From: Sphaerolaimus hirsutus
Taxonomy: Eukaryota; Nematoda; Chromadorea; Monhysterida; Sphaerolaimidae
Length of the DNA stretch: 64,000 nt
Reading direction: 5' to 3'
NCBI GenBank assembly: GCA_964036195.1
Contig: OZ038455.1
Location: 7,271,855 to 7,335,854 of the forward strand
Shown in pieces: positions 1 through 64,000 of the stretch. The position numbers and the translations under genes were made by a program. The notes under the pieces are model-generated. The model searched no databases and was not told the origin of the DNA. It saw nothing but the letters and a program-made list of their open reading frames with translations. Within the stretch, counting starts at the first letter, position 1, and each line of letters starts with the position of its first letter.

Positions 1-591
1 CATACGCCCGATAGATTTTTTAAAGTTCAGCCGCATCGACGCACGAGCACCGAGAGCAGGGCGGTTTGTAAAATATACGAAACCATCCCTTAAGGTCGCC
101 GATATTGCAATATGACGTAAATCGCTTCGATTTTGGCCCGGAAATCGCTATTTCGTAATTTCTTGGCCGTCTGCCAATTCGCTTTTTATTTTATTTTGTC
201 GGGCGGGTTACTCGCATAAGTCGCGCTTTTGTACGCTCGTGCATGCATTTCTTTCTTGTCACTGCCCTCATGGTTTCGGTTGCAGACAGTGAACACTAAA
301 AAAGTGACCACCTGACTACACAAAAGCGCGACTTATGCGAGTAACCCACCCGACAAAATAAAATAAAAAACGAATTGGCCGACGGCCAAGAAATGATGAA
401 ATCATGATTTCCGTGCCAAAATCGTAGCGATATACATCATATTTCAATATCGGCGACCTTTAGGGATGGTTTCGTATATTTTACAAACCGCCTTGCTCTC
501 GGTGCATGTGCGTCGATGCGGCTGAACTTTAAAAAATCTATCGGGCGTACGCCCTACCCTACAAATCTGTAGGGAGAATTAAATCTGGCCC
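1..591. mobile_element. Non-autonomous foldback transposon of the CTG-target family (left end cut by window)
   Basis: Two long inverted arms (about 4-235 and 316-548) would fold into a hairpin. The right terminus reads GAATTAAATCTGGCCC, ends at 591, and is followed by CTG (592-594), the 3-bp target word used by the large three-ORF element at 45,406-52,546, whose ends read almost the same. The subterminal sequence with paired CCCTACC/GTAGGG words also matches that element. The left terminus lies outside the window, so the duplication cannot be confirmed for this copy. No ORF is present. Confidence 0.7.
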
Positions 592-982
592 CTGGTGGTT
601 TCGACAATATTAGGGACTGTGATCGAAGTGTTGAGGAGTGTCCACCAGGGTCTGCTAGCTCACACAATTGAGCTGAGGGCTCCTCACCTCCCAAGCTGTC
701 AAAGGTATTGGTCACCCATTTGGAACTACCTCCAGTGAACTAATGAAAATTTTCCAATATACAACAAAACATATGCAAAACAAATATTTGATAAGAACCA
801 CTGTTTCAACAGTAAAATGTTGTAAAATGCAACTTTTTGTAAAACAACTGAAGTTTTTTTCAAAAAACACAGAAACTCAAGTTTTTTTCATGAAAAAACT
901 CAAAACACAGGTATTCATTTTTGAAAAACTCAAAATACAGAAAGTGTTTTTATTTTGAGAACTCACCCATCGTTGCCTACAG
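592..982. repeat. Intergenic sequence with a fragment of the AAAACTC/ACACAG word-array element
   Basis: Bases 592-740 show nothing recognisable. From about 740 to 975 there are repeated AAAACTCAAAACACAG-like words ending in CACCCATCGTTG. This is the same right end as the complete element at 41,824-42,982, so this is a truncated copy. No gene is visible. Confidence 0.5.
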
Positions 983-2230
983 CAGAGTTGTGAAAAGTAC
1001 TGAACCTTTTTGAAAGTAAACTTAAATGTAAAATATTTGTTTTTTACTCACTGCTGACGCTGAGTGCAGAAAATGTAAAGTAAATTTTACTGTATTCATG
1101 AGTAAAGGTGAGTAAATTGCCTACTTTTGTTCCCGGAAAATGTAAAAGTGGGTATTTCTGCTCATTTTTGACCCAACGTTCGCTCTAGATCAAAAATTCC
1201 CAATTTTGCCGTCCTCAAATTCACTATTTAATGTGTTTTGCCACTTTATAAAGCTATTTTGGATATTTTTCCGGATTTTTAGCTTTTTTCTTCGTTTTTC
1301 CATTCATGCATTGAAAAATAAAATAAAAAAGCTTATCTGAAATACGCCCATTTTCTGGGGGCGTCAGCGATATTTGTGTATTAAAAAGGAACGTGTATTA
1401 AAAAGTCAGACACTGACATTTTCATCGTAAGCTGCCAATACCGGGGGCTCTGAGAAATAGTCAAACCAGAAATAACCCAAGTGTAAATTCGGAGCTGCCG
1501 TAGTTTGATTGTGCCTATATAAGCCGATGCTGCGAGGTAAATGCGAAATTTATTAGTTGAAGTGTGAATGGCGAGCATTTTTTATATCGAATATCAAATA
1601 ACAGGTAAACAGTTTGTCAGTGTTCATTTACTAATTGGCTTAGGTCCAAGTGACACTCGTAGCTCCTTCCAGAGAATGAGCCACCAAGAGAGTGTCACCA
1701 AAACTCTCAGACCTAAGCCTAAGCCTAAGCAGAGCCTAAAATATTGTGAAAATATCACTAATTTGCATGTTAGGTATTTGTACGCGAAGTAAAAACTGTA
1801 TCCAAATCAAAGATACGAAGAGTATCCAAATCGAATTTTCCGATGAAGAGAATGCCGATGAATTAAATCACCAAATGGGGCAAGCATTTTTTTATATCGA
1901 ATGTTGAATATCGATAAGGAGGGTCCGTCTGGAGAATGTCGAGTTTCGAGTCCGGAGAAAGGAGGAGAATATCGAGTTCGAAAAATATCGAATACCAAAT
2001 ATCGATATCGAGAAGTTGTATCATCCAAACCCTAGTCCTGTGTCAAATTATGTACAAAAAGAGATATACCGGTAGTCTCCCGCTGTTATTGGTGATGACT
2101 GTAAAGCGACGTGCACATTTCTGGTCAGCACATGCGCCAAATGCCCACCACCGATGCACAAACAATGCTTTGTAGGGTATGCACATCAAATTACAATTGA
2201 GGCGTCCAATTATAAAAGTCGACAAGTCCA
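983..2230. repeat. Intergenic: fragment of a CAGAGTTG-type element and TATCGA word arrays
   Basis: Bases 983-1,180 begin CAGAGTTGTGAAAAGTACTG and carry GTAAA/ACGTAAA words, like the left end of the element at 15,307. No matching right end is seen. Bases 1,578-1,610 and 1,890-2,030 are made of TATCGA/ATATCGAG words, ending near CATCCAAACCCTAG. No coding potential is evident. Confidence 0.45.
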
Positions 2231-3060
2231 AAATATGAAAATTTTGAGTTAGGCCTGGAAACGTCATCTTCTGGGGCCTGGCGCCTGGGGCTACTTCTGC
2301 ACATTTTTATCATTTTCCATAAATTTTTTGACCTCACATCCCAATATGGCAAGTGCAAAGTTTGACATTTGACATTTTGGGGGAAAAATGCAAAAAATTT
2401 GGGCAAGAAGTAGACAAGTCCACTTAGTTTCGGGCTAAAAGTCGACAAGTCCACCATTCGTTTTTGTTTTTGTTCGGAAAAATAGCAAGAAATGTGATAA
2501 GTCCGCTATGGACAGCTAATTCTAAAAGTCGACAAGTCCATAAAATGCCCATAAGGCAGCCACATCATCGCCCGGAACAAAAATGTTCTCGCGTGCAAGA
2601 AATCGACAAGTCCATTTCCCTCCCAACAGTTTTGCTCTGACAGAATGGAAATTTTTGGACACCCCATTTTTCACATACAGGTTGAGAGCAGGGGCTGAAT
2701 TTGACACTTTATTGTCAACATATGGAACTTAATGGAAAGCATGAGAAAGTCAAATTGGACACGCACCACGGGCTTGGAATTGGGTCTGAAACTTAAAATG
2801 TGGAAATTTTGTGGACTTGTCAACTTTTAGAATTAGACATATCAATTAACAAGGGGTCTAATTCTAAAGGTGGAGTTACAGCATAACAATAAGAAGAAGG
2901 TGATACGACAAATAAAATGTCACCAAAAATTCATTTGGTGACATTTTTAAGTTTTTTATAAAAATTCATGTTTCATATTCCATTTTTCACAAAAATTTAT
3001 TATGTGCAAGGTGTGGAATTCGAATTTGAAGAAAAATGTTTGATGAAAAATGGTCTGCCG

Positions 3061-4263
3061 TAGTGATGTAAAAAGCGCCAGACTTTTGGCGCCAAGCGCC
3101 AAAAGCGCCATGGCGCTTTTGGCATGCGAGCGCCAAGCGCCAATGGCGCCACAGCAAAATAGCGCCAAGCGCCAAAAGCGCCATGGCGCTTTTCTAGACC
3201 ATGGCGCCAAGCGCCAATGGCGCCACGGGATGATGGCGCCAAGCGCCAATAGCGCCAGCGCCAAAAAAATTTGCTGCATTAAGTGCAGCGATGCAAATGC
3301 AGTGCTATCTATTTGTTTGTCAACTGGTTCCCATCCCAATTCAAAGTATGCTTGACAAGTAACACTACCCAGTATTGTATACACATATACCATATTTCCT
3401 CGAAATATCCCCCTTCAATTACCCCCCCCCCCTCGAAATACACCCCGTCTGCAATAATGTAGATCATGTATCCAATGAACATGATACATTTATAGCTGCG
3501 CATTTACATCGCAGCTATACATGGCATTGTTTATGGAACCAACTATGGTAATATGAACAAATATATCCTATTTGGTTATCTAATTACGTATTGGGTGCAA
3601 AAAAACTATACTTTACTATGACCCTTCATAAAAACTCCCCCCGAACAAGCACCCCTCGAAACTCCCCTCAAAATTTGCACCCTGAAAAAATAAACCCACT
3701 GGCTGTATTTCGAGGAAATATGGAAGGTACTTCATGCCGGTACTTCATACCACAGCAACAATACAACTTCATTTGCAATATAATGCAACACTATGCATTT
3801 GAACGCTCGTCACCAAGCCTTGAATTGGGATGAAAACCAGTTGACATAAAATGTCGTTGAAAACTAGTGCGTGTAGGCCCATTTTTTGGTTAAAGTTTTG
3901 AATATTCTTGCAATTGCATGGACATGGTTTACAAAATAAGCAGATAGGGGGTTTGTTCTTCCTGTAACACACTTAGAGTAACACATTTACTTATGTAGGC
4001 AAGGTCTTTTTACATAAGAAAAATGATTATTTTTTTTACTACTTGGCGCTTTTTTGGCGCTTTATAAAACACTAGCGCCAAGCGCCAATGGCGCCACGAC
4101 ATCATAGCGCCAAGCGCCAAAAGCGCCATGGCGCTTTTCGGTAGCACAGCGCCAAGCGCCAATGGCGCCACAGCAAAAAGGCGCCAAGCGCCAAAAGCGC
4201 CATGGCGCTTTTTGCTTTGGCGCTAGCGCCAAGCGCCAGCGCCATGGCGCTTTTACATCACTA
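3061..4263. mobile_element. hAT-like non-autonomous element with GGCGCC arrays
   Basis: The inverted tips are TAGTGATGTAAAAAGCGCC at the left and its complement at the right. They are flanked by an exact 8-bp duplication GTCTGCCG (3,053-3,060 and 4,264-4,271), the duplication length of hAT transposons. Inside each tip lie about 200 bp of overlapping palindromic words GGCGCC, AAGCGCC and AAAGCGCCATGGCGCTTTT. A TA-type element (3,390-3,724) sits in the middle. There is no transposase; ORFs here are products of the repeat. Confidence 0.85.
3390..3724. mobile_element. TA-target MITE, CCCC-rich family
   Basis: The left end CCATATTTCCTCGAAATA pairs with TATTTCGAGGAAATATGG at the right. The tip is preceded by TA. 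Runs of C near the left and GTAAATC/TGTATTC-type interior match the many CCGTATTTCCTCG elements in this window. It is nested in the GGCGCC element. Confidence 0.65.
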
Positions 4264-4367
4264 GTCTGCCGTCAAATCATCTTCACGGTGAGGCCCTAAA
4301 ATCAATTTGTTGGCAGTCATTGCATGCGATGGCCATCGGCAAATTGATTTTGAGGCCTCACCGTGAA

Positions 4368-5283
4368 TAGCATTGAAAAAAATGGCCGATTTTGAGAAAA
4401 TATAATTAAATATTATCTCAGAAAATCTCTCAAGAAAAAATATAATTTAATCTCTTGGGTCATTTTCAAAAATATAATTTAATCTCTGAGAAAATCTCTT
4501 GCCGTTAAAAAAATCTCAGAAAATCTCTCAACTTCAATTATGATTTAATCAATAGGTATCTCAAGGTGTTTGAACCAGAGGCCTTTGCTTGAGTATATGT
4601 TAAGCACTGTATGTGTTGTTTCAGCTTTTACTACCACATACTACCGCCTACTATCTAAATAATCAACAAAAATATAAATTAGGTACATTTTTCCTCAATA
4701 GAATACATTACTTTCACGTGTGAAGATCGAAAGAGTATTTATCAGATGACTTTTTCACCACATTTTGGTAACTGTATTTGCAAAGCATTCAGTCAACTTT
4801 ATAGTTCTTAAAACATATCTACATTTACTCAAAAATGCATATACTAGAGTACTGAGTAAATACATTTACATTTCCTCTGAAAAAGTACCAGTACTCTCGT
4901 TTATGTATTCTTTTTGAAAGTATTTGAGTACAGAGAATGTATTTCGGATAGACTTTTTATAGCCTCTTTCATGCTATATAACAGAAAAAAGGGAGAGAAG
5001 AAACTTAAAATAGGAGCAAAAATAACCAAAAATGGGTATATTAGCGCATATATAGTTAAAAATAGCTGAAAATCAGCGAAAAAGCACATGAACTAGTGAA
5101 TTTGAAGGTGAAAATGGACAAATATAGAGAGATTTTCTCGGGAGATTTTCTCAATCAGGAAAAAATATAATTAAATCTCTCTGGAAAATCGTGGAAAAAA
5201 TATAAATCTCAGAAAATCTTATATTTTCTGAGATTTTCTGAGATTTTTTAAATATAAATCTCCCTGAGATTTTTTCAACGCTA
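4368..5283. mobile_element. hAT-like element with ATCTCAGAAAATCTC arrays
   Basis: The tips TAGCATTGAAAAA and TTTTTCAACGCTA are inverted. The flanks carry an exact 8-bp duplication ACCGTGAA (4,360-4,367 and 5,284-5,291). Arrays of ATCTCAGAAAATCTC/AATATAATTTAATCTC words occupy both ends (about 4,390-4,550 and 5,130-5,275). The interior includes GAGTACTTTTA-type sequence. No transposase ORF. Confidence 0.85.
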
Positions 5284-5604
5284 ACCGTGAAATTGATTTG
5301 ACGGCGGACCATTTTTCATCAAACGTTTTTCATTCAAATTCGATTTCCACACCTCGCACATAAATTTTTTTGCGAAAAATGGAATATAAAATAGACATGA
5401 ATTTTTTATTAAAAAAATTAAAAAATTAAAATAATGAATTTTTAGTGACGTTTTATTTGTTGTATCACCTTCTATTTATCTTATGCTTATTTATTGTTAT
5501 GCTGTAACTCCACCGTAAAAGTGAAGAAGTCCACAAAATGCGATTTTGAGTAAATTGCATTTTCAGGTTTCAGATCCAATTCCAGGCCCGTGCTGTGTGT
5601 CCAA

Positions 5605-6118
5605 TGTGGCTATTGTGGTAGCGGTACATTCTGCAACTAAAAATCATGCCAGTAACTTCACTTGGAGTTCAAGCTTAACTGAACCAACAAAAAAATCATC
5701 AAAAGGTAGCAAAAGTACACTACACTACAACAACAATAAGAATTTAGCAAAAGTGAACTTTGATGTATCTGAACAGTAAAAAGTATACTCAGCAGACTGC
5801 AAAGTATGTGTCCAAAATTACTTTGTGTTTTTTACAGATTTGGATACAGATAAAAACACCATAGTGAAAAAAGAAAAATACAGATTGGAAAAATAATGGA
5901 AAAATGCAAGAAAACTGAGCCAGAAAATCGAAAAATGGCCTGGAAAAATGGAAATGAAAAGGTAAAAATTTTTCAGCCGGAAAACGGAAAAATGGGCTGC
6001 AAAAACAGAAACCGAAAGGAAAAAATTTTCAGCTGCCGGAAAACGGAAAATGGAAGGTAAAAAAATTTTCCTGCGGAAAAGCTGAAATGGAAAACGGATT
6101 CGGAAATTTGACACCCTA
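5605..6118. mobile_element. 5'-truncated GGAAAACGGAAA element
   Basis: The right tip TTTGACACCCTA ends at about 6,118. Upstream are GGAAAACGGAAA words and a unique stretch (5,620-5,760) closely related to 45,740-45,870 in the complete element 45,446-46,886. Comparison with the opposite foldback arm, which lacks it, shows it is an insertion. The left tip is missing. Confidence 0.65.
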
Positions 6119-6479
6119 CTCTCTCATGCCTACCATTAAGTTCCATATGGTCACAATAAAGTGTCAAATTTTCAGCCCCTGCTCTCAATATATATGTGAA
6201 AAATAGGGTGTCCAAAAATTTCCATTCTGTCAGAGCAAAACTGTTTTTGGGAGGGAAATGTACTTGTCGACTTCTTTCCTCTTTTTTTGCATTATCCCCC
6301 AAAAATGTCAAATTTGACATCATCATAAATTTATGTACGGGCATGTGAGGTCAAAAAATTTATGGAAAATAATGGAAAATGTGCGGGAGAATCCCTACCC
6401 CAGATGACGTTTCTCTGGATGTCCTTCAAAGCGGCAGATGTTTAATGTTTCAAGAAACAACAAAACATATCATAATTTA

Positions 6480-6720
6480 AGCAAGCATTGAATGTGCACA
6501 GTGACCTGGCAGCTCGGAGCACACGGCGCTCTTGCTCAACCCTAACAAGATATTGTATGACTTCGTTCCACCCCCCATCTGCCACCAGCAAGCCCCATCG
6601 CTGTACACATAGGGGGTCGCCAGTGCCGCGCAAGCCTTCTGCAGGGGGGTGACCAGTTGTTCGGCGCGTGCGCAGTGGGCACACAGCAATAGACCTGTGG
6701 GGGGGCAGACACCGGTGTTA
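6480..6720 (-). pseudogene. Possible coding fragment, unrecognised
   Basis: A GC-rich island in AT-rich surroundings keeps an open minus-strand frame of about 80 codons that includes CAHCARAEQLVTPLQKA. It could be a degraded exon or the remnant of a retroelement. There are no splice sites I trust, and I do not recognise the family. Confidence 0.2.
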
Positions 6721-7380
6721 AAGGCAGACCATTTTTGCAAAGTAAATGTAAAAGTGAATGTAAAGTACTTTTTTACTCACCAAGTCACAGGCACAGGTAA
6801 GAACGGAAAACGTAAGGTAGGTAAAAAAACATGTGAAAAACATTTACACTGCTCAAAGGTGACTAAAATACTTTATTCCGGCTCCGGGAGAACGTAAAAG
6901 CGAATATTTTTCTCATAGAGAACGTAAAAGTGAGTATTTTTCTCACCAAAAACGTAAAAGTGACTACCTCTTTTTTCCAAATTAGCATTTCAAAATCTTT
7001 TTTAGAAAACATAATTTTTCATCCCCACTTACCGACGCTTGGCCAGAACATATTTTTCCACATTTTCAATGAATGTTGAGAAACAAATGTTATGCAAATC
7101 TTGTTAGGTGATTGTCTTAATTTTTCACTGGGTTTTTGTAGGGCTTCACTTTATTGCTGGTGACTATTTAAAACAAAACACACGAATGTCACAGGGAAAA
7201 TTCAAAACATGCATAAAATTATATTCATTTACCTAGTCAGACTTAATAAACACTCCCCCTCCTCGAAAAACCCCCTCAAAATAACCACTATGAATCAATA
7301 AACCCCCCTCGAAATACCCCCATCTAGAATGATGTAAATCATGTGAATAGGTATGCAGTATATTATACATGATGTACACT
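6721..7380. repeat. Intergenic: GTAAA/ACGTAAAAG array and half of a C-rich TA-type MITE
   Basis: Bases 6,740-6,965 are repeated AACGTAAAAGTGA words, as in the CAGAGTTG family. Bases 7,240-7,330 contain CCCCCTCGAAATACCCCC words of the TA-type MITE family without clear ends. Nothing coding is seen. Confidence 0.5.
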
Positions 7381-7394
7381 AGCGGTCAGAATAG

Positions 7395-7731
7395 TGTTGC
7401 ACCCACGGGGCTCAGAGCAATGGCAGTCTGTACCCGGGGTGCTATTTGAGGAGTGGAGGCATTTGGAGTGTGCTGTGGATTTATTTGGGCACCGTCGCCG
7501 TGCAACACGTTCCTCAGTTTGTTAGATTAACTTCATTTTACTGAAGTGCAAAAGAGAACAGGCAAAAGAGCTGAACTGAATAGACATACAAAATAGCCAC
7601 TTATAAAGGTTTGGCTGAAACATAAAAGTTAGGGGTTCAGCACAACTACTAAAAACCCTACTCAATGTGGAAATGCAAGTAAATATAGTTACAATACTGG
7701 AATGTACAATCAATGTAGTTTATCTACAACA
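7395..7731 (-). repeat. 3' LTR (element on minus strand)
   Basis: 337 bp, TGTTGCAC...CTACAACA on the plus strand, almost identical to the copy at 10,794-11,130. It is bordered internally by the C-rich stretch that is the polypurine tract on the coding strand. Confidence 0.9.
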
Positions 7732-7906
7732 ATCCCCCCCAAGTTCACCCTACCAGGGGGAACTGACTGAAAGAAAAGAAAAAATGAATAGACCAAATTG
7801 ACAAATCCTAATTGTAGAATCAAAATTATCACATGAAAAAAGTCACAATTTAACATATCACATTGCATCAAATCATCTGATCCTGTATTCGGATTTTTTC
7901 TTGCCA

Positions 7907-10600
7907 TCAATTGACATCCTTTGTCAGGAATGGTTGCGCAGGGTGGTGGAATTGTCGCATGCTTTGCCAAATTTTCTGGTTCCAGAAGATGCGCGAGGGG
8001 TGCTTTCTGGCTGCTGGTTGGGTGGATCTGGTGATGGTTGTGTGGTTGTTCCTGGGAATCCTGGTGGCTGCAGCGTGGTTGCAAGAATATCCATGCTTCA
8101 AGTGTGCAGTTGTTGGCTTCTGGGAATTTACTTCTTGCATGTGCCGCACCCAGCTACAGTTGCCTGGAGGGTAGGCTGCTAGGGGCAGGGATTGCGGGGA
8201 AAGGTGTGGTGACGCTGGCCAGTGGTGTCTCTCATGAACATGGCGGACACAGCTCACTGTATCCATGGCTGGCCTCTTGTAGCATGCCTCACGCTGCAGT
8301 TGACCCTCTTGTCGGTGCTTGTAATTCACAGATGGATGGATTTGATGGATTCGCCCAGTGTATTCACGTGAAAGCCTCTCCAGTTCCTGGTGCGCTGTTT
8401 TGACAATCTGCAGGGGCCCCCAGATTGCTGCTCTGCCAATCAGAAGGGTGTCAGCTTCTGGGAGGAATTCTGTCAACTTCACCACTGCCGGAAGATGGTC
8501 ACTGTGCCATTCTCCATCAGGTGTCTGGTGCTTGACCTTCATGTCATAGATTCGCAGGCATTCCTGTGTGATATCATACCCTGATGTCTGGATATAGCCT
8601 TGTGTGTAGGGTCGAAACTTTGCCCTCTCTTTCTCTGGGTTGGCTCCAGCTTTTCTCCAGACTTTTTGCAGGGTGGAATCTTCAATAAACAGCCCGATGT
8701 TACAGCCAGTGTCAATACGCCCTGTGATCGGGATCCCCATGACTGTGACAGTTGCTATTGGGTCTGGGTGTTCAGTGGTGGGGGCATGGGGCATTTCTTT
8801 TGTATTGGCACTTATTGGCATCCAGTCCTCCAGATCTGGCCATTTGTCCTGTTCATCATCTGTGCAGCCTGCCCACGATTCATTGTCTTCCTCGTACTCT
8901 TCCTTTGTGCACCTACTGGCTGGGCCATCCGTTTGAAAGGGAATCCCCAGCTCTTCGCACTTCTTCAGCATATGTTGTTTGGCTTCTTCATCTGTTTTGC
9001 GTTGTCTCATTAGGGACCTCTTGACCTTTTCTGCCCTGTCTGCCCGGTACCCTGGAGACTTGCTATTAATGTAGCATTTGTTGGGGTCATGTGGCATTGG
9101 GGCTCTGTGCATGAAATATGTGCACCATGGGCCTTTGTGTGTCCTGGGGTCAAATGATGTTCTGTCATCCTTGGTCTCATTGCTCTTTGCACTTTGCACT
9201 TTAGGCTCGAACTGCCAGCTTCCACCATGTTGTGGTGGGCCTTGCTGATCTCTCTTCTCTTCCTTGCGCAGCAACTTGGCTTGTTCTGCCTCCAATTGAG
9301 CCGCATCCATCTCAGTGATGGCCATGTCAAGGGTGCAGGCATTCTCACGCCACCGCGCACGCCACATGTACCAGCAGGATGCCGGGACTGCCAGTTTCGG
9401 GACTTTGTTGAATAGCTTTTTCCCGATCATCTGTTCGCGGTCAAAATCAGACATTGTCTCACTGACATGATAGAAGTTTGCTGCCAGGCGGGTGTGGAGG
9501 GCGCATACTGACTCCCCTGGGGTAGCTTTGAGGTTGTACCAGTCGGTGGCGGAGTGTAGCTGGTGGTTGAGTCGATAAATGCCGACCAGCTTGTCAATCA
9601 CGTACAGGATGTCGTGTTTTCTGTTGGTGCGGATCGCCTGATACCGTTCCTGTGCCTCATCAGTCAGGGATTGGAGGAACACATTGGTCCAGAAAAACTG
9701 CTGCTGGCATTCTGGGATGCTCAGCGCCTGCTGCATGACCATGTGGAGCCAGCATTTGAATGGTCCGGTGCGGCTTGCTTTGTCACCATCAAATTTCATT
9801 TGTTTGCTGGCGGCTGATGCCATGTGTCCAACTCCCATTTTCTCTTTGTGTGGTGGTATGCTGCTCAATTGTTGTAGTCCATCATCGGGGGTCAGTACAA
9901 AGTGTTCCATGTAATTGATCAGTCGCTGCAGCAGCGGCCCCTGGGGAACCATCGCCAGCCGGTCTTCAGTTGTCCATTTCCACGGATCATCAATTTCTTT
10001 TAGTGTGGGCTGGGCAGTACTGATGGGGATGCCTTGGGCCATTTGCTGGGTCAGCTGTTTGATTTCAGCACTCTGCTGCTGTATTTGCACCTGTTGTTGC
10101 TGCATGAACCTCTGTTGTTGCTGCATCTGTTGCTGCTGTTGCTGCAGCATTGCTATAACTGTGGAAATGTCCCCTGCTTGCATTTTGGGGTCAGGAGCAA
10201 CAGAGGGTGCTGGCGACTGGCATGGGCGAGTTGTCAGTTGGATTACTGGGGATTCACTCATGGTCCCATCATCACTGTCGCTGTCATTACCATCATGCTC
10301 GGGGTCATCCATTACGATCTTGTCCTCGGACACTGATTTGAAGTACTTGTCAGCCAGTCGCAGCAGTTTGCGGGCCAGGGTTGCCGTGCTGTCTTTGCTG
10401 GCGACTTTGCCTGATGGCCAGCCTGCTTGGCGGTACTTGTTGATTGCCGTGATTCCACGGATAAGTGCACCCCTGTTGACTGTGTCGCACCATTCCGTGA
10501 TCTTTTCACTCAGTTCGCGTTCTGTGAATATCACTTGTCCCGCTGCTGGGGCACCAGTTGTGTTGACCGCTGCTGGGTCATTAGTAAGGGGTTTGGACAA
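7907..10600 (-). CDS. gag-pr: Gag-protease polyprotein of LTR retrotransposon, 897 aa
   Basis: Structural and protease polyprotein of the LTR element. The N-terminal part is acidic and Ser-rich; residues about 152-176 are a glutamine-rich coiled stretch (QQQQ...MQQQQ). Residues about 205-440 are alpha-helical and Trp-rich, like a capsid. A C..H..C cluster (WCTYFMHRAPMPHDPNKC, about 492-509) may be a single degenerate zinc knuckle. An aspartic protease active site GRIDTGCNIGLF lies at about 627-638, followed by a LLIGRAAI stretch typical of the second protease strand. The last 150 residues are His/Pro-rich and low-quality, and the ORF ends before any polymerase, suggesting that pol was deleted. 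The ATG at 10,600 is the first in the frame inside the 5' LTR. The clade (Ty3-like or BEL-like) cannot be settled without pol. Confidence 0.85.
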   Translation of the reverse strand: MSKPLTNDPAAVNTTGAPAAGQVIFTERELSEKITEWCDTVNRGALIRGITAINKYRQAGWPSGKVASKDSTATLARKLLRLADKYFKSVSEDKIVMDDPEHDGNDSDSDDGTMSESPVIQLTTRPCQSPAPSVAPDPKMQAGDISTVIAMLQQQQQQMQQQQRFMQQQQVQIQQQSAEIKQLTQQMAQGIPISTAQPTLKEIDDPWKWTTEDRLAMVPQGPLLQRLINYMEHFVLTPDDGLQQLSSIPPHKEKMGVGHMASAASKQMKFDGDKASRTGPFKCWLHMVMQQALSIPECQQQFFWTNVFLQSLTDEAQERYQAIRTNRKHDILYVIDKLVGIYRLNHQLHSATDWYNLKATPGESVCALHTRLAANFYHVSETMSDFDREQMIGKKLFNKVPKLAVPASCWYMWRARWRENACTLDMAITEMDAAQLEAEQAKLLRKEEKRDQQGPPQHGGSWQFEPKVQSAKSNETKDDRTSFDPRTHKGPWCTYFMHRAPMPHDPNKCYINSKSPGYRADRAEKVKRSLMRQRKTDEEAKQHMLKKCEELGIPFQTDGPASRCTKEEYEEDNESWAGCTDDEQDKWPDLEDWMPISANTKEMPHAPTTEHPDPIATVTVMGIPITGRIDTGCNIGLFIEDSTLQKVWRKAGANPEKERAKFRPYTQGYIQTSGYDITQECLRIYDMKVKHQTPDGEWHSDHLPAVVKLTEFLPEADTLLIGRAAIWGPLQIVKTAHQELERLSREYTGRIHQIHPSVNYKHRQEGQLQREACYKRPAMDTVSCVRHVHERHHWPASPHLSPQSLPLAAYPPGNCSWVRHMQEVNSQKPTTAHLKHGYSCNHAAATRIPRNNHTTITRSTQPAARKHPSRIFWNQKIWQSMRQFHHPAQPFLTKDVN

Positions 10601-10793
10601 CTTTGTGTCAGTGTTTTGTGCTCATTGGCACTCTGCACTTGTCACTTGCTCAGGACGGCAGAAGGCGCAGGGGCCGCTGTTGCTAGCGGTGCTGCCACGG
10701 GTTTGGATGGGGGATGGAGCTGCCGATGTCGCTGGGGGACAATCGGTGGCGGGTTCGTATGGCTTGAGATGTTTCAAGCCAGTGTGGTCACCA

Positions 10794-11130
10794 TGTTGCA
10801 CCCACGGGGCTCAGAGCAATGGCAGTCTGTACCCGGGGTGCTATTTGAGGAGTGGAGGCATTTGGAGTGTGCTGTGGATTTATTTGGGCACCGTCGCCGT
10901 GCGACACGTTCCTCAGTTTGTTAGATTAACTTCATTTTACTGAAGTGCAAAAGAGAACAGGCAAAAGAGCTGAACTGAATAGGCATACAAAATAGCCACT
11001 TATAAAGGTTTGGCTGAAACATAAAAGTTAGGGGTTCAGCACAACTACTAAAAACCCTACTCAATGTGGAAATGCAAGTAAATATAGTTACAATACTGGA
11101 ATGTACAATCAATGTAGTTTATCTACAACA
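10794..11130 (-). repeat. 5' LTR (element on minus strand)
   Basis: 337-bp partner of 7,395-7,731. The primer-binding site starts immediately inside it (minus strand TGGTGACC...). Confidence 0.9.
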
Positions 11131-11134
11131 ATAG

Positions 11135-12231
11135 TTGAGACTTTTCACCATATAGAAATGGGAGGCTGGTGGTCCACCATACTTTTGTTGCTTCCCAGTT
11201 ATACTCCGCTTACTTTACACCTTGCACGCGTGGTTCCAGCTGGAAGTATGCCAACGATGGTTAACTCGTGCGAGTTGCATAAAAAGATGCAAAATTGATT
11301 GTTGTTATAGTGTTATTCATTAACATATACACATCGATGAATTTTTTCATCTTTTTACGGAAATCGCATGATTTAATGATCATTGGCACGCTTCCAACAT
11401 GAGACATAAATCAGTGCGAGGGCAGAGTATCATGTACGCCGAGTATACTTATCCCTGGCCCAATTTTGATTCTGTTCGAGTATGTTGGGTTTTCAGGTCG
11501 GGACTACAACTAAAAAATTTGTTTGCTTAAATAATACCCCAGTCACTAGATAAGTGGGGTCTATAAAAAAGTGGTCAATAAATAAAAAATCTGGCTGATC
11601 TGGGTGATTGATTTTGCAGCTTTATAACTTGGTGATTTCTGGGCCGATTTGGATATTCAACTCTTACAATGATTGGGACAACCTGTAGATTCCATTTTTG
11701 ATGTCAGATGAGTGATGCATAAATTTCGTATGGTGATTTGACCCAGTTTTTCAGCACAAAATCCTTTTTTTGTGAACATCCGTTTTTTTCCTGAACATGC
11801 TATCGTATATTCTTGATCGAGAGAAACACAATACGGGTAAGAATCAGATCGATATCTCTTACCAATCAATCAGTTGACAAATGAACAAGTTATTGACGTG
11901 GAAATTTAGTTATTTCTGGGCGACACCCAACTTTTTAAAGAAAAATTTACTTTTTTCAGACCCACCATATCTTGTGTCAGGGGAGTCATTGAAAGATGTC
12001 ATCGATTTTCACGTTAGCCCCGACATAAAATTACGTTATATTCAAATATCAACAATTTTCGCTGAGCAGTTGAGGAGTGACGTGCACGCGAACACAGTCG
12101 GACCTCACCTGAACAAATTTGCCTTATGAGACGACAGTGGAGAGTCTCAACTATTCTGACTGCTAGTGTATTTATTGCTGCGGGTTTGAATCGCAGCACA
12201 GCAGCTACTCATATATTTACCAATACATATA
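11135..12231. other. Intergenic, one small TATACTC-type MITE; remainder unassigned
   Basis: Apart from the MITE at 11,200-11,447, no gene or clear repeat is seen. The stretch around 12,139-12,165 is the reverse complement of the sequence on both sides of the LTR element insertion point (CTCAACTATTCTGAC...), so a second, empty copy of that target lies here in inverted orientation. Confidence 0.5.
11200..11447. mobile_element. TATACTC-type MITE, 248 bp
   Basis: Begins TATACTCCGCTTACTTTACA and ends GCCGAGTATA. It is about the same length as, and clearly homologous to, 18,083-18,331. Related shorter copies lie at 18,702-18,895, 26,362-26,596 and 54,391-54,585. Confidence 0.7.
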
Positions 12232-13037
12232 CTGTATTACCTCTAATATAAGGTATACCTTATATTGTTTTCATCAGATTTTTCAAGCCAAAAATTATGC
12301 CTTATATTAGAGGGTACTGTTGTAGTTGCACTACATGCATTTATTCCCATGCATTTATTCTACAGTTGAGTAGGTTTTGGGTTCATGTCTGAACCCTTTA
12401 ACTTTATGATTCAGCCAAACCTTTATAAGTGGCTACTTGGATATGTAAATCAGTTCAGTCTTTTGACCTGTTCTCATTGATTTTGACTAATAGAGTCATT
12501 AAAACATCTGAGGACGTGTTGCACGGCAACGGTGCCCAAATAATAAATTAACAGCACACTACAAACGCCTCCACTCCTCACCCTTGTCAGCATCCTGTAA
12601 CCTCGGCTTTGCATTGCTGAGGCTCACATGTAGATCAGCACCTCAGGTACAGACTGTCATTGCTCTGAGCCCAGTGCGTGCAACAGTACCTTCAATTATT
12701 CTCACCAGATTTTAAAGAAATTTTACCAACAGTGAACAATGATACAATTCATTTTTTCAAATTGGAATGCACAAAATAGGTGGTACAGTATCACTACAAA
12801 ATGGCAGAAGTCGACAAAGGGTTATCGCAGTGCCCTTTTGGCACCGTTTTCATCATTTTCTGCCATGTTTTATGATTTTGCGCATTTTGGCACGCAGCCA
12901 GCTGTGCCTTGTATTAGAGGTATGCCTTATGTTAGAGGGTACCTTATATTTATTTCGTCGCGTTCAAAATAGCCTAAAGTTATACCTTATTAGGGTACCT
13001 TATATTAGAGGGATGCCTTATATTGGAGGTAATACAG
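12232..13037. mobile_element. TA-target MITE with CTAATATAAGG words, split by a solo LTR
   Basis: Inverted tips CTGTATTACCTCTAATATAA and TTATATTGGAGGTAATACAG, flanked by TA (12,230-12,231; 13,038-13,039). Words such as CCTTATATTAGAGGG repeat near both ends. The solo LTR 12,318-12,685 interrupts the left array. The first 12 bases are nearly those of the CCGTATTACCTCG family, but the following word is different. Confidence 0.75.
12318..12685 (+). mobile_element. Solo LTR, diverged relative of the 7.4-11.1 kb element
   Basis: A 368-bp unit starting TGTTGTAG and ending GTGCAACA, in the opposite orientation to the complete element. It is recognisable through blocks such as CAGCCAAACCTTTATAAGTGG, split here over 12,412-12,433. 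An exact 4-bp duplication GTAC flanks it (12,314-12,317 and 12,686-12,689), matching the 4-bp duplication of the full element. It is what remains after LTR-LTR recombination. Confidence 0.85.
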
Positions 13038-13114
13038 TAGGTACCATGTCCAAATATTTATATAATATTTGGACACATTTATTACTGGTTTTGGCTACTT
13101 GAACCATATTCTTA

Positions 13115-13930
13115 ATGGAGAGTTGCAGCTGGGACATAAAATTCCCGCATAAAATTCCATCACAAAATTCACAATTTTTCATGGACAATATGTTTATCAA
13201 TACCTTCATTGTGACCAAGGGTCATCGTCCACGGTCACTTCTATTTTCATTCTATTCTATTGTGAAAAATCTATTCTACGCTATGTCATTGCATGCAATC
13301 ACCTGGCGTAGCTGACTTATCGATTGATTTATCTCCAACTGGTGTAAAATTTCAACGTAAAATCGAAATTTTTGAATTTTCACAATCAAATAGAAGTGAC
13401 TGTGGACGATGACCCTTGGTCACAATGAAGGTATTGATAAACATATTGTCCATGAAAAATTGTGAATTATCCCCCCCTCGAATCAACCCCCCTCAAAACG
13501 GGCCGGGGAAATAATACCCCCCCCCTCGAAATACCCCCCCCCCCCCCCTTCGGAATGATGTACGTCATGTACGTAATAAATACGTCGTGTATACAATTTA
13601 CATGATGTTTATTACTGCTAATTTGCATTGCAGCTACACATAGACTAGTTTCTGTAACTACCTATGTTTTTATTTCCAAATATACCCCATTTGGACACAT
13701 TTATTACATGTTTTGGGTACGCAATTGCCTACTTTTTACTACGATCCTTACGAAAATTTCTGACGAAATAATAAAAACCCCTCGAATAACCCCCCTCGAA
13801 TAAACCCCCCTCAAATTTTGCTGGCGAAATAATAAACCCCCATGGGGGTATTTCGAGGTAATACAGTAATCAATTTTGCGATGGAATTTTACGCTGGAAT
13901 TTTACGTCCGAGCTGTAATCGCAGCATTAC
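13115..13930. mobile_element. Foldback element with TAAAATTC words, opened by a C-rich MITE
   Basis: Arms at about 13,117-13,255 and 13,370-13,460 mirror each other around 13,310 (for example 13,213-13,240 versus 13,400-13,430). The outer part is mirrored by 13,870-13,930 after removal of the C-rich MITE at about 13,466-13,866. The ends read GTTGCAGCTGGGACATAAAA and CGTCCGAGCTGTAATCGCAG. A related end occurs at 62,459-62,700. Confidence 0.6.
13466..13866. mobile_element. TA-type C-rich MITE, left tip lost
   Basis: CCCCCCCTCGAATC words at the left and GGGGGTATTTCGAGGTAATACAG at the right. The interior GTACGTCATGTACGTAATAAA is shared with 15,517-15,945 and 17,181-17,575. The left CCGTATTACC tip is missing. 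Confidence 0.65.
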
Positions 13931-14746
13931 TATGAAATTTTGACGAAACAATGACTCCCTCGTTTAACCCCCTCAAAATTTGCACTATGAGAAAATAAAG
14001 CCCCGGGGGTATTTCGAGAAATACGGTGTATTTTAGTGTACCTACACACACACACTAGTTCACACCCAAAATTTCAAAAACACCTAGGTAAATCAGATCT
14101 GAACTCATTTGAATCTACTAGAATGGGTGATTTTTAATATTCACAAACTACAGTTGACGGTAACTTCATTCTGGTAAACTCAAATGCGCTTTAAAGCTGA
14201 TTTATTTCAGTAGTTTCAAATTTTCAGTTTATAAAAGCAGCTTGCGCGGCCGAACAACGTGACAAATGACTACATAAATAATACTCAGTTGACGGATCGA
14301 ATTTTGAATAATGTACCTTTGTGCTTTGTCGTTATAAATTATAAACACATTTGATGCGTTTGTTGCTATGCATGTATTTATGTGATGAAAAGGTTTGGTT
14401 TAACAACAATTGAAATGAACTGAATTTTATGTCTGAGCTTTGTAGACCGAATGATTGTTAATTCGGAAATGGAATAGGGAACCATTTATTCATTTTCCGT
14501 TTTCTGTTTCAATTTTCAAAAGGAAAAATTTGTACTATTCTATTTTCAGGTTTTTTACTTTTCTGTTTTCCATTTTCCAACAAAAAATTTTTTGACACCT
14601 AGTCCTGAATTTGCATTATCGCGGAATTGGCGCCTGGCGCCATTTTTCCTGGCGCTTTTCCATCACTACTCAGGGGATAGTAGCTTCGTGATAGATAGAT
14701 AGTTGAGCAGCATCTACCCCATGAAATCCCCGCAACGGGTCTACAT
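13931..14746. other. Intergenic, no gene seen
   Basis: AT-rich. 13,935-14,035 is a partial C-rich MITE end, and 14,460-14,600 has ATTTTCCGTTTTC words of the GGAAAACGGAAA type without a clear right end. A short GGCGCC cluster lies at 14,628-14,660. No exon recognised. Confidence 0.4.
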
Positions 14747-15277
14747 TAGGGTGTCAACAAAAACTTTTTGGCGGAAAACGGAAACGGAAACGGAAAAAAT
14801 TTTGCACTTGCCGGAAAACGGAAAACGGAAAAATGGAAGGCCGGAAAACGGAAACAGAAACGGAAAAATTTGCTGAAATTATGCCGGAAATGGAAAAAAT
14901 TTGCTGAAATTTTGCCGGAAACTGAAAAAAATTTGCAGAAATTTATCCTGAATAAAAAAAATTTGCAGAAATCTCACTAGAAATAGGAAAAATTCACTTC
15001 ATTAAGAACCTGCATGCATTTTTACCAGTTTGGCTGAAACAGAAAACAGAAAATTGAGCTGGAAAGTAGAAAAAAGTTGAAAAATAGACAATTGAACCGG
15101 AAAACGGAAAAAGGCAGAAAAACTGAAAAAATTTGCCGGAAAACGGAAAATGGGCCGGAAAAATGGAAACGGAAACCGAAAAAAAATTTAGCAGCCAGAA
15201 AACGGAAACGGAAACGGAAAAAAATTTGCCTGCGGAAAGCGGAAACGGAAAACGGACAACGGAAAGTTGACACCCTA
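14747..15277. mobile_element. hAT-like element built of GGAAAACGGAAA words
   Basis: Tips TAGGGTGTCAACAAAAA and AAAGTTGACACCCTA. Exact 8-bp duplication GTCTACAT (14,739-14,746 and 15,278-15,285). Nearly the whole 531 bp consists of GGAAAACGGAAA/GGAAAAATTTGC words. Long Lys/Arg- or Phe-rich ORFs here are artefacts of the word. Confidence 0.88.
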
Positions 15278-15516
15278 GTCTACATGCCAAGCGAGCCTAC
15301 GTCCACCAGAGTTGTTAGAATTACTGAACTTTTTTCAAAAGTATATGTAATGTAAGTATTTTATTTTTACTCAACACAAAGTATAGAAAATGTTAAATAC
15401 TTTTTTTACTCGTACTCATGTGCATGGTTGGTTTTAGTAAAATTCTTTTTACTAAAATTGTATTTTATTTTTATTAAAATTGTATTTTATTTTAATTTTA
15501 TTCATGTTTCATTTTA

Positions 15517-15945
15517 CCGTATTACCTCGAATTATCCCCCCCCTTGAATTGACCCTCCCTCGAATTAACCCCCCTCAAAATGGGCTGGGGAAATAATAAC
15601 CCCCCCCTTGAAATACCCCCCCCCCCCCTTCGGAATGATGTACGTCATGTACATAATAAATACGTCATGTATGCAATGTACATGATGTATATTACTGTTA
15701 ATTTGCATTGCAGCCTCATTTTGTGTAGCTATCTACTATTTTATGTCCAAATATATCCTGTTTGGACACATTTATTACCTGTTTTGGGTATGTAAATTCC
15801 TACTATTTACTATGATTCTTATGAAAATTTCTGACGAAATAATAAAACCCCCCTTGAATTAACCCCCCCTCGAATTAACACACCCCCCTCAAATTTTGCT
15901 GGCGAAATAATAAACCGCCCATGGGGGTATTTCGAGGTAATACGG
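15517..15945. mobile_element. TA-target C-rich MITE
   Basis: Tips CCGTATTACCTCGAATTA and TATTTCGAGGTAATACGG, TA on both sides (15,515-15,516; 15,946-15,947). C-run words at each end; interior shared with 13,466-13,866. Confidence 0.8.
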
Positions 15946-16113
15946 TATTTTATTTTATTCTGAAATGTCATTAATAAAATAAAATGAAACCATTTTACAA
16001 AAATTTTACAAATATTTTGCAAATTTTTTACAAAGAATCGGAATCTTGGATGCAAGGCCATAAAACAATGTGCATGCTAGAAGCATGCAGATGAATACAA
16101 AAAATTTAATGTA

Positions 16114-16500
16114 CCGTATTTCCTCGAAATACCCCCCCCCCCCTTTGAAATACCCCCATCTCGAAATACCCCCTCCCCCAAATTGAGTCTACAGTTAACG
16201 TACATGACAAAACTGCGGTTTGTGATTTGGCCAATGCAAAACACACGTTAAAAACTATGAATTGTTACATTAGAACGGTGTTACACACTTATATAAGTCA
16301 ATAGACTCTTATATATAGCGGTTATCGTTGCATTTTTCAACGTCTGCGCATGTTACAGACGACAATTTAGTACCAGAATTTCAAAAAAATTCTGGCGAAA
16401 AAATAAGCCCCCCCTTCGAAATACCCCCCCTCGTTTAACCCCCCTCAAAATTCTCACTCTGAAACAATCACCCCCCGGGGGGTATTTTGAGGAGATACGG
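16114..16500. mobile_element. TA-target C-rich MITE
   Basis: Tips CCGTATTTCCTCGAAATA and TATTTTGAGGAGATACGG with TA flanks. The interior contains a GTACATGACAAA...ACACACGTTAAAA block that marks a second subfamily (also 19,745, 61,097, 63,002). Confidence 0.8.
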
Positions 16501-17180
16501 TAGACTTGTGACCCTCACAGATATGTAGCTAATTGCTCCTCCCAATGGAAGATAGCTAAAAATTTGTTACTTTTGGGGGGTGGGGGGGGCTTGCAAGGTT
16601 CAGTGTATAGGCTTTTTCAAGTATAGAACAAAGAAAATTAGGGAAAAAACACATAAATTAGTGATTTTTAGTTGATAATGTATTAAAAGATGAGCAATTT
16701 GCAATTTTGAGCAAAAATATTTTCAATCAATACAATGAAAGCAACAACAAAGCACCAGTTATGCAAATTGGCAGCTAAAATCTTAAGCAACAGGATAGGG
16801 TTTTATAGGGTTTTACAGACACTCGAGTTTTTGTAAAAATTTTAGTAAAACTGTAGAAAAATTCAAATTTTTGTACAATTTTACTAAAATTTTACAAAAA
16901 TTCAAATTTCAGTAAAATTGTATTTTTATTTGATTAATTTTCCATTTTATTTTATTTTATTTTATTTTTTTCTCCAATTTTCCATTTTATTTTTACTTTA
17001 TTTTTATTTTTTTCTGAGATTTTGCCAACCCTGCTCATGCGTGAATGTGAGTAAAATACTTTTTCCCCAGGAAAATGTAAAAGCGAGTACTTTTCTCCTA
17101 GAAAACGTATTTTTACACTAATTTCTACATGTGAGAGTTAGTTTTACACTGAATGACAATATGTTCATTTTTAGTGATTA

Positions 17181-17575
17181 CCGTATTACCTCGAAATACC
17201 CCCATGGGGGTTTATTATTTCGCCAGCAAAATTTGAGGGGGGGTTAATTTGAGGGGGGGTTATTCGAGGGGGGGTTCTATTTTCGTGAAATTCATAGTAA
17301 AAATGACGCTTTTTCTTACACAAAAACGGTAATTAACGTGAGAAAATAGGTTATATTGGGGCTTTAGATGTACATCTGTACACAAATGAGCGTATAAGTG
17401 TAGCTGCGATGCAAATAAGTAGTAATAAATACATCATGTACATTGCATACATGATGTACATCATTCCAGAGGGGGGGGTATTTCGAGGGGGGGTTTATTA
17501 TTTCCCCAGCCCATTTTGAGGGGGGGGTTAATTCGAGGGGGGTTAATTCAAGGGGGATAATTCGAGGTAATACGG
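17181..17575. mobile_element. TA-target C-rich MITE
   Basis: Tips CCGTATTACCTCGAAATA and TAATTCGAGGTAATACGG with TA flanks. It is inverted in arm orientation relative to 15,517-15,945. Confidence 0.8.
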
Positions 17576-17848
17576 TACTTGGTATTTTTTAGAAAAATGA
17601 TATGATTTCTTCGAAACTGTCTTATTTTAGCAACAGAAAATTGTGATTTTAGCAACAAAAAATACATTTTCTCTGTACGCATGTACTTTTAAAATGTACG
17701 CGTAAAAGTAAGTAGGTACATTACTTTTTGAAAATAGTATATGTGAATGTATTTACCGCGTACTCGCGTACGCGTACTTTTCGAGTAAATGTACGTACAT
17801 CTTAACAACTGTGACGTCCATCTAACTAGATATAAATATAAATACCTA

Positions 17849-18519
17849 CCGTATATCCTCGAAATACCCCCCGGGGGTGATTGTTTCAGAGTGAGACTTT
17901 TGAGGGGGGGTTAAACGAGGGGGTGGGGTATTTCGAGGGGGGGCTTATTTTTTGCCAGAAATTTTTTGAAATTCCAGTACTAGATTGTCGTCTGTTTTGT
18001 ACGCAGACGTAGAAAAATGTAACAATAACCGCTATATATAAGAGTCTATTGAATTATATAAGTGTGTAACACGGTTCTAATGTATACTCCAGTTACTTTA
18101 CACCTTGCACGCGTTGTTCCCGCTGGAAGTGTGCCAACGATGGTTAACGCGTGCGAGTTTCATAAAAAGATGATGAAATTTATTGTTGTCATAATGTTAT
18201 TCATAAACATATTCACATCGATGAATTTATTCACCTTTTTACGGACATTGCATGATTTAATAATCATTGGCACGGTTCCAACACGAGACATGAATCAGTG
18301 CGAGGGCAGAGTATCATGTCTGCCGAGTATAACAATTCATTGTTTTTAACATGTGTTTTGCATTGCCCTAATCACAAACCGCAGTTTTGTCATGTACACT
18401 CAATTTGGGGGGGGGGGTATTTCGAGGGGGTGGGTAATTATTTCATAGTGTCTATTTTGAGGGGGGTATTTCGAGACGGGGGGTATTTCCAGGATGGGGG
18501 GTATTTCGAGGAAATACGG
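17849..18519. mobile_element. TA-target C-rich MITE carrying a nested TATACTC MITE
   Basis: Tips CCGTATATCCTCGAAATA and TATTTCGAGGAAATACGG with TA flanks. The interior is interrupted by 18,083-18,331, which separates a GTTCTAA...AACATGTG block that is continuous in other copies. Confidence 0.75.
18083..18331. mobile_element. TATACTC-type MITE, 249 bp
   Basis: Begins TATACTCCAGTTACTTTACA and ends TGCCGAGTATA. Close copy of 11,200-11,447. Confidence 0.75.
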
Positions 18520-18701
18520 TATAACTTCCTTGTTTTCATTTACAGGTTGTGTATGGTAAATAGACTTGGAGTGCAGTGTGAATTATTATAATGAATAACG
18601 AATACGATTCTGATTCTACCGATCACATTATCATGTTATATTCTGATATAGCGTAACAAATTGACATGTGCAATTGTGATCAAACAAACGAATAAAACGG
18701 T

Positions 18702-18895
18702 TATACTCGGCGGACATCACACTTAGTATGGAAGCCTACCATAACCCATCTGAAAAATGAACCAAAAATTATACATTTTCCTCATCATAATATTTCGTTT
18801 ATACTGTGGAATAATCTATTACAATATTTATCACAAGATTTTATTCATCAAATTATGGTAGGATTCTGCGCATACTTTGCGGTCGGCTGAGTATA
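18702..18895. mobile_element. TATACTC-type MITE, 194 bp
   Basis: Begins TATACTCGGCGGACATCACA and ends GGTCGGCTGAGTATA. Lies just 3' of AChBP-like gene A. Confidence 0.6.
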
Positions 18896-19102
18896 CCTAA
18901 GCACACTCCCCGCCACGCTCTGGTAACACATGTAAACTTAGCAATGTTGCCGTAGCTGGTTCGTAGCAACAGTGGGTTATGGTCATTTACTGGGCCATAG
19001 CGTATGCTAGGCAAGGGGATGGCTATTTGCAAATGTGTGCCTTTAAATCGAGGGCATAAAAGTGAAAAGCGAGTGTAAAAAAAAAATCGGTGCTGCTCAC
19101 TA

Positions 19103-19174
19103 TCACCCATCCAACTCAATCGTGAACGCAACGTGGATGCTGCCGTACGGCTCTGAGCAGCATGGGTAGAATTT
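19103..19174 (-). CDS. AChBP-like A exon 7, terminal (loop C and stop)
   Basis: 72 bp, acceptor CCTGTCGCAG. Reads KFYPCCSEPYGSIHVAF then TIELDG and TGA. It carries the vicinal cysteines and both loop-C tyrosines. The stop is at the same codon as in copy B, and the 3' flank remains similar for about 80 bp. Confidence 0.85.
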   Translation of the reverse strand, partial: KFYPCCSEPYGSIHVAFTIELDG

Positions 19175-22100
19175 CTGCGACAGGAAATTGCATGAAAAAA
19201 ACGATCAGAATTCAATTTCCAAATGGCCCTACACACAATAGTTAACGACTGCAACTTCCGAAACTGTTAAGTCTGTTTGTGCGTACACACGCTATAGCTC
19301 TAAACCGAAATTTTGTCACACCGAAACAACTATTTGTCGTCAGATCAACACCGCGTGAATGTCACTTTAACCAGTCACTTTAAAGTGCCACGAAAACGAA
19401 ACCAAGCCAACCTCCCTGTAGGTAAGTTTCGGCACGCCGACCAATGTGGCACTGCCGCTTTTGTTCGATTTCAGTTCACTCATGTCCATTCCTTTTGCAG
19501 GCTTTATGGCCACTCGCCAGGCTGCGAGAGAAACGAACAAAAGTTACTATATATTCTTGAGTAAGACCCGCTCGAAAAACTCCTACCCCTTGCATAACCC
19601 CCCTGAAAGACTCTGACGAAAAAATACCCCCCACGAATACCTTCCCCTCTTGAATAACTCCGCTGTTGAAATATTCTACAAAATTAACAAAAATGATCGA
19701 TAAAAGTACAAAACAATGTTCATGTATGGCAGCGATAGCAGATACCGTATTACCTCGAATTATTCCCCCCCTTGAATTAACCCCCCCTCGAAATACCCCC
19801 CTAAAATTCGGCTGAGGAAATAATAAACCCCCCCTCGAAATACCCCCCCTAAAATTGAGTGTAAAGAGAACGTACATGACAAATACAGCAGTTTGTGATC
19901 TGTACACTGCAGAACACACGTTAAAACTAAAGATTGAGTGACGTTAGGGAAGGGTTTATGTGTATATACAGTTATATATACCTATAACGACATATACATC
20001 TATGTAATTGTTCGATTTTTCTACGTCCGAGTATGGGGAATTTCCGAAAATTTCTGGCGAAAAAATAGACCCCCCCCCCTCGAATAAACCCCCTCTCGAA
20101 TTAACCCACCCTCAAATTTTGCTGGCGAAATAATAAACCCGAGGTATTTCGAGGTAATACGGTACCTACATAACGTCTACGCAGTTTACACACATCTTCT
20201 TGTTGTTTTTGGACTGTAAAATACCTGGACTACATGACTTGACAGAATGCATTCATAAAGTCGGTGGACATTTCACCCTACAAAATCGGAGAGTTGAATT
20301 CGCTCGTGAATAGAGCGAACAACGAAACTTGTGTCCCACGCGGACGCTAGAAATTGAAAAAGAAAATCATATTAAAAGAAAAATGGACGTTTCTCTGCGT
20401 CCGTGCGTGCCACGCCATAGTTATCTACATTTTTAACGTTGCTTGTAAAGAATTTGACCGTTCAAACTACCGTTTTTGTTTTTATTTTATTTTTCATTTG
20501 TTGGCTCCATTAGAACAGAAGAGAACTTGGCAGCCGGCCTAAATTTCGAAATCTGCTATTGATATGAATAAAATAGGCTCACAATAGCTATATAACCATG
20601 TATAAAAAACAAAAATAGCGATTATGAAGGTGGAAATTGGCTTAGCGAAGCAGATTTTAACGATTTTTAGCTAACTTTCAGTTTTCATTCTCATTTGTAC
20701 TATACGCAACTGGTAACTGGGATAAGGGCCAAGTTTTCATACGTGACCCGATCTATTCCAATGGTTAAAATATTGCGTCACAATACCTAATGCCGTCATG
20801 CACTCTCCACTGGAGAGATTGACGCAAATGTTTGTAGGGCGATACGTCTGCCGACTTTACGATGAATTAAGACCAATTTTTCTGAGGAAAAAATAACTCT
20901 GCCCCTTGAAACTCCTCCCTCTTGAATAACTTCCCCCAAAAAAAACTATGACAAAAAATAACGGTACGTTGTACAAACATTTTGCATGTCATTTGTAGTG
21001 AGGTATATGCAAAACAGAATTTGCAAAAGTATACCGTATTCCCTGTAATAAAAAAGCACGCAGTGCACGTTGATATTATACTATCAAAAAATCCTGTTTA
21101 GTGACATTTATTACCAGTTTTAGGTATGTAAAATGGTTCATTCTTTACTACGAACCTTCCTGAAAATTGTTAGCAAAATAAAAAAACCTCCCATCAAATT
21201 ACCCCCCCCCCCCCGCTTAAAATTTGCTGGCGAAAAAATAAACCCCCGGGGGTATTTCGAGGGATACGGTATGCAAAATCACGCATTCGTTCAGAAACTC
21301 ACAATCGTATGTCCAACCGCCACTTTTCAATTCGCATCCGTATCGAGGAGGCCCGAATACAAGCTCGGGTTCGGGAAGACATGGAATTGTGTACTTGATA
21401 GCGGGAACATAGTTTATTGAGCCATTACTCGTCGCGATAAATGGATAAGGTATTCCGTCGTCGATAAATTCGTACTTCCTATTGCAAAGGGGGGGGGGGG
21501 TACTTTTATGCAATATGACTGGTTTATGGTGGTTTTTGGTGGAAGTGATACGATTTTTCTACTAATAAAAGTGTGCCCTTATATTTTTCCGTCGACCCTT
21601 CTTTTGGAGATGCCCTTCTATTTTTTCAACTTTTTTTTCAAGTTGTGCTAAGGTTTTGCAAACTGTTACTTCACAGTTTATGTTGAGTATCATTACAAAA
21701 AAAACTAGGTAGATGTCAAAGTCACTGTTACTTCATAGAATTTACCTACCGTATTACCGTATTACAATTGAGCCCCCCCCCCCCGAAATACCCCCACCCA
21801 AATTGAGTGTAAAGAGAATGTAAACGACAAATACCGATAATATGTTCAAATCAAATCAAATCAACTTTATTACCACTCTGAATGTTCTATGAAAATTGCA
21901 TACGGTAATTGAAGAGTTTTTTTTTCCAAAACTCGATATCTCCATTTTTATTTTTTTTTTGGAAATTGCATTCGATCTGTTGAAAATGGCCTGAAAAGGC
22001 AGGCTTTGAGTGACAACCCTTGCCAACTTTAAAAAAAAGGATTATCACACAAAGCGTGCCTTCTCAGGCCACTGTCAATGTTTCAAGTGCAATTTTTCAA

Positions 22101-25100
22101 AAACTGACGGAATGGAGATATCGAGTTTCGGAAAAAAAAACTCCTCAATTATCATTGGCATCATTCCAACGTGAACGATGGCGACCGGGGTGATTTTTCC
22201 TCACCCGGTTAACATTGGGAAGTTAAGCAAGGGGGCGGTGTTATTCGAGGGTGTATTATATTTACGCGAATTTAGGGTAGTTTGTACTAAACAGTTACAT
22301 ACCCAGAGTGGGATACGAAATCAGGCGACCAGATGTCATTGTATCCAAAGCGCATTTGTGAAACGCCGCCGTAATCTTCTGGATTCCACACCAATTTTGA
22401 ATCCATCCAATGCTATAAAGGTAAAGATTGGATATGGTAGATCCAACAAAAAAATCGAAAGACGTAATTTATGAGTCGATCCTAACTACCGGAGATAACA
22501 TAATTTTTTTGCGGAAACTGGCTAAAAATAACTCCCTCGCCTCAATATTGATCATGCATTTTACTTGAGATTTTGTTGTAAAAATGACTTCTCCCATCGA
22601 TTAACGCTACAGTAAAAAAATCCTAAAGAAGCAATAACTTCCCTGGCCCCAGATTTAATTGGGCTGATTATCCCTGAGAGGGAGGACATGACAGGCGTGT
22701 CTGGCAATTCGAGATTTTCTTGGACAGGCATGCCCTCGCCCGCCCGCCCGCCCCTTTTTTGCCCAGAACTGCTCAGATTCACTCCATTTTGAAAACTTTG
22801 ACCTAAGTCATCGCCATTTTTATCTTTATACACGGTTATATACCTATTTTTATATTTATGGCAATTTCGGAATTTTTGGCCGGCTGCCAAGTTTGCATAA
22901 GACGTATGTCCGAGTTTTATTTTTATTTTTGGGAGTAAAATCCCGCCGGACCCGCCCGTCGCGCCAGGCACCTGACAGCCGCTGCCCGACTGCCAGGCAG
23001 ATCGAGATTCAATTGCGTGCCGGGCGGCAGCTGTCAGGTGCCTGGCGCGACGGGCGGGTCGGGCGGGATTTTACTCCCGAAAAGAAAAAGAAAAATCGGA
23101 GATACATCTGAAGAAAACTTGGCAGCCGGCCAAAAATGTTGAAATCGCTATAAATATAAAAAAATCTGGTATATAACCATGTATAAAGATGAGAATAGCG
23201 ATTATGAAAGTCGCAGTTTTCAAAATGGAGCGATTTTGGACAAAAATCGCTCATAATTTGCTACACGTAAATAAATTGTTGCAGATCGATTTGGGGGGGG
23301 GGGGGGGGGGTCAGTAGATAGTTGAGGAAAAATTTGCCTCTGGGTAGATAGATAGCTGAGCAGCATCCAGGGGCTGTCCCAGACCCTGTACAAAACCCTG
23401 TAAAGTGTAAAATTCCTTGTAAAATGTCATGTGTCAGGTAAAAGGCTGTGTAAAATGTCAAATGTCATATAAAAGACCCTGTAAAATGTCTGTTGTAATG
23501 GAACACGTTAAAAATTGCCAAAATCGTCACCACAAATGTTAATTTTTTTCGTCCTCACTTCAAAAAATACTGTGCACAAATATGATGGTTGATGAAAAAA
23601 GTGCAAAAAAATTTGGCACCTTAAGGCGTGTTTGAACACAGGACCTGTGAACTCCCAGCAGAAACACATACACATCGACCACAGGAGGTGTTGCTTTAGC
23701 TGTCTTAGCAACCTTCATATTCAAACACTGTATTTTTTGAACAATGTGGACAATAAAAATCAACGTTTGTGGCGATGATTATTGAGATTTTCAACGTTTT
23801 TCATTACATCTGACATCCTCAGATGTTTTTTTATCTAAATTTTTCATTACAACCATGAAATATCATGCAAATTTGTGCCCACCCTTAGGGTTCAAACGGG
23901 ATCCAGATCCCGGATCCCGTGAAATTCCGGGATTTTGCAGTCCTGATCCCGAAAATTTTCAAATCCCGATCCTGAGAAACTCCCAAGTCCAGGATCCCGA
24001 TCCCGGACAAATCAGTGAAATTATAAAAAGTGAAAGAATGACGTTTTTGTATGCAAAAATGTGAACGAAAACCCCCCAGCATCCATTTTATACCACTTTT
24101 CTGGCATCCAACAGTGTTTTGAGACCTTTATGAACAACTGTGGATGCCAGAACATTGGCCAAAATTTATATCCCAAGACCCCAATCCCGATCCTGAAAAA
24201 ATGCCAATCCCAATCCTGATCCCGATCCCGTGACCCCAATCCCGGCCAATCCTAATCCCGATCCCGAAATCTCAAAAAACCAATCCCGATTCCAATCCCG
24301 ATCCCGAAATATCAATCCCGTTTGAACCCTACCCACCCTGCACCTCCGGGGCTGCAGGGCAGAATATCCTTTTTCTTTTTTATTCTGCCCAGCAGACATG
24401 CAATTGCCCTCCCAATTAAATCTCGTTTGCCATTTTTCAGGCAAATCTGGCACAGTGAGGGCACGTCTGGCAGGCGCTCGGTCGTGTCAGGCGCCTGGCA
24501 GGCGTGACGGGCGTGTCAGGCGCCAGGCAGGGAGGGCAAAAATTTGTCTGCCCAATTAAATCTGGGGCCTGGGGACGTGTATGTATGAAGGGCAACGATG
24601 GCAAACAGAAATTCGGAAATTTGAAAACACTTTCGAATTTTCACTTTTTTACCCTTTTCAATTTTTATTTTACCCCTTGGAAAAAAACAATTGAAATTTT
24701 GTTTTAGAAAAATTAACAAATTCGAAAACGCTCTCGAATTTCCTAATTATTTTCATTATTTTTTGCAGAAAATGCATAAAAAATACAGAAACACAGTTTA
24801 AAAAATTAGATTTGCATGAATTGATTTATAGTGACAGAACAAAAATGCGCAGAAGTGTCTGCAGTAACAGTTTGGAAGACTGCAAAGCATGAAAATGTAT
24901 TCAAAATTCACCAGAAAAATAAAAAATGCAGTAATTTGATGCAAAAATTTTTTTTTAATTAAAAACTCTGAAAACTACTGTATATCCTCGAATAAGTGCC
25001 CAGGGGGGTTATTATTTCATCAAAAGTTTTGGACGGGAGAGTTATTCAAGGGGAGGAGTTATTTTTTCCTTTGAACTTTCACTTAATTCATTGTATGGAT

Positions 25101-27144
25101 GCATTCCATCAACAAATCTAATCCAGGTAATACAAGGTAAAACATTCATGCTAAAATTAGTGTTCATTGGCATCAGAGTTGGAAAAACGTATTTACGTTT
25201 ACCCGAAATACCCGGTTATTTGGGTATTTATACTTACGTTTACGTTTACGTTTTCCAAAAATACCATTACGTTTTGTTACGTTTTCCTGGCACAATTACC
25301 CGGGTACCAGAGAAAACGTAAAAATCCAACCACGCGTCTGCCAAATGTGCTCTATTACTACATAGTCACATATTGATTTTGTGTGAAAAGTTATACCAAT
25401 TGGACATAATGCCAATGGTGTTGTGTAATTGTCGTTTTGACAGTGCAAATATTCTCAATAAATGTAATCAAGCAATTTTAAATGTAATCAATGTGTCAAT
25501 TGTTGAATGTGAACAGTGTGGTGAATGAATGTATTAATAGCTTTAAATACAAGCAGAAAATGGAATGTGTGTATTTATGGGAGTATTGTGCATTAGACAA
25601 CCTTTCACTGTTTTGTTTCATTCATATCGTGCTGATGTTTAGCAGAAATGTAATGTTTGATGAAGAAGTGTTCTAATCCAAGAGCTTGCTAAACTGCGAG
25701 GCCATCAGCACCAACATTCATTTACAAAGGTAAACATTTCAAAAAAGATGTTTTCTTTGCTATGAAATGCAAGTGAAAAATGTGGATGGAAACATGAATA
25801 CATTGTTGAAAATGTCACAACAATGGTCTTTTCAGAAGCTCTGCTCATATGGGGTACTTCTTGAAATTTTTACGTTTACGTTTTCTTTTACGTATTCCTT
25901 GGTATTTTAAAAATACCTTACGTTTTAGTATTTATACTTTAAATTTGGAAAAGGTATTTACGTTTACGTTTACGTTTTCCAAAAATACCGGTATTTGAAC
26001 AACTCTGATTGGCATTTGAATCATTCAAATACACATTGTGGATACACATACCAAATACCCAGAGGGGGAGGGGGGTTATTCAAGAGAGGGGAGTTATTCA
26101 AGAGGGGGGAGTTATTCAAGGGGATGAGTTATTGTTTTCTAACCTGGCAAACCAGGGGAAGTTGTTCAAGGGGGTGTTTTTCAAGGGGGAGGACTTATTC
26201 AAGTATTTTTGGTAAATTCAAAAATTTGAAAAACATTTTCAGAAAAAATTCAAAATTTGAAACATTGTTTTAGGAAAAAAACACTCAAAAATTTGAACAC
26301 TTTTTTCCAATGTTTGCCATCGTTAATGAGGGGTCATGCTCCACTCCTTCAAAAAACTTAGTATACTCGGGTGACATTACAGCCTACATTGTCGGAGGAA
26401 ATACTCCATCATGACGTCATAACCACAGTCTGCAGTGAACTGCGGCTGACTGAACCGAACTGCGGCCCTTTCATGGCGCGCGACGCCCTGTCATGCGGAA
26501 GTTTCATCACGTTGTCTCATAAGTTTTCGGCTGGCCGCCTGCCAACCGAACCCTTAACTCCTATTTGTTTGTAGGGTATCGTGTCTGCCGAGTATACTAT
26601 ACTTAACAACCTTGAAAAAGAGTAATGGGTAAAACAACAAAACTTGCATGTTTTTCCAACATTCGCACGCGAAGCTCGTTCGTTTTTCTGCACTGCGAAT
26701 GGTATCAGACAAATGAAGCTGATTAGTGAAGACAAAAACAACAGGGATGTATGAAAGACTACAGGAAAAGTAGGAAACGTACAAAATGAAAAGCCTGCAG
26801 TACATAAGTGATGTTGTCATATATACCGTCGGCATGTTTCTTGACTGGGGGCAGTCCCAGACCCTGCAAAATGCCCCGGAAAATGTAAAATGTCATGCAG
26901 TGTCAAAAGTGACGTAAAATGCCCTGCAAAATGGCAACTCGGTTGCCATTTGGCAGGGCATTCTACGTGACTTTTGACACAGCATGACATTTGACATTTC
27001 ACAGGGCATTTTGCAGGGTCTGGGATTGGCACCTGGTCGCACGTTCACACTGCCATAGTTGCTTAGTAAATCCCTTTGTAGACGTGTTTCATCGAATTCG
27101 GCAACGGCAAAAGTTATGAGACAAAATGAAAATAGCAGTTTCAT
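19103..27144 (-). CDS. AChBP-like gene A: soluble Cys-loop ligand-binding-domain protein (multi-exon)
   Basis: Seven exons on the minus strand: 27,144-27,033; 26,844-26,783; about 26,692-26,645 (boundary uncertain); 22,412-22,303; 21,478-21,303; 19,521-19,412; 19,174-19,103. The product starts with a signal peptide (MKLLFSFCLITFAVA), then DETRLQRDLLSNYG..RPV, the usual N-terminal helix of nicotinic receptor-type domains. It continues with HWMDSKLVWNPEDYGG, the Cys-loop strand region, GGWTY and loop C YPCCSEPY, and stops at FTIELDG. A receptor would run on into M1; here TGA TAG follow directly, as in mollusc AChBP. The Cys-loop lacks the receptor FPF motif. The predicted role is a secreted pentameric ligand-binding protein. 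The loop-A tyrosine is replaced by His. A diverged non-channel receptor subunit is the alternative. Confidence 0.72.
19175..19411 (-). other. Intron 6 of AChBP-like A
   Basis: Between donor GTTGGC and acceptor CCTGTCGCAG. No repeat or other gene recognised. Confidence 0.6.
19412..19521 (-). CDS. AChBP-like A exon 6
   Basis: 110 bp, acceptor TTTCTCTCGCAG, donor GTTGGC (weak). Reads SWRVAIKPAKGMDMSELKSN then KSGSATLVGVPKLTYRE, in phase with exons 5 and 7 and aligned residue for residue with copy B. Confidence 0.75.
19745..20162. mobile_element. TA-target C-rich MITE in intron 5 of AChBP-like A
   Basis: Tips CCGTATTACCTCGAATTA and TATTTCGAGGTAATACGG with TA flanks. GTACATGACAAATAC subfamily. 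Confidence 0.8.
20163..21033. other. Intron 5 of AChBP-like A, with a dispersed AACTTGGCAGCCGGCC repeat
   Basis: 20,524-20,700 belongs to a dispersed family (also 22,870-23,260, 35,155-35,300 and 35,480-35,650) marked by AACTTGGCAGC, a TATATAACCATGTATA block and an AATAGCGATTATGAA block. Nothing coding is seen. Confidence 0.5.
21034..21269. mobile_element. TA-target C-rich MITE adjacent to exon 5
   Basis: Tips CCGTATTCCCTGTAATAA and TATTTCGAGGGATACGG with TA flanks. Ends 34 bp from exon 5 of AChBP-like A. Confidence 0.65.
21303..21478 (-). CDS. AChBP-like A exon 5 (Cys-loop and loop B)
   Basis: 176 bp, acceptor TTGCAATAG, donor GTGAGT. Reads YEFIDDGIPYPF, NYVPAIKYTIPC, then a 14-residue inter-cysteine loop, then CELKSGGWTYD. 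Loop-B Trp is kept. Confidence 0.85.
21479..22302 (-). other. Intron 4 of AChBP-like A
   Basis: Holds a C-rich MITE fragment (21,749-21,840). A palindromic stretch (about 21,910-22,145) has arms containing AACTCGATATCTCCATTTT or its complement around a loop near 22,025. No exon is apparent. Confidence 0.5.
22303..22412 (-). CDS. AChBP-like A exon 4 (110 bp)
   Basis: Acceptor CTTTATAG, donor GTATGT. Exactly 110 bp, the conserved size of this exon in nicotinic receptor genes. Reads HWMDSKLVWNPEDYGGVS, then NDIWSPDFVSHS. The loop-A aromatic position (Tyr in AChBP and in copy B) is His. Confidence 0.85.
23370..23490. mobile_element. Introner-family fragment
   Basis: GGGGCTGTCCCAGACCCTGT, followed by repeated CCCTGTAAAATGTCA words as in the two intron-forming copies. 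The second arm is incomplete. Confidence 0.55.
23886..24331. mobile_element. hAT-like element with GATCCCG arrays
   Basis: Tips TAGGGTTCAAACGGGATCC and TCCCGTTTGAACCCTA. Exact 8-bp duplication CCCACCCT (23,878-23,885; 24,332-24,339). Arrays of GATCCCGATCCCGAAAT at both ends enclose a unique core (about 24,010-24,170). Confidence 0.88.
25174..26007. mobile_element. hAT-like element with TTTACGTTTACG arrays
   Basis: Tips CAGAGTTGGAAAAACGTA and TATTTGAACAACTCTG. Exact 8-bp duplication ATTGGCAT (25,166-25,173; 26,008-26,015). TTTACGTTTACGTTTTCC words near both ends and a unique 0.5-kb core. It lies in intron 3 of AChBP-like A. Confidence 0.88.
26362..26596. mobile_element. TATACTC-type MITE, 235 bp
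   Basis: Begins TATACTCGGGTGACATTACA and ends GTCTGCCGAGTATA. It lies about 50 bp from candidate exon 3 of AChBP-like A. Confidence 0.65.
26645..26692 (-). CDS. AChBP-like A exon 3 (candidate)
   Basis: Reads QKNERASRANVGKTC, which resembles the family's EKNQ....NV segment. The family's exon here is 45 bp. An acceptor CATTCGCAG precedes it, but neither the donor (a GCAAGT site or GTTTTG) nor the phase fits cleanly, so limits are approximate or the exon is damaged. Confidence 0.4.
26783..26844 (-). CDS. AChBP-like A exon 2
   Basis: 62 nt. It starts directly after the introner and reads V-KKHADGIYDNITYVLQAFHF, matching the beta-1 strand region after RPV in the family (RPVxxHAD...). A donor GTACGT follows in phase 0 at 26,782. 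Confidence 0.6.
26845..27032 (-). mobile_element. Introner: foldback transposon forming intron 1 of AChBP-like A
   Basis: On the gene strand the intron runs GTGCCAATCCCAGACCC...GGGACTGCCCC then CAG. The transposon itself is 26,848-27,032 (185 bp), with inverted tips around a central AACTCGGTTGCC loop, so nearly the whole element folds on itself. CAG stands on both sides (27,033-27,035 and 26,845-26,847 on the gene strand), a 3-bp target duplication. The GT donor is the element's first two bases, and the AG acceptor is the duplicated target. Removing it joins RP-V-KKHAD in frame. Read-through would meet a stop. Confidence 0.85.
27033..27144 (-). CDS. AChBP-like A exon 1 (signal peptide and N-terminal helix)
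   Basis: 112 nt, 37 codons plus one base. ATG at 27,144; hydrophobic signal MKLLFSFCLITFAVA followed by EFDETRLQRDLLSNYG and VRP. The exon ends CAG at the donor GTGCCA, which is the tip of the introner element. The spliced codon G+TC restores the family's RPV motif. Confidence 0.75.
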
Positions 27145-27419
27145 GTTGTTATTTTTATTTGGGAAGTCAAAAATTACACAATGTCAGGTTTTCGCACATT
27201 GGTCAGCTTGTACAGATAAATCGTTTGGAAATTTGTTGAGCTTTTGCGAAATATCAGATTTCACGCTTTTAAAATACACACATTTCCAATTTGTTAACAT
27301 TCATTTTTTACATGTAGATGTGATGCAGTGAACACTCGCAAAAGGGTTTCGCAATTTTTTGCCAACATTTTCAACTTTTGCAGAAGCAACATTTTCAACT
27401 TTTTGCCCCTCGAAATATA
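27145..27419. other. Upstream region of AChBP-like A (probable promoter side)
   Basis: Region directly 5' of the AChBP-like A start codon. AT-rich; no TATA box, exon or repeat that I can support. Confidence 0.3.
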
Positions 27420-27600
27420 CCGTATTTCCTCGAAATGCCCACGGGGGAGGGGGGGGGGTATTTTTTCAGAGGCGAAATTTTGAGGGGGTATTTCGAGGGG
27501 GTGCTTATTTGAGGGGGGGGGGTCTTGTCAGAAATTTTCATTCAATTCATACTAAAGAGTATGCTTCATATACCGAAAACTGATAATCAATGTGTCCAAA
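27420..27600. mobile_element. Partial TA-type C-rich MITE
   Basis: The left tip CCGTATTTCCTCGAAATG is preceded by TA. G-rich words GGGGGTATTTCGAGGGGG follow. The right tip is absent. Confidence 0.55.
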
Positions 27601-27676
27601 TAGGGTATATTGAGAGATTCCTCCCCTTTACATTCTGTCCAGTGTTCTTAACAAGACACTAAGATCTGGTGTCAAG

Positions 27677-27752
27677 TGATCTTGGTAGCACATTGGTTAG
27701 TGCACTGGAGAGCCAATTCCAGGGAGGTGGGTTCGATTCCAACCTCAGATCA
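27677..27752 (+). tRNA. tRNA-like sequence (pseudogene or SINE head)
   Basis: 76 nt with a 6-bp acceptor-like pairing (TGATCT/AGATCA), a D-arm-like GCAC...GTGC hairpin with the A-box-like TAGCACATTGG, and a perfect B box GGTTCGATTCC in the T-arm position. The anticodon arm pairs CTGGA/TCCAG but has an 8-nt loop, and the D-arm spacing is off, so it is unlikely to be a working tRNA. The sequence 3' of it (about 27,788-27,940) recurs at 30,808-30,950 behind another AGCACATTGG, which suggests a tRNA-derived SINE. Confidence 0.5.
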
Positions 27753-27787
27753 TACATTTTTTTCAATATCAACATACATCAAAAAGT

Positions 27788-27940
27788 TCATCTCCACCTA
27801 TACAATTGCGAAAGAACTGCACGGTAAGCATGCTTCAATGCAAAAGATAGGAGGCACAATCAGAGGCCTCAACGCCCTCATTTTTAGCCTGGTTCGCGTG
27901 TGTTTTTGCACACAATGCAGTCACTTTTTATTAGCACATA
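27788..27940 (+). repeat. SINE-like body, copy 1
   Basis: Begins ATCTCCACCTATACAATT and contains CAATGCAAAAGATAGGAGGC and TTGCACACAATGCAGTCAC. The same order is seen at 30,808-30,950 with few differences. Confidence 0.6.
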
Positions 27941-28099
27941 TGTTCTGCTGATGGCCTTTACAGACAGGAACTTCATTCTGTGTCTCATTTGTGTGTTTTT
28001 TTACACAGTATAAAGTCACTTTTTATTACCACAGAAATGTAACAATCGACAAAAATCGAAATACTACCCCCAAATCCCACCCTCCCTCAACCCCCCCAG

Positions 28100-28322
28100 T
28101 CAAACCGGCCGGGGCCTATCCGTCCGTCGCGAGTACGCTGGCGACGTGCTCTTCATGGACTTGGTGCACGTGATGCCGACGCGGTACAGGCCGGTGCGCG
28201 TGATGGCCGGCCAGCTGTACGAGCACCCGCGCACCGCGCAGCTCAGACGCGTGCTCGAGGAGGCGGAGCTTGTGAAGGGGGTCACCATGTTGTTGGAGGG
28301 CAACCAGGCTGCCGAGTTGAAG
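28100..28322 (+). CDS. POLR1A: POLR1A exon a
   Basis: Acceptor CCCCCCCAG, donor GTTGCT. 223 nt, GC-rich. Reads RREYAGDVLFMDLVHVMP, then RVLEEAELVKGVTMLLEG. Confidence 0.8.
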
Positions 28323-29843
28323 GTTGCTTTTTTTTTGGGGGGGGGGTCCTTTGGGAAGCTTTGAGAGTGAAGGTGTCAAATTTCCGTCTTTTGTTTCAGT
28401 TTTCCGCAGTAAAATTTTACCTTTTCGCTTTCCTTTTGCCGACGGCTGAAGAATTTTCGCCTTTCCGTTTTCCGTAATGATTCTTTTTGACACCCTATTT
28501 GAGTTACGTTTTTATTGTGTTGTTGTTGTTGGCATTTTTTCACCCAAAATTGGGATCTAAAACTGAATTTGAGACCGAAACTGTCACATAAATACAAATG
28601 GTGTCGGGAATAGGGATGGGAATTGGAAAATCGTCAAGAATTGGTCGTGCAGTGGTGTTGCTAAATTTTGTTGGCGACACGCTTTCACATTTTGTGTGCA
28701 TCAACAAATTGAAACCAACTTTCACGCACGCCCAATTTGCATCTGATGCCAAAAAAAACATGCAAATTTCGATGCACTATTACAGGATTTGGTGGATCGG
28801 CGGCTGCCCGGCAAGTGGGATTACGCGTACAAACTGCACCAGGCGTATTTGAACCTGCAAGCGCGGCTGAATGTGCTCTTTGACCAGGAATCGAACAAGG
28901 TTCTCGGCGAGAAGGCGCCTGGCGTCAGACAAATTCTGGAGAAAAAAGAAGGTTAGTATTTTTTTGTTTTCGTTTTTTTTTGACTGGTTGTAAATTTGTG
29001 AAATAATGTGAACACCAAATGTGTTCCCCACCCCCAGGAATGTTCCGCAAGCACATGATGGGCAAGCGCGTGAACTTCGCCTGCCGCTCGGTGATCACCC
29101 CCGACCCGTACTTGTGCATCGACCAGGTGCCACTCCCAGACTCTGTAGAATGTCATGTCATATGTCAACATTAATGCAATGTCAAAGTTCATGGAAAATA
29201 TCAAACGACCATAAATAAAAGAAATTTTGACATTTTACATGACTTTTGACACTTTGCATGACATTTTACATGACGTTTTACACGGTCTCTGAGTGGCACC
29301 AGGTGGGCGTTCCTGCAGTTTTCGCCAGACGACTCACCGTCTCGGAGCCTGTAAATGATCGCAATTTAGCTCGGCTAAGGAAGCTCGTCGATCGGGGCCC
29401 TAACGTGTACCCGGGGTGAGTTGCGGGTATTTTTCGCTTTCTATTTTTGTGTTCGTTGCGTGTATATGCGCGACTTAATTTAAAAGCTATATTTAACTGG
29501 AGTTTTCCGATGTTTCGATGTTTCCGATCTATTTTAAGCTGCACTGGAAAATGATATCAATTCATATCATATACCAAAGCATATGAAGTATAGCATTGTG
29601 GAATCCTGCATAATTGTTTTTTAAACATTATCATATTGCTCGCATTTCAAATCATCTATCATTAAAAATTTTTTTCCGATCAAAAACCAAAAATATATAA
29701 AATACCCCGCCGCAGCGCGAATTTCGTCACTGCACCCAATGGAGCTCAATATGCGATCAATCCAAAATCTTCAACGAGTGGCTCAGTGCAGAAAGGGCCT
29801 CAAAGCAGAAACACCGCCGATGCAGACAGATTACAGCCGCCAG
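28100..29843 (+). CDS. POLR1A: RNA polymerase I largest subunit, internal exon block (partial)
   Basis: Five consecutive exons (28,100-28,322; 28,786-28,951; 29,038-29,126; 29,303-29,415; 29,716-29,843) encode about 239 aa in one continuous frame. Diagnostic stretches are DVLFMDLVHVMPTRYRPVR (Pol I-type clamp region), KKEGMFRKHMMGKRVNFACR then SVITPDPYL, and VGVPAVFARRLTVSEP then GPNVYPGANFV. These match the A190/RPA1 region leading up to the catalytic aspartate loop. It would form part of the clamp/active-centre module of nucleolar Pol I. All junctions are GT-AG and in phase. Upstream exons are not seen (AChBP-like A occupies that side on the other strand), and the NADFDGD catalytic exon was not found downstream. 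The gene is therefore either spread over very long introns or this is a partial copy. Confidence 0.85.
28368..28497. mobile_element. Short hAT-like element with TTTCCG words, in a POLR1A intron
   Basis: Ends TGAAGGTGTCAAATTTCCG and TTTTGACACCCTA. Flanks TTTGAGAG (28,360-28,367) and TTTGAGTT (28,498-28,505) agree at 6 of 8 bases. Only 130 bp, made largely of TTTTCCGT words. Confidence 0.6.
28786..28951 (+). CDS. POLR1A: POLR1A exon b
   Basis: Acceptor TATTACAG, donor GTTAGT. 166 nt. Reads DLVDRRLPGKWDYAYKLHQA and ends APGVRQILEKKEG across the junction. Confidence 0.85.
29038..29126 (+). CDS. POLR1A: POLR1A exon c
   Basis: Acceptor CCCCACCCCCAG. 89 nt. Reads MFRKHMMGKRVNFACRSVI then TPDPYLCIDQ. 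Ends at CAG; the donor GTGCCA is the introner tip. Confidence 0.88.
29127..29302 (+). mobile_element. Introner: foldback transposon forming a POLR1A intron
   Basis: The intron starts GTGCCACTCCCAGACTC and ends GTCTCTGAGTGGCAC plus CAG. The transposon is 29,127-29,299 (173 bp) with inverted ends. CAG occurs on both sides (29,124-29,126 and 29,300-29,302). The internal words AATGTCATG and GACTTTTGACA match the AChBP-like A introner. Splicing joins IDQ to VGVPAVF exactly as in the family; unspliced, the frame stops after 18 codons (TAA 29,172-29,174). Confidence 0.9.
29303..29415 (+). CDS. POLR1A: POLR1A exon d
   Basis: 113 nt. Reads VGVPAVFARRLTVSEPVN then ARLRKLVDRGPNVYPG. Donor GTGAGT. Confidence 0.88.
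29716..29843 (+). CDS. POLR1A: POLR1A exon e
   Basis: Acceptor CGCCGCAG, donor GTGAGT. 128 nt. Reads ANFVTAPNGAQYAINPKSST and continues to RLQPP in phase. Confidence 0.75.
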
Positions 29844-29980
29844 GTGAGTGCATTCAGTCTTGTAAAGGATTCGAGCGTGATCCCGATCCCGAATTCCGAT
29901 AATTTTCGGGATTCATGGATTCCGAGACCCCAATTCCGACTATTGATGAAATGGTCACGAAACGTTACACCCGTTCGAAC

Positions 29981-30406
29981 TAGGGTGTCAAATTTCCGTT
30001 TCCGTTTTCCGTTTCCGCCTTTCCGCAGGAAAATGTTATAATTTTCCGTTTTCCGGCAGCCGAAAAAATTTTACCTTTCCGTTTTCCATTTTCTGGCAGT
30101 TGAATATTTTTTACCTTTCCGTTTTCCGGCAGCTGAAAAATTATTACGTTTCCGTTTTTCCGGCCCATTTTTCCGTTTTCTTGCTGAAAAATTTTTGCGT
30201 TTCCATTTTTCCAGGCCATTTTTCCATTTTCTGGCTCGATTTTCAGTTTTCTGGCATTTTTCCATTGTTTTTCCAATCTGTATTTATCTTTTTCCACTAT
30301 GGTGTATTTAACTACCAGGTTCTTCTCTCATTCATAATTTTTATCTGTATCCAAATCTGTAAAAAACACAAAGTAATTTTGGACACATACTTTGCAGTCC
30401 GCTGAG
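29981..30406. mobile_element. Left part of a TTTCCG-word hAT-like element
   Basis: Tip TAGGGTGTCAAATTTCCG at 29,981, then about 300 bp of TTTTCCG words. Its last 100 bp match the interior of the element at 45,446-46,886 in reverse. It is cut at 30,407 by another element and no right tip is present. Confidence 0.6.
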
Positions 30407-30760
30407 TAGGGATGGAAAAAAGCGCTCTTTTTAACGGCCCCACTTTTTAAAAAAAAGCGCTTTTTTCACTTTTTTTCAAAAATTGTCAAGGCGTTACCTA
30501 AAAAAGCTCCCAAAAACGGTCCTGAGTCAATATATACAGGTATATCAGACAAGTGACAGTACTTGTGATGATATATAACCATAGAATGGCTATGTAATCA
30601 TCTGATGGCATTATAAGTGCTGATTTCTGCCAAAAAATCCAATTTTATGTCGACTAATTACGTATATCGCCGTTTTTGAACGTTTCTTGAGTGCAAGCGA
30701 AGTTAGGCATGGAATAGTGCTTAAATTTGGCTATAAAAAGTTGGCTAATACATGACAGTG
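30407..30760. mobile_element. hAT-like element with AAAAAGCGCTTTTT words, partial
   Basis: Begins TAGGGATGGAAAAAAGCGC. The interior (AGCTCCC...GGTATATCAGACA...CATTATAAGTGCTGATTT...GGAATAGTG) is homologous to the cores of 41,073-41,756 and 56,233-56,814, but the terminal word is AAAAAGCGCTTTTT rather than AAAACGTTTT. The right end was not found. Confidence 0.6.
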
Positions 30761-30807
30761 ATGTTTCACACTGTAGAAAAGTGGAAGCACATTGGCTGGA
30801 TATTATC

Positions 30808-30950
30808 TCCACCTATACAATTTCGAGAGAACTGCACGCTAAGGATGCTTCAATGCAAAAGATAGGAGGCACAATCACAGGCCTCATTGTGCCCGATTCG
30901 TGTGTGTTTTTGCACACAATGCAGTCACTATTTATTAGTACAAATGCCCT
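30808..30950 (+). repeat. SINE-like body, copy 2
   Basis: Homologous to 27,788-27,940. It follows AAGCACATTGGCTGG, a remnant resembling the A-box part of the tRNA-like head. Confidence 0.55.
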
Positions 30951-31259
30951 TTACAAACACGATCCACAATCTTGACAAACAGGGTTAGTAGATGGCAAAG
31001 TTGCTTCCCAAGAATGCAATTGCACATGTATAGGGGGTTGACTTTAGTTTTTAGGGGCTGAGTTTACAATTCAGGGTTGAGTTGATGGGTGTTGATAAAT
31101 TAGGGTTGAGTTGACAGAAGTTTAAAGATAAGGGGCTGTTGACACAAGTTTAAAAATTAGAGGCTGAGTTTATGGGAGTTGAGTTGATGGGTGTTTGCCA
31201 AATTAGGGGCTGAGTTTATGGGAGTTAACAATAACATTACCATAATCCTTAAGTGAGGC

Positions 31260-33480
31260 CCCCGGGGCTAAAAAATATAAATTGTGATATAATGCATTTG
31301 TGGGTTACTGATTACAATGATTTGAAATATGCACTCCATTCTGACAGTACATTACGATAACCCTGAAATTGAACCCAAAATGGGGCCAAAATTTTCAAAT
31401 TGTGAAATGATGCATTGTGGGTTTCTAATTGCACTGATTTGATATATAATGCACTCCATTTTGACACTACATTACCATAACCATGAAAATGAACCACTGG
31501 GGCCAAAAACTTTCAATTTGTGAAATGATGCATTTTTGGGTTTCTGGTTGCACTGATTTCAAATTTAGGTTTCTGATTGCACTGATTTGATATATGCACT
31601 CCATTGACACTACATTACCATAACCCGAAAAATGAACCCATGGGGCCAAATACTTTCAATTTGAGAAATGATGCATTTTCAGGTTTCTGATTGCACTCAT
31701 TTGAAATATGCACTTCATTTTGACACTACATTACCATAACCCTGAAAATGAACCACTGGGGCCAAAAAATTTCAATTTGTGAAATGATGCATTTTTGGGT
31801 TTCTGATTGCACTGATTTCAAATTTGGGTTTCTGATTGCACTGATTTGATATATGCACTCCATTTTGACACTACATTACCATAACCCTCAAAATGGACCC
31901 ATGGGGTTAAATACTTTCAATTTGAGAAATGATGCATTTTCGGGTTTCTGATTGCACTCATCTGAAATATGCACTTCATTTTGACACTACATTACCATAA
32001 CCCTAAAATGAACCCCCTGGGCCAAAAACTTTCAAATCATAAAATGATGGATTTGTGAGTTTCTGAGTGTAGTGATTTCAAATATGCCCAGGGCTTAAAA
32101 AATTAGAAATTGTGAAATGATTCAATGTGGGTTTCTAATTGCACTGATTTGAAATATGCACTCCGTTTTGACACTACATAACCCTGAAAACTACATAACC
32201 ATAACCCTGAAAATGAACCTCTGGAGCCAAAAACTTTCAATTTGTGAAATCATTCATTTTTGGGTTTCTGATTGCACTGATTTCAAATTTGGGTCTATGA
32301 TTGCACCAATTTGATATATGCACTCCATTTTGACACTACATTACCATAACCCTAAAAATGAACCCATGGGGCCAAATACTTTCAATTTGAGAAATGATGC
32401 ATTTTCGGGTTTCTGATAGCACTCATTTGAAATATGCACTTCATTTTGACACTACATTACCATAACCCTAAAAATGAACCCCCTGGGCCAAAAACTTTCA
32501 AACCATCAAATGATGGATTTGTGGGTTTCAGAGTGTAGCTATTTCAAATATGCCCAGGGCTTAAAAAATTAGAAATTGTGAAATGATTCGATGTGGGTTT
32601 CTAATTGCACTGATTTGAAATATGCAATCCATTTTGACACTACATAACCCTGAAAACTACATAACCATAACCCTGAAAATGAACCTCTGGAGCCAAAAAC
32701 TTTCAATTTGTGAAATCATTCATTTTCAGGTTTCTGATTGCACTCATTTGAAATATGCACTTCATTTTGACACTACATTACCATAACCCCAAAATGAACC
32801 CCCTAAGCCAAAAACTTTCAAATCATAAAATGATGCATTTGTGGGTTTCTGATTGTAGCGATTTCAAATATGCACTCCATTTTGACACTACATTACTAAA
32901 ACTCTGAAATTGAACCCCTAGACCCAAAAATTTCTATTTGTAAAATGATGCATTTTGCAGGTTTCTTATTGCACTGATTTGAAATGACTCAATTTCAACT
33001 CTACATTACTGTAAGCCTTAAATTGAACCCATGGGGCTAATAAATCAGAAATTGTGAAATGATGCATTTGTGGCTTTTTGATTGCCTTGATTTGAAATAT
33101 GCACTTCATTTTGACACTACATTACCACAACCCTGAAAATGAACCCCCAGGGCCAAAAATTTTCAAATCATAAAATGATGTGTTTGTGGGTTTCTGATTG
33201 TAGCGATTTCAAATATGCACTCCATTTTGACACCACATTACTAAAACCCTGATAATGAACCCCTGGGCACAAAAACTTTCAATTTGTGAAATGATGCGTT
33301 TGTGGGTTTTTTATTGCAGTGATTTGAGATGTGCACTCCATTTCTACTCTACATTACCATAACCTTTTAAGTCTAACCCTTGGGGCTAAAAAATTGAAAA
33401 TTGTGAATTGATGCATTTGTGGATTGATGATAGTGATTTTTTGAAATATTCATACCATTTTCACACTACATTACCATAAA
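31260..33480. repeat. Satellite-like tandem array, about 115-145-bp units with about 465-bp higher-order period
   Basis: Units contain TTTGACACTACATTACCATAACCCTGAAAATGAACC (31,459-31,494 is one instance), GGGGCCAAAAACTTTCAA and GGTTTCTGATTGCACTGATTT. The GACACTACATTACC mark recurs at about 31,463, 31,606, 31,721, 31,866, 31,981, 32,168, 32,331, 32,446, 32,631, 32,767, 32,882, 33,111 and 33,228. The spacing 31,866 to 32,331, 31,981 to 32,446 and 32,168 to 32,631 repeats at about 465 bp, so groups of three units were amplified together. Confidence 0.85.
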
Positions 33481-33895
33481 CCTGAAAATGAGTTTACGGG
33501 AGTTTCCAAATTAGGGGCTGAGTTTATGGGAGTTTCCAAATTAGGGGCTGATTTCAAGCGAGTTTCCAAATTAGGGGCTGAGTTTATGGGAGTTTCTAAA
33601 TTAGGGGCTGAGTTTATTGGAGTATCCAAATTAGGGCTGAGTTTACAGCAGTTTCCAAATTATGGGTTGAGTTTACAGGAGTTTCCAAAATTGGGAGCTG
33701 AGTTTATGGGAGTTTTCAAATTAGAGGCTGAGTTTATGGCAGCTTACAAATAAGTGGCTGAGTTTATGGGAGTTTGCAAGTTAGGGGCTGAGTTTACAAG
33801 AGTTTGCAAGTTAGGGGCTGAGTTTATAGGAGTTTCCAAATTAGGGGCTGAGTTTACAGGAGTTTCCAAACTAGGGGCTGTGTTTACAGGATTTA
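33481..33895. repeat. Minisatellite, about 30-bp unit
   Basis: About 13 copies of TTATGGGAGTTTCCAAATTA plus GGGGCTGAG. A sparse, degenerate version also precedes the satellite (31,030-31,230). Unit lengths near 30 bp keep frames open, producing a repetitive ORF that I do not call a gene. Confidence 0.85.
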
Positions 33896-34425
33896 GAGGG
33901 GGTCCCCATGGGGTGCCATTTTTGGGGGGGTCTCCAGGGGGTGCCATTTTCTGGAGGTACATATCGGGGTGCCATTTCAAGGGGGTCCACATAGGGTGCC
34001 ATTTTTTGGGTGGTCCCCAGGGGTGCCATTTTTTGGTGGTCCTCGGGGGGGTGCTATATTTTTTTTTGCAGGGGGGTCCTAAGGGGGTGCCATTTTGGGG
34101 TGGTCCCCAGGGGGTGCCATTTTTGGAGAGTCCCCAGGGGGAGCCAACTTTGGGTGGGTCCCCAGGGGGTGCCATTTTTGTGGGGGTTCCTAGGGGGTGC
34201 CATGTTTGGGGGGTCCCCAGGGGGTGCTATTTTGGGGGGTCCCAAGGGGGTGCCATTTTTGGGGGGTCCCTAAGGGGTGCCATTTTTCGGTGGTCCTCAG
34301 GGGGTGCCATATTTGTGGGGCCCTAGGGGGTCTCATTTTTGGGCGGTTCCCAGGGGGTGCCACTTTTGGGGGGTTCCCCAGGGGGTGCCATTTGGAGGGG
34401 GGTCCCCATTGGGGTGTCAGTTTTT
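33896..34425. repeat. G-rich minisatellite, about 30-bp unit
   Basis: About 17 copies of GGGGGTCCCCAGGGGGTGCC followed by ATTTTT. It directly abuts the previous array. ORFs on both strands are repeat artefacts. Confidence 0.85.
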
Positions 34426-34456
34426 GCAAGCCTCTGAGTAGTGGGTACCTATAGCA

Positions 34457-34925
34457 GGATTCTCTCCAACCTTCAGTTGGGTTTTGTGGTTCTCTACAAT
34501 TAATACCACAAGGATTTACAAACACAAAAAGAACAGCAAAGCACAAATGTAACCAATTGAAGATTACAACAAAGTTTGACACCTTGCAAAAACCACACTA
34601 TCATATCACAAAACCTATACCACACAGAATGCACACTGCACACCATCATACCAAATCGCAAACTGTCCACATTTTACTACCGAGTTTCATGCCCAACCAT
34701 TTTACAGTTAACAGTTTTACATTTTACCAACCAAGTTTACAAAAATCCATTACAAAACATTGCATCTTTGGTATTGGTCTTGTTATTGTTGGTACATTAC
34801 ATACTGCATTTCAAAACACATGCCTAGCATGTGGGCAAACTTAACTAAAGTATCATATTTTCTCCAATGGTATTAATTGTAGAGAACCACAAAACCCGAC
34901 CGAAGGTCGGAGAGAATCCTGCTAG
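34457..34925. mobile_element. TA-target MITE with 55-bp inverted repeats
   Basis: GCAGGATTCTCTCCAACC at the left and GGTCGGAGAGAATCCTGC at the right head a roughly 55-bp inverted repeat that includes TGTGGTTCTCTACAATTAAT. TA precedes and follows it. The interior is A/C-rich without an ORF of note. A lone right end of the same family lies at 56,815-56,848. Confidence 0.8.
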
Positions 34926-36540
34926 TTAAAATCACAAGTTTGTATAGGAAAAACGAAGCGCGCGGCCGGTCAAATTCGCGTGCGGTTTAAAGATGTAGGC
35001 TGGCGCGAGTGCGCGGAGTAACAGTGGCACAACACATGCGACGTTGCCGCCACTATGCACAGGAATTAGTGCGTCCAAAAATTGGACTAGGGCAAGTCTC
35101 AATATGTGCAACGATCCTGCTTGTGCTCCGCAATCTGAGGGGAAGATTATCCGTATGGGAACTTGGCAGCTTGCCAAGTTTTTGACATCGCTATCAATAC
35201 AAATAAAATAGGCTAAAAATAGGTATATAACCACGTATACATAAGAAAATAATAATTATGAACATGATAATCGGCGAAATGAAGCACATTTTTAGCGATT
35301 TTGTGCAAAAAACATACCTTGGACTCAGACGTGGGTCAAATCGGATGGCTAGCTTGGACTAAATTGCAAGTTCCCATAAGTTACCCGATCCATCTGAGAG
35401 TGTGCGAAAAAGGCGGCACATCTTTGACGTGTATACTGGGAACCATACCGTATTAACACTGGGCTACCGGCCCAAAATTTATATTGGCAGTGGGCCAAAA
35501 ATTTTCGAAATAGCCTTACATATATTATATGTATGTGACTATGCGATATAGCCATGTATTAAGACGAAAATAGCGATTATGAACGTGAAAATTCGCAAAT
35601 GGAAGCAAATTTAATCGACTTGGGAAAAATTGGTGGGAAAATTGCTCAAAATACTATACGTAACTAGCAAATTGGACGCGGGCCAAGTTTTTATAAGTAC
35701 AGCGATTCGTTGATACCGGTGGTTCACCTGTTCCAAACTTCGGAGAGCCGCACATCTACGGATTTCAATTTGCCGTAGCGTCGCGAACAAAGTATCAGAA
35801 CTTCTGAAGTCTGCGTAATATCTGTAAAAATGTCAAAGAATAAGTACATTTTTTCGTTGCCCATTTTAACATGATTTAATTTACCGTTTTTGCTGTGCTT
35901 GGCTCCGCGTTTAATGTACCTTTGCCCGCCTACCGTAATCATTTTAAAATAAAAGGAATTTTTTACTTTCTCCTACAATGCACGTCGTATCGCGCTGTTA
36001 TCGACATTTGATTGAAATTTGTTCTTTTTGCAGGTAATACGCGCATCCATGCATCCTAAAGGAATCTCTCGATGCGTCTCGTATTTACATCGCGGTTTCC
36101 CATTTTATCCGTTTCTAGCATTCGAAAAACTTTGGCGGAGTGCCAACGGTTCATCCAGCAGTCTTATCGTGGTTGGTTTCTTTGCCTGGTAGCACTGAAA
36201 TCAGCATTAGTTGGTTTATGCGACTTGAGTGGTTAATTTCAGCCCTCCCGCTGCCCCTGCGGTGTAGCGGCGACGATGTGGTTGAAATTTTGTCCGGCTG
36301 CACATGAAAATGGCAAAGCAGGCAGTTAGCTGCACCGACTGCCTTTAGCAATGGTTGGTCGTGCTGATTTTGTTGATGGAGAAACGTTTCAAGTGGTTTT
36401 GGCATCTCAGCGATTCAGGGAACGTATAGATTTTGCACCCCCCCCCCGGAGTGCAGAAAATGAATAAAAATCGCTGAAATATCAATATTTATTTTTAAGA
36501 TGGACGTTTTGGAGGAACAGTTCAGGGCGGAGTGTAGCCC
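34926..36540. other. Intergenic; dispersed AACTTGGCAGC repeats, no gene recognised
   Basis: 35,155-35,300 and 35,480-35,650 belong to the dispersed AACTTGGCAGC/TATATAACCA family. 35,700-36,420 is unique-looking, with a minus-strand frame of 84 codons (36,151-36,405) that shows no family I know. Confidence 0.4.
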
Positions 36541-36839
36541 AACATGTCTGATAGATAGCTGAGCAGTCTCGAGGAGGGATTGGGAATGTTCAAGAAATTA
36601 AAAGTGTTCAAAGAATTAAAATTAAAGCCCTGGCAAAATTCTGCTACGTACCACTCCCACTCCGATTTTTTTGTGTTATTATGTAGCCCCCAATCAGGGG
36701 TCTCCTATGGGGGGGGGTTACCCCCCAAACACTCTAGCTACCTAACTTTTGATAATGACTTTTTTTGAAAAGAGTTTTTGAATTTAGTTTTAAAATTTAT
36801 GAATCCCCCCCCCCGCTCAAAAATCCTGGAAGCGTCCCT

Positions 36840-36977
36840 GGACCCATGACTCAAACCGAGGCAGGGTTCGAGATTTACCGCAATTACACAGTGCACGCAA
36901 GTTACCATTCACAGATCGTTATCGGCCGTCCTGGCGCCTTCCGGTCCACGATCAACTCGTGCCTGCAGCCGCAGTGA
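36840..36977 (+). CDS. Possible 3'-terminal exon, unrecognised
   Basis: A GC-rich frame reads EAGFEIYRNYTVHASYHSQI then GRPGAFRSTINSCLQPQ and a TGA at 36,977. It sits immediately after a transposon end (CCTGGAAGCGTCCCTG). It could be a real last exon or a short chance frame; no splice site is convincing. Confidence 0.25.
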   Translation, partial: GPMTQTEAGFEIYRNYTVHASYHSQIVIGRPGAFRSTINSCLQPQ

Positions 36978-37212
36978 CGACGTAACTGCTTTGTGCCGTT
37001 TCATTCTACCATTGGGTTGGATTCGGTGCGTTTACATTATTCTTGAGGTTGAGAGCGAGGGTCTTTCCGCGGGGGCTGCCCCCCCCCCCCCCCCCAACTC
37101 CGCCAGCTATCTATCTATCTCAGAGGCCGCTCATCTATCTATCTATCTCAAGGCAAATTTTTTGGCTACCCCCTGAGCCCCCCCCCCAAATCGCTCAGCT
37201 ACCTACCTTACT

Positions 37213-37665
37213 CAGTGGCGTAGCCAGGGGGGGGGCGGGGGGGGGGGCGGCCGCCCCCCCCCCTTCCCGGGTGAGACGTGAGAAATGTCATGAAATGTGT
37301 TCTGGTGCAACGATTTTGAGGCCATTTTTCAAAAATTTTGCGCGCAAGCGCGCAATAAAGCGTGACACCAAAGGCATTTTCTTTTTGCAGGTCGCAACGG
37401 CCTCAAGCTCGTTGAAAATGCACTCAAAGGTTCATTTTCGCTGTATACATATGTAAAATACATACATATACAGCGGTCTGTGGCGCCTATGCCAACGCCA
37501 ATGGCGCCATGGCGCGGCGCCTACGAATGGCGCCAGCGCCATGGCGCCATTCCCCTACTACATAGGTCAAATTTTAGGGGGGGGGGGGCGCCGCCCCCCC
37601 CGTTCGCGGGGCTCCGTAAACAATCCGCCCCCCCCCCCCGCTCAAAAATCCTGGCTACGCCACTG
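37213..37665. mobile_element. hAT-like element, CAGTGGCGTAGCCAGG family
   Basis: Tips CAGTGGCGTAGCCAGG and CCTGGCTACGCCACTG are exact inverses. Exact 8-bp duplication ACCTTACT (37,205-37,212; 37,666-37,673). Long G/C runs near the tips and GGCGCC words in the core. Confidence 0.9.
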
Positions 37666-37673
37666 ACCTTACT

Positions 37674-38593
37674 GGAGCGATTTTTAAAAAAATTTGCCCC
37701 AAGTTTTGCTCAAAATCACGATTTTGAGCATTTTATTGTTTTTCACCTTCAAAATCGCGGCTTTCACCTGTACACACGTTTATATACACTCCTGGAACAA
37801 TGTCTTTATCCCTTCGATTTTTTTGCTTCAATGGTGAACCAAACATTAAATATGGGTCACTGAGAGGTGAAACTCATACATAGGTGTGGTAATTATGTTG
37901 ACCCCCCACAGTAGAAATATGGTCCCCTCCTGCGTACATAGTCAATAAATCGTTAACTGTGAACGCAGTGCCTTCCGCGATTTTTTTTAGGATTGTTTAC
38001 ATTTCGCTTAATGCGAGCAGTCGTGAGCTGGCACGGTGCCAACATTTCGTTTTGTTCATAAATTAAAAAATAGGCACCATGCTGGGTCAATATTTGTCTG
38101 CCAACCAATGGCAGACGATTTTGAACATGATGCGAAATCAAATCCGAGTGCAGAGTATTTATCAAATCACCCGGGTGAAGATTATCAAATCACAAATTGG
38201 CAAAGTGATAAATATTCAAGCAGTGCATTGTTTTTTCACATCACATCGCAGTCTTTTTCATTGTTTTAGCAGATTTTCTTCTTTGTTTGAACGTTTTAGC
38301 ATAAGGGATAAAGACTTGTTTCCACCGGAAATTTGACTTTGGATCGCTGTCAAATGAGCAGCAAGGCACCCAGAAACCTAAATCGACGTGTGGCATAAAG
38401 GGACCTTCATTTACAAGAATTCATCCCATGTATACCCCGACATGGGTTGCACATTAGCAGGGGAGACATAGATTTTTTTGTTCCCGATCAGGAGGATAAC
38501 GACATTTTTCCAGGAGTGTACCTATTCTTAGCCTATTTTGGCTACTTTTCCCCTTTCCGCCTTCTATGCATAAAAAAGCCTATATATTTTGCC
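37674..38593. other. Intergenic, no gene recognised
   Basis: AT-rich, with several short ORFs below 130 codons and no known motif. No repeat structure that I can define. Confidence 0.35.
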
Positions 38594-38601
38594 CCCGCGA
38601 G

Positions 38602-39552
38602 TAGTGATGTTAAATGCACCGGGAAAAATGGCACCGCACCGCACCGGCACCTTTGCCAACGCATGGAAAGGGCACCTGGCACCCTGGGGCACCGGCCAGA
38701 AAATGGCACCGCACCGGCACCGGTGCCTTTTGGAAAAAATGGCACCGGCACCGAAGGGCACCGGCGGGTTGCCGGTGCTAGCACCGAAAAGCACCGCACC
38801 GGGCTGGAATTTCTGAAGTAAATATCGGGCAGTTTCTCAGTGGTCTCACATTTGGAAGTGCATATTTCCATGAATTTTCAACCGATTTTGATGGTTGTAC
38901 ACTTAAAATGATCAGAACGATGTGGCAATCGCTTTTATGAAGCAATTACAACGATTACAAATAAAAGATAAAATATTTAATTCATTACAATGTCCATAGC
39001 CACTATTCTCTACTGATCGGAGTCGTTGCTGTACAGAGAATGGAACTATCTCTGTCATAAACTGACAACAAATTTTGAACAAAAAAGTAAGATAAATAAA
39101 AAATATAAAAATGATTTAAAATTCAACAAAATTTTAGATTCGCTCATCAGATCACTTATTGGGTATAATGGATTTCACAGTAGGTATATTTATTTGATGG
39201 GAGGTTTACAAAATAGGTAGGCAAAAACGGTTGGGTAAATATATCGCTGTTTTTTTAAAATATGAATATGCACATACTATGGACAAAATTGCACAGCACA
39301 TGAAGCCTTCCCCGGTGCCTTTCCCGGTGCCTTTTACTTTGCCCTGGTGCTAGCACCTTTGGCACCGGCAAAAAAATGGCACCGCACCGCACCGGCACCG
39401 GTGCTATTCTGAAAGGTGCTATTCTGAAAAAAATGGCACCGGCACCGGCATGGCACCCCTGAAGATTGCAATGGCACCGCACCAGCACCGGTGCTGGTGC
39501 CCTTCGGTGCCCAGCACCGGGGCACCGGTGCCCCGGTGCCTTTACATCACTA
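38602..39552. mobile_element. hAT-like element with GGCACC/GGTGCC arrays
   Basis: Tips TAGTGATGTTAAATGCACC and GGTGCCTTTACATCACTA. Exact 8-bp duplication CCCGCGAG (38,594-38,601; 39,553-39,560). Arrays of GGCACCGCACCGGCACC fill 38,614-38,810 and about 39,300-39,545, around a 0.5-kb AT-rich core. The tips are nearly those of the GGCGCC element at 3,061, but the word has one changed base per half. Confidence 0.9.
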
Positions 39553-39839
39553 CCCGCGAGCCCCCCCCCCCCAGCCCCATCCAGAAAATTTTCAGCTATC
39601 TATCCCTCCGAAGGAGCGATTTGCTATCTGTCCTACCCCACGCGAGGGCAGAAATCTTGGAGACCCCTGCATCTAGGTGGTCAAGGGTCGCTGCGGATAC
39701 CGTATTTCCTCGAATTAACGCCGGAAATTTTAGTGGTGCCAGAGTTGAAGTTTGGGTGGTAACCCCGGAACCCCCTCGTCCAACCACCGCACTGAACCCC
39801 TCCACTCAGCAGTGCCTATGAAGACCCAGTGCTCAAGTA

Positions 39840-40660
39840 CGGGGGCCGTACCTATGTACCTAAGCCCTGGGTCTACATTGGCACCAGATAATGCTACTTG
39901 TGCTGGCAAATAACCGCTAGGCAACAAACACCGCATGGCAACAGCGCTCATAGCGCAACTGCGTGTGCTCATTGGGCAACAATCACCGCATGGCAACCGC
40001 GACACGCGCGCATGCAGTCCGCTGCCGCGGGGCGCCCGCCCAGCCGGCGCCAATGGCGCAGCGCATGTCTACATTCTGCCGCGCCGCCGCCCAAAGTTGC
40101 AGTAGACGAATAGACGCCAGCCGTACTGCGGCGCGGGGGGGGGCAGTATATCAGCGCGCCGCGTGTCTTTTGCAGGTGCAAAAATGCCGCGAAATAAATT
40201 GCACCGCACGTATGCAGTGGACATCGGATTATCGCGACACGCGTACAAATTTGCCCGCGCATGCATTGTTCTGCGACGACAATACCAGGCATAATTACGT
40301 TATGATTCATATCATTCGGCTGTTCATATCGTTATGCGGCTGAACCACAGACATGACTGCGCGGCTGGGGCGAAAGTAGGCGTGAACGCGGCGGCGTGCC
40401 TTTTACAAAAAAATAATGTGGGAGTTGACTCGGCCGCGCGGCAGGAATGGCGCCAGTCGGACGCGAGCGCATCGGCCTCTCACGTGCTGGCGGCGCCATG
40501 GCGCCAGCTTGGCGGGTGCCTACGGTCAGTGTGCGTGTGCCGCAGTTGCCATGCGGTGATTGTGGCCTACTGAGCGCAGGCAGTTGCGCTATGAGCGCTG
40601 TTGCCATGTGGTGTTTGTTGCCTACAGCTGCTGGGTCCTTGTGCTGTGCACCGGGTAAAC
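39840..40660. mobile_element. GC-rich foldback
   Basis: 39,840-40,060 mirrors 40,490-40,660. An example is GCAACAGCGCTCATAGCGCA versus TGCGCTATGAGCGCTGTTGC. GGCGCC words lie at the inner side. No target duplication was identified. Confidence 0.6.
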
Positions 40661-40708
40661 TTGAGCATGGGGTTCTAGCCTTTGGGCCATTCTTTTCTCA
40701 CTCGCAGA

Positions 40709-40850
40709 TGCTGGATGGCCGCGTGAGGGGGGCGCTGCGTTTGGTGCCGCGCCCGTCGCAGCCACGCTGGGGGTCTTTGCCGCGTGGCTGCGTGGAGGTG
40801 ACTCGCTCCGTCAGTTGATGCTCACTTGTGAGTTGGTATTCACTCGTTTA
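40709..40850 (+). CDS. Candidate exon of an unknown gene
   Basis: A good acceptor (TTCTTTTCTCACTCGCAG) precedes a GC-rich frame reading GGAAFGAAPVAATLGVFAAW then LRGGDSLRQLMLTCEL, with a possible donor GTATTC. Base composition is like the POLR1A exons and unlike the surroundings. I do not recognise the protein. Confidence 0.3.
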
Positions 40851-41072
40851 TTACGTGGGTAGGTTACGTTTCCGAGCGGATTTTGTTGGGTGGTTTGTGC
40901 GGGCCAGGGACGTATCCAGGATTTTTGTGCGGGGGGGGGGGGGTTGCTTGTTTACGGAGGCCGGCGAGCGGGCGGGTGGGCTCAGCCCCCTGCCCTATAA
41001 AATTTTGCCCACACAGTGATGGAATGGCGCCATTCGTAGGTGCCACGCCATGGCGGCATTGGCGCTGGCGCC

Positions 41073-41756
41073 TAGGGTTGACCGATGTTTTTTTAAAAAC
41101 GTTTTATTTATAAAAAAACGTTTTTTTTTAAAAACATGACGTCCGAATTTTTTTTTTTTAAACATTGGCCGAAATTTTTAGTACTAAGCACTAGGTATTT
41201 TGCAAAATTTTTGTGCGCAAGCGCGCAATTTCACACACAAATTGACATTGGTGGTTGTTTTAATTGGTTTTGTTGCATTTTTAGTATTAAAGTATCCATT
41301 TCTATGTGCTACCATGGGTTAATAAGCCGTCATATGTTGCTGTAGTATATAATATTGAGGTAATGTGCTTCCATGTACCTCCACAGTGTGTAACTTCACT
41401 CCCAAAGTAACAACCTCGTTTTATAACTTTGTTTGATCACTATTCCGTGCCAAACTTTACCTGAAGTCACGATCACGAACATTCGACTATAAGGCGATAT
41501 ACAAACGATATGTTGACAAAAAATGGATATTTTTGACACAAATCACCACTTATAATGCTATCCCATGGCTCCACAGACATTATATGGTCATATATAACAT
41601 CACAGAGTATTGCCACTGTCTGATATACCTATATATGTTGACACAAGGTGGGAGCTCTGGTATCTGGGAGCTTTAAAAAAACGTTTTTTATTTTAAAAAA
41701 CGTTTTTTTAAATAAAAAAAAACATCGAGTTAAAAAAACGTTTTTTTCCAACCCTA
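41073..41756. mobile_element. hAT-like element with AAAACGTTTT arrays
   Basis: Tips TAGGGTTGACCGATG and TTTTTCCAACCCTA. Exact 8-bp duplication CTGGCGCC (41,065-41,072; 41,757-41,764). AAAAACGTTTTTT words at both ends. The core is homologous (inverted) to 56,233-56,814. Confidence 0.9.
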
Positions 41757-41823
41757 CTGGCGCCAGTTCCAGAAACCACTGTATTTGTATGTAAATACAC
41801 GTGTATACATATAGAGTGACGAG

Positions 41824-42982
41824 CAACGATGGAAAAAAACACAGAAATTGAACACAGAAATGAGTTTCTGTGTTTTTGTTTTACACAGAAACACGGAAAC
41901 TCATAAATTTTGAAAAACTCAAAACTCAATTGAGTTTTTTTTTGGAGAACACAGAAACACAGAAACACGGAAACACAGAAAAGTTTTTTGAGTTTTTGTG
42001 TTTTTTTCAGCGAAGCGGTTGAATGCACATTTATTCAGTGAAACTAAACAAAATAAGCATGTATAGTAAATTTATGTAAATATGTACATAATGTATTCAT
42101 ATTTTATAATGGTACAAAAAAGAAATTCAAGATGGCATGCACATCTCATGGTGGATTTGACAATTTAAGTTTTGACATTTAAGTATACCTTATTACCTCG
42201 AATTACCCCCCCCCCCTTGAATTAACCCCCCTCAAAATGGACTGGTGAAATAATAAGCCCCCCTCGAAGTAGCCCCCTCCGGGATGATGTACATCATGTA
42301 TCCAATGTACATGATGTATTTATTACTGCTAATTTGCATTGCAGCTACACATAGACTGTACTAGGTTGTGTAGCTATCTACATGTTTTTTTCAAATATAT
42401 CCTGTTTGTACGCATTTATAACCTGTTTTGGGTACGTAAATGCCTACTATTTTCTATGATCCTTACAAAACTTTCTGATGGAATAATAAACCCCAGTGGG
42501 GGTATTTCGAGGTAAATGGTAGTTGTAGTTCAAATCAATTTCATAGTCTTCCATACAGTGCACATCCATTGAAGAATTTTGGAGTAGTGCGTAAATTGTT
42601 GTTTCTGGGCATTTTGTTGCTGGTGTTGTGATGTTGATGTCCTCATTGTGGACATTTTTATGGACTTTTTTGACACTTGAATGAATACACAAATGTTTTG
42701 TGGGGTTAAAACATGTGTAAAACCAATTTTTTATAAGAAAACCACTGTTTCCAGATAAAAATGCTGTAAATCGATTTTTTGGGGGGAAAACTCAAAATTT
42801 TTTGGAAAAAACTCAAGTTTTTTAGAAAAAAAACTAAAAAAACTCGAGTTTTTACAAAAAACACAGAAATAAAAACAGAGTTACTCAAGTTTTTTCCGAG
42901 AAAAAAACTCAAAACACAGGTATTAATTTTTGAAAAACTCAAAACACAAAGTGTTTTTTTTTGGAGAACTTACCCATCGTTG
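41824..42982. mobile_element. hAT-like element with AAAACTCAAAACACAG arrays
   Basis: Tips CAACGATGGAAAAAAACACA and GAACTTACCCATCGTTG. Exact 8-bp duplication GTGACGAG (41,816-41,823; 42,983-42,990). Contains a TA-type MITE (42,188-42,519). Fragments of the same family occur at 740-980 and 55,856-56,030. Confidence 0.9.
42188..42519. mobile_element. TA-target C-rich MITE, innermost insertion
   Basis: Tips CCTTATTACCTCGAATTA and TATTTCGAGGTAAATGG with TA on both sides. Nested third-deep in the 40.9-43.2 kb stack. Confidence 0.75.
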
Positions 42983-43177
42983 GTGACGAGACCCCTTGTG
43001 GGATGAGTTTCAAGGATTTGTTTGTATGGGGACCCACCCACTGATAATTATACGTTTGAGGAGGTGAATGCGCGCTTGCGCGCAAAATTTTTGCACATAT
43101 GATGAAAAATGTATAGAAAAAGTTGCATTTCCGACGATTTTTTGGTCTCACCCCCTGGATACGGCCCTGGTGCGGGC

Positions 43178-44337
43178 GCTCTGGCACTCTGTCTGATTGG
43201 TAGATTGAAGAAACGGGATATTAGCCTTACACACACTAGTTGACATCGACACCAAATGTCGACTGGTTTCGATCCCGATTCCAAAGCTTGCTTTGAACGG
43301 TGTTCGTTGTCTCGTCAGCAAGTTTTGAATTGGGATCGGAACCAGTTGATAGTCAACTAGTGTGTGTGGAGCCATTTTTGGCCATCTATCACGGTCCACA
43401 CCTTCGAGTAAGAATGGAAGATAATGTTTTAGTGACTAATTATGGTCAGAGCTTTTTTTCGCTTTTGAAAAAGCGCGAAGGCCCCAGCCTTTTTTTAAAA
43501 GCACTAGCAAAAATATTTTCTGGAATTTTGCAACATTTTGGTCAGTTGTGGGTTTTCCTCCCTAAAAGCTCAAGCTATCATTAACCCCCAGCACTCAAAC
43601 TGCCTTTTTAGTCGTAGGTATCTATGGACATATCCAGGTTTTGTATTGGGGGGGGGGGTAATCCCCAAATCCGTTAGCTGTTTATCTATCCCGGAGACCG
43701 CTCGTCAACGATCTCTATCCCGGAGAAATTTTTTTGGCTTCTATCCTCTGATCCCCCCTCCAGCGTCCAGCTATCTACCTATCTGGGGCGATTTTGCCCA
43801 AATTTCGCTGAAAATCCCTATTTTAAAATTTTTCGGAATCAAAATTTATTTATTGTGTTTGTGTTTTATTGCCTATTTTCAGCTACCTATTTCGTATGCT
43901 ATTTATGTGTAAATACCCATTTTTAGCTTTTTCCCACCTACGCTTAGCGTTTTTTCCCTTTTTCTTCCCGATATGTGGAACCCCCGCGACATGGACGTAT
44001 CCAGGATTTCTGAGCGGGGGGTGGGCTGCTTGTTAACGTAGTCCGCCGAATTGGGACCGAAAACTCAGCCCCCCCCCCTAACAGTGAGGAAATTGCGCCA
44101 TGGTGCAGACGCCATTTGTGGGCGCCACGCCATGGGGCCATTGGTGTCATTTTGACCATTGGCCACCTGTATATGTTGACTCCTTTTTGACTAGTTGTGA
44201 ACTTTTTGAAAAAAGACATTTAGTTTTATACAGTTTTATTAAAAAATGTACACTTTAATAGGGTCGTTGAAAAAAGCGCCAAAGCGCCATATTCGGGTGT
44301 TGCGGTTTTATTTTTGTGCCCAAACTGACTGTCACCC
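43178..44337. other. Intergenic/intron-like, with fragments of the GACGTATCCAGG and GACATATCCAGG families
   Basis: 43,995-44,160 starts ATGGACGTATCCAGGATT and has G/C runs and GGCGCC-like words but no right tip. 43,630-43,690 is another fragment. 43,205-43,380 contains a small palindrome around GTTGACATCGACACC...ACTAGTGTGTGTGG. Nothing coding. Confidence 0.4.
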
Positions 44338-44440
44338 GCAGCTGCCAGCGATCAACCCGGCTCGCCGCTGCGCAGCGCCGCGTCTTGGCGCTGTGCCAGG
44401 ATTCCGCTGTGCCCCCGCCGGCCGCCCGTTCAGTTGATTA
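44338..44440 (+). CDS. Candidate 3'-terminal exon of an unknown gene
   Basis: After an acceptor-like CACCCGCAG, a GC-rich frame reads CQRSTRLAAAQRRVLALCQD then SAVPPPAARSVD and TAG. It may be the last exon of the gene suggested at 40,709. Family unknown. Confidence 0.28.
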
Positions 44441-45445
44441 GTTTCTTTTTGGATTGTGTGTAATTGCTGTAAGATCGGCGCCATACATGCTGGATGTTGA
44501 CTGAATTTGTGTCAACTGAATTATGTGATTTGAACTGTTCTATCTGATAAAGCATTGTTCCGTACAGTGTGATGTTTAATTTTTTTTTTTGTTGTTGATA
44601 TTGAGTTGATAGAAATTTGCAATGTCAACTAGCGTGTGTGGTGAGGCCCGTTAGACTGCCACGTTTAGGTACCGTGTGGTCATTTTGAAAAATTAGGTGG
44701 ATATGAGTGCTTATTAATTTTGTGTACGGTATTAAAACTTTTTCAAATGTGAGATAGGGTACCGAAGACCGTATGTGCATGTAAAAAGTTTCTTGTCGAG
44801 TGTTTTTTTTATGTGTGATGTCCAGTGGCATAGCTGGGGGGGGCAACAATCTGTCCACAAACATTCAAAAAAAATAACTTGTCCAGTAATAACTAATATT
44901 CCCATATTCGATGACCAAATTAAGGGCGAGTTATTATTTTCCTTGTCCGGCCAACGTGGGATGTTATTTGAGGTACACGGCATTTATTTTCGTTTATATT
45001 TCGTTATTATAACGTTTTGTTATTAATCTGTTCGTTTTTTTCCTTGTATTTGAAACTATTGCATCTATGAAACTATTGTATCTATGATTTATGTATCTAT
45101 CTGTTTCACGGTGTTCATTTTCGTGTGTATCTTTTATACTGGGTATATTCATCATGTATTTCAGGGAGGCTATGGTGTGTACCGGCAATTTTTCTGTGAT
45201 TTCTATTTGTGATTTGTAATTACTTTTATTTACGATACGTATTTGTGTATCTCGACTGTATACTGAATATTTGTTAAGCTGCGATATGTATTTGTCGGTT
45301 TTCGTTACGTATTTATATTGTCGGTGCGGACTTTTGTTTCATTACTTTATCTGCTGCAGATCTGTTTGTCCTCTGCCAAACACATCTGCAAAATCGCGTG
45401 ACCTGGGGCCAGATTTAATTCTCGTGTAATGTAATGCGCCCGAAA

Positions 45446-46886
45446 TAGGGTGTCAAAAAATTTTTTTACAGAAAATGGAAAGGTAAAAAATTTTCACTTT
45501 ACGGAAAACGTAAAACGGCAAGGTAAAAAAAAAATTTCTGCCGGAAAACGGTAAGGTAAAAAAATTTCACTCAGCGGAAAACGGAAAACGGAAATGTAAA
45601 AAAAATTTATCAGCCAGAAAACGGAAAAATGAAATGCCGGAAAACGGGAAACGGAAAGCAAAATTTTCACGGAAACGGAAAAAATAAAGTGAAATTTGCA
45701 TGGAAATGAACAAATTTGCATGCAGGTTTGCCTGTTTGGCTTTGATTGTGGTAGCTGTACATTCTGCAACTATGGATCATGCCAGTAACTTCACTTGTAG
45801 TTCAAGCTTAACTGAACCACCAAAAATCATCAAAAGGTAGCAAAAATACACTACAACAACAATAAAGTTGGAGTAGATGTGGGTCGACACGGGGCCCACA
45901 ACCCCAAGACACAGTTGGGAAAGCAAGTTTATTGCACAGTGCTGAACTCAACATGCATCACAAAAGGTCACAGGTGGTGTGCACTTGAAACATAACAATC
46001 GCGGGTTTGGGTATAACCCCATCTACACTACTACTCAACTCCTCGGGGGTAACCAGATTATATGACCTCGGATAATCATAAAAAGGTAAGAGATACAACA
46101 CAGTTTACAAATTTCATGTATCTGAAGTTACAAAAACCAATTGAACAATGTTTGCATGGGAAAACAGAAAAGCTTAGAACACAAACGAGTTTCCTCAATC
46201 AAATGAACAAATTTCATGTCTTGCATTGACAGCAGGTCTTTTATCCAACATCCATCAACTTGGACTTCTGCTGCACTTTCCTTGATGTGTTGCATGAGGG
46301 CTTGACCATTTGGCAACATTTGCAGAATCAGCAGTCTTCCCAAATCGATAGGTGGGTAGTCGTAACTTGATGTCGCAGGTTGACAAATCAGCCAAATCAG
46401 TTTGTGTGGTGATGTTGCGCAGACTGGCCAGGTAGTTGGGATTCCCAAGCAGAATCAAGCCATCGGCAGCAAACATCTTGACTCGAAATTTTGTGAGCAT
46501 GTCTCTCTCTTCACGTCTTTGTGAGCACGTCTGATACAGATTTGGATACAGATAAAAATTATGAATGACACAAGAACCTGGTAGAAAAAACACCATAGTG
46601 GTAAAAAATAAATACAGATTGGAAAAATAATGGAAAAATGCCAGAAAACTGAAAATTGAGCCAGAAAATGGAAAAATGGCCTGGAAAAATGGAAATGGAA
46701 AGGTAAAAAATTTTCAGCCGGAAAACGGAAAAATGGGCCGGAAAAACAGAAACCAAAAGGTAAAAAATTTTTAGCTGCCGGAAAACGGAAAGGTAAAAAA
46801 ATTTCAGCTGCCGGAAAACGGAAAGGTAAAAAATTTTCCTGCGGAAAGGCAGAAACGGAAAACGGAAACGGAAATTTGACACCCTA
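45446..46886. mobile_element. hAT-like element with GGAAAACGGAAA arrays inside the three-ORF transposon
   Basis: Tips TAGGGTGTCAAAAAATTT and GGAAATTTGACACCCTA. Exact 8-bp duplication GCCCGAAA (45,438-45,445; 46,887-46,894). Word arrays at 45,470-45,700 and 46,600-46,870. The 0.9-kb core contains two overlapping minus-strand frames of about 106-113 codons (46,128-46,596) that match nothing I know, possibly a captured or decayed coding piece. Confidence 0.9.
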
Positions 46887-47217
46887 GCCCGAAATCGGGC
46901 AGCCTCCCTACAGATTGTTTATGGTTGCCCTACCCTACACGCCAGGCTCCCAACACGACAAAACTCAATTCAATTGCATGTCGGGAGGTCACCCTCGGGT
47001 GTAGGGTTACGTAATCAATTTGTCGGGAGGCTGCCCGATTGTGGGCACATTATTCACCAAAATGTTTAGGACATAAAAAAAGAAAATGTCCAAAATGTTC
47101 AAAATAGAAAAAAAGATGAGCAACAACAAGCGCGTCCCGCCGCTGGCACCCACTTTTCGCATGTCATGCATTTCATCGTTAATCTGAATACTCTACCTTG
47201 CTAATAGAAGAGGAGTT

Positions 47218-47661
47218 TTATTTATTGGCTGCCATTCTCAAGGTACGCCCTTCTATTAGAAGAAATGTGGTAAGAAACTGAATGTTAGGTCGATCAGCTG
47301 AATAACATCTGAATAAAAAGAACGTCACAGAAAACCCGTAGAACATGAGATTCTTCAAACTCGCGCGCCATAAAATCAAAGCATATCGCAAGATAAAACT
47401 CAAAAAAGATAAGATATTACAGTGTATTTTTGTCAGCAGTGATTCGTGCGCGGAAGGGTGAGTTTTTGACAAAAATACATTGTTACACTGATGACAGCAT
47501 GTTTTCCTTGCCCGAGTTTGTACCTGCAATTTTGTATCCATGATAATTTTTCCAGAATCTTCCCATTCACACCTGTTTTTACTGGTCTCAAATACGCGCA
47601 CCCTTGAAATTGTGTTTTTTAGAAAGTTGAAAAACATGCTGTCATTTTTAAAAAGCATCAC
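47218..47661 (-). CDS. Possible fourth ORF of the transposon, 147 aa
   Basis: Starts 43 bp downstream of the 550-aa ORF on the same strand, inside the element's ends. It contains a CCHQCNNVFLSK cluster followed by two histidines (C2H2-like spacing) and a hydrophobic stretch NILSFLSFILRYALILW. The ORF is longer than chance frames nearby but shows no family match, so it may be non-coding. Confidence 0.4.
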   Translation of the reverse strand: MMLFKNDSMFFNFLKNTISRVRVFETSKNRCEWEDSGKIIMDTKLQVQTRARKTCCHQCNNVFLSKTHPSAHESLLTKIHCNILSFLSFILRYALILWRASLKNLMFYGFSVTFFLFRCYSADRPNIQFLTTFLLIEGRTLRMAANK

Positions 47662-47703
47662 ATTGTCTTTGCGCGCCCATCTAGCGCATCTTTGGCCAAA
47701 CCA

Positions 47704-49356
47704 TCATTCAGATATTGACCCGAACCTGCACATAAAGTGTATAAGTTTTGATGTATTTTGTATTAGTAGGAGCAGTACTCGGTGATTTTTTATACTAGCG
47801 AGATTTAATTTCGCAGCAAAACCCACTTTTTTATCGTGACAGCCATTTGACCACGTCACCAATTTCCCCTCCCGTCTCGCCTCGAATTTTTGGGGCCGCC
47901 ATATTGGTATCCACCATCTAGGCGATAGTCGCGCGAATCGTTTCGATATCCTGCCCATCCTGACCCTGATCCGTGTTGCAAGTTTTTGGGGGATGTTAAG
48001 TGAACCCATATTAGTATTCTTACACCCAGTGACCAACATGACATCTGACGTCATCAGAGTTTTCATCAATTCCCTGCAGCATATCAGATCAAATGCTGCA
48101 GACGGGTGCAGCCTGTCTGTTTTCATTGCGAACAAATACGCCACCGCACTGGATTTATTTCCGACAAATTTTTCCGCATTTTCAGCCAGCCATTTTAGTG
48201 GTTCCAAAACTATCACTCTTGTATTAACCTCTAAGTAGTTTTTGGTATGCTCTTCAAAGCAGAGCATGTAATCCAGCATTTCACGCGCTAAATTTGGTGA
48301 AAGCTCTTCTGTCACCATGCACGGCAGAATGGCATTGTGCGGGGACAAAATGATAACAGTGTCATGCATATCATGCTGTTTCAGCCATTTTTCGACTCTG
48401 AGTAGCAGCGTGTGGATCGGTTTTAGAAAATAATTTTCCCAGCACTCTAGTTTTTTTGCTTGGCTGCGACCCGACCGCGATTCATACAATTCACATGCCA
48501 AAGAATCGAGACAGCATCTGACAAAAATCGAGTCAAATTTTCTGTCTGGTTTGTAGCACTTCATCAACACCGGGAGTATGCAACCCAAGCGGCGACCATT
48601 GAACAAGTTGCCAAAATCGCACATGTCTAGCGGCATCTTGCACTGCTTAGACAAGCTGCGATGGTTACCGTATATATTTTTTTTGAAATTGAAATATATT
48701 GTTGAAATTGTCCCAATACTATGTTCAACGTACCGCCTCAGTTCAGATTTGCACCGCGCGGTGCAGCTGTCCCCCAAAATCAGCAGATTATGTTTTTGCA
48801 ACGGCATTTTTGACATAATATCACATTGCATGTAATTGACCTCAAACATTTGTAGGGCAGGCCCTTCACGGTAGGGCGAATTGGGCGCCCAGTTCGCCCC
48901 CTCAAATAGTAGTGGCAGAATATCTTTTAGGCTGGTGTCACCACCCGGCGAGATGTTCGGCGCGTACACCATATAGCGAGACGCATCATACCCCATGCCC
49001 AGCGCGCGCAAGTTCACCATGTCAGACATTTTTGCAAGAGCATCACGAGGCAGATCTGCCACCGAAAAGTTCTTTTGCCAGTTAGGTTCCGAATAAATTC
49101 TCCACCCGCGTACCTGAGAGTTTTGGGCAGGCGTTCCGTAGGTGGCATGTGATGTGTAACCAACAGCGTCTCTCACATTTTCCGTATTTGTGCCCGACGA
49201 CGCGCGGGTGCCCTCGCCCGCCGGCGCAGCTTGCGCTGTGGCCGCTGCCCCAGCCGCAGCCGCGCTAGACCGATTTTCGCGCGACTGAGTAGATTTTAAT
49301 GGGTGATTAGACATAAACAGTCCGTAGAACTGTATCCCACACTCTTTATTAATCAT
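47704..49356 (-). CDS. Transposon ORF C: 550-aa protein with SGNH-hydrolase-like motifs
   Basis: The first ATG in frame is at 49,356 and overlaps the stop of ORF B within the 8 bases ATGATTAA. The N-terminal 85 residues are low-complexity (Ala/Ser/Gly). LLILGDSCTAR (about 191-201) resembles block I of SGNH/GDSL hydrolases with the catalytic Ser in GDS. VIILSPHNA (about 334-342) fits a central beta strand, and DRLHPS (about 414-419) fits the DxxH block V that supplies Asp and His. Esterase-type SGNH domains are known in ORF1 proteins of some non-LTR elements, but here it sits in a TIR-bearing element. The enzyme call rests on two motifs and spacing only; a structural comparison would decide it. 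Confidence 0.65.
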   Translation of the reverse strand: MINKECGIQFYGLFMSNHPLKSTQSRENRSSAAAAGAAATAQAAPAGEGTRASSGTNTENVRDAVGYTSHATYGTPAQNSQVRGWRIYSEPNWQKNFSVADLPRDALAKMSDMVNLRALGMGYDASRYMVYAPNISPGGDTSLKDILPLLFEGANWAPNSPYREGPALQMFEVNYMQCDIMSKMPLQKHNLLILGDSCTARCKSELRRYVEHSIGTISTIYFNFKKNIYGNHRSLSKQCKMPLDMCDFGNLFNGRRLGCILPVLMKCYKPDRKFDSIFVRCCLDSLACELYESRSGRSQAKKLECWENYFLKPIHTLLLRVEKWLKQHDMHDTVIILSPHNAILPCMVTEELSPNLAREMLDYMLCFEEHTKNYLEVNTRVIVLEPLKWLAENAEKFVGNKSSAVAYLFAMKTDRLHPSAAFDLICCRELMKTLMTSDVMLVTGCKNTNMGSLNIPQKLATRIRVRMGRISKRFARLSPRWWIPIWRPQKFEARREGKLVTWSNGCHDKKVGFAAKLNLASIKNHRVLLLLIQNTSKLIHFMCRFGSISE

Positions 49357-51310
49357 AGCGAATTTTTTGTAGAATTTTGGATAGGACACACCACCCTGGA
49401 ATCAATGTGCATATTTTCGGAACGAATTTTTGTTTACCACTATCCCATCCCGGTTCTTCATATAGGGTATTTGAGAGTTTGTTACGCATCCCCCGCTGTG
49501 CCACACCTGGCCAACAATTTTTGGTATTATCAATAAACCCAAATTTCCATGTCCTTAAAGTAACCGTATCGGACGTATCGACGTAGTTCCCGATTCGCAC
49601 GCTGCGCAGCACTGGCACCGCTGCCGGCGCAGGGCCCGGACCCACTACGTGGCCGCGAGACTGAGAGACAGATTTTGCATATTTTTGTAACCCTAATTGC
49701 CTAAGTCGTAAATCAGTTTTTCCCAATTTACACCCAGCAGCATTTTTTGTGTTTGATTTAATACAGACCCCGTTCGAGAACACATGAATTTCAAACACTT
49801 TCAACACAATAAACCTTAAACACTCAGATTTTTTTTGATCCCTTTTGACAAACTCTATTGACCCTTTAGTCAAAAACTTAAAAACTGTGTTATTTCGAGC
49901 TACTTGACATACCATGCAACCCATAAAATCGCATATTACCAAGTTCAAATTCCCAAACATCTCCACATATCGAGTTTTGTGGGACTCTAGATGCGGGTTA
50001 GCATTCCATATACCGGTGGCCACGTATTTATCATAGTCCGCGTTATACATCTTTACTTCCATGGGGTTTTCAGTGTGGATACGGCGCAGCCCTGGGCGTA
50101 GGTCCATGTAGGCCTCACCCAGCAGGCCCCAGTACGGCAACCCCCAATTTTCGCGATTTTCGTCAGCCGTGAGTACCTTCACATTTGGGTGCATGTTAAA
50201 ACGAGTTGTTCGCATATTGTTACCCGTCCACAACGCCTTATAAAATGTATTTAAGTACCGTATTTCTTTACCCAGTGTTTTATCGGAACTCAGCGTATTT
50301 TCACTTTTACAATCCAATACCTTTTTAAGAACCGGCATCATAAACCCCTTATTTTTTATCTGTTGTACCCATAAAGTACCCCTAGAGTGGTGTAATTCTA
50401 CCCCGGTTACCTCAATTTCATACTTTTCCGCCCCTACCATCAGCGCCGATCGAAAATCTTCAGGCCGATTCTTTGAGTACGGAAAAACGCCACAGCTGCG
50501 CATTTGTCTGTCGACAAATTTTCCGCCAATGGTTTGGTGAGTGCGAAACAGGCACGCGGCCAGCAGCTTGTTCAGAGCAAGTGCGGCCTGAACCTGTGGT
50601 GTGGTTAGATTGACATATATACCGTTTTTTACCATTCCACCATAACCACTAATATGTAGGTTGAACCTAACCACTTTTGTCAGCGCCACATAAGCGGGTG
50701 TAAAACACGCATATTGTAAAGTGTCTGCGCAGCCACGACCATACCAATTTTTTCCATTTGGCAACGCTGCCCACAGGGCCTGTGCCCTAAAGTACCACAG
50801 TCGGAATTGGTTGTCGTATCTGTTCTGGGCGTGAGTCCTGTACTCCCCATTCAGTTTGAAAAGTTCACGGATTTGCGCATCGCTCGCCCCGCAGTGCAGA
50901 GTTTGCAACTGTAAATTTTGACACACAGTATTAGTGAAAAACATATCACCTAGATATTTTGTCATATTGCATTCCCAACCAACCCTCATAACCGCCAGCA
51001 TCATGCAATTAAACGTCTCATCTTGGCTGTCCAACATGACTAGATACGGCCATACCAATGAAAACATGTCACTGTATTCAAATGTGGCAAAATGTAGTGG
51101 TTCAGGCAGTTTTGGCGGCTCCGGCATGGTTTTTGCAGGCATTTTTAGGGCTTCAAAATCCGACGTCAACTTTTTCAGACGAGCATCAACATCACACACA
51201 TACAACAGAACGGTGTGCATAGTGCCCAGATCGACCGTTTTGTTCCCCCGCCCCGCCGCGACACGTTTGCCCATTGCCGACCGCAAGAGATCGATGTCCA
51301 TAGTTTTCAA
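49349..51310 (-). CDS. Transposon ORF B: 653-aa protein of unknown family
   Basis: Intact 653-codon ORF, ATG at 51,310, 21 bp after ORF A's stop. The protein is mixed alpha/beta by eye, Trp- and Cys-rich, with stretches such as LRLWYFRAQALWAALPNG-like aromatic helices near residues 165-185 and LVICDFMGCMVCQVARN near 435-450. The C-terminal 150 residues are basic with a Pro/Ala/Gly linker. As the largest protein of the element it is the best candidate transposase, but I could not place a DDE triad or any other catalytic signature. Codon frame is open throughout, arguing for recent activity. Confidence 0.7.
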   Translation of the reverse strand: MKTMDIDLLRSAMGKRVAAGRGNKTVDLGTMHTVLLYVCDVDARLKKLTSDFEALKMPAKTMPEPPKLPEPLHFATFEYSDMFSLVWPYLVMLDSQDETFNCMMLAVMRVGWECNMTKYLGDMFFTNTVCQNLQLQTLHCGASDAQIRELFKLNGEYRTHAQNRYDNQFRLWYFRAQALWAALPNGKNWYGRGCADTLQYACFTPAYVALTKVVRFNLHISGYGGMVKNGIYVNLTTPQVQAALALNKLLAACLFRTHQTIGGKFVDRQMRSCGVFPYSKNRPEDFRSALMVGAEKYEIEVTGVELHHSRGTLWVQQIKNKGFMMPVLKKVLDCKSENTLSSDKTLGKEIRYLNTFYKALWTGNNMRTTRFNMHPNVKVLTADENRENWGLPYWGLLGEAYMDLRPGLRRIHTENPMEVKMYNADYDKYVATGIWNANPHLESHKTRYVEMFGNLNLVICDFMGCMVCQVARNNTVFKFLTKGSIEFVKRDQKKSECLRFIVLKVFEIHVFSNGVCIKSNTKNAAGCKLGKTDLRLRQLGLQKYAKSVSQSRGHVVGPGPAPAAVPVLRSVRIGNYVDTSDTVTLRTWKFGFIDNTKNCWPGVAQRGMRNKLSNTLYEEPGWDSGKQKFVPKICTLIPGWCVLSKILQKIRYD

Positions 51311-51331
51311 CGTCTGAGCGGAGGGGCATCT

Positions 51332-52102
51332 TTAAAGCAAGATCAATAAGTCATTCCCCATTTTATCCCAGTGGTTAGGGTTCTGTTGTCTACAGCCATT
51401 TTTGGGGAGTAACACACCACAACACTCAACGCCCATTGTATTTTTTTCACGCCGACTATTTATCCAGGTGTTTAAGCACAAATCTCTCTGAAAACGTAAA
51501 CAGACCGTGCACGCCGCGACTGGCGCCGTGTTGTCACAATTTTTCGGTGTTGTCAGCTCCGACGGGGGAGCTTTCTGATGCTCATGACGCGGTGAAGAGC
51601 CGGGCGTTTCATAGATCGGTTTTTTGGCATTGACTTCCGGCTGCAAGAATTTTTGTTGATTATAGATCAGAGGGTATAATCCTATGATACACAGTTTTAG
51701 AAGTATTTTTAGAATTGACATATACGACCATCGCACACCCCTGATTTTTGTTTTAACACCTTTGCCTGTCGGCACTATTTTCACAAAGTCCGGTGATATT
51801 TTCATTTTGCCCGTACCCGGCTCCGTTTTACCCAAACTCACATCGTTTTCATTACCTTTCCTTTTTCGAGTTTGCGATTCATCCATCAGCGCGGGGCTAG
51901 TAGTCTGCTCTTTTACTTCGCCTGAATTACTGTCCATCGTGCCGCTGTCTGAGCTGGACGAAGAAGTACTTCTGCAAGTTTTAGAGTCGCTTTTTGAGGA
52001 CCAGCAAGTACTTGTAGGCGATGGACACGTGCCACACGTCGATATTGTGGAATTTTTAGCCGAATACACGTTTTTCGGAGTGGTTTCGCCCGACTTGGAC
52101 AT
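51332..52102 (-). CDS. Transposon ORF A: 256-aa Ser/Cys-rich protein with one membrane-like helix
   Basis: First ORF of the three, ATG at 52,102. Residues 1-60 are Ser/Thr/Cys-rich (STCGTCPSPTSTCWSS), a basic patch RKRK lies at 79-82, and a hydrophobic helix SYMSILKILLKLCIIGLYPL at about 126-145. The C-terminus has paired cysteines (CTVCLRF, ECCGVLLPKNGC) that could bind zinc. Function unknown; a DNA-binding or accessory role is a guess. Confidence 0.6.
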   Translation of the reverse strand: MSKSGETTPKNVYSAKNSTISTCGTCPSPTSTCWSSKSDSKTCRSTSSSSSDSGTMDSNSGEVKEQTTSPALMDESQTRKRKGNENDVSLGKTEPGTGKMKISPDFVKIVPTGKGVKTKIRGVRWSYMSILKILLKLCIIGLYPLIYNQQKFLQPEVNAKKPIYETPGSSPRHEHQKAPPSELTTPKNCDNTAPVAACTVCLRFQRDLCLNTWINSRREKNTMGVECCGVLLPKNGCRQQNPNHWDKMGNDLLILL

Positions 52103-52549
52103 GTGCCAAGATTCGAAAATTTTTCCAGCCGGTATAAAATTGACGATAAAACGATAAACTGAGAGAAGTCATCAAACAGGGTCAAGCGACAATAAAATAG
52201 CTGTCCTTGCAAACAAAACAAACAAAAGCGCCGAAAAAAGCTAGGAAGAGACCCTTGCGGGCACGTACGCTCTATTTTCGAGAAAAAAGTCGATTTTCTT
52301 TTTTCTTTTACCTCAAAAGTCCGTCATCTTTAACGTTTACCGCTCCTGACAGCATTTTTGTGGAGGGTAGATTTTTATTTCTTTTTTATATTTTGTCGGC
52401 CGACAAAACGCGTGAATTGAATTAGAAATTGATGTGTAGGGTGCCTTTCACGCATAACTAGGCTATCAATTGTACACGGGTTTGTCGGGTGTGTAGGGTG
52501 TAGTACATTAATAAGGAAAATTTGTAGGGAGAATTGAATCTGGCCCCTG

Positions 52550-52712
52550 GGGGCAGTTCCAGACCCTGTAACATGCCCTGTAAAATGTAAAATGTCATGC
52601 AAGGTGTCAAAAGTCACGTAAAATGACCTGCAAAATGGCTACTCGGTTGCCATTTTGCAGGGCGTTTTACATCACTTTTGACAGGGCATTTTCCAGGGTC
52701 TGGAGCTGGCAC
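52550..52712. mobile_element. Introner-family element abutting the three-ORF transposon
   Basis: Ends GGGGCAGTTCCAGACCCTG and CAGGGTCTGGAGCTGGCAC around a CTACTCGGTTGCC loop, a near-perfect foldback of 163 bp. It is preceded directly by the CTG that also ends the large transposon. On the right is CAT, so the duplication is not exact. It is the same family as the two intron-forming copies. Confidence 0.75.
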
Positions 52713-54064
52713 CATGCCAGTTCCTCTGCGCTGGCGTGTGCATGGATGGGCCATTCAGTCATTATCTTGTTAGTAATTGTAAAATTGATTGTGCGCTTGC
52801 GGGTTTAAAAGAATCTGCGTATTTTTGCGTTGAAACGCCAAGAAACTATCGGTTAAGTTGAAGTTTTCACTCAAGTGATTGTTTTTTCGGTGCCGATGCG
52901 TGGTCGTTGCGCAGCCTCTGCGGAACCCGCCTCTAGTTATCGCACATCTAATGTCATTTTTTGTGTGTTTTGAGTGTTTTACACGTTACCGTTTTCAGGT
53001 TCTAATATCCAGAGCACCGAGTAAATATTTATTATTTTGATAAATTTGCAACCATCCTGCTGTAACGACATCATACTGCAAATTTGTCCAAGTGCCTTCT
53101 GTTGTCCAGAGTTGTTAAAAGTAGTGAACTTTGTAAAAGTTATTTTTTTACTCGCAGGTGAGTACAGAAAACGTAAAGTATTTACTTTTACGCATGCGCT
53201 AATGTGAGTAAATTAGTTTTGTCCCCGGAAAACGTAAAAGTGGGTATTTTTGAAATGTTGCCCCGATTTTCGCTCATAAAATCATTGATGGTGAAAAAAA
53301 AATTCACTTTTTAGTGTTTATGCCTATTTTTGTGCTATTTCGGATATTTTATCCCTATATTTAGCTTTTCTCTTCCTTGTTTTCTTTAGCCCTGAGGCCT
53401 GAACCCCCCCCCCCACCCCCCCCCCCCCCGATAAAAAGCCTGTTTGAAATGCATTTTCTGTACTAGCCTACTTTTAAGAAGTGCGTGAGTAAGTGAGTGC
53501 CCGTATTTTATTTTAGGAAATGTAAATGTATTTACGCAGTACTCAAGTATCCGTATTTTTTGAATAAACGTAAATACATTGTAACAACTATGCTGAGGTA
53601 TGGTATTCTAATTTTTGCAGATTTTGCTTAATTTGGTGCCTATGGTAGTGCGTGAATCATAGTCGTAATCATAGTCGAATAATGTGATCCCTCAACCAAT
53701 CTCAACTATTATGACATCAAATACCAGATGGCTTTTATCATGCAGAGGTGGTAAAATCTGTTGGTGTTCGGTGTGTTTGCGCGGCAACGCTTTGGACGTG
53801 CAGAGGCGCCCTTTGCGCTGTCCCACAAACAGTCGGAATTGCCACATTACGTATTTCGTAGCATCGCTGCATAGTTGTTAAAACATACGTTTACTTGGAG
53901 AATATGTAGACTCGTGTATCGTGTAAAGCGTTTACGTTTCCTCCCAGCAAAAATTACCGGTACGTTTTGAAAGTATGCGAGTACAGAACTTGTTTGAAGG
54001 GGACAGAAAATGTCATTTTGCCAGACAGAGAGCCTATGAAATGCTTAGGAGATAAAAACACATA
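52713..54064. other. Intergenic with a GTAAA/ACGTAAA element fragment
   Basis: 53,107-53,592 begins CAGAGTTGTTAAAAGTAGTG and ends TTGTAACAACTATG, like the CAGAGTTG family, but the flanking 8-mers do not match. Poly-C runs at 53,406-53,430. No gene seen. Confidence 0.45.
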
Positions 54065-54093
54065 CCGTATTTCCTCGAAATAGCCCCCGGGGG

Positions 54094-55181
54094 TAGGGTT
54101 GGGGAACCGAACCGAGAACCGAGCACTATTTTGGAACCGAGCTGAAGAACCGAACCGGAACCGAGAACCGGCACTTATACCCGGAACCGAAGTAAATACC
54201 CGAAAGAACTGAAATTTTCTAGGGATTTTAAAGTTTTTAAACAGCATTTTTTCAAAAGTTTTCAAACAGCATTTTTCAACACCTATTTACATCTAAGCCT
54301 TTAAACAGCAGCTGAACATCTTGGTGCGTGTTCAGAATTACAAATTTCATCTGTTTGCAAAATGATTGCGCGGGAGCGTGTAATTTCACATATACTCCAG
54401 CGACATTACACCTTACAATGAAATCTACCATATCCCACCTGAATAAAAGAACAAACCAAAAAAAAAATTTCATCATATTTATCAAATTGGTTTGATAAAT
54501 ATGATGGAAATTTTTTATGTATGTTTGTTTATTCAGATGGGATATGGTAGATTTCATTGTAAGGTGTAATGTCGCTGCAGTATACACATTATCAGTGGTA
54601 AATAGTAGTTCTCATTGGTTTTGTGGCAGTTTTAACCGTAGGTGGCAAAAGTTATTTATGTTTGTACTCAAAATAATACGTGTACTCACTCGCATACTAC
54701 ATAAATACATTTACGTTTCCCCCAGAAAAAATACCAGTACTCATTTACTTGTGTACTTTTTAAAAGTACGCGAGTACAGAAAACGTATATGTTTGCTTTT
54801 ACAGTTTTTTTAAATACCAGTATTATTATAACAACTCTGATTTCTGCATTCTACCATGAAATAATTGAATTGAAATTCAATAATAATTGAAGCTGTGATA
54901 TGCTCCTGTAGTATGAAATATCCACCAATGTACTTACACATGTAAACTTGGATATATTGTTTTTCTGTTATTCAGTCGATTATTACCTGATACCCGGTGA
55001 TTTTATTACCCGGGACCAAAATTTTGATCATTTTAGAACCGAAAGAACCCAACCGGAGCCGAGTTTAAGAACCGAACCGAGAACCGGAACCGAAAATTTT
55101 CAGGAACCGAGAACCGATACCCGAACCGAAATCTTTTAAAACCGAGAACCGGAACCGAAAATTTTGAAATTCCCAACCCTA
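54094..55181. mobile_element. hAT-like element with GAACCGAACCGA arrays
   Basis: Tips TAGGGTTGGGGAACCGAACC and AAATTCCCAACCCTA. Exact 8-bp duplication CCCGGGGG (54,086-54,093; 55,182-55,189). Word arrays at about 54,100-54,210 and 55,030-55,165. A TATACTC palindrome (54,391-54,585) and an ACGTTT-word fragment lie in the core. Confidence 0.88.
54391..54585. mobile_element. TATACTC-type MITE, near-perfect palindrome
   Basis: 195 bp; TATACTCCAGCGACATTACA is mirrored by GTAATGTCGCTGCAGTATA, and the arms are almost identical up to a short centre at ATCAAATTGGTTTGAT. Confidence 0.8.
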
Positions 55182-55706
55182 CCCGGGGGTGATTGTTTCA
55201 TAGTGGTCCCGAGAGGGGGGGGGGGGGGGGTTAAATGAAGGGGGGTTATTATTTCGCCAGAAATTTTTATCAGATCCTAGTACAAAATCGTCGTTTGTGA
55301 TGTACACTGGGGTAGAAAAATGCATCAATAACTGACATGTATAGACTCCTGTAGACTAATAGTAGTACGTAGATGGTATAAACACTGTTCTAACGTGATT
55401 ACAACATTGTTGCACTACGCAGAACAAGACACTACTGTCATGTACGTTCTCTTTACACTCAATCTGGGGGGTATTTCGAGAGGAGGGGGGGTGATTGTTT
55501 CATAGTGGTCTCGAGAGGGGGGGGTATTTCGAGGAAATACAGTATTTGATGTATTTCAGAGGAAAAATTCAGAAATTACTGATTTTTACATTACTTTGGT
55601 GAGAATCTATACTCACTTTTTTATATTTTTTATTTTATGACAGAAATACCCATTTTTCCCTTGAAAAAATACTGATGTTTACATTTACTCTGGAAAAAAA
55701 GTATTC

Positions 55707-56232
55707 ACCGTATTACCTCGAATTAAACCCCCCCCCCCCTTGAGATACCCCCTAAAATTTGCCTGAGGAAATAATCCCTCCTCGAAATGCCCCCCCCTTA
55801 AATTGAATGCAAAGAGAACGTACATGACAAATACCGCAGATTGTGATCTGTACACAACGATGGGTAAGTTCTCCAAAAAAAACAATTTCTGTTTTGAGTT
55901 TTTCAAAAATGAATACCTGTGTTTTGAGTTTTTTTCTCGAAAAAAAACTTGAGTTACTCGAGTTTTTTAAGGGTTTTTTTCTAAAAAACTCAGGAATTGA
56001 TTTGAACTACAACTACCATTTACCTTGAAATACCCCCATGGGGGTTTATTATTTCATCAGAAAGTTTTGTAAGGATCATAGAAAATAGTAGGCATTTACG
56101 TACCCAAAACAGGTTATAAATGTGTACAAACAGGATATATTTGAAATAAACATGTATTTAGATAGCTACACAACCTAGTACAGTCTGTGTGTAGCTGTGA
56201 AGCAAATCAGCAGTAATAAATACATGTGTACA
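55707..56232. repeat. Composite of a partial C-rich MITE and a AAAACTC-word fragment
   Basis: Left tip CCGTATTACCTCGAATTA at 55,707. 55,856-56,030 is an inverted end of the CAACGATGG family, and 56,030-56,230 is the core of a C-rich MITE. No complete ends. Confidence 0.5.
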
Positions 56233-56814
56233 TAGGGTTGGAAAAAAAACGTTTTTTTAACTCAATGTTTTTTTTAAACGTTTTTGTTAATAATAAATTT
56301 TTTTTTTAAAAAGCTCCCAGATATGACCTTGTGTCAACATATATAGGTATATCAGACAGTGGCAATACTCTGTGATGTTATATATGACCATATAATGTCT
56401 GTGGAGCCATGGGATAGCATTATAAGTGGTGATTTGCGTCAAAAATATCCATTTTTCGTTGACATATCGTTCGTATATCGCCTTATAGTCGAATGTTCGT
56501 GACTTCACGTAAAGTTTGGCACGGAATAGTGATCAAACAAGGTTATAAAAGGGGGTTGTTACTTTGGGAGTTAAGTTACACACTGTGAAGGTACATGGAA
56601 GCGCATTACCTCAATATTATATACTACAGCAACATATTACAGCTTTTTAACCCATGGTAGCAGATAGAAATGGATACTTTGATACTAAAAATGCCACAAA
56701 ACCAATGAAAACAATCACCAATGTCAATTTGTGTGTGAAATTGCGCGCTTGCGCGCAAAATTTTTGCAAAATGCCTAGTGCTTAGTACTAAAAATTTTGG
56801 CCGATGTTTTTTTT
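56233..56814. mobile_element. hAT-like element with AAAACGTTTT words, right end lost
   Basis: Tip TAGGGTTGGAAAAAAAACG. The core is homologous, in inverse orientation, to 41,073-41,756. The right tip is replaced by the lone MITE end 56,815-56,848. Confidence 0.7.
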
Positions 56815-56848
56815 AAAACCCGACTGAAGGTCGGAGAGAATCCTGCTA
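56815..56848. mobile_element. Lone terminal repeat of the 34.5-kb MITE family
   Basis: AACCCGACTGAAGGTCGGAG followed by AGAATCCTGC and TA, matching the right end of 34,457-34,925. Confidence 0.65.
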
Positions 56849-57218
56849 GTATAAATATGTACGTAGACGCTATAAACCCTGTTCTAACAGAACACAGTCA
56901 TTGTTTTAACGTGTGTTCTGCGTTTCCCAGATCAGAAACCACTTTACGTTCTCTATACAATAAATTGGGGGGTTTATAAATTCATAGTGTCCACTTTGAG
57001 GGGGTCTTTCGAGAGGGGGGTATTTCGTAGAAATACGGTATCCAAGGGTTCTTGTGTATTTGTGAATTTTCTAGACAAAATTAGTGGTTTCAACAATAAT
57101 TTCTTCATGCATTTCAGTTTCCAGGCACATGATTTAATCTTATGTCAAAGATGATTCGGATACAAAACAAAAGACACATGATACAATAAGATGTGGATAC
57201 ACATCACACTTTGGAGGT

Positions 57219-57273
57219 TTTTTACATGACATTAAACAGTTTACAGCTTTTTTACAGGGTCTGGTACTGCCCC
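57219..57273. mobile_element. Introner-family remnant 3' of AChBP-like B
   Basis: One arm only: TTTACAGGGTCTGGTACTGC then CCC, followed by CTG (57,274-57,276). Confidence 0.5.
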
Positions 57274-57405
57274 CTGTGGTCTTCGGGATATTGATTGGAC
57301 AACATCAAGTTAAAAGTAAAGTTCAACATATTTGCAAATGTGTGACTTAAAATCGAGGGCAGAAAAGTTTAAGGCGAGTGCAAAGAAAATTGGTGCTGAT
57401 CACTA

Positions 57406-57477
57406 TCACCCATCCAACTCAATCGTGAACGCAACGTGGATGCTGCCATATGGCTCTGGGCAGCACGCGTAAAATTT
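57406..57477 (-). CDS. AChBP-like B exon 7, terminal
   Basis: 72 bp, acceptor CCGTCGCAG. Reads KFYACCPEPYGSIHVAF, TIELDG and TGA at 57,406. Confidence 0.85.
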   Translation of the reverse strand, partial: KFYACCPEPYGSIHVAFTIELDG

Positions 57478-60400
57478 CTGCGACGGAACATTGCATGAAA
57501 AATGAAATCGGAATTCAGTTTTCCAGTACCTATGTACACTTGAATATGAAAATAAAATAGGAAACTGATGAAAAATTTGTGATCACTACTTTTTACTGTA
57601 AACACCACATCACAAACCTCCTCGTAGGAAACTTCCGGCACGCCAACCAACGTGGCACTGCCGCTTTTGTTCGACCGCAGCTCACTCATGTCCATAGACG
57701 GTTCCACAGGCTTTATGCTCACTCTGTTCGCTGCGAGAAAAGTAGACAAAAGCAAGTAGAAAAGTACAGGGTGCGGCAATTTAGACCTGCGCTCTAGATT
57801 TCGAATAAGTTGTCACTGGGTGGTCGGATTAATGTCAAATTTTAGGTCAACATTAACAACTAGATAGGAACGGATCCCTGAAAATATCGCTGCGATAGCT
57901 CTATTTGTTCTTAAGTTATTTATGCAACCACATAAATTTTCGCTTTACTGCCACCTTGCTTTACAACCAATTACGCAAGCGTCTGCAGATTTCCTTATCG
58001 GTAAGGCGGATTGGAGGTGCGCGAGCGCGCATATCGGCATGCCACTGCACATAAAAAGAGAGACAAAAACTGAAAAAACAATCCCAATTACGATCTAGGT
58101 CCCGAAAAGTGGACCCCGTTTGAAACCTATCACGGGGTGGTGGTAAAGTGACAATTACGCGTTTGCATGAATAACTTTAGAACGAGTAGAGCTATCGCAG
58201 CCATATTTTTAACGATTTTTTCCTATTTAGTTGTTAATGTCGACCTAAAATTTGATGTGCATCCGACCACCCAGTGACAAGTTATTCGAAATCTAGAGCG
58301 CAGGTCTAAATTGCCGCACCCTGTAGATTGGGTAAGGCGAAGATTATTTGCAAGTCATTTGTTGGAGAGTTGTTAAAATACAGGTATTTTCTGGAAGCGT
58401 AAAATCAAACTTTATGCCTCGGAAATGCATGTTCCAAACTTTAGCGTATTTGAGTATTTAGCGTATTTGATCAAATAATTATCATGGTGAATTATTTTGT
58501 CATCAGACTTTTTTGAGGAGGAGCTATTCGAGGGTGAATTAGTCAAGGGGAAGAATTATTATTTTGTCAAATGTTTCGAGAATATTTCTGTCAAGATGCT
58601 TCACGAAATACCGTATTTCCTCGAATTACCCCCCGGGGGTTTATTTTTTCAGAGTGAAAATTTTGAGAGAAAAACGTGAAAAATGCAACAATAACCACCA
58701 TTTATAAGTTTTTACAGCCTTATATAAGGATGTAGATGGTATAAACGATGTTATAACGTAACACAGTAAGTGTTTTGAACATCTGTTATGCATTTACCGG
58801 ACCACAAATTCATAGTGCCCATTTTGAGGGGGGGGGGGGATTTCGAGGAAATACGTTATGCAAATACCCCCAGGGGGGTTTATTATTTCACCAGCAAATT
58901 TTGCTGGTGAAAGCGGGATTGAAGTGGGGGCATATTCGAGGCATATTTACATTTACTCAAAAAGTAGGTATACTCGAGTACTGAGTACTTTGTAAAAAGT
59001 ACCTGTACTCGCTTTTACGTATACTTTTTGAAAGTAATCGAGTGCAGAAAACGTTGTAAAAAGGCTTTGTTATAGGCTTTTTCAACACATAGATGGAATA
59101 AAAGATATAGAAAAGCGAAAAATAGGACAAAATTTCAGAAAAAAATAGCTTAAAATTGGTAAAGTAACACACAAACTAGTGAATTTGAAGGCTAAGATGG
59201 TCAAAAAGTTACAAAAATTAGTGATTTTGAGTGAAAATTGGAGCAAATTCCTACAAAAATACTCACTTTTACATTTTCTGTGGAAAAAAAGGTATTTTAC
59301 TCACACGGTAAGCGTAAGGTGCGCTCAAAGGTAAGCGGCGCGCTTCCACACGCTTCCACCAACATCACGAAAATGTCGGTGAAGTGTCTTCCACACGCTT
59401 CACGCACATCCAAAATGTGGAAGACACTTCACTGTGCTGGTGCTTCCATACGCTTCCCATATGTATACATGTGTGTCGGAGCGCCATATAAGGAAGCGTG
59501 AAGTGCGATCACGCAAATTTTTGTGATGCGTGTGTAAGCGCTTTTGTGCTTGGTGAAGCGTCGGGAAGTGTTGGCGTGAAAACACTTCCCAACGCTTTAC
59601 CGCGCATCCACACATCCATTTTTTGCTGTGCATATTCAAAATTTTGTTTAAAAATAGACAGGAATTGGATACAGACCAGGGTTGGCAAAATCTCCGAAAA
59701 AACATGAATCTGATTTATTTAAACAGGCCCCGGCTGTGGACCGGTCCCCGGTAAAATTTTTTTTTTTCAAAAGTGAATAATTGGTGTGTATGGGTTGTTT
59801 GCATGTTAATTAGGTGAATTATCACCAAATTAGCATGCACAGAATTTTTGCAAGACGGTTACATGTGCTGATGCATTTTATTTGGGGGAGTGTATCATTT
59901 TTTTTTGGATTTGTCTGAAATTTGGCATGGGTGTACTCCTTCATGTAGTGAGAATGCATGCCAAATTTCAGCTCAGCGCGGTTACTGGTTCTCATTTTTT
60001 TGTACTTTAATTTTTTTCAGTCACTATTTTTGTATAGTGATTGAAATCCTGCCGGGGACCGGTCCCCTGCAATGTCGATATGGCCCCAATCGGGGTCAAA
60101 TGTCCCCAGTGTGAAAAATTTTTTTCCAGTAAACAAAGAATTTTGGTCCCCGACTGGGGACGCTCGGACCCGGCAGGGGACAAATTTTTAGTCCCCTGCC
60201 GGGGACAAACGTCCCCAGTCAGGGACCAAAATTCTTTGTTTACTGAAAAAAAACCCCACGCTGAGCTGAACTTTGGCATGCGTACTCACTAAATGAAGGA
60301 GTACACACATGCCAAATTTCAGACAAATCCAAAACAATTTATACACTCCCCCAAAGAAAATGCATCAGCGCATGTAATCGTCTTGCAAAAATTTTGTGCA

Positions 60401-61056
60401 TGCTAATTTGGTGATAATTCACCTAATTAACATGCAAACAACCCATACACGCCAATTATAGATGTTTGAAACATTTTATTTTTTGCCGGGGACCAGTCCC
60501 TGGCCAGGGCCTGTGTAAATAACGGTTGTGGTTATACCTCAAACTAGATAATGGAATCCCGAAACTCACAGTTTGAAGTCCAACTGCCACTTTTCAATTC
60601 ACAGGTGTATTTGCCAGACTCATCGGGTACAGGGAGACATGGGATTGTGTATTTGATGGGGGGAACATAAATTATCCCGCCATCATTTTTCACAACAAAT
60701 GGATACCGTATTGCGTCATCGAGCATAAATTCGTACTCGCTTTTGAATGCGGGGCAGGGGTTACTTTTATCCAATAGTCCTGGTTTACGTTTGTGTGCAA
60801 TATACATACCGTATATCCTCGAATAAGACCCCAGTGGAGTTATTTTTTCGTCAGAGTTTTTGAGTGGAGAGTTTTTCAAGGGAGGGAGTTGTACAAGGGT
60901 GTCTTATTCGAGAACACACGGTAGTTAGTATTAAACAGTTACATACCCAGAATAGGACACGAAATCAGGCGACCAGATGTCATTGTATCCAAAGTGGGTT
61001 TGTGAAATGCCACCGTAATCTTCTGGATTCCACACCAATTTTGAATCCCGCCAATT
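57406..61056 (-). CDS. AChBP-like gene B: soluble ligand-binding-domain protein, 3' part
   Basis: Four minus-strand exons: 61,056-60,947; 60,739-60,570; 57,730-57,618; 57,477-57,406. They are homologous to exons 4-7 of copy A with identical phases. The product reads NWRDSKLVWNPEDYGG, IWSPDFVSYSG, IIYVPPIKYTIPC, an 11-residue inter-cysteine loop, CELKSGSWTS, then KFYACCPEPYG and a stop after IELDG. The aromatic-cage residues of loops A (Tyr), B (Trp) and C (two Tyr plus the CC pair) are present, so cholinergic ligand binding is plausible. The 5' exons (signal peptide, loop D) would lie beyond 61.1 kb and were not found before the window's end. It could also be a truncated receptor paralogue. 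Confidence 0.72.
57618..57730 (-). CDS. AChBP-like B exon 6
   Basis: 113 bp, acceptor TTTTCTCGCAG, donor GTTTGT. Reads NRVSIKPVEPSMDMSELRSN, then KSGSATLVGVPEVSYEE. Confidence 0.75.
57767..58323. mobile_element. Mariner-like palindromic MITE in intron 5 of AChBP-like B
   Basis: CAGGGTGCGGCAATTTAGAC at the left and GTCTAAATTGCCGCACCCTG at the right, TA on both sides (57,765-57,766; 58,324-58,325). The arms of about 230 bp are inverted copies. The CAGGGTG tip with TA is typical of mariner-type elements. No transposase. Confidence 0.85.
58324..59700. other. Intron 5 of AChBP-like B: C-rich MITE, ACGTAAA words and a GAAGCGT word array
   Basis: 58,611-58,856 is a C-rich TA-type MITE. 58,930-59,300 carries AAAAGTA/ACGTAAA words. 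59,313-59,612 is built of ACGCTTCC/GAAGCGT words in both orientations (for example GGAAGACACTTCAC) without clear tips. No exon seen. Confidence 0.5.
59715..60530. mobile_element. Long palindromic element with CCGGGGACC words
   Basis: Arms 59,715-60,110 and 60,130-60,530 are inverted copies, including GCATGTTAATTAGGTGAATT and its complement. Words such as GGGGACCGGTCCCC cluster at both tips and at the centre. The ends read AACAGGCCCCGGCTGTGG and CCAGGGCCTGTGTAAATA. The target duplication is unclear. It lies in intron 5 of AChBP-like B, next to exon 5. A diverged second copy is at 61,950-62,870. Confidence 0.8.
60570..60739 (-). CDS. AChBP-like B exon 5
   Basis: 170 bp, acceptor CATTCAAAAG, donor GTGAGT. 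Six bases shorter than copy A: three residues fewer in the Cys-loop, one more before it. Reads DGGIIYVPPIKYTIPC and CELKSGSWTSN. Confidence 0.85.
60947..61056 (-). CDS. AChBP-like B exon 4 (110 bp)
   Basis: Acceptor TTTCCTTTTAG, donor GTATGT. 110 bp like copy A. Reads NWRDSKLVWNPEDYGGIS, then NDIWSPDFVSYSG with loop-A Tyr. Confidence 0.85.
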
Positions 61057-61096
61057 CTAAAAGGAAACAAAAAACACAGACTAGATTTGGTAGATA

Positions 61097-61528
61097 CCAT
61101 ATTTCCTCAAAATACCCCCCGGGGGGTGATTGTTTCATAGTGGTCCCGAGAGGGGGGGGGGGGTAAAACGAGGGGGGGGGTATTATTTCGTAAGAAATTT
61201 TTTGAAATCCTAGTACAAAATCGTTGTTTGCGATGTGCGCTGGGGTAGAAAAATGCAACAATAACTGACATGTATAGACTCCTGCAGACTAATATTAGTA
61301 CGTAGATGGTATAAACACTGTTCTAACGTGATTCCGACATTGTTTTAATGTGTGTTCTGCACTACGCAGAACACAAACTGCAGTATTTGTCATGTACGTT
61401 AGCTTTACACTCAATCTGGGGGGGGGTATTTTGAGGGGGGGGGGGTGATTGTTTCATAGTGGTCTCGAGAGGGGGGGGGGTCAAACGAGGGGGGGTTTTC
61501 GAGGGGGGGGTATTTCGAGTAAATACGG
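61097..61528. mobile_element. TA-target C-rich MITE 5' of exon 4 of AChBP-like B
   Basis: Tips CCATATTTCCTCAAAATA and TATTTCGAGTAAATACGG with TA flanks. Contains the GTTCTAACGTGATT...ACACAAACTGCAG core. Confidence 0.75.
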
Positions 61529-61949
61529 TAGTATTATTTGCAGTGCTTTATAACAGCTGTGGAAGCAGAGTTGATATTAGGCATTTACTTTTACTCTAAA
61601 ATATATGTGTAAAACAGCATATTGGCTAATTACCTACCCATCGGAACAATATTTGAATTGTACCAGTAGCCATTGTACCCAGTAGTTTTTTGCAAGTACT
61701 GGGTACTTGTGAGTATTTCAGAAAATTCAAAAAAAGTGTTTGAAGAGCAAAAAAAGTGACAATCTGTGCCTGCACACATGAGGACATTGTAAATATGTAC
61801 TTACTGTATCTTCTTGAATAGTTCTCCAGGGGAATTATTTTTTCCTCATACTTTTTTGAGGGGTGTACTATTCAAGGGGGGGGGGGAATTATTTTTATGT
61901 CAAAATTTTCAAGCACAGTTCTTTTAATTTATTTCAGGCAACATTCAGG

Positions 61950-62870
61950 CTATTCCGGTCCCCGGCGAAAAATTTTTTTTCAAAAGTCAATTATTGGCAT
62001 GTATGGGTTGCTTGCATGTTAATTAGGTGAATTATCACCAAATTGGTATGCACAAAATTTTTGCAAGACTCATTTTCTTTGGGGGAGTGTATATTTTTTT
62101 AGATTTGTCTGAATTTTGGTATGTGTACTCCTTTGTTTAGTGAGTACGCATGCCAAAATTCAGCTCAGCGCATTTACCAGTTCTTTTTTTATTTATACTT
62201 TGATTTTTGTTGATCATTGTATTTTTGTATAGTGATTGAAATCCTGCCGGGGACCGGTCCCCGGCAATATTGTCATGGCTTTGACCGGGGTCAAACATCC
62301 TGGTGAGAAAAATTTTTTTTCAGTAAACAAAGAATTTCGGCCCCCGACCGGGGACGCTCATCCCTGACAGGGGACTAAACATTTGTCCCATGTTGGGGAC
62401 GAACGTCCCCGTTTGGGGACCAAAATTCTTTGTTTACTGAAAAAAAATTTTCTTATGCTGCGATTACAGCTCAGGCATAAAATTGACTGGGCGTAAAATT
62501 GAATTTTGGGCGTAAAATTAATTACAGGTGAATGGATAAAGATATGGCATTGTAATTTTATTCAAAGAAAGCGCACATGCATATGTTGCTGGTGTCCACA
62601 GCCCATCAGTTTATTTTAATTGTACTAGAATTTTTGCACAAATTGTTTTTATTTTACGCCCTAATTTTACGCAACTTACAGCACATTATTGACAAAATTT
62701 TGCTAAAATTCATAACTCCCAGTAAGATTTAAATAAACTCATGAGTCTTGGACACAAGATAATTCACCTAATTAACATGCAAACAGCCCATACACACAAA
62801 TTATCGACTTTTGAAAAAATTTATTTTTTGCTGGGGACCGGTCCCCGGCTGGGGCCTCTGTAAATAGCCC
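61950..62870. mobile_element. Second CCGGGGACC palindromic element, interrupted
   Basis: Left arm like 59,715-60,110. The right arm is broken by an insertion of the TAAAATTG-word family (about 62,459-62,740, from CTGCGATTACAGCTCAGG to about TTACAGCACATTATT). Ends GGACCGGTCCCCGGCTGGGG. Confidence 0.7.
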
Positions 62871-63001
62871 AACATTCACATTTCATGAAACAAGGTGCTA
62901 TTCTTGTTCAAATTTGGACGCATTTGCATTTGATGATGCATTCAATGCCCAGACGCAGCAACTCTTTTGCTTATGCTTGCTTCATCAAACATTTGTAAGT
63001 A

Positions 63002-63750
63002 CCGTATTTCCTCGAAATACCCCCTCGATATACCCCCCTCGTTTGACCCCCCCCCCCCTCTCGAGACCACTTTGAAACAACCACCCCCCTCGAAATACCC
63101 CCCACCAGATTGAGTGTAAAGAGAACGTACATGACAAATACTAAAAACAATGTCGGAATAACGTTAGAACAGTGTTTATACCATCTACGTACTAATATTA
63201 ATCTACAGGAGTCAGGGACGTAGGCAGGATTTTTGAGCGGCGGGGGGGCGGATTGTATACGGAGCCCAGCGAACGGGGGGGGGGGGCGGCGCCCCCCCCC
63301 CCTAAAATTTTACCCCTGTAGTAGGGGAATGGCGCCGTGGCGCTGGCGCCTTTCGTAGGCGCCGCGCCATGACGACACTGGCGTTGGCATTGGCGCCAAA
63401 ACACCAATATACGTCAGTTTTTTACAGGCATATAGAGCAACATGGACAGGAATTGGGTCCATTTTCACTGGCTTTGAGGCCGCGGAGACCGGTCAGCTTA
63501 AATAATATGTAGCGAACGGAAAATGCGAGCTTGCGCTCAAACATTTTTCAAACTGTTGACAAAATAGTCTTCTGGATGTGCCATTTCTGGCACATTTTTT
63601 GGTCCGGCCCGGGAAGGGGGGGGGGCGGCCGCCCCCCCGCCCCCCCCCCCCTGGCTACGTCCTGACAATACATGTCAGTTATTGATGCATTTTCCTACCC
63701 CAGCGCACATCACAAACAACGATTTTGTATAATCCTATACTCAATACTCA
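63002..63750. mobile_element. C-rich MITE interrupted by a CAGGGACGTAGG element
   Basis: Left tip CCGTATTTCCTCGAAATA after TA. The core of this subfamily is broken at about 63,215 by an element whose ends are CAGGGACGTAGGCAGGATTT and CTGGCTACGTCCTG (to about 63,665), after which the core resumes (ACATGTCAGTTATTG). The 8-bp duplication is not evident. The right tip of the MITE is missing. Confidence 0.6.
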
Positions 63751-63811
63751 ATGAAAAAAATACTCAATAACCCAAAAATACTCAAAATACTTGAAAAAAT
63801 ACTTATACGTA

Positions 63812-64000
63812 GTGATGTAAAAAGCGCCAGACTTTTGGCGCCAAGCGCCAAAAGCGCCATGGCGCTTTTGGCATGCGAGCGCCAAGCGCCAATGGCGCCA
63901 CAGCAAAATAGCGCCAAGAGCGCCATGGCGCTTTTCTAGACCATGGCGCCAAGCGCCAATGGCGCCAGGGGATGATGGCGCCAGCGCCAAAAAATTTTGC
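63812..64000. mobile_element. GGCGCC hAT-like element, left end (cut by window)
   Basis: Starts TAGTGATGTAAAAAGCGCC and continues almost identically to 3,061-3,260. The rest lies beyond the window. Confidence 0.8.

Follow-up and report, generated by a model that had tools for sequence, protein, structure and literature searches.

Our analysis strongly supports a model in which intron 1 of gene A, an AChBP-like gene of Sphaerolaimus hirsutus, is derived from an introner, and we put the probability of this reading, which is drawn from sequence, at about 0.93. Gene A lies in the window, the 64,000-nucleotide stretch of contig OZ038455.1 that was analysed. In the model, a non-autonomous palindromic DNA transposon (MITE) would enter an exon at CAG and duplicate these 3 bp; GTGCC at the left end of the element would supply the 5' splice site, and its pyrimidine-rich right tip, TGCCCC, together with the duplicated CAG, would supply the 3' splice site. 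Removal of the element and one CAG would restore the coding sequence. Since the element would thus enter coding exons in excisable form, its insertions would make new introns.

An element that spans intron 1 of gene A

The features of gene A that bear on the model are as follows.

26845..27032, minus strand: intron 1 of AChBP-like gene A, 188 nt, GT...AG, GTGCC...CCCCCAG
26848..27032, minus strand: predicted introner/MITE copy proper, 185-bp foldback
27033..27035, minus strand: 5' (left) copy of the duplicated CAG target, where exon 1 ends
26845..26847, minus strand: 3' (right) copy of the duplicated CAG target, source of the acceptor AG
27033..27144, minus strand: coding part of exon 1, MKLLFSFCLITFAVAEFDETRLQRDLLSNYGSVNVRP plus 1 nt, with a signal-peptide-like start as judged by eye
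26783..26844, minus strand: exon 2, (V)KKHADGIYDNITYVLQAFHF, its end placed before GTACGT from the donor-like sequence there

The intron, which begins and ends GTGCCAATCCC...GGGACTGCCCCCAG, is a foldback from end to end. Its arms (26847-26938 and 26942-27033) are 92 nt long, 88% complementary and separated by a 3-nt gap, and the minus-strand RNA of 26845-27032 has a folding energy of -135.8 kcal/mol, compared with a mean of -51.3 for shuffled sequences (z -21.4). An earlier note on this DNA had described a 185-bp foldback, flanked on the coding strand by CAG duplicates, and an in-phase join of RP to VKKHAD; both were recovered, the duplicates at 27033-27035 and 26845-26847 and the join in the sequence that the predicted excision leaves, ...NVRP^VKKHADG. 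The same note's description of VKKHAD as a conserved motif holds in part, as a paralogue has VKKHTD and AChR alpha subunits have VRPVEDH or IRPVEHH.

In a protein-level comparison, relatives without a break at the intron 1 point were found at five places in the same genome. At C7:7378330-7378509, joined gene A residues 1-60 are matched within 180 nt at 77% identity and with no stop; the matches at C7:7352231, C272:71823, C2:2132412 and C13:17900345 are shorter and likewise uninterrupted. C7:7352231 and C272:71823 score equally and may be one locus, and C13:17900345 is the weakest (E 0.007). The proposal that a transposon made this intron is supported: the element reaches both splice sites, its excision restores the uninterrupted frame of the relatives, and members of its family sit in frame in many unrelated genes.

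The real first exon of gene A could instead lie elsewhere, with the element in the 5' flank and the in-frame join arising by chance. Exon 1 is short and database support for gene A alone is weak: a Pfam scan of its joined exons reached no domain, and exons 1-2 match AChR alpha in the PDB weakly (E 0.065). As to similarity to AChBP and the Cys-loop ligand-binding domain, an exon at 60544-60903 matches AChBP 4aod at E 2.6e-4 and Pfam PF02931 at just 0.15. Support for the gene A join comes from the relatives in the same genome. Their uninterrupted frames, 60 codons long in the best case, run across both exons, and a paralogue 41 kb away (C7:7340116) carries the same intron at the identical base position and an exon 1 that is 89% identical. 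We regard a misplaced first exon as exceedingly improbable.

Three further copies of the family were found in the window.

29127..29302, plus strand: POLR1A intron, formed by a copy whose tips are both GTGCC; its CAG duplicates occupy 29124-29126 and 29300-29302
52550..52712, minus strand: third copy, with ends CATG/GTGCC...CCCC CAG; no coding flank recognised
23370..23490, strand not assigned: partial, diverged copy

The joined POLR1A exons match the largest subunit of RNA polymerase I over 68 residues without a gap. The homology that had been claimed between the gene A and POLR1A elements is borne out by their alignment (70% over 161 aligned positions, E 4.6e-13), and so is the statement that unrelated genes on opposite strands, gene A on the minus and POLR1A on the plus, carry introns of one family, which is large. 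A shared GTGCC-first orientation applies to gene A but not to the POLR1A copy, where GTGCC points inwards at both ends and so defines no orientation.

A second alternative is that the element entered a pre-existing intron 1 whose old sequence was later lost, the match between tips and splice sites being secondary. Transposons within introns are common, and a single copy in a single gene would not exclude such a history. However, gene A, POLR1A and other genes hold no leftover intron sequence, the element abuts both splice sites, and the relatives are uninterrupted at this point; we consider this history very unlikely and favor insertion of the element into an exon.

A large family with tips resembling splice sites

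The genome contains 3,990 exact matches to the donor tip (reversed-pattern control, 0), and full-length matches are spread across it (best 40 of 4,048 candidates scored); the exact 26-base tip pattern was not found in viral contigs. The family consensus is palindromic except for the terminal seven bases and the loop; the two unlike tips may have been favored for their capacity to splice. In 39 of 44 near-full-length copies in the examined loci, GT and AG both occur within the searched span, and in 35 an AG lies no more than 3 bases from the tip.

Duplications were scored in the first 80 of 100 listed places, all on contig C1, and both ends could be placed in 76. Identical 3-bp duplications flank 48 of the 76 (CAG/CAG 27, CTG/CTG 17, CAT/CAT 3, AAT/AAT 1) and the two sides are unlike in 28, an identity that is inflated because, on the right side, the placing script gave preference to triplets that repeated the left one or were CWG. 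Exact-pattern counts across the genome gave 370 CAG/CAG and 224 CTG/CTG copies and, among mixed classes, 110 CTG..CAG against 38 CAG..CTG (p 2.6e-9); these mixed classes are level in the 80-copy sample (CTG/CAG 4, CAG/CTG 3). The genome counts favor a preference for AG at the 3' copy of the duplication, and the CAG/CAG excess could also come from a target preference tied to the orientation of the element. GTGCC/GGCAC tips accompany CAG/CAG in 13 copies, compared with 370 for TGCCCC.

Arms pair better within a copy than between random pairs (0.888 versus 0.858; 0 of 5,000 permutations), with 121 compensated double changes against 37.6 expected. Selection for the hairpin after insertion is nevertheless not supported: arms pair even better with those of the nearest relatives (0.900-0.906), so the excess can be put down to shared subfamilies.

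In 12 of 38 hand-picked copies, a Pfam domain above the cut-off spans the predicted junction (SDF, Vma12, PIP49_C, LRR_6, 7tm_1, Filament, EGF, Cation_efflux, CBS, CHGN and Oscp1, the last in two copies). The other 26 joins, for example L071, L112, L037 and L033, have no above-cut-off domain across the junction, and a PDB search with the L071 and L080 joins gave no match. The count of genic copies by orientation that the earlier note had proposed was run on samples, using automated Pfam searches of the joined flanks: 9 of 83 joins in the forward orientation and 0 of 73 in the reverse were supported (p 0.0036). In the 80-copy sample alone the difference is not significant (3/46 versus 0/43, p 0.24). 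Of the 80 copies in that sample, 20 of them scanned by hand, five have a domain-supported join, and most copies may therefore sit outside coding exons. The length of the open frame across the join was rejected as proof of coding, since GC-rich flanks are frequently open by chance: at three cut-offs, 29, 22 and 20 of 32 best-match copies (p 0.035, 0.11 and 0.11 versus shuffled pairs) and 22, 15 and 7 of 34 sample copies (p 0.077, 0.029 and 0.72) were open.

Copies in CTG targets

Copies in CTG targets extend the same logic to a second branch, one absent from the earlier reading. In-frame CTG/CTG copies were also found in genes for AMPK gamma, OSCP1 and CHGN. These loci are on contig C1, PRKAG (AMPK gamma) at 5,773,240-5,773,790, OSCP1 at 3,591,780-3,592,330 and CHGN at 5,420,910-5,421,460. 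When the flanks are joined at TG, the AMPK gamma match extends over 70 ungapped residues (E 4.8e-34), Oscp1 aligns 7-48 on 48-89 (4.4e-17), and CHGN aligns 15-118 on 410-512, off by one residue (4.1e-16). These copies suggest GT...TG introns, though other AGs exist.

We see about even odds that an ordinary nearby AG is used in such genes or that the alleles are damaged or segregating. Searching from -70 to +60 revealed in-frame AGs in all three CTG/CTG copies: L119 (-30, -18, +18, +33), L085 (-45, +18, +24, +30, +57) and L110 (+18). In L119, use of the TTTTACAG that lies inside the element, upstream of its tip, would keep the frame and add 6 residues. In L085 and L110, however, the internal AG (-19) shifts the frame, the +18 sites would remove residues within the matched domain, and the joins at TG align well apart from the one residue in CHGN. 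Tentatively, and with somewhat less confidence, we propose that one family makes two intron classes, CAG targets yielding GT...AG introns and CTG targets yielding GT...TG introns that use TG as the acceptor, while the palindromic hairpin would conceal AGs in its interior and leave just the two tips exposed. Mutation of TG acceptors to AG at a later time would account for the CTG..CAG excess. The two classes were hand-scanned to unequal extent.

Relation to known systems and significance

The origin of new introns is an old question, and a 2022 survey places introners, among animals and land plants, in just two groups, both animal (Gozashti et al. 2022, PMC9860276). As that survey presents them, introners share with this family repeated introns alike up to both splice sites, a TSD and a TIR, and the type in its Fig. 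2C likewise carries the 5' site and co-opts the 3' site; the present family differs in combining an animal host, a 3-bp CWG duplication, a near-perfect palindrome that is asymmetric at the splice-site tips, and a CTG class without AG. The introner elements described for Amoebophrya (PMC7789003) are also introns that form hairpins, have non-canonical ends and carry short direct repeats across the exon/intron borders. There, splice ends are reported to vary widely without family-specific repeats, whereas the single family described here has GT at its donor tip and, for the most part, CWG at the 3' end.

The 3-bp CWG duplication is shared with the NuwaI group of PHIS (PIF/Harbinger-like) transposons, known from animals and described as having tips that usually start GGG (PMC4482050). 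The right tip here, GGGG, is similar and the left tip, GTG, is unlike. Autonomous elements of that group encode a DDE transposase and a Myb/SANT ORF and share the TIRs; the analysis identified no autonomous copy bearing the present tips. DDE_Tnp_4 has at least 163 matches in the genome (best 150 of 306 candidates scored), and a PHIS/Harbinger-type, NuwaI-like transposase may have moved the family.

In human genes, TG serves as a 3' splice site of U2 introns that have an AG no more than 28 nt away (Szafranski et al. 2007, PMC2374985), reminiscent of the internal ACAG in this family. Those sites are reported solely as alternatives to AG, whereas in the present family TG may be the principal acceptor, and many such acceptors would arise by transposition. 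Larvacean tunicates such as Fritillaria also have animal genomes with many introns outside the GT/AG rule, for which introners are one possible source (PMC13326754); in the present family the GT donor is kept and departure from AG is possible at the 3' end alone.

In this nematode genome the target site, its duplication, tips unlike only at the splice sites, intron-free relatives and many copies are visible together. Splicing of intron 1 of gene A in the animal is probable. If the CTG class is spliced at TG, the AG rule and the repair of TG to AG would become testable on many natural replicates within one genome.

Intron 1 of gene A and the copy in POLR1A

Two probable introns in the window are copies of one introner family, a palindromic element with a left tip (GTGCC) on the donor side, a right tip (TGCCCC) on the acceptor side and a 3-bp CWG target-site duplication:

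26845-27032, minus strand: intron 1 of the AChBP-like gene A
29127-29302, plus strand: POLR1A intron; joined exons match the RNA polymerase I largest subunit

On its strand the first reads CCAG, then GTGCCAATCCC...GGGACTGCCCCCAG, then TCAAG, and its removal would fuse MKLLFSFCLITFAVAEFDETRLQRDLLSNYGSVNVRP with VKKHADGIYDNITYVLQAFHF in phase. The element has two 92-nt arms, 88% complementary and 3 nt apart, and the RNA fold (-135.8 kcal/mol, z -21.4) leaves the first four and last seven bases unpaired with the stem. The coordinates and reading in the earlier note are correct, with the foldback and in-phase join reproduced. Its second family case, the POLR1A intron, is borne out by a gapless 68-residue match of the joined exons (4c2m RPA190, E 6.7e-20; 7ob9 RPA1, 1.8e-19). 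The GTGCC-first label of the note defines no orientation for this copy, as GTGCC points inwards at both ends. The genome holds 13 such copies with CAG/CAG duplications (left/right triplet) and both tips intact, versus 370 with the TGCCCC tip.

Size, tips and duplications of the family

The exact donor tip GTGCCANTCCCAGACCCTG occurs 2,027 + 1,963 times in the genome and the reversed pattern, searched there as a control, 0 times. Built from 73 full-length copies drawn from the best matches and the sample (mean divergence 8.7%), the consensus forms a foldback 189 nt long with 88 pairs. The 3-nt loop aside, its mismatches are confined to the terminal seven bases, with GTGCCAA at the left and TGCCCC at the right end. 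Only unlike tips let a palindrome serve as donor on one side and as acceptor on the opposite side, and the tips are where this consensus differs; the difference may have been selected for. The left tip was set by copy choice; the right, left free in the sample, was scored as CCCC type in 46/76, GCAC in 2/76 and other in 28/76.

The sample comprised the first 80 of 100 places listed, all on contig C1, and both ends were placed in 76. Duplications were identical in 48 of these (CAG/CAG 27, CTG/CTG 17, CAT/CAT 3, AAT/AAT 1), a share somewhat inflated by a placement script that tried five offsets for the right triplet and preferred one equal to the left or CWG; the CWG character is seen without the script as well. 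Some copies travel in duplicated or repeated flanking DNA (L012, L013 and L017 on contig C4; L016 and L027 on C7).

Genome-wide counts, made with exact patterns whose two fixed parts lie 136-166 bases apart, gave CAG/CAG 370, CTG/CTG 224, CTG/CAG 110 and CAG/CTG 38. Equal mutation on both sides should leave the mixed classes level, yet the class with AG at the 3' side (CTG/CAG) is 2.9x larger (p 2.6e-9), and CAG/CAG exceeds CTG/CTG (p 2.2e-9). These excesses fit selection for AG in the 3' copy. An orientation-linked target preference could instead lie behind the CAG/CAG excess over CTG/CTG, and the looser 80-copy sample, with mixed classes of 4 (CTG/CAG) and 3 (CAG/CTG), counts against selection for AG.

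Copies in other genes and candidate GT...TG introns

In the fetched loci 44 copies are nearly full-length; 39 of them show both GT and AG within the searched span, and in 35 the AG lies at most 3 bases from the tip. Joined flanks of 38 copies, picked with their frames by eye for recognisable sequence, were scanned against Pfam: in 12 a domain above cut-off spans the junction (SDF, Vma12, PIP49_C, LRR_6, Oscp1 in two copies, 7tm_1, Filament, EGF, Cation_efflux, CBS, CHGN), and in 26 none does. The genome's genes include AMPK gamma, an intermediate filament, a FAT-type cadherin and AChBP-like exons, the kind of content by which the host is taken to be an animal. Two copies separated by 1.3 kb share one locus (C1:7353800-7363700) and have flanks of cadherin type, of which one scores over the Pfam cut-off and the other under it.

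The orientation check proposed in the earlier note was run on the sample and the best matches as an automated control, with no picking, one best frame per copy and a Pfam match at 0.001 that need not span the junction. Left out were the sample's four copies whose right end was not placed, along with L092, L126 and L127, and, of the 44, L012, L017 and L027; counts came from the family list, with two GPCR models taken as one member and two LRR models likewise. Forward joins matched in 3/46 (sample) and 6/37 (best matches), reverse joins in 0/43 and 0/30. The matches were thus forward-only, with pooled p 0.0036 and best matches alone p 0.029, but the sample by itself did not carry the difference (p 0.24). 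Open-frame length across the join barely distinguished true from shuffled pairs.

Of the 17 CTG/CTG copies in the sample, three interrupt conserved genes in frame and in the same orientation:

C1:5773240-5773790 (L119): AMPK gamma, 70 residues gapless, E 4.8e-34; CBS 2.1e-6
C1:3591780-3592330 (L085): OSCP1, 4.4e-17
C1:5420910-5421460 (L110): CHGN, 4.1e-16

AG is absent from the 3' tips of all three, which makes them candidate GT...TG introns. L086, with CAG/CAG and 0.8 kb away from L085, also gives OSCP1 sequence when joined, and the two probably interrupt one gene. In-frame AGs between -70 and +60 lie at -30, -18, +18 and +33 in L119, at -45, +18, +24, +30 and +57 in L085, and only at +18 in L110; use of the +18 sites would lose residues within a matched domain. 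The internal TTTTACAG lies at -18 in L119 (in frame, adding 6 residues) and at -19 in L085 and L110 (frameshift). In a cation-efflux gene (L040, CAG/CTG) the TG join scores 53.0 bits, with 83 residues over 83 positions, and a join at an AG six bases further 52.9 bits, with 81 over 83, which favours neither. CTG copies that cannot be spliced out would be expected to be absent from working exons; domain-supported joins number 3/17 for CTG/CTG and 2/27 for CAG/CAG, at unequal effort (10/17 and 7/27 hand-scanned), and the automated scan alone gives one (CHGN) and two. We consider it a serious possibility, at a little under even odds, that TG serves as the 3' splice end in at least some CTG copies. 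Human TG sites are described as functional only with an AG within 28 nt (PMC2374985); the internal ACAG of these copies lies inside that range. The hairpin stem might hide the internal AG and leave the tip exposed; analysis of the copies gave no sign of pairing maintained after insertion.

Known introners, a candidate transposase and relatives of gene A

The element is very probably an introner, a kind already known. One survey describes introners in 175 of 3,325 genomes, with two groups within animals and land plants, both animal, and splice sites shared with the target-site duplication there too (PMC9860276); in Amoebophrya, introners that form hairpins and have unusual splice ends are described (PMC7789003). 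New, as far as we have seen, are a large family in an animal-type genome, the CWG logic, a palindrome with splice-site tips and a possible TG class; no publication on this family was found in the open-licence literature, judged mostly by title. The NuwaI group of PHIS transposons is described as defined by CWG duplications, known from animals and with tips mostly starting GGG (PMC4482050); the introner's right tip begins GGGG, whereas its left begins GTG. At least 163 DDE_Tnp_4 transposase matches occur in the genome (150 of 306 candidates scored), many sharing one score, as after a recent burst. A NuwaI-like PHIS transposase is a candidate mobiliser of the introner. One such Harbinger-type match (C7:7256307-7256936) lies ~15 kb ahead of the window, and most full-length matches listed contain about four TGA in the part matched, which may reflect an intron. 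At 7907-10621 and 47704-51331, both minus strand, long open frames of 904, 565 and 660 aa look by eye like mobile-element proteins.

The joined peptide of gene A exons 1 and 2, searched against the whole genome, gave 10 matches, and empty sites were compared at the protein level. Gene A is broken at the intron 1 position, and so is a paralogue at a distance of 41 kb (C7:7340321 and 7340063), which has a family copy at the identical base, 84% identical to that of gene A. Five other places lack the break:

C7:7378330-7378509: residues 1-60, 77%
C7:7352231-7352398: residues 4-59, 55%
C272:71823-71990: residues 4-59, 55%
C2:2132412-2132546: residues 14-58, 53%
C13:17900345-17900509: residues 5-59, 33%, E 0.007

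The second and third have equal scores and so are perhaps one locus assembled twice; a match at C13:16806274 ends at residue 39 and is hence uninformative. The simplest history is a single insertion preceding the last duplication. The AChBP label rests on the exon at 60544-60903 (4aod, E 2.6e-4); AChR matches of gene A itself are weak. AChBP-like exons or genes cluster at 21217-21558 and 60544-60903 (both minus strand) and C7:7340063-7378509. With the introner intron present in some members and absent in others, this cluster is a natural series for intron gain.
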